Both the position numbers and the translations under genes were made by a program. Under the pieces are notes generated by a model. The model saw only the letters and a list, made by a program, of their open reading frames with translations. It did no database searches and was not told the DNA's origin. DNA of 20,650 nt, from IMG/VR virus record IMGVR_UViG_3300027971_000266, positions 1 through 20,650 of that record; one strand, written 5' to 3'. This DNA comes from a virus. Shown one piece after another: positions 1-20,650 of this stretch; position 1 is the first letter of the stretch; each line of letters opens with the position of its first letter.

Positions 1-1983
1 CCCAACCAAAGTCAATGCCTTAGTAATTGTTAATACGGGGTTTATTAAAGTGCCGTCACCTGTTGTGTCGTTTCCGTCTTTGCCAACATGAATCTCATTT
101 GCGTAGATAGAGTAGTTACCTACTGCTCTACCAGTACCACCGTTTGCTACGGGCAATGTGCCAGAGGTTATCTGGTTTGCGTTAATTGCGATTGCTGTGT
201 TAGATGCTAAAGTCAATTGACCTTGTGCATTGACTGTATAGTTTGGAACAGAAGAAGCCGAACCATACGCGCCAGCAGTCACTGCCGTGTTGGTGATGTT
301 GAACTGCGTACCCGTGAGGGTCAGTCCTATGCCTGCGGTGTAAGAGCCTACACCAGCAAATTGAACCCAAGTGATGGGGGTTGTGCCTAAAGTGCCGCCA
401 GCGTTGGAGGTACAGACCCAACCAGTGTCAGCGTATACGGTTCCTTGCTCAATGAAGGTGAACGCTCCCGGCACTTCCAACCAATTGTCCATATCCGTTG
501 CGCGAGTCCATGCACCCGCCGCAACCACATAAATTCCGTTGTTTTGGCTCAATGTCTGGTCTTTAACCAAACACCTATCCCCAGCAATCAACGCTACGCC
601 ATCAATCGTCTGCGTTCCAGACAACGTGATGTTTGCCGTTGTTGCCGCCACGCAAGAAGCCTTGGGGTCTAGTCCTTGCGCTACTGAATCAACATACTGT
701 TTGGTTGCCAACTGCAAAGCAGATGTCGGGTCTTGCGTTACGGCCACAGAAGTCAGCCCAGCCAACGTGGATGCGGTGCCGCCAAGACTCACCGCGGTGC
801 TTCCAATTGTGACCGACGAATTTGTCAGACTGCCGTTGCCAATGTTTGATAGCGTATTGGTCGCACCGCTAATCGAAGTGCCGGCAAACGTCGTAATCGT
901 GCCGCCGAGGCTGACCGCCGTGCTGCCAATCGTAATTGTTGAATTTGTCAGGCTGCCATTCGCAATATTCGTTAGAGTATTTGTCGAACCGTTAATGGAC
1001 GTGCCGGTCAGCGTAGTGATCGTGCCACCAAGCGACACTGAGGTCGAACCAATTGTGATCGCGCTATTCGTAAGCCCCGCGTTTGGAATCGTAGCCACGG
1101 CAGTGAATGCGCTCGTGCCATTCCCGACCAGATACCCGGTCAGTGTATTTGCCCCACTACCGCCATTCGCAACATTCAATGTACCACTGAGTGTGATGGC
1201 TCCGGACTGCGCGGAGCTGGGCAGAAGACCAGTCGTGCCACCGCTGAAAGTAGTAACCCCACCTGCAGTCGAGAACTGCCTCCAGGACCCAGAAGAGTAC
1301 CCGTCAAAAGTCTGCGTATCAGTGTTGAAACGAATTTGGCCTTGCGACCCTCCCGGCTGCTGTCCTGTGGTACCCAAGGGGATCGTGACCGATGCAGTGC
1401 CCGGAAGGACAGCGTTATCGCTGATCGAAATCGTCGGGCTACCGCTGATCCCGTTACCATTCGCGACCCCGATCTGGCTCGAAGTACCCAAAATCTGGGT
1501 GCTCGAGACTGTGCCACCCGTGCTCAGGGTCACCAGCCCATTCACACTAGCATTGGCAAACCCGAGAACCTGACCAGTTAAAGACAGCGTTGGATTCCCG
1601 GAAATCCCGTCGCCATTCGTGATCGAAATACCGTTGCTGCCGACAGTGATCGACCGCGAAGTGAGCGCGGTGGAGCTGGTCTTTACCTGTAGCCCAGTGC
1701 CAGAGCTCACCAGAGACAACAGAGCGCCAGTGGTCGTGACATTGAGCACGCCCTGAGCGCCACCGTCTGCAAGAGTCAGACCATTAGTCGCCCCGAGACG
1801 ACGGCTATTCGCAAGAGTTGGCTCCTGGTTTACCGTCAGGAAAGTCTGCGTCTGAGCTGGAGAAGCAGCGATCGCGGCAGTCGTCGTCTGAACGGTAACG
1901 CCATTCTGGACGATCGGGACAGCTTCTGTTCCAGTGATCGTTCCTGCGGCTGGTAACTGAGTGATCGTGACTTGTGCTGACAT
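1..1983 (-). CDS. Tail fibre / tailspike protein, N-terminal 661 residues (runs off the left edge)
   Basis: The minus-strand frame stays open from the ATG at 1983 to base 1, giving 661 codons with no stop. The protein is rich in Ser, Thr, Gly, Ala and Asn, typical of fibrous trimeric fibres. Residues 302 to about 365 hold tandem 41-residue repeats with the core LTNS-ITIGST-VSLGGT. Around residue 426 comes ATKQYVDS, a junction motif common in phage fibres. It is followed by a domain of about 105 residues (TLSGTQTIDGV, NNGIYVV, WTRATDMD, YADTGWVC) that I recognise from many fibre proteins. An ANGGTG linker follows, and the last 30 residues (HVGKDGNDTTGDGT...TITKALT) look like the start of a parallel beta-helix of the pectate-lyase type. 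It likely binds, and perhaps degrades, a host surface glycan. The start overlaps the previous stop as TAATG. The distal part is AT-richer than the proximal part. Confidence 0.88.
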   Translation of the reverse strand, partial: MSAQVTITQLPAAGTITGTEAVPIVQNGVTVQTTTAAIAASPAQTQTFLTVNQEPTLANSRRLGATNGLTLADGGAQGVLNVTTTGALLSLVSSGTGLQVKTSSTALTSRSITVGSNGISITNGDGISGNPTLSLTGQVLGFANASVNGLVTLSTGGTVSSTQILGTSSQIGVANGNGISGSPTISISDNAVLPGTASVTIPLGTTGQQPGGSQGQIRFNTDTQTFDGYSSGSWRQFSTAGGVTTFSGGTTGLLPSSAQSGAITLSGTLNVANGGSGANTLTGYLVGNGTSAFTAVATIPNAGLTNSAITIGSTSVSLGGTITTLTGTSINGSTNTLTNIANGSLTNSTITIGSTAVSLGGTITTFAGTSISGATNTLSNIGNGSLTNSSVTIGSTAVSLGGTASTLAGLTSVAVTQDPTSALQLATKQYVDSVAQGLDPKASCVAATTANITLSGTQTIDGVALIAGDRCLVKDQTLSQNNGIYVVAAGAWTRATDMDNWLEVPGAFTFIEQGTVYADTGWVCTSNAGGTLGTTPITWVQFAGVGSYTAGIGLTLTGTQFNITNTAVTAGAYGSASSVPNYTVNAQGQLTLASNTAIAINANQITSGTLPVANGGTGRAVGNYSIYANEIHVGKDGNDTTGDGTLINPVLTITKALTLVG
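766..1080 (-). repeat. Tandem 123-bp (41-aa) repeats in the tail fibre
   Basis: Two complete units (1080-958 and 957-835) and a partial third (834 to about 766) repeat in register every 123 bases. On the plus strand the matching landmarks GCCGCCAAG, GCCGCCGAG and GCCACCAAG begin at 778, 901 and 1024. Each unit encodes LTNS-(A/T/S)(I/V)TIGST-VSLGGT, then a more variable part ending in TNTL-NI. The copies are diverged at the nucleotide level, so this is an old duplication under protein-level selection. It is probably a beta-structured shaft segment. Confidence 0.85.
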
Positions 1984-2327
1984 TAGATCGGACTCGGTGC
2001 AATGGTGTCGTTGTTCCCGTTCGTTTCCGGGGTCTGCGTGTTCTGCTGAGTCGAGATGTAGAACTCGTTATTGCCCGTTGTGATCAGGTAATCGTCATTA
2101 GCAGCGACGCTAACGTCTGGACGAGCAAAACGCAAATTGATTCGCTCGGTTTGCCTTGCGGGGAGTCGGTATGGGTCCAAATTGTCCCGGCAACCTTGAT
2201 CACACACCCTCAAACCGGGGAAATTAGTGTCTGGACCCAAGGAAACAAACGTGCGTTTCATCTTGCATCGGTCACAAACACCGATTGCAAGATTATTCAA
2301 CCCACGAGTATCGAGGAATACTGGCAT
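1983..2327 (-). CDS. Small zinc-ribbon-like virion protein, 114 aa
   Basis: The N-terminal half carries four cysteines arranged as a probable zinc site: C18-DR-C21 and C42-DQG-C46, separated by 20 residues. Conserved-looking stretches YRLPARQTERINLRF and RPDVSVAANDDY follow. The tail is Asn/Thr-rich and probably disordered. The gene sits between the head-tail adaptor and the tail fibre and overlaps both neighbours by one base (TAATG at 2327 and again at 1983), so its translation is probably coupled to theirs. By position it could be a small connector or fibre-attachment protein. Metal binding is inferred from cysteine spacing only. I do not recognise a named family. Confidence 0.8.
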   Translation of the reverse strand: MPVFLDTRGLNNLAIGVCDRCKMKRTFVSLGPDTNFPGLRVCDQGCRDNLDPYRLPARQTERINLRFARPDVSVAANDDYLITTGNNEFYISTQQNTQTPETNGNNDTIAPSPI

Positions 2328-3400
2328 TATGCTGTGTACACTCCGATTCCGGGAGTGAAAAAGATCGGGGAACGGTCGCGCTCTTCCTGTTCTGCCTGAT
2401 ACAAGTACTTTTCAGCTTGAGACTCAAGGTATTGGATCCGCTCCACTGCAACACCGGGCAATTCCATGCTCATCTGGTGTGCAAGCATGGATTGCACCGC
2501 CAAATACCACCTTTGTGGTATGGCAAGCTCGTCAGTCAGAGCGCCAACGTCTTGAATTTGGCTCGAATACCACACCACCATCTGAACGAATGGGTCAGAA
2601 GGCACCGGCCAAAGGTAAAGAGTGGGGTATGGGATGGTCCGATCGAACCAGAACTGATAAGGTTGGTTCGCGGTGAAATTCTTGTTGGGCAGATTGGTGT
2701 AATCGTCACGATTCAGCCGTGCCATCTGGATTTCGCGACTGTTGTTTCCGATGTACCACTCGCGGAGAGCGAGCGTGGTGCCCCCGGAAGCAACAATTCT
2801 GTAATAAATCACATTCTGGCCAGGATCGATGTCGGTCCAGACCCACTGATTGTCGGTGACAGTGACTGCGCCTAAGTTGTTCAGAGTCAACCAAGTCGAA
2901 CCGTCAATGGAATACTGCAGCGAGATGTTCCAATTTGCCGAACCACCACCCGCAATGTAGGGCAAAAACCCGATCGAACCAGCATAAATCGGGTTAGCAG
3001 TGCCGAAATTGACTGTGAAGTTGCCGTTTGCACTTGTCTGCTGGCAATAAGTGTCAACGTCTCCGTCGTAAAGATTAGCTACGACCCCACCCGCCGAGGA
3101 TGAATATGACCCTACAGGTCGCGCCATGGTGCGGTAAAGCACATTCAGCGCATCATTAGCCTGCACCGGGAGCGAGTAGATGTACTGATCCGCATTTACG
3201 CCAAGCACCAGCTTGGTGATAGCAAAGTACTGGATGCCGCGATTTATGAGATTCGAAAGCAGGAAACCAAGACTTTGTTTGGCCGAGAGCTGCTGCTCAG
3301 AAGTCAGCTCCTCGGCGAGCTTCCCGCACCGGCGAGCGCCGTGATCAATGAATGTCTGTACGTTGATTATCGTTTGGGCGTACGTACCAGATGTCGACAT
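2327..3400 (-). CDS. P22 gp4-like head-tail adaptor with an inserted discoidin-like domain, 357 aa
   Basis: Residues 1-92 and about 222-357 read as one split domain of the P22 gp4 / packaged-DNA-stabilisation type. The N-terminal part has GTYAQTIINV and a helical bundle. The C-terminal part has RDDYTNLPNK, PYQFWFDRT, LYLWPVPSDPF, YSSQIQDVG and PQRWYLAVQSMLAHQ, then a Glu-rich helix ending RDRSPIFFTPGIGVY. Such proteins bind below the portal ring and close the filled head. Residues about 95-218 interrupt this fold with a beta-rich segment (ANLYDGDVDTYCQ, NFTVNFG, WNISLQYSIDGSTW, VIYYRIVASG) that looks like an F5/8 type C (discoidin, galactose-binding-like) domain. The usual family member is shorter, which fits an insertion. 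The ATG directly follows the upstream TAA. Confidence 0.87.
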   Translation of the reverse strand: MSTSGTYAQTIINVQTFIDHGARRCGKLAEELTSEQQLSAKQSLGFLLSNLINRGIQYFAITKLVLGVNADQYIYSLPVQANDALNVLYRTMARPVGSYSSSAGGVVANLYDGDVDTYCQQTSANGNFTVNFGTANPIYAGSIGFLPYIAGGGSANWNISLQYSIDGSTWLTLNNLGAVTVTDNQWVWTDIDPGQNVIYYRIVASGGTTLALREWYIGNNSREIQMARLNRDDYTNLPNKNFTANQPYQFWFDRTIPYPTLYLWPVPSDPFVQMVVWYSSQIQDVGALTDELAIPQRWYLAVQSMLAHQMSMELPGVAVERIQYLESQAEKYLYQAEQEERDRSPIFFTPGIGVYTA

Positions 3401-4075
3401 TTAGCATTTCCACCGAGCTAATGACGCAGCTTTGCGAGTAGGACGACCTTTCTCATCTTTCATCGGACCTGGATGACCTTTCATTCTTGCGCAGAACGAA
3501 TCCTTCCTTGGCCCACCCCCAGGCTGAGGAGCCTTGAGGTTGCTTCCTGTGGCGTTATTATACTTCGCTCTGCCTTTTGCAGTCAGCCCTGCGCCTTGAG
3601 AAACAGGCAATTTCTCACCACGACCGACAGAAAGCACCGGGCCACCTTCTTTCATCTTTGCAGTCTTAGCAGACTCACGGAATGCTTTGGCGGTTGGAGC
3701 GCCGGGTGCACCGGGTTTGCGCATCTTCTCGCCAGACCCTTCAGCTATGCGCTCTCGTTTGGCGTGGATGTTAGCGTACAACCCGCCGCCTTTCATTTTC
3801 TTACCCAAGAACAACTTATCAACCATTTCCAATCTTTCTGGCTTAGTGGTTTCTTTGTTGATAATGCTCAGACGCTCTGACTTGCTTTTCCCCTCGTCGT
3901 AAAAGCCTTCTTTTTTCAAAGACTTAACCACCCCGCCGTCTTTGAACTTCTTGCCTTCGTCAGCCTTAGCAAACTCTTTGCCGACCGACTGAGCGATGCC
4001 AACTTTCTTAGCGAACTTCGGGTTGTGCGCAACCGCCTCCATCAGGCGGTGTTGGGCTGGTGATTTGCTTGGCAT
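3401..4075 (-). CDS. Lysine/glycine-rich phage protein with a DUF6321-like C-terminal domain, 224 aa
   Basis: The N-terminus MPSKSPAQHRLMEAVAHNPK and the C-terminal 60 residues (GLTAKGRAKYN, TGSNLKAP, SFCARMKGHPGPMKDEKG, RPTRKAASLARWKC) match a conserved domain I know from environmental phages as DUF6321-like. Function is unknown. Between them are three GG motifs (KDGGVV at 45-50, MKGGGLY, MKEGGPVL) also seen in neighbouring proteins. The protein is very basic and could contact DNA or act in assembly, but this is inference. I place the start at the ATG at 4075, two bases after the upstream TGA. A TTG at 4087 would add four residues but lies within the preceding gene. There is no good Shine-Dalgarno, so coupling is likely. 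Confidence 0.8.
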   Translation of the reverse strand: MPSKSPAQHRLMEAVAHNPKFAKKVGIAQSVGKEFAKADEGKKFKDGGVVKSLKKEGFYDEGKSKSERLSIINKETTKPERLEMVDKLFLGKKMKGGGLYANIHAKRERIAEGSGEKMRKPGAPGAPTAKAFRESAKTAKMKEGGPVLSVGRGEKLPVSQGAGLTAKGRAKYNNATGSNLKAPQPGGGPRKDSFCARMKGHPGPMKDEKGRPTRKAASLARWKC

Positions 4076-4077
4076 GA

Positions 4078-4362
4078 TCAGCCGCAAAAAATAGTTACTG
4101 CCGCAGTACCGGGCAATGTGACATGAATGTCTGTTTTAAATCTAATCCCGTTTCCGGGAATTATGTTTGCAAATGGGTTATTTGTATTGGCTGGAATATT
4201 AAATCTTAAAAGAACGGTGCCGCCGGATCCGCCATCCCGAAAAATTATCTCTCCAGCCGTTCCGCCAGACAAGGCTTGGTACCCAGCAAGATTGGCCGCG
4301 CCAGCGTAAATCGTTCCCGTCGCATCCCTGTGCGCCGAAAATACATTAGTTAATGTTGACAT
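4078..4362 (-). CDS. Small virion-associated protein of unknown function, 94 aa
   Basis: The product is small and beta-prone, Gly/Ala/Thr-rich, with no transmembrane segment or signal peptide. It ends TLPGTAAVTIFCG. Sequences such as TNVFSAHRDATGTIYAG and GSGGTVLLRFNIPA suggest a compact beta sandwich, as in small decoration or fibre-linked proteins. No family was recognised. The start is set at the ATG at 4362 because GGAG lies six bases upstream. A TTG at 4374 would overlap that site. The gene is AT-richer than its neighbours (22 of 60 G+C in 4141-4200) and is preceded by a UUCG hairpin. Confidence 0.72.
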   Translation of the reverse strand: MSTLTNVFSAHRDATGTIYAGAANLAGYQALSGGTAGEIIFRDGGSGGTVLLRFNIPANTNNPFANIIPGNGIRFKTDIHVTLPGTAAVTIFCG

Positions 4363-4368
4363 CTCAAT

Positions 4369-4372
4369 CTCC
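4369..4372 (-). promoter_or_regulatory. Ribosome-binding site deciding the start at 4362
   Basis: GGAG on the minus strand lies six bases before the ATG at 4362. It falls inside the reading frame that would open from the TTG at 4374, which argues against that longer start. Confidence 0.7.
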
Positions 4373-4379
4373 AATGAAG

Positions 4380-4399
4380 ACAGGGGCCGAAGCCCCTGT
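4380..4399 (-). terminator. Eight-bp hairpin with UUCG tetraloop between two genes
   Basis: On the minus strand ACAGGGGC-TTCG-GCCCCTGT forms a perfect 8-bp GC-rich stem closed C(UUCG)G, an exceptionally stable tetraloop class. It begins two bases after the TAA (4404-4402) of the GG-rich protein and ends seven bases before the GGAG of the next gene. The following bases (CTTCATT) are not a proper U-tract, so full intrinsic termination is uncertain. It may instead protect the upstream mRNA 3' end or separate translation of the two genes. Confidence 0.7.
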
Positions 4400-4401
4400 T
4401 C

Positions 4402-5361
4402 TTAACACGCGCCGCCAGCCTTTTTTGGCATCATGAAGTTGCGAGCCGGACCGTACTTTTCGTTACTGTCCTTCTTCGCAGCCTTCATCGTGGGTGCAAA
4501 CTCAGCATTATTGATGGCCTGCAATTTTGCGTTGTTCGGCGCAACCTTGCCGCCCTTCTTATAAGTGCCAGAAAGCATCGAAATTGCCACAGGTGCTGAC
4601 ATCGGTTTTTTACCCTGTTTCATCTGCTCCGGACCGCCGTCGTCTTGGACGCGACCGCCCTCAGCAAACTTTTTTGCGGCACCGCCCTTGCGGTATCCAC
4701 CGCCGTTGGATTTTGCAACACCGCCGGTAGCATACCCACTCATGCCGCCGCCCATCATGGCTTTGCCACCTTTTTTGTAACCACCACCGTTGCCGAGTTT
4801 CACGTCGCCGGTTTTGGCAGGTGAATTGTCAGGGCGAGCTGTACGCATCTTGGTGGAAGTTGCAGCGCCGGATTCATTTTTGATGATTCCATTGGCTGCA
4901 ACCTTGCCGCCGTTTTTGTAACCGCCTTGACCGTTGACCACGCCGCCAGTGGCGCATTTCCCAGCCATTCCACCCGAAGCGAGCTTGAGCTTGGTGCCCT
5001 TGCCGCCTTTGTGCTCTTGGGTGTCGTGCTGCTTGAAAGCCTTCTTGATCATGGCTTTGTCCTGCGCCTTGTCCATGGAGCCGCCCTCTTTCATCATAGG
5101 ACGTCCCATAGGAGCTGCCGGCATAGGCATGCGACCCGGTGCAGTAGGGTTGGTCATAGGAGCTGGCGTACGAGCCACCCTACGGGCTGCCATAGCACGT
5201 GCAGCGGCGGGGTTGGCTACAGGGGTAACCGGACCTGCTGCACCCATTGCGCCGCCGTTCATTTTGCCAACCGGCATTTTAGCCGATCCACCTTTCTTAA
5301 GATGGAGAATAACCGATGGCTCGGTTGTTTCCATCTTTACCATTGGCTTGAACTGACCCAT
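4402..5361 (-). CDS. Glycine/lysine-rich low-complexity phage protein with GYKxGGKV repeats, 319 aa
   Basis: The protein is basic, low in complexity and probably mostly disordered. About a dozen GG motifs recur, including GYKNGGKVAANG (147-158), GGGYKKGGKA (192-201), GYATGGVAKS (209-218), GGGYRKGGAA (220-229), KFAEGGRV (231-238) and TYKKGGKVAPNN (266-277). Residues 36-90 are rich in Ala, Pro and Met. A charged helical stretch (MDKAQDKAMIKKAFKQHD) lies at 96-113, and the chain ends KKAGGAC. A strong ribosome-binding site suggests substantial production. No enzymatic domain is visible. A role in contacting DNA, scaffolding or assembly is inference from charge and location among head genes. Confidence 0.78.
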   Translation of the reverse strand: MGQFKPMVKMETTEPSVILHLKKGGSAKMPVGKMNGGAMGAAGPVTPVANPAAARAMAARRVARTPAPMTNPTAPGRMPMPAAPMGRPMMKEGGSMDKAQDKAMIKKAFKQHDTQEHKGGKGTKLKLASGGMAGKCATGGVVNGQGGYKNGGKVAANGIIKNESGAATSTKMRTARPDNSPAKTGDVKLGNGGGYKKGGKAMMGGGMSGYATGGVAKSNGGGYRKGGAAKKFAEGGRVQDDGGPEQMKQGKKPMSAPVAISMLSGTYKKGGKVAPNNAKLQAINNAEFAPTMKAAKKDSNEKYGPARNFMMPKKAGGAC

Positions 5362-5366
5362 GTTAG

Positions 5367-5374
5367 CCTCCTTT
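5367..5374 (-). promoter_or_regulatory. Strong ribosome-binding site for the GG-rich protein
   Basis: AAAGGAGG sits five bases before the ATG at 5361 and shares its first bases with the TAA of the upstream gene. The 14 bases CTAAAGGAGGCTAA are identical to those before the major capsid gene. AGCCT and AGGCT flanking it could form a small hairpin that partly covers the site. Confidence 0.85.
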
Positions 5375-6614
5375 AGGCTTGCGTGACGCCAAGGGCGCCA
5401 ACTCGGGTTGCATTTGGACCAACTGCGATTGCTGGCAGCGCCAGCGTCACAACTGCACGTTTGATTCCATCAGCTGCTGAACTCGGAGCGAAAGTGCCGC
5501 GAACATCACCAGTGATGGTGGTAGCAGTCGCGGTGTCGGCGACAGTCAACGTTCCAGACGTGTCATCGGTCGTGCCGTTGTTCCAGCCGTACCGGAGCAC
5601 ATAGGACTTGTCAAAGAACCGCACCGGACACCCGAACACATCTGCAGTTCCAACTGTCAATGCCGTACCAGTCGCCGCGCTAACCGAGACCGAAGTCACA
5701 AGGTAAAACGCTTTAAGACCAGTGACCGCTGTGCTCAAAACAGCACTTGAAGTAATCGCCTCGCTCATTGCTTGGCCGTAATAGTCATACCCGGAGACCG
5801 TGACGATCACAGGAGCTACACCCAAAGTGAAGGTCAAGCCAGTCGTAGTGCCTGCGGTGGTCACAACCGCAGCGCCCGCCGTAGTGGTCAGGGTCGCGGT
5901 AGTCGTCGTGACGGCAGTCAAGATGTAAGTGGTGGGAGTGCTGTAACCGGTGATGGTTGCAGTACCACTCAACGTACCTGTCACAGTCACACGTTGACCA
6001 GTTACCAAACCTGCTTGAGAGGTGTAGGAAATCTGACCTGCAGTGCCAGTTACAGCCACGCTTGACAGAGTAGCAACAGCGGCGGTTGCAGTTGTCACGC
6101 TAACTGCACGTGGGACATCTAGTGCCAATGCCGCGACACCCGCAGAAGTCGTAACTGATTTCACCGAAGTGCCAGCTGTCAGAGTCAACGCACCAGCTGC
6201 TGCCGGAGTCTGCGACGCTGCGATGTTATTCGCGGTCAATGCTTGAGGAACGACGTCCCAAACGTAGGTGCGACCCAGAGGACCAACGCCAAGGTCCATT
6301 GGCGAAGGGTTGTCGAAATTGATATTCCCATGAGCAGTCAAAGTCGCGGTGCTAGAAACCGTCGACGATGCGCTCAGAGTGTAAGTGCCTACGCCGCCTG
6401 TGCCCGTGCCGAATGCAGTGATGTAAGTGCCATTGGTGACGCTTGTGCCATCAAGATACATCCCGACTACAAGCGGTGCGCCCTGCAGGAGTTGGGTGAC
6501 ATTCAAAGTCGTGGAAGAAATCGTTCCGGCGACAGTCGTCGAATACGGGCGAATACCCGTACCCATGTAAGTAACTGCGGGACCTAAAAACAGGTCATCT
6601 GAAAACTGAGGCAT
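5373..6614 (-). CDS. Beta-rich phage structural protein with two inserted Gly/Thr modules, 413 aa
   Basis: The framework is [15 protein letters not shown] (97-111), [13 protein letters not shown] (114-126), VPRAVSV (167-173), [16 protein letters not shown] (273-288), [18 protein letters not shown] (327-344) and a C-terminus ending [19 protein letters not shown] know such proteins only as uncharacterised structural proteins next to capsid genes in environmental phages. Two diverged Thr/Gly/Ser-rich stretches (about 25-95 and 175-265) interrupt the framework and look like copies of one beta module. The start is the ATG at 6614, with AAGGAG six bases upstream. An in-frame ATG at 6641 would place that site inside the gene. 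It may be a minor capsid, decoration or neck protein. Confidence 0.8.
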
Positions 6615-6620
6615 GGTCTG

Positions 6621-6626
6621 CTCCTT
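6621..6626 (-). promoter_or_regulatory. Ribosome-binding site deciding the start at 6614
   Basis: AAGGAG lies six bases before the ATG at 6614. The alternative in-frame ATG at 6641 has only U-rich terminator sequence upstream, so the shorter product is preferred. Confidence 0.8.
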
Positions 6627-6643
6627 GAAAAGTTTGACCAACC

Positions 6644-6674
6644 AAAAACAAAAACGGGGGGTGATTAGCCCCCC
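6644..6674 (-). terminator. Rho-independent terminator after the major capsid gene
   Basis: On the minus strand GGGGGG-CTAATCA-CCCCCC is followed after one G by TTTTTGTTTTT. The stem starts six bases after the capsid TAA (6683-6681). A six-GC stem with a long U-rich tail is a standard intrinsic terminator. It lies in one of the few real gaps of the block (6615-6680), where I see no convincing promoter for the next gene, so readthrough presumably feeds downstream genes at a reduced level. Confidence 0.87.
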
Positions 6675-6680
6675 ACCGAC

Positions 6681-7595
6681 TTAGACTCCCGGCGTGCCGT
6701 ACATTGCACGTGGATCGGTCCAGCCCACTTGATAACGCTCGGTTGCTTTGTAACGCATGGAGTCGGTTTCGAAGTCACCTTCCATGGTCTTCTCAAGCGC
6801 ACGACGCATCAGGAGCTTCATGCCCTCTGGAGCATCAGTCTGAACCCACCAAGAGTTGGCGTTGGTCAGACGCGACAGAACAGCGGCACCTTCGTCCAGC
6901 AGCCCGATGGACTTGACTGGGTTGATGTCGTTGTTAGCCGTGCCGGCACGCAACACGCTCTTCAGGAGGACCTCGGCTTGGAACACGTTACCCGGTGCGA
7001 CCACCAGTTGACGCGGGACCAAACGGATTTTCTTCCCGTTGTTGTCCACAGCTTGACGGATCTGGATGAGCATCTGCTCGAGAGACGTCTGGCTGAGATT
7101 GGCGGCGGTTGCGAGCTGGTTCGAGAACGTGCCACTCACGATCGGATGCGAGGTGTTGATCAGCGAAACGCCATCACCACCAACATACGACGAGTTGAAC
7201 GCACGGTTCAGGACGTTTGCGCTAAGAGTCTCTTTGGTCTCAATCAGGGACTGAGCCAAGTGACGAGCGTAAACTTGGCCAATACGGATGTGGTCGCCGT
7301 CTTCGACCAGCACTTTGGTCAGCGCGAACGCCAGACCATAGACGTTGTACACGTAACGCTGGAGGAAGAGCACGCCACCTTGCTGGTACGAAACCGGAGT
7401 TCCGTCGGGCAATTGCGGCGCAGCGCCGAATCCATAAAGGACAGGCTCTTCGTGGTAGTTGCGGGGAATACCTTGTTGCTCGCGGAAAACCCGCGACCAT
7501 TCGTCGGTACGTTGGTCATAGACTCCATCAAAGCATTCATTGAGGATTGGCTCAACAATACTTCTAAAGTCCGTACTGCGCATTGGGGCTGCCAT
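6681..7595 (-). CDS. Major capsid protein, 304 aa
   Basis: This forms the icosahedral head shell. Recognisable stretches include MRSTDFRSIVEPILNECFDG at the N-terminus, GGVLFLQRYVYNVYGLAFAL, the loop DGVSLINTSHPIVSGTFSNQ, LEQMLIQIRQAVDNNGKKIR, LVPRQLVVAPGN and the C-terminal ETDSMRYKATERYQVGWTDP. These resemble the HK97-fold coat proteins (Mu gpT-related group) found widely in environmental tailed phages. About 300 residues is normal for the fold. The best ribosome-binding site of the window, downstream position from the scaffold candidate and a terminator just after the stop all fit the most abundant virion protein. No N-terminal delta domain or maturation protease is evident nearby. Confidence 0.93.
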   Translation of the reverse strand: MAAPMRSTDFRSIVEPILNECFDGVYDQRTDEWSRVFREQQGIPRNYHEEPVLYGFGAAPQLPDGTPVSYQQGGVLFLQRYVYNVYGLAFALTKVLVEDGDHIRIGQVYARHLAQSLIETKETLSANVLNRAFNSSYVGGDGVSLINTSHPIVSGTFSNQLATAANLSQTSLEQMLIQIRQAVDNNGKKIRLVPRQLVVAPGNVFQAEVLLKSVLRAGTANNDINPVKSIGLLDEGAAVLSRLTNANSWWVQTDAPEGMKLLMRRALEKTMEGDFETDSMRYKATERYQVGWTDPRAMYGTPGV

Positions 7596-7602
7596 GACTT
7601 AG

Positions 7603-7610
7603 CCTCCTTT
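7603..7610 (-). promoter_or_regulatory. Strong ribosome-binding site of the major capsid gene
   Basis: AAAGGAGG ends seven bases before the ATG at 7595 and overlaps the TAA of the upstream gene (7611-7609), so termination and re-initiation are close together. Confidence 0.88.
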
Positions 7611-8208
7611 AGATTGCAACCGGGTAGGCTGCAGTGTTGGCGGCTGTGTAGATCTGTGCGAACTGGAACTTCGCGATCGTGCAGCGTACAACGGTGTAGG
7701 TGTCTCCCCATGCATTGTCAACATAGGGGGCCAAATCGACAATGCGCATCTGAGCCTGTGCGTTAGCACCCGCCAGAGTGGTCGAAAGCGTGCAAGCCGA
7801 AAGGCCAGTCGTCGTCGAACCCGCAGTCGTGTTGCTCAGGTTGGCTTCGTCCCCGATCGAGGTCTGAGCCAGCGAGCCATCAGCTTGGATTTCGTAAACG
7901 ATGTTGGGGTCGTTGTAGAAATAAGCGATGCAAGAACCAGTGACATAAGCGGTGTTGGCTGGCCAGTTGTTGGAAACACGACGGCGACCCGTGGTGTCAG
8001 TCCATTCAACGCCTGCAAAAGCACCTACAAAAGCGTCACCAGCCGCAGCGACAACGATGTTGCCGTTGGTGTCGTACTTGACAGGCTGACCTTTGAGGAT
8101 TGCCGTGTTGTACGCAGAAGCGATGCCGTCGGTGAGCGCCGCCGCGCGATCCAAACCTGTTGGATGAAACGCTGGGCGCATACCGAACGGAGCATTAGTC
8201 GCAGACAT
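7609..8208 (-). CDS. Probable head decoration / capsid-associated protein, 199 aa
   Basis: The protein starts SATNAPFGMRPAFHPTG, then has a Gly/Ala-rich beta-prone body (GQPVKYDTNGNIVVAAAGD, FVGAFAGVEW, NWPANTAYVTGS, YNDPNIVYEIQADGSLA) and ends YTAANTAAYPVAI. Proteins of this type occur next to the coat gene in many environmental phages and are usually called structural or decoration-like. AAGGAG six bases before the ATG and the position immediately upstream of the coat gene, separated only by its ribosome-binding site, fit near-stoichiometric expression with the coat. No transmembrane segment or signal peptide is visible. The decoration role is inferred from context and composition. Confidence 0.78.
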   Translation of the reverse strand: MSATNAPFGMRPAFHPTGLDRAAALTDGIASAYNTAILKGQPVKYDTNGNIVVAAAGDAFVGAFAGVEWTDTTGRRRVSNNWPANTAYVTGSCIAYFYNDPNIVYEIQADGSLAQTSIGDEANLSNTTAGSTTTGLSACTLSTTLAGANAQAQMRIVDLAPYVDNAWGDTYTVVRCTIAKFQFAQIYTAANTAAYPVAI

Positions 8209-8235
8209 AATAAACTCCTTGAGTATTAAAATCCG

Positions 8236-8778
8236 TCAGGTGAAGACCGGAACGGGCTTGACGTTGTCGAGCTCATTTATGCCTTCACCCTCTACCGAAC
8301 CGAGTCGTCGACCATTGCTATCGCGAGCGCCTTGTAGATTCTCTACCTGGACACGGATCTTGTCCGCTTCGTCCTGCGGCGCAAAATGATGGAACTCTTC
8401 CATGATTTGCTGGTACACGTCCTGTGGGAGCTTGTATAGCAGCATCTCGTTGCACGCAATAAAGCCAGTGTGCTCGCCTGATTTGACTTTGAAGTTCTCG
8501 AAACCGGGAACCTCTTCAACCAGGACAGGCTGGTAGCCCATGCGCATGCGTTTATGGATTGGGTCGTAGCCGTTGGTGGTGGATAACCAGCACAAATGAA
8601 ATCCGGGAATATCCGGAGGGGTCGGGAGTGATTCTTGGATCCACTCGTTGCGGAACATTCTGCGACGTTCCTGCTGACTTGCCAAATCATCACTGGCGGG
8701 TGCACGTTTACTATCCTGCGATGCGCGGGATTCACGTCCACCAGCGAGAAGGTTCTTTTTGAGTCGAGTATCTTGCAT
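8236..8778 (-). CDS. Conserved head-region protein of unknown function, 180 aa
   Basis: A charged, probably disordered N-terminus (residues 1-35, rich in Arg, Ser, Gln) precedes a compact part with RRRMFRNEWIQESLP, IPGFHLCWLSTTNGYDPIHK, RMRMGYQPVLVEEVPGFE and HTGFIACNEMLLYKLP. A charged helix follows (QQIMEEFHHFAPQDEADKIR). This looks like an uncharacterised family found between scaffold and coat genes of similar phages. I cannot assign a function. The start is two bases after the TAA of the scaffold candidate. It may help head assembly because all its neighbours do. Confidence 0.75.
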   Translation of the reverse strand: MQDTRLKKNLLAGGRESRASQDSKRAPASDDLASQQERRRMFRNEWIQESLPTPPDIPGFHLCWLSTTNGYDPIHKRMRMGYQPVLVEEVPGFENFKVKSGEHTGFIACNEMLLYKLPQDVYQQIMEEFHHFAPQDEADKIRVQVENLQGARDSNGRRLGSVEGEGINELDNVKPVPVFT

Positions 8779-8780
8779 GG

Positions 8781-9749
8781 TTAGCTCCGGTTCATGCGGT
8801 CATATTCAGCGTAGCGGCGAATCATCTTGTTGCGCTCGGCGAGGTTGTCCCATCGGCCAGCATCTTTGATCGCTTTCACGCGGTCTGGTGAAAGATAGAA
8901 TTCGTTCGACTTGGTAGTCGCTCGACTCTCTCGACCAGAACTAGTTACCACAGATCGGGGCCTCCTATTTGAAGATCTGTCATCTTGTTCGGTATTATAA
9001 CGGTGTGGAAGGTATTTCGACAAACGATTGTCAAGTTCTTCCCAATATTCACTGCTTTTTGGGTCCCAACCCTCTTTGACCAGACTTTCGTCGATCTTGG
9101 TGGCGACCTGACTGTCGGTGTCGCCGCCTTCGGGATCGAACCAATCGTTCCGCGCCATCCAATCTCCCGCATGCCGCTTGAGCATGGGGTCGGGTGCTTG
9201 TGGAACATTCTTCTGCTGAGGCTCGGAGACCACCTTCTTTTTCAGCGCCTCAAGAGCTTCGACTTGCCGCCGAGACTCATACCATTGCTCTTGCGCGTCG
9301 GCCAGAGCAGCGCCATTGGCCATCTCGGTAGCCTCTTTGATCTTCAGCTTTGCGTACTGAAGTTTCAAGTGGCCATCCTCGATCGCCTTGTCGATCCGGG
9401 CGAGATCCGAGCCAGCGGTGCGCTTTTCGAGCACAGCGAGCCGGTCAGCCATCTGCTCATTTTGACGCTTGAGCGCATTGATCAGGTGGTTGGACTCACT
9501 CGCCTTGGCTTTGTGAATCTGTTTCTTGAGCTGTCGCTCTTCCCGACGAGCGACCCGGATTGCTTCCCGTTCCGGGTCAATATCCGGAATGTTATCAGCT
9601 CCGTTGTCGAAGTTGTCAGAGCTCGACGAGGACTCTTGACGATTTGAATCCACGTCGATATTGGGAAATCCAGGTTCGACAACTGAGACGACTGCGGACC
9701 CATCGTTGCTTTCCGAAACCTGGAGATCTAGTTTTTCCGTAGAGTTCAT
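8781..9749 (-). CDS. Probable capsid scaffolding protein, 322 aa
   Basis: The architecture is that of a scaffold: an acidic, Ser-rich disordered N-terminus (1-60), long charged helices predicted to be coiled coil (about 62-175, including EREAIRVARREERQLKKQIH and MADRLAVLEKRTAG), a linker, and a basic C-terminal helix-loop-helix (YLSPDRVKAIKDAGRWDNL, then ERNKMIRRYAEYDRMNRS). In P22 a basic C-terminal helical hairpin of the scaffold binds the coat. Length is close to P22 scaffold (about 300 aa). It lies between portal and coat genes, the standard place. The ATG overlaps the upstream stop as ATGA. No catalytic motif of a head protease is seen. The assignment rests on architecture and order, not on a recognised family match. 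Confidence 0.68.
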   Translation of the reverse strand: MNSTEKLDLQVSESNDGSAVVSVVEPGFPNIDVDSNRQESSSSSDNFDNGADNIPDIDPEREAIRVARREERQLKKQIHKAKASESNHLINALKRQNEQMADRLAVLEKRTAGSDLARIDKAIEDGHLKLQYAKLKIKEATEMANGAALADAQEQWYESRRQVEALEALKKKVVSEPQQKNVPQAPDPMLKRHAGDWMARNDWFDPEGGDTDSQVATKIDESLVKEGWDPKSSEYWEELDNRLSKYLPHRYNTEQDDRSSNRRPRSVVTSSGRESRATTKSNEFYLSPDRVKAIKDAGRWDNLAERNKMIRRYAEYDRMNRS

Positions 9750-10177
9750 AGGAATGCCTTCACTTTCAAAGGATCACCTGTCACCTTTGCGATGACTTCG
9801 TGATCGTTGAACACGCTGAATAGTGCGGTTTCGCCCAGATGCGGGTCGCCATAGATCACTTCCCAGCGATCGCCACCCCACTTAGGCATACGCACGTAAT
9901 CACCCACCTGGATCCAGTTGCCCTCGGGCCATGGAGCGAGAGTGTCGCGTTGTTTGAAAGCGAGTGGGCCGAGAGCGATGACTTTCGCTACTTGGTTGTT
10001 CCACTTTTCGGTTTCCTTGGTCTCTTCCACAAGCATAATGCCGGAGTTGGTCACCGTCTTCCGTGTCTGTCGCCATTGCACGAGAATACGTCCACCGACG
10101 GGCATTGCACCGGGATCGACTGCAGGAAATGCTTCCCGCAACGCTGCTTCATTCGAAGCGTCCCGTTCAATTGTCAT
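9746..10177 (-). CDS. GroES-like co-chaperonin, 143 aa
   Basis: Residues 27-137 read as a Cpn10 fold. VGGRILVQWRQ is strand one; TRKTVTNSGIMLVEETKE (38-55) corresponds to the mobile loop with a hydrophobic IML tripeptide where GroES has IVL; NQVAKVIALGP matches the V-A-V-GPG region; VGDYVRMPKWGGDRWEV matches the GD-V strand; and FSVFNDHEVIAKV is the terminal strand. GroES is about 97 aa. This one has about 26 extra N-terminal residues and an insert (AFKQRDTLAPWPEGNW). Phage co-chaperonins such as T4 gp31 replace GroES on the host GroEL to fold the coat protein, which fits its place between portal and scaffold. No GroEL is present in the window. Confidence 0.82.
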   Translation of the reverse strand: MTIERDASNEAALREAFPAVDPGAMPVGGRILVQWRQTRKTVTNSGIMLVEETKETEKWNNQVAKVIALGPLAFKQRDTLAPWPEGNWIQVGDYVRMPKWGGDRWEVIYGDPHLGETALFSVFNDHEVIAKVTGDPLKVKAFL

Positions 10178-10352
10178 CGTCTTCTTCCCTTAAAAGGTCG
10201 TTCAAAATGTCCAGAGCTTTCACAAGCCCTTGGTGCTGGCCAACTAGCCGTTGGTAGGCATCGAAGGTCGTGGCATTGCCACTGACCAAAGATTCTGAGA
10301 TCTTTTGCATTTCGGCTTGTACAGCACCGATGTAGTCGCCGACGTATCGCAT
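10167..10352 (-). CDS. Small helical phage protein, 61 aa
   Basis: The product is entirely helix-prone (IGAVQAEMQKISESLV, DAYQRLVGQHQGLVKALDIL) with an acidic end LREEDDDN. The ATG immediately follows the TAA of the 52-aa gene, and the 3' end overlaps the co-chaperonin gene by 11 bases, so it is embedded in a coupled run. Such tiny proteins are common between portal and scaffold genes. I recognise no family. A coiled-coil dimer with an assembly role is possible but unsupported. Confidence 0.72.
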   Translation of the reverse strand: MRYVGDYIGAVQAEMQKISESLVSGNATTFDAYQRLVGQHQGLVKALDILNDLLREEDDDN

Positions 10353-10511
10353 TTACTTCTTTTTGGCCTGAGACAGGCCGCCAGACTTTGCTGCGGGTTT
10401 GGCTGGAGCCGACCCACCCTTCATCGAAGAGCCGTTGATTTTCACCCCCATAGCCATGCGCTTGTGCTGGGGAACCATCTCGCTCATTTGCTGAGAGTCA
10501 TTGGATGCCAT
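10353..10511 (-). CDS. Very small basic KGG-type protein, 52 aa
   Basis: An ATG at 10511 opens 52 codons ending in TAA at 10355-10353. The protein is MASNDSQQMSEMVPQHKRMA at its start, then contains SSMKGGSAPAKPAAKSGG and ends SQAKKK. It is strongly basic and Ala/Lys-rich. AGGAGG five bases upstream of the ATG is one of the best ribosome-binding sites in the window. The frame overlaps the portal end by 14 bases and abuts the next ATG (TAAATG). These features make it a real gene despite its size. The KGGS motif recalls the larger GG-rich proteins of this phage. Function is unknown. Confidence 0.75.
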   Translation of the reverse strand: MASNDSQQMSEMVPQHKRMAMGVKINGSSMKGGSAPAKPAAKSGGLSQAKKK

Positions 10512-13011
10512 TTAGCCCTCCTAAGGCTTGTTGTGCGCTTTGTTGCGCGGCCAGAGCGGTTTGCTGCTGCTCGTGTTGCAGAATCGCAGCGTCGTGCGTC
10601 AATTCTGCGGATTTGATTCGCTCCTCAGTGAGTCGGTCGGACGCATTAAGTGCGATGTCGATCTGCTGCTGCCGGTTCTTAGCCAGCATGTCAGCTTTGA
10701 GTTTCTCTTTCTGCAGTGTCAGGTCGCCCATGTCTCTGACCTTGCGCCGTTCGGTTTCGGCCATCGAGGTTTGCAGGATGACCTGATCGCCCGGATCCAT
10801 CGGCGGCGTGGGCTTGAGCTTCTGCAGCAACTGCATGATCTGCTGCATTGCGGGCATAACCTGCTCGAATGCGATTTTAGAGTCTTCCTTGGTGTGCTGC
10901 GAAGCCAGCGCATACAGCTTATCGATCTCGCCGGTGATCCCGGCGATGTCGTAGTCTTTCACCGGCTTGCCGAGCGATTGCTCCACGTACCCATTCATAT
11001 GCCCGAGATACCACAGCATGATGTGCTGTTTGAAATGCTCCAGGAACATCGGCAAAAAGGTCGGCGCAATGAACGGACTGCCGCCGAGCATTGGGTTGAG
11101 CGCGAAGTCCAAATGCGCTTGCAGGTGCGCGAGTTGGTTCTGGTGCGGGTACGCGAACGCAGCCCGACCGATGCACATGGCGGCATTCTCTTCAGCCGCA
11201 TTGATCTCCATGGGTTCAGCGACTGCCGGCATCAGCTCGGTGATGTTCGGGATCTTCATCTGCTTGAGCATCCGCTGCACGACTGCGCGTCGGTCGAACA
11301 GGTCTGGGAACTTGTCGGCGAGCGTCATCACCGCTTGGCTCTGCGCCATGCGTTGAGTTTCAGAGAAGATGTGCGGGTCGGACACCGGCACCACGTCGGT
11401 GTTGCGATTGAAGTCTTCACGCTTGATGTCGAGCTCAGCAACGATGTCGCCTTTGCGCTGGTCGTCCAGGTACCAACGGTTGATCCGCTGCAGCACCATG
11501 AGCAGCTTGCGCTGGCTGTTATGCAACCGAGCGTGAATCGCCGAGAACACTGCAGCGCCCTGCTCGATCAGAGCTTGCGTGGTGCCCACCGGCGCATTGT
11601 TGGTTACGTCGGCGATCTTTTCTTCCGACGTGGTGACCACGCCTTTGGCCGCAGTGGTGAGGAAGCCGAGCAGCTCCAGCAACACCGGGCTAGGCGGGTT
11701 GAACGGCATCGGCATGGCGAGCTTGCGGATGTCGTCCACGCCGGGAGCACCTTCGATTTCAGTCACCTGCGTGACTTCAACGTTCTGACTCTGCCCCGAG
11801 ATCTTAGCTCCCTTGAGCTTGAGCATTGTCGCGGCGTTGTTGATGTGAGCGGTGTCCAGCAGAGCGCGCAATGACCCTGTAAGAGCAGCAGTGAGACCGC
11901 CTATAAGATGAGGCAAACCGATAGCGTAAGCACCGCGCCAAGGGATGAACTTGAACTCGATCAGCCAATCCAACTTGGCCATCGACTCGTCGCCTTCCTC
12001 CCAATTGCGGTACAGGCCCAACACCTCGGTGTTCAAGTCGTCGATCATCAGGATGTACGGAGCCAACTCGCCTTTGCTGTAGCTGTCGTCTTCGAGCGCC
12101 AAGTTCGTGTAGACGTGGAAGACTCGGCGCACACCGTCTTCGTTGTCCTGAAACTGCTTGCCTTCGATCTTGTCGTTGGCCTTTTCAGAAGCAGTCATGG
12201 TCGGTTCTTGCGTGGCCCGAGTGATCACCACATCTTTGTACAGACCACGACTAACCCGGTCGTCGAACTCTTCTTGCGTGATATCTTGAACTTCCGTCAC
12301 GCGTTGCGCGGTGTAGAAGTTGGCAGCCGAGAACGGCAACATGATGTTGTCGATCGGCACGAACTCAGCGCATGGGCGACGTTTCTTCTCGTCGTACCAG
12401 AGTTTCATGAACTGGCTTCCACCCAATGGCAGCTGAGTGAGCATCTGCTCCTGCTCGTCACGGAACTCCTCGATCTGCTCGGTGAGCTGCCAGTTCATGT
12501 AATCACGCTTGCGGTCCGCGCGAGCTTCGGATTCCTGATCCACGTCGCCTATGATATTGGTGCGCACCGGACCGTCGGGCGGGAACAACTCTTTGATCGC
12601 CCGAGATTCGAAGTCGATACAAGCCTCAGCCATCACAGGGTGCACCACTTTGGACGCACCCGAGAAGGTCGCCCCACCCGGCGCATCGTGGCCCAACCCG
12701 GTGCGCCGCAGCCCCTCTTCGTACTGCTTGTCGCGCTCTTTTCTGGCTTCCTGGTCTTTTTCAATCAGGTCGATGTACTTCAGCGCGATCTTGTCCAGGT
12801 CCCAATCATCAATCTCCTCGGCCAGATTGGCGTAGAAGTCCTGATCCTCCTTGGGACCTTTGAAATCGTCCATGCGGACGATCGCTGACCCGTCGGGCTG
12901 CTCTTCAACCTCCGCGAACTCGTCGTCCAGGTCCAGCACCAGCCCCTCTTCGTCCTCCGGCTGGGTGGTGGGGTCTTGTTCCTGCATCGGGTCGATTGGC
13001 ATTTCAGGCAT
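10498..13011 (-). CDS. Portal protein (P22-type), 837 aa
   Basis: It forms the dodecameric ring through which DNA enters and leaves the head. The N-terminus is acidic and disordered (about 1-60). The body has DAPGGATFSGASKVVHPVMA, EACIDFESRAIKELFPPDGP, ADRKRDYMNWQLTEQIEEFR, LPLGGSQFMKLWYDEKKRRP and AEFVPIDNIMLPFSA, features of large portal proteins. Further on, PHLIGGLTAALTGSLRALLD and NAPVGTTQALIEQGAAVFSA fit the stem and crown regions, and a long Gln/Ala-rich helical C-terminus (about 720-837) resembles the barrel helix of P22 gp1. P22 gp1 is 725 aa, so this is a long member. It follows the cargo genes rather than the terminase directly. AGAAGA near the start is a modest ribosome-binding site. 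Confidence 0.9.
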   Translation of the reverse strand: MPEMPIDPMQEQDPTTQPEDEEGLVLDLDDEFAEVEEQPDGSAIVRMDDFKGPKEDQDFYANLAEEIDDWDLDKIALKYIDLIEKDQEARKERDKQYEEGLRRTGLGHDAPGGATFSGASKVVHPVMAEACIDFESRAIKELFPPDGPVRTNIIGDVDQESEARADRKRDYMNWQLTEQIEEFRDEQEQMLTQLPLGGSQFMKLWYDEKKRRPCAEFVPIDNIMLPFSAANFYTAQRVTEVQDITQEEFDDRVSRGLYKDVVITRATQEPTMTASEKANDKIEGKQFQDNEDGVRRVFHVYTNLALEDDSYSKGELAPYILMIDDLNTEVLGLYRNWEEGDESMAKLDWLIEFKFIPWRGAYAIGLPHLIGGLTAALTGSLRALLDTAHINNAATMLKLKGAKISGQSQNVEVTQVTEIEGAPGVDDIRKLAMPMPFNPPSPVLLELLGFLTTAAKGVVTTSEEKIADVTNNAPVGTTQALIEQGAAVFSAIHARLHNSQRKLLMVLQRINRWYLDDQRKGDIVAELDIKREDFNRNTDVVPVSDPHIFSETQRMAQSQAVMTLADKFPDLFDRRAVVQRMLKQMKIPNITELMPAVAEPMEINAAEENAAMCIGRAAFAYPHQNQLAHLQAHLDFALNPMLGGSPFIAPTFLPMFLEHFKQHIMLWYLGHMNGYVEQSLGKPVKDYDIAGITGEIDKLYALASQHTKEDSKIAFEQVMPAMQQIMQLLQKLKPTPPMDPGDQVILQTSMAETERRKVRDMGDLTLQKEKLKADMLAKNRQQQIDIALNASDRLTEERIKSAELTHDAAILQHEQQQTALAAQQSAQQALGGLNGIQ
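10517..10522 (-). promoter_or_regulatory. Ribosome-binding site of the 52-aa gene
   Basis: AGGAGG lies five bases before the ATG at 10511, inside the 3' end of the portal gene. It is the main reason for accepting the short downstream frame as a gene. Confidence 0.8.
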
Positions 13012-13023
13012 GATGTCTTCTGG

Positions 13024-16000
13024 TTAAACCAAGTGATCGAACGGGTTGGTTGAGACTCGGCCACCTCGGGCATAGTCACTCATCTGCGCGGGTATATTCG
13101 GTCGCCCGATCCACGGCTTGCCGGGGGTGGGCTGCTTGGTTGCGCTGTTCAATATAGCTTGAATACGAGATTCTAAGTCTTCTTGCGACGCCGCGTCCTT
13201 GGCGAGCTGCACGCCCAACGCATTGTTGTGAAGGTCTTGGTCGTAGTCTGGCGGCATCTTACCGATGCCGAGCATGTAGCCAATCGTCTTGACCGGCGCA
13301 TTCCCGTGCTCATGCGCCAGACCGGCGATCTTAGCGACAGTTGGTCCGAATTTCTGCGCCATCATTCCAGAGGCAAGCATGTGGCGTGCGGCGTCTTGCT
13401 GCGTCCATTCAGACTTCTGCTTGGGGAACATCTGCTTGGAGCGCGACTGCGCGTACGACGATGGGTCGAGAAAGAAGTCGGACTTGACCGAGCCACCTTT
13501 GGCGTAGCCTTCGGCTGGTGGCACGCGCCTAAGCACCGAAGGATCAAGAGCCACGAGCGAAGGCTTTTTGCTCATTGCGTCTTGCACCCGCAGAGAATCG
13601 AACCCGAGATTGCGCAGCTCTTCAACAACTTGAGCCGACTGCGGGAATATTGCGTTCTCGCCCTGCTCCAGGTATTGACCAACTGGAATTTCAGGGTCGT
13701 AAATGCCTAGCTGGCGAGCGACTCGGTAAACATCTTCCTCAGTGCCAGATCTACGGGGTCGCGCCTCAAAAGTGTGCAGCTGAGGAGCATTGGTCGAAGA
13801 CTGGAACTTCTCAACAACCTCCCGCTCTGGGTGTGTGAACAAGCCGGGTCGCGGTTCGTTGAACTCGGCACCGGCGTGATAAACGATTTCCGGCTGCTCA
13901 ATAAAATCTTTCGCCTGATCTCGAGTCATGAATCGAACTGGCGGAGTGCCACCATTCGCTCGAGTCGCTGCAAAGACTTTATCAGCACCCTCTTCGCCGA
14001 ACAGTCTTGTTAAACCTCCATAGCTGCTTGGGTCTCTAAGGTCGAAAATGTTGTAATAGTCCAAGTCATTGACAGTTCCCCAGTCGCCCGAGTTGAGGAA
14101 CTTAACTACAGAATCGCTGATTTTTTTCTTGTATTCAGGATCGCGTTTCTCGTATGCCTTCGATCGATCGCTGTCGAATGAATTGCCCGGAGGCTTGAGC
14201 TCTTCGATGTCAGGCAGATCGATTTGTTTCTTCGGAATCATGGATTCAGCTTCCAAAGAAAGCCCATTCATCAATTCCTGAATCTCAGCAGGGATTTCGC
14301 TAGGGCTACCAAAAGCTTCAAGCTCCACATAACGCTGGGCGTCTTCTGGATTTATACCTCTGCGCTCTAGCAGGGTCTGCAAATTACGATAGTACTGATC
14401 ACCAACAGCGTCCTCTCCTTCCAAAACATCACCCAGATGCATCTGCGAGTGATCGTATTTAGAAGTTGAAATCATCGCCTGTGCATGGGGGCGACCCTCG
14501 GCATCGAGAAGCGCGACGAGCCGTTTGTCGCCAGAACCATAGTGCTGAGCTATGTCAGTGTTCATGGTACACCAGCCACCCGCTTTACCGATGCTGGTGC
14601 AGAGCTTGGTGCCTTTTTCGTCAACGACCTCAGGGATGTCGGCCCAAGTCAGACCAGGCTTTTCAACGAACGACAGCTTAGCAGTTGGATCAACGAGCCG
14701 AGCGTTGGAGCTAAGGTTCTCCATCATGCCAGCTTGCTCGGCCTTGGCAGCCTCGAGAGCTCGCCAGTCATTGATCTCGCTAACGCGCTTGACCGCGTCC
14801 GCAACACTCACCTTGTTTAGCGTTTCGGGCGTGAGTCGCAGGTGCGCTGGTAGCTCTGAGTTGGGCGACAGCGATGCGCGCAACTCGTCTATGAGGTGGT
14901 TAAAATCTAAATCAGAACTGAAAGTTTGAGAGTCGGCTATCCTGTAAATGGGAGTGCTTGGGTCGATCTTTTCGATCCAAGGACTATTCTCCGCCATCTC
15001 AACATTAGGATCCCAATCACCAAGGATCGATTTGAATTCTGGCTTACGGTTTTCAAGTCGCTGGCGACCTAACTGAATATCCTCTTGATAATTCCCAGCA
15101 ATGTTAGGGTCAATCAATCGATCAGACATGGCTTCCCACTCTTCGGCTCTACGTGCGTTGAGCGAATTCTCTTCAGGGTAACCAGCTTCAGCGTGCCTTC
15201 GAACCGCAAAACCCTCTTCTGGGAAACCAGCTGAAAAACGAGCTTCAGTAACGCGCTGTGGTGTCGAAGTTCCCACCACGTTTGATTCAATTCCTCTTAT
15301 TGCAGGACTGTGCGAGTAACCTTGCTCATGCATAAGACGTATCGGGTCATCTGGCGTGCCCATCTCATTGCGCACGTATGGCGCGAGCTTTTTGTCGAGC
15401 CAACGGTTGAGTGGGTCCGCGACGTTTGCATTAAGGCTCTCTATCTCAGCAGGTGCGCGGTTTGGGCCTTGGTAATAAGTTCGTAACGGGCTTAAAGCTC
15501 GAGTTACGCTATCAGGCTTTAATTCAGTTTCCGACCCAGCTAAACGCTTCGACGGCAAATCCAAGTTAATAGGAGGAGCCCAGCTCCCGCCCTTCGGCTT
15601 GACAGCGTACAGCGGACTTGCGCCTGTGGCAGACGCCACGCGGTTAGCTAAGTCGTACGCGGTGTCGCTCCGCGCAGCGGCCAATGCGCCACGCCCAACC
15701 GCCTTGGCTGCTGGCACCGCAGCCTTAGCCACCGCCACAGTTGGTTTAATGGCGAGTGGCGCCACAGCGAGAAGTGCGTCACGCGTTTCTGGCAGCATCT
15801 GGGTGGCTTGCCCCGAGCCAGAATGCAGCTGGAACCCGCCGCTGAGTCGGTCTAGCGTCTTGGCGACTGCAGGGATGCCAGCCAGCTGGCTCAGAAACTC
15901 GGCACCAGTCATCTCGTCCGGATTGCGGATCGTCAGGTTGTGCGCTGCCTGCAGCAGATCGGCGGGTATTCCGTACAGCGGATTGCGCTTGATCGGTTGG

Positions 16001-16107
16001 ATGATGTCCGTGTCGCCGGGTTGCAGCGTCCGCACCGGCTTTTCTTTGTACTGGCCAAAGTCGACAATGTTGGCCAGATCGAAGAACGGGTTGGTTTGCT
16101 CTTTCAT
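13024..16107 (-). CDS. 1027-aa multidomain protein, polyvalent-type, possible injected effector
   Basis: In order: a leader with NPFFDLANIVDFGQY; an Ala-rich hydrophobic/amphipathic region (107-147); a long divergent charged region; residues about 486-560 with LTWADIPEVV, LCTSIGKAGGWCTMN, RLVALLDAEGRPHAQAMIS, like the WCT/PcfJ-type phage domains; residues about 738-862 with EIVYHAGAEFN, GLFTHPEREVVEKF, LRNLGFDSLRV, LVALDPSVLRRV, like ART-PolyVal ADP-ribosyltransferase domains; linker YAKGGSV; then about 904-975 with DAARHMLASGM, AGLAHEHG, DQDLHNNALG, like DUF6973; and a C-terminal YARGGRV motif. Large mosaic proteins of this kind are thought to enter the host with phage DNA. Catalytic competence is unproven: no clear catalytic Glu was placed in the ART-like part. 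The start overlaps the upstream stop as ATGA. Confidence 0.85.
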   Translation of the reverse strand: MKEQTNPFFDLANIVDFGQYKEKPVRTLQPGDTDIIQPIKRNPLYGIPADLLQAAHNLTIRNPDEMTGAEFLSQLAGIPAVAKTLDRLSGGFQLHSGSGQATQMLPETRDALLAVAPLAIKPTVAVAKAAVPAAKAVGRGALAAARSDTAYDLANRVASATGASPLYAVKPKGGSWAPPINLDLPSKRLAGSETELKPDSVTRALSPLRTYYQGPNRAPAEIESLNANVADPLNRWLDKKLAPYVRNEMGTPDDPIRLMHEQGYSHSPAIRGIESNVVGTSTPQRVTEARFSAGFPEEGFAVRRHAEAGYPEENSLNARRAEEWEAMSDRLIDPNIAGNYQEDIQLGRQRLENRKPEFKSILGDWDPNVEMAENSPWIEKIDPSTPIYRIADSQTFSSDLDFNHLIDELRASLSPNSELPAHLRLTPETLNKVSVADAVKRVSEINDWRALEAAKAEQAGMMENLSSNARLVDPTAKLSFVEKPGLTWADIPEVVDEKGTKLCTSIGKAGGWCTMNTDIAQHYGSGDKRLVALLDAEGRPHAQAMISTSKYDHSQMHLGDVLEGEDAVGDQYYRNLQTLLERRGINPEDAQRYVELEAFGSPSEIPAEIQELMNGLSLEAESMIPKKQIDLPDIEELKPPGNSFDSDRSKAYEKRDPEYKKKISDSVVKFLNSGDWGTVNDLDYYNIFDLRDPSSYGGLTRLFGEEGADKVFAATRANGGTPPVRFMTRDQAKDFIEQPEIVYHAGAEFNEPRPGLFTHPEREVVEKFQSSTNAPQLHTFEARPRRSGTEEDVYRVARQLGIYDPEIPVGQYLEQGENAIFPQSAQVVEELRNLGFDSLRVQDAMSKKPSLVALDPSVLRRVPPAEGYAKGGSVKSDFFLDPSSYAQSRSKQMFPKQKSEWTQQDAARHMLASGMMAQKFGPTVAKIAGLAHEHGNAPVKTIGYMLGIGKMPPDYDQDLHNNALGVQLAKDAASQEDLESRIQAILNSATKQPTPGKPWIGRPNIPAQMSDYARGGRVSTNPFDHLV

Positions 16108-17774
16108 TCTGGAGTCAACTTCAAAATGCTTTGTATAAACTCAGCTGGCAAACCTGAGTAAGTGGTCATCACTTTCATTTTGTCTTCAGGAGAAAATGGC
16201 AATTCATTTTTAGACTTTGCAAAATCTGAGTATTTTGCAATGTCCTCTATCCACTTGTCTTTATAAGCCTCGCCGTGCCGTTTGAAAAGCTCGTCCACAA
16301 TTGTTTGTGGGTCGGTTTCTGGCATTTCATTTTTAAGACTGTCGATCAGGTCGTATGCCTTTCCTCTCGACGAAATGGTGTGATCTACTCCAGGCCACCT
16401 TGGAACTCTATCAAGTGCAACATTCAAAAGTTCAGCGGGAAAGTTCAACTCAGAACGCAGCAATTCGAACTGCATGTTGTCAGGCATGTTGGGGTTCGAT
16501 GATTTGATCTCATCAAACCGTTTGCTAACTTGTTCGGAAAGAGCTTTGGTGAAATCACGATTAGTGTTTGCAAACCGATGCTGCATGAAAGTTTGCGGAC
16601 CTAATTCAGAATACGCTTTTTTAAAATATGGATTCTCAAGATTGTTAAGCCAACTAAGTGCTTGCGAGGCATTCTGTTTCAAAGAAACACTCGAGTACGG
16701 ATTACTATCAATTTTGATTTTTGGCGTGTTAATGTTTTTCAGTGCATCAGTTATCAGCTCGGGAGTATTGTATTCGTCACCCGCTTGCCGCCAAACGTCG
16801 TCGAGCATTTCGTCAGGAACTATGCGTTTACGCAATTCACCTAAGAAAAGATTGTCGCTTGGTCCTCGCTCCATTTCTTTGAATCGATCGAACAGAATGT
16901 CGTGCGACCTCGCAATGACGTCATTCGGGTCGGCGTCTGGACCGAGTTCTTTCATCGCCCTTTGCAGGCTTTCATTTACAAACGGTTCATCTTCAAACAA
17001 ATCGACATATGAAGAAGATCTTGCAGCTTCCCTGCCACGACCATCTTCGAGGATTTCCTGTATCCGGAGTTCGGTACCTGCTGTGTCTGACAGCTCGTCG
17101 AGAAGTTTCTGCCCACTTCCCACCATCTTTTTGACCATGCTGGCTGGCAAGCCCGTCTCTCTTGCAATGGTCTGCGGATCGAGACCAATCGCACGCGCTG
17201 CTTCGGCACCGCGTCTGGATTCAAGATTGATTAGCTCAGCCCAAACAGCGGTTGCATATTCAGGATCAAGCATTTCGATAGACGTGTCAATGGGATTAAG
17301 CAGGTCAAAATTTTCCATCCTGCGTTCCCAGTTGGAAAGAATTTTGTAAGCTTCTGCTGCGTTACGCTCATTGTTATAAATTGAACTGACGTAGTCAGCG
17401 ATCTTGCTGGCCGCCGCTGCCTCGTCAATGACAGGCTTGGTGAGTTGTTTGGTGGCTTGTTTGAGTGCACCGGGCAAAGTGCGGCGCAATGCAGCTGATG
17501 CTGTCGCCTTGACTCCTTCGCCCAAAAACTCGCGACGCGTCGTGGGCTTAGCCATCTTCTCAGCAATCACTTGCTCGATCGCGCCGATGACGGGAGGCGA
17601 CTCGGCTGGCGCCACCACAGCTGGCAGGTGCGTCTCGGCCTGAGCTGGCAGCATCACGCTCGACTGGCGAGGCAACCCGAGCACGCCACGGCGCGACAGG
17701 TTCACCGCTTCTTCAGCTGGTGCGCTCTTGCTGAAAAGTCCGAGTATGCCTTTGAGTTTGCTAGGATCAGCCAT
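16104..17774 (-). CDS. 556-aa phage protein of unknown function with Tat-like RR motifs
   Basis: Residues 1-110 are Ala/Pro-rich and contain NLSRRGVLGLP (26-35) and TTRREFLGEGVKATASAAL (78-96). The latter closely resembles a twin-arginine signal (S/T-RR-x-F-L plus a mildly hydrophobic Ala stretch), but 77 residues precede it. The rest is helical and charged with no recognised domain. It includes AIGLDPQTIARETGLPASMV, which could be a small helix-turn-helix, and repeated short acidic helices. The end is TTYSGLPAEFIQSILKLTPE. The gene overlaps the oxygenase gene by 8 bases and the 1027-aa gene by 4 (ATGA), so the three are co-translated. Its core is distinctly AT-rich. An internal or ejected virion protein is plausible from size and position. 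Confidence 0.8.
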   Translation of the reverse strand: MADPSKLKGILGLFSKSAPAEEAVNLSRRGVLGLPRQSSVMLPAQAETHLPAVVAPAESPPVIGAIEQVIAEKMAKPTTRREFLGEGVKATASAALRRTLPGALKQATKQLTKPVIDEAAAASKIADYVSSIYNNERNAAEAYKILSNWERRMENFDLLNPIDTSIEMLDPEYATAVWAELINLESRRGAEAARAIGLDPQTIARETGLPASMVKKMVGSGQKLLDELSDTAGTELRIQEILEDGRGREAARSSSYVDLFEDEPFVNESLQRAMKELGPDADPNDVIARSHDILFDRFKEMERGPSDNLFLGELRKRIVPDEMLDDVWRQAGDEYNTPELITDALKNINTPKIKIDSNPYSSVSLKQNASQALSWLNNLENPYFKKAYSELGPQTFMQHRFANTNRDFTKALSEQVSKRFDEIKSSNPNMPDNMQFELLRSELNFPAELLNVALDRVPRWPGVDHTISSRGKAYDLIDSLKNEMPETDPQTIVDELFKRHGEAYKDKWIEDIAKYSDFAKSKNELPFSPEDKMKVMTTYSGLPAEFIQSILKLTPE

Positions 17775-18414
17775 TTTTCAATCGGTCGAGTAGTTTGTCA
17801 GCCACTGCGAAGGACGTGTCAACGAGCAACCGCGCCAGCACATCCATCGCGAGTTGCTCGCGAGTGAATGGCTCGGACTGCTCGACAGGCTCGGTAAACG
17901 ACCAATGATAGAACGCATACACGACCCGCTCGTCAGGCGCGCAAACCAAAGTATCGCGCCAATGCGGGTATTTTCTTCCTTCGCACAACCCGCCTTGACC
18001 GATGCCCAAGTGCGTCGTGCTGTAGCTGCCCGTCCACGGCGTGTGGTCGATGCCGTTCTTCCAATCACCCACCCATGGCACGTTGCTGATCTTCAGATCC
18101 CACAGGAAGCCACGCTTGTTCTCAAGGCACACACTCAATGTGAGGTCCAGATCGGGACGATCCGTGTGCACCAGCAGATAGCTCCCATTGTGGTACGACC
18201 GCGTGTACACGCTGTCGAACTTGATGTTGGGGTGAACTTGCTTAACGATGCGCGTCACGTGCTCCGCGTGCTTGAGCGACTCAGGCAGCTGGTACACACC
18301 GAAGCTGTTGCGGTAGTACGGATCGTTCTTCAGGTCGCCTTCAGCAGTCTTGTGCTCGTGCGCATCGAACGCAGTGACCAGCTCTGCGCATTGTTGAGGT
18401 GTGAAGATCTGCAT
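17767..18414 (-). CDS. 2-oxoglutarate/Fe(II)-dependent oxygenase-like protein, 215 aa
   Basis: A double-stranded beta-helix oxygenase is suggested by an HxD pair in YLLVHTDRPDLDLTLSVCL (H83, D85), a distal YPHWRDTLVCAP (H151) and a downstream Arg in ERVVYAFYHW (R163), the usual place for the residue binding the 2-oxoglutarate carboxylate. FDSVYTRSYHNGSY before the HxD fits the first core strand. Length matches stand-alone prolyl-4-hydroxylase-like enzymes of phages. Substrate is unknown: protein, nucleic acid or small molecule are all possible. The ATG is one base after the TerL stop with no good ribosome-binding site, so it depends on TerL translation. It is an unusual gene between terminase and portal. 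Confidence 0.75.
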   Translation of the reverse strand: MQIFTPQQCAELVTAFDAHEHKTAEGDLKNDPYYRNSFGVYQLPESLKHAEHVTRIVKQVHPNIKFDSVYTRSYHNGSYLLVHTDRPDLDLTLSVCLENKRGFLWDLKISNVPWVGDWKNGIDHTPWTGSYSTTHLGIGQGGLCEGRKYPHWRDTLVCAPDERVVYAFYHWSFTEPVEQSEPFTREQLAMDVLARLLVDTSFAVADKLLDRLKNG

Positions 18415-18415
18415 G

Positions 18416-19840
18416 CTAAGTTGCGTAGGGATTCACGCGTCGTGGTTTTGTTTCGTCAGCCCAATCGTCATCGTCGTACTGCGGGGTGTCGACGATCAAA
18501 AAGCCCATGTCGCGCAGCACCCTCAGAGCTTGCGTCATTGCGTCGACCAAGTCATCGTGGCGCACTTCGGGGAATGCACAGATCTGCCCGATGAGCGGGT
18601 CGGCCCAGTCACGAGCGAACCCAGGACGATGCATCGACTCGGGGATGTAAACCAATCCGCGCTGAATTATAGGCGAGACAATGTTCAGACGCTGCATCTT
18701 GTCAGCACCGCCTGGATTGTACGCACGCACATTCAGCCCGGTGCGCTGCAAGTCCTGAATCAGCGAGATTCCTGCAGACTTGTCCTCGATCAGGATCAGA
18801 TCGACTTTCTTACCGACGCCAAACTCATTCACGTCGCCATAGATCACCGTGGCCTCTTCGGTCACATGGGGGCGCAGGTCGGGATACTGCATGTGCTTCT
18901 CCCAACAGTCAATGAGCATGGCGCACATCGGCGCATCCTCGTTGGGTCGGAACACTCCCAGCACCACGCACGCAGTCGGGTCGTTCTTGGTCTTGTCCGA
19001 AGTTGCGCAGTCGTATGACTGCACCACGTACTCGAACTTCGGCAATGGCGTCTCGGCGTCCCAGAGCTTGAACCACGTGCGTTTGATTACGCCCGACTCT
19101 TCTGGGTCGATGATCTCAGCATAGATCTCTTGGCGACCAATCTTAGTGCCTTCGTACTGCAGGATCTGCTCCATGAACTTCGGAGCCAGATTGTCTTTGT
19201 TGTCGTACGTTGACGCAATCGTGTACGCCACGTCCTGCCCGTCACGCTCAACCAACTCCATGATCTTGGGCTTGGGACGCGGCGTCGACGTGCAAAGCAG
19301 TAGTGGGTGCTTACCGAGCCGCATGCCGAACTGAATCATGTCCCACGCATCGTCGAGGTAGTCCCAAGCGGCGAGTTCGTCCAGCCACCCGCCGTGAAAC
19401 TGCGGACCTCGGAACCTGCCCGGCTCGGACGCGGGTATACCCTTGATTATCGATCCGTTGATGAGTGTGATCTCGTGCAGCGAGCTTTTATAATCCTGCA
19501 CGATCTCGGCAGGGACTACATTCATCAGGCCTGAATCACCTTCAAAGCACACGTCGCGCACGTCGGCTGAGGTCGGGGCGCTCACAAGCCACCGCGTCTG
19601 CGGCGCACGCCACGCTGCCCACCAGATCCACTCCGCTGCACTGCGCGTCTTCCCGGCGCCACGCCCTGCGAGGAGCAACCAGATGCTCCACCAGATCTCT
19701 TTCGGCGGGAGTTGATGCGGCTTGGCAGTCTTGAGCCAAGACATGCGCCGTTCGAGCGCGGCTTGGCTCGGCGCGTCGAGCAGTGGGAAGTTCTCGCGTG
19801 CCGCCGCAATGATCGCTGGATCGACGGCTACCGAGTTCAT
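18416..19840 (-). CDS. terL: Terminase large subunit, 474 aa
   Basis: This is the ATP-driven DNA packaging motor and headful nuclease. Walker A is LLLAGRGAGKT (55-65). The Walker B end is GGWLDELAAWD with D154 and E155. The coupling motif is CTSTPR (183-188). The RNase H-like nuclease domain shows YDCATSD (D277), LILIEDKSAG (E352, D353) and HDDLVDAMTQAL (D429, D430, D433). All key residues for both domains are present, so it should be active. The length of 474 aa is normal for this class. The ATG overlaps the small-subunit stop as ATGA. A poly-Asp tail (QYDDDDWADE) near the C-terminus may mediate portal contact. Confidence 0.96.
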   Translation of the reverse strand: MNSVAVDPAIIAAARENFPLLDAPSQAALERRMSWLKTAKPHQLPPKEIWWSIWLLLAGRGAGKTRSAAEWIWWAAWRAPQTRWLVSAPTSADVRDVCFEGDSGLMNVVPAEIVQDYKSSLHEITLINGSIIKGIPASEPGRFRGPQFHGGWLDELAAWDYLDDAWDMIQFGMRLGKHPLLLCTSTPRPKPKIMELVERDGQDVAYTIASTYDNKDNLAPKFMEQILQYEGTKIGRQEIYAEIIDPEESGVIKRTWFKLWDAETPLPKFEYVVQSYDCATSDKTKNDPTACVVLGVFRPNEDAPMCAMLIDCWEKHMQYPDLRPHVTEEATVIYGDVNEFGVGKKVDLILIEDKSAGISLIQDLQRTGLNVRAYNPGGADKMQRLNIVSPIIQRGLVYIPESMHRPGFARDWADPLIGQICAFPEVRHDDLVDAMTQALRVLRDMGFLIVDTPQYDDDDWADETKPRRVNPYAT

Positions 19841-20253
19841 TCCTCGCAGTCTTCCTCAACGAACGTGGTTTGTTGCGCGATGACCTTACCAGACGTGCGC
19901 CCATTCGCCATCTCATTACGCATCGACACACCAATCTCTAGCGCGTCAAGCAGCTTGTCGAACACGCGCTGGTCGGCGACCTTGTCAGTTTCAGTCGTGA
20001 CGATCTGTTGTTGAATCGCGGTCAACTTCGGATGAATGTACGGAGCCAAGTCACGCGCAATTGCGCACGCGGCAATCTTTTCGTCCTTGTCCCAGAAGTC
20101 CTTCATGGTCAGGTACATCACCTCGAGAGGCGTCACCGACATCATCTCGAGCTTGCCCAGCAGCCGCTCACGAGCTTGCCGTTTCAGCGCCACCTGCCCC
20201 TTCTGACGCCCACCGCGACGCTTCGGTGGTTCGACTGCAGCGGTGTCTTGCAT
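19837..20253 (-). CDS. terS: Probable terminase small subunit, 138 aa
   Basis: A basic N-terminus (PPKRRGGRQKGQVALKRQAR) precedes helices LLGKLEMMSVTPLEVMYLTM and EKIAACAIARDLAPYIHPKL, the pattern of small terminases in which a DNA-binding helical part is followed by oligomerisation helices. The PY-HPKL-A-Q sequence is common in small terminases of environmental phages. The C-terminus ends in an acidic VEEDCEE. It directly precedes and overlaps terL. It would bind the packaging site and regulate the motor. There is no strong Shine-Dalgarno before the ATG at 20253. The assignment rests on position and general form. Confidence 0.78.
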   Translation of the reverse strand: MQDTAAVEPPKRRGGRQKGQVALKRQARERLLGKLEMMSVTPLEVMYLTMKDFWDKDEKIAACAIARDLAPYIHPKLTAIQQQIVTTETDKVADQRVFDKLLDALEIGVSMRNEMANGRTSGKVIAQQTTFVEEDCEE

Positions 20254-20288
20254 TTTTATGCCTGTTTCATAATTAACAACTCAGGCGA

Positions 20289-20318
20289 ATTATGCGGCCA
20301 ACTCATGGTATAAGGCAA
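20289..20318 (-). promoter_or_regulatory. Candidate promoter upstream of the terminase genes
   Basis: In the 78-base gap before terS the minus strand reads TTGCCT, 18 bases, then CATAAT, a fair sigma70-like match (4 of 6 and 5 of 6). It is the only gap in the right half of the window large enough for a promoter. A short CATAATT is also present in the gap at 20608-20614. The match is weak evidence on its own. Confidence 0.3.
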
Positions 20319-20331
20319 CACGGCCGAAAGT

Positions 20332-20592
20332 TCATTCGACCACTGTAAACACAATGCCTTCGAACTCTGCAGTCTTTTCCTCTTTGAGCTTCTTACGGAA
20401 AATTTGATGACGAGCCATGGGGAGTCCGAGCGCCATAAATGCGGCTGCAATCGACCGATACTGTTTTCCGCGTACCATCACTGCGGTGTGTTTGTTCGCC
20501 ATGCGTTCCTCCAAGTCTTGAATAGCATGGAAGTATGCCTGAAGTTCGACGAAATGAAATGCTTTTGGTAGCTCTTTTTTCGGTCTTCCCAT
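20332..20592 (-). CDS. Small basic putative DNA-binding protein, 86 aa
   Basis: The N-terminus GRPKKELPK resembles an AT-hook-like or basic patch. The middle is a charged helix (QAYFHAIQDLEERMANKH). The C-terminal half (GKQYRSIAAAFMALGLP, then ARHQIFRKKLKEEK and EGIVFTVVE) resembles short NUMOD-like or helix-turn-helix modules seen in phage DNA-binding proteins. GGAGG lies four bases before the ATG. It is the first gene of the block here and could regulate, or assist, packaging. Function is unproven. Confidence 0.72.
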   Translation of the reverse strand: MGRPKKELPKAFHFVELQAYFHAIQDLEERMANKHTAVMVRGKQYRSIAAAFMALGLPMARHQIFRKKLKEEKTAEFEGIVFTVVE

Positions 20593-20596
20593 AGCT

Positions 20597-20646
20597 CCTC
20601 CGAGCTCAATTATGTTCCGTCGACCCCCACCGACGGAACTCGGAGG
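20597..20646 (-). promoter_or_regulatory. Nested inverted repeat overlapping the first gene's ribosome-binding site
   Basis: A perfect 9-bp inverted repeat GTTCCGTCG / CGACGGAAC (20614-20622 and 20631-20639, 8-base spacer) is flanked by a second, 7-bp one, CCTCCGA / TCGGAGG (20597-20603 and 20640-20646), with a 10-base one-sided bulge. In a minus-strand RNA the outer stem would pair the GGAGG ribosome-binding site of the 86-aa gene. As DNA it could be a repressor operator. Confidence 0.6.
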
Positions 20647-20650
20647 CAGG

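Follow-up and report, generated by a model that had tools for sequence, protein, structure and literature searches.

The beta-domain of the head-to-tail adaptor is the fibre dock in T7 and SU10, and it is lacking in P22, Sf6 and HK97 (PMC6702177, PMC9509320). For the adaptor of KP32, an adhesive, lectin-like role of the beta-sheet has been proposed (PMC5440376). In siphophages, Dit, tail and neck proteins carry CBM insertions, two of which bound host cells (PMC6669499), and an evolved Dit was found to enhance adsorption to lactococci that produce EPS (PMC10688798). In the open-licence literature, we found no description of a discoidin, galactose-binding or CBM domain in a podophage adaptor. 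The adaptor described here indicates that these proteins, thought to be conserved parts of the channel and joint, can carry a whole sugar-binding-type domain on the dock-type domain.

The locus lies in a 20,650-base virus record (the window, meaning the whole stretch of DNA that was analysed) whose minus strand carries a block of tailed-phage structural genes. Its features are as follows.

1-1983, minus strand: tail-fibre gene, cut by the window edge (N-terminal motif ITQLPAAGTITGTEAVPIVQNGVTVQTT)
1983-2327, minus strand: 114-aa cysteine-rich protein adjoining the adaptor (open reading frame)
2327-3400, minus strand: head-to-tail adaptor gene, 357 aa (open reading frame and translation, SU10_adaptor, phrog_12985, model, and the fold of an insert-free homologue, which resembles podophage adaptors in the PDB)
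2330-2746, minus strand: C-terminal part of the adaptor core, with the remaining beta-domain, helices 3-4 and tail (model; SU10_adaptor 211-336)
2747-3118, minus strand: inserted F5/8-type-C (discoidin/CBM32-like) domain, residues 95-218 (Pfam, alignment, pLDDT, PDB matches)
2759-2761, minus strand: residue E214, which lies on the last strand of the insert and is a probable second calcium ligand (conservation)
3050-3067, minus strand: loop D112-T117 (DGDVDT), resembling the CBM32/F5-8C calcium loop (conservation; putative calcium role)
3119-3400, minus strand: N-terminal part of the adaptor core, with helices 1-2 and the first beta-strands including 81-93 (model and alignment to insert-free relatives)
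3401-4087, minus-strand block: DUF6321 protein, adjoining the adaptor gene
6681-7595, minus-strand structural block: major capsid protein match
10498-13011, minus strand: portal protein, presumed partner of the adaptor (phrog_1216, E 2.8e-17)
18416-19840, minus-strand structural block: terminase large subunit

Several neighbouring genes deserve mention in their own right. A Cpn10-like, GroES-type co-chaperonin is encoded at 9746-10177 between the portal and capsid genes (Pfam Cpn10, 3.6e-7), and the annotation of MW202545 has a GroES-like co-chaperonin too. The interval from terminase to portal (13024-17774) holds two large open reading frames of 1027 and 556 aa, with DUF6973 in the former as the sole domain recognised. 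The 319-aa protein at 4402-5361 has repeated Gly/Lys-rich motifs and gave no PHROGs match at E 0.001. Residues 444-568 of the fibre resemble 9nx3, a solved 'capsid decoration protein' (E 1e-10), and also match several head-decoration PHROGs, so fibre and head decoration have a module in common.

Adaptor core and inserted domain

The preliminary description had placed a discoidin-like, galactose-binding-like segment in the adaptor on the basis of the motifs YDGDVDTYCQ, SIDGSTW and YYRIVASG, all of which are present in the translation. Our searches bear out this reading, with a Pfam match to F5_F8_type_C and a Foldseek match to CBM32 at E about 5e-7. In the window protein, F5_F8_type_C covers residues 100-206 (profile positions 6-114 of 127) at an E value of 5.6e-5, and SU10_adaptor covers residues 211-336 at an E value of 0.009, both below the Pfam gathering cut-offs for this protein alone; phrog_12985 matches residues 222-314. 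Among 57 relatives, SU10_adaptor was found in 47 (best E 8.6e-14) and F5_F8_type_C in 19 (best E 9.4e-8), and since both families recur in this way, we consider the two assignments, made from sequence profiles, sound at the family level. The insert-free relative CRP-902 matches SU10_adaptor at 1.2e-13, above the cut-off. Searching the PDB with the single protein sequence gave weak matches only, led by a CBM32 (E 0.026). A profile search matched beta-N-acetylhexosaminidase chains over the insert and found no adaptor structure; the core was therefore assigned from its fold.

That the segment is an insertion, and that the adaptor resumes cleanly after it, had both been proposed and both agree with the alignments. 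In phage relatives of 226-231 aa, both flanks align and precisely this segment is missing; the core picks up at about residue 222 (REIQMARLNRDDY). The AlphaFold model of the window protein is confident (mean pLDDT 83.9), particularly in the inserted domain, where 10-residue blocks reach about 89-96. Helices 14-24 and 34-53 precede the beta-domain and helices 296-313 and 319-341 follow it, and the models give the core beta-domain between helices 2 and 3 about 90-110 residues. The insert sits between strand 81-93 and the strand ending at 225, and in the model it is a whole jelly-roll F5/8-type-C domain placed in one beta-turn of the beta-domain. In the PDB it comes closest to CBM32 domains (E 4.9e-7; 2jda, 5zu6 and 4a42), with TM scores by target length of about 0.7-0.8 and of 0.80 for 4a42.

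A 226-aa insert-free relative, modelled at lower confidence (pLDDT 73), shows the same elements; at the insert site, a short turn links strands 80-90 and 99-103. It resembles the adaptors of the cyanophage A4 (E 1.7e-8), GP4, VP1, Pa223 and SU10, and also those of DEV, crAss001, N4 and KP32. The segment is thus not an integral part of the adaptor fold in all family members, as the insert-free relatives fold alike. A search among predicted structures of viral proteins gave A0A6J5RSL2 as the closest match over the full length (350 aa, 24% identity, TM 0.85 by target); its record calls it an uncharacterised protein, so relatives have been deposited without being described. Our computations show a two-part architecture with a defined insertion point, and taken alone, the architecture of an adaptor core with an F5/8-type-C insert is very probably correct.

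Two earlier statements need adjustment. The name 'gp4-like' is imprecise, since here a beta-domain separates helices 2 and 3 of the core, whereas P22 gp4 has no fibre-dock domain. The protein had also been described as buried, which holds only in part, as the insertion is in a dock-type beta-domain that faces outward in T7 and SU10. By structural analogy, the insertion site appears to correspond to the T7/SU10 fibre-dock domain, and we infer that the insert projects from it. The binding of glycans or whiskers suggested in the preliminary description is a hypothesis at this stage.

Distribution and evolution of the inserted domain

Relatives of about 352-357 aa include MW202545 (58% identity), and the Caulobacter phages RW, RLK, KcrB and GB2A have relatives of 328 aa, so that an adaptor function can be assigned to a gene annotated as hypothetical in these four phages. 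Phage relatives of about 215-231 aa without the segment occur in CRP-901/902, HTVC023P, DSL-LC04, ct7L0027, ct2G2228, QDWS535 and Pag-Yong1. Close relatives in bacterial and archaeal genomes were searched for and none were found. Viral contigs fall into clades A (window-like) and B (MW202545-like) with 351-361 aa, clade C (Caulobacter RW-like) with 328-331 aa, three insert-free clades with 226-227, 231 and 220-222 aa, and HTVC027P-like adaptors with 309-312 aa. Detectable relatives of the 114-aa cysteine-rich protein adjoin clade C adaptors, and its gene overlaps in clades A and B.

The scan of related phages proposed in the preliminary description gave a clear pattern, the insert being present in three clades and absent from the other sampled lineages. 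In the core tree, the domain-bearing clades A+B+C are monophyletic with a support of 100, and the domain is absent from all lineages sampled outside them. Every sampled member of the three clades carries the domain, although with the best 80 loci taken per scan, rare insert-free members within clades A-C could escape notice. The computed distribution is single and monophyletic, and together with the absence from the other sampled lineages this makes a single gain the simplest reading; the domain was probably gained once and then trimmed in clade C. A large group of environmental phages, the cultured Caulobacter phages among them, has the domain as a fixed feature. These phages are largely uncultured, and from the named records our impression is that they come mostly from freshwater.

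In clade C, the stretch around residues 100-125 that holds the D112 loop has been lost. D112 and T117 are present in 157/157 sequences of clades A and B, and D112 is deleted in all 78 clade C sequences (78/78). Position 214 is E in 156/157 sequences of clades A and B and mostly Q in clade C. The D112/T117 loop and E214 are described here as a putative calcium site. Other conserved insert positions in A and B besides D112, T117 and E214 are Q121, G126, W186, W188, Y200 and R201. The RW-like adaptors (L083:4001-4984; L171-L250), annotated as hypothetical, carry a trimmed discoidin domain in which part of the N-terminal third and the calcium-type loop are missing.

The insert is under purifying selection that is 1.5-3 times weaker than in the core, the dN/dS values for core and insert being 0.03 versus 0.10 in clade A, 0.04 versus 0.075 in clade B and 0.19 versus 0.28 in clade C. 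For the same identity in the core, identity in the insert is lower by about 7-15 points.

Possible roles of the domain

We narrowly favour an accessory glycan-binding ring over fibre anchoring as the role of the domain, and the two readings are close. The adaptor combines a helix bundle with a fibre-dock-type beta-domain, into one beta-turn of which a CBM32-like domain has been spliced. By homology to T7 and SU10, twelve copies would form a ring under the portal and the extra domains would point sideways where the tail fibres dock; we infer both the position of the domain in the ring and the copy number from these analogues. In a less certain step, the domain would bind polysaccharide on or around the host cell and would thus be an accessory adhesion module near the head, as with the CBM insertions in the 'evolved Dit' and the neck proteins of siphophages. 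A sugar-binding module is in keeping with the fold, with the calcium-type residues and with the faster evolution of the insert. Against this, every clade member among the best 80 loci per scan carries the domain, with no gain, loss or swap, a pattern not usually expected of an optional adhesion module, and the trimmed form in clade C lacks the D112 loop and mostly lacks E214. Glycan binding as the main function is a plausible proposal to which we give somewhat less than even odds. If host polysaccharide is bound, adhesion in short-tailed phages would not be confined to fibres and spikes.

Nearly as likely is that the domain is an enlarged fibre dock that holds the N-terminus of the fibre encoded downstream by protein-protein contact and not by sugar binding. 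The insertion point lies in the beta-domain corresponding to the dock to which fibres bind in T7 and SU10 (PMC6702177, PMC9509320). Downstream of the adaptor, a conserved motif from the fibre N-terminus is found in 66/69 loci of clade A, 73/77 of clade B and 54/73 of clade C, at a median distance of about 350 nt in A and B and 550 nt in C. The same motif is found in 0/234 loci of the lineages without the domain, with about 3 kb downstream examined. In addition, no clade member among the best 80 loci per scan lacks the domain, and the trimmed form persists in clade C. However, the association of fibre and domain goes back to one evolutionary event and so gives no independent support, and the view downstream extends to about 3 kb. 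In clades A and B, the divergence of the fibre N-terminus tracks that of the adaptor core (partial r 0.52) and hardly that of the inserted domain (0.14), and this distance-correlation test does not support a direct co-evolutionary link between domain and fibre N-terminus. T7 and SU10 also dock their fibres without such an insert. If fibres are bound, this would be a previously unrecorded docking mode.

A structural brace or decoration at the neck, contacting the capsid vertex, the portal or neighbouring adaptors and having no external ligand, is an unlikely explanation. Such a part would fit the strictly vertical inheritance and the purifying selection, and HTVC027P-like adaptors hold a different domain in a neighbouring loop, indicating that this surface tolerates added domains. 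Many related phages, however, build the same neck without the domain, the insert evolves faster than the core, and CBM32-type features are retained in clades A and B. That the segment is an artefact of annotation, assembly or chance, such as two genes erroneously fused, could be suspected from the two sub-threshold Pfam scores of the window protein but has a negligible probability and is refuted by related loci, as the same continuous reading frame occurs in hundreds of contigs and in MW202545 and the Caulobacter phages RW, RLK, KcrB and GB2A, dN/dS is well below 1 on both parts and the single-chain model is confident.

Comparison with known systems

The phage in the window is presumably short-tailed, as its adaptor fold resembles that of short-tailed phages. 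The record of MW202545 is labelled Siphoviridae, and the RW cluster has been listed with a tape-measure gene (PMC11053796); the annotation of MW202545 as viewed names no tail-tube or tape-measure gene. The closest described adaptors are SU10 gp11, T7 gp11 and KP32 TTPA, which, as here, have a four-helix bundle whose helices 2 and 3 flank a beta-domain, a flexible C-terminal tail and a similar place in the structural block. In contrast to the present protein with its ~124 extra residues in one turn, they are about 190-230 aa long and have no F5/8C or CBM32 domain. P22 gp4 is likewise a helix-bundle adaptor under the portal but lacks the fibre-dock beta-domain that holds the insertion here (PMC9509320, PMC6702177).

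Pelagibacter HTVC027P-like adaptors (309-312 aa) share the core and also have an added domain in the beta-domain, but this domain is unrelated, lies one loop upstream (before strand DLLESSYR) and has a separate origin. An insertion at the identical site was considered for HTVC027P and rejected on the alignment, which places its insert in that upstream loop. The added stretch of the HTVC027P-like adaptors (L088:455-1390; L495-L574), ATALTIPVASVAQMPDSGKIKINNEIMQYSS..., upstream of the discoidin site, has matches in the 'tail tube B' of Skadi and in the neck protein of a cyanophage. Another added domain is seen in the adaptor of phage 023Pt_psg01 (L087:374-1468), which has an N-terminal extension of about 120 residues before the core.

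With CBM32/F5-8C domains, the insert has in common the jelly-roll, with TM up to 0.80, the DGDxxT loop and the last-strand Glu, but it is embedded in a virion adaptor and is trimmed in clade C. The lactococcal evolved Dit, TpeX and neck-passage CBMs likewise place a carbohydrate-binding-type module on a virion structural protein, and some of these bind host cells or promote adsorption to EPS-producing hosts. Those phages are long-tailed with Gram-positive hosts, the modules, whose reported CBM match is mainly BppA, sit on distal tail, major tail or collar proteins and not on a podophage portal adaptor. We tentatively propose that podophage adaptors serve as a platform for added domains and that, in a widespread group of phages, twelve CBM32-type domains may form an adhesion collar close to the head, which would make this collar at the neck the counterpart of the 'evolved Dit' that siphophages carry at the other end of the tail.
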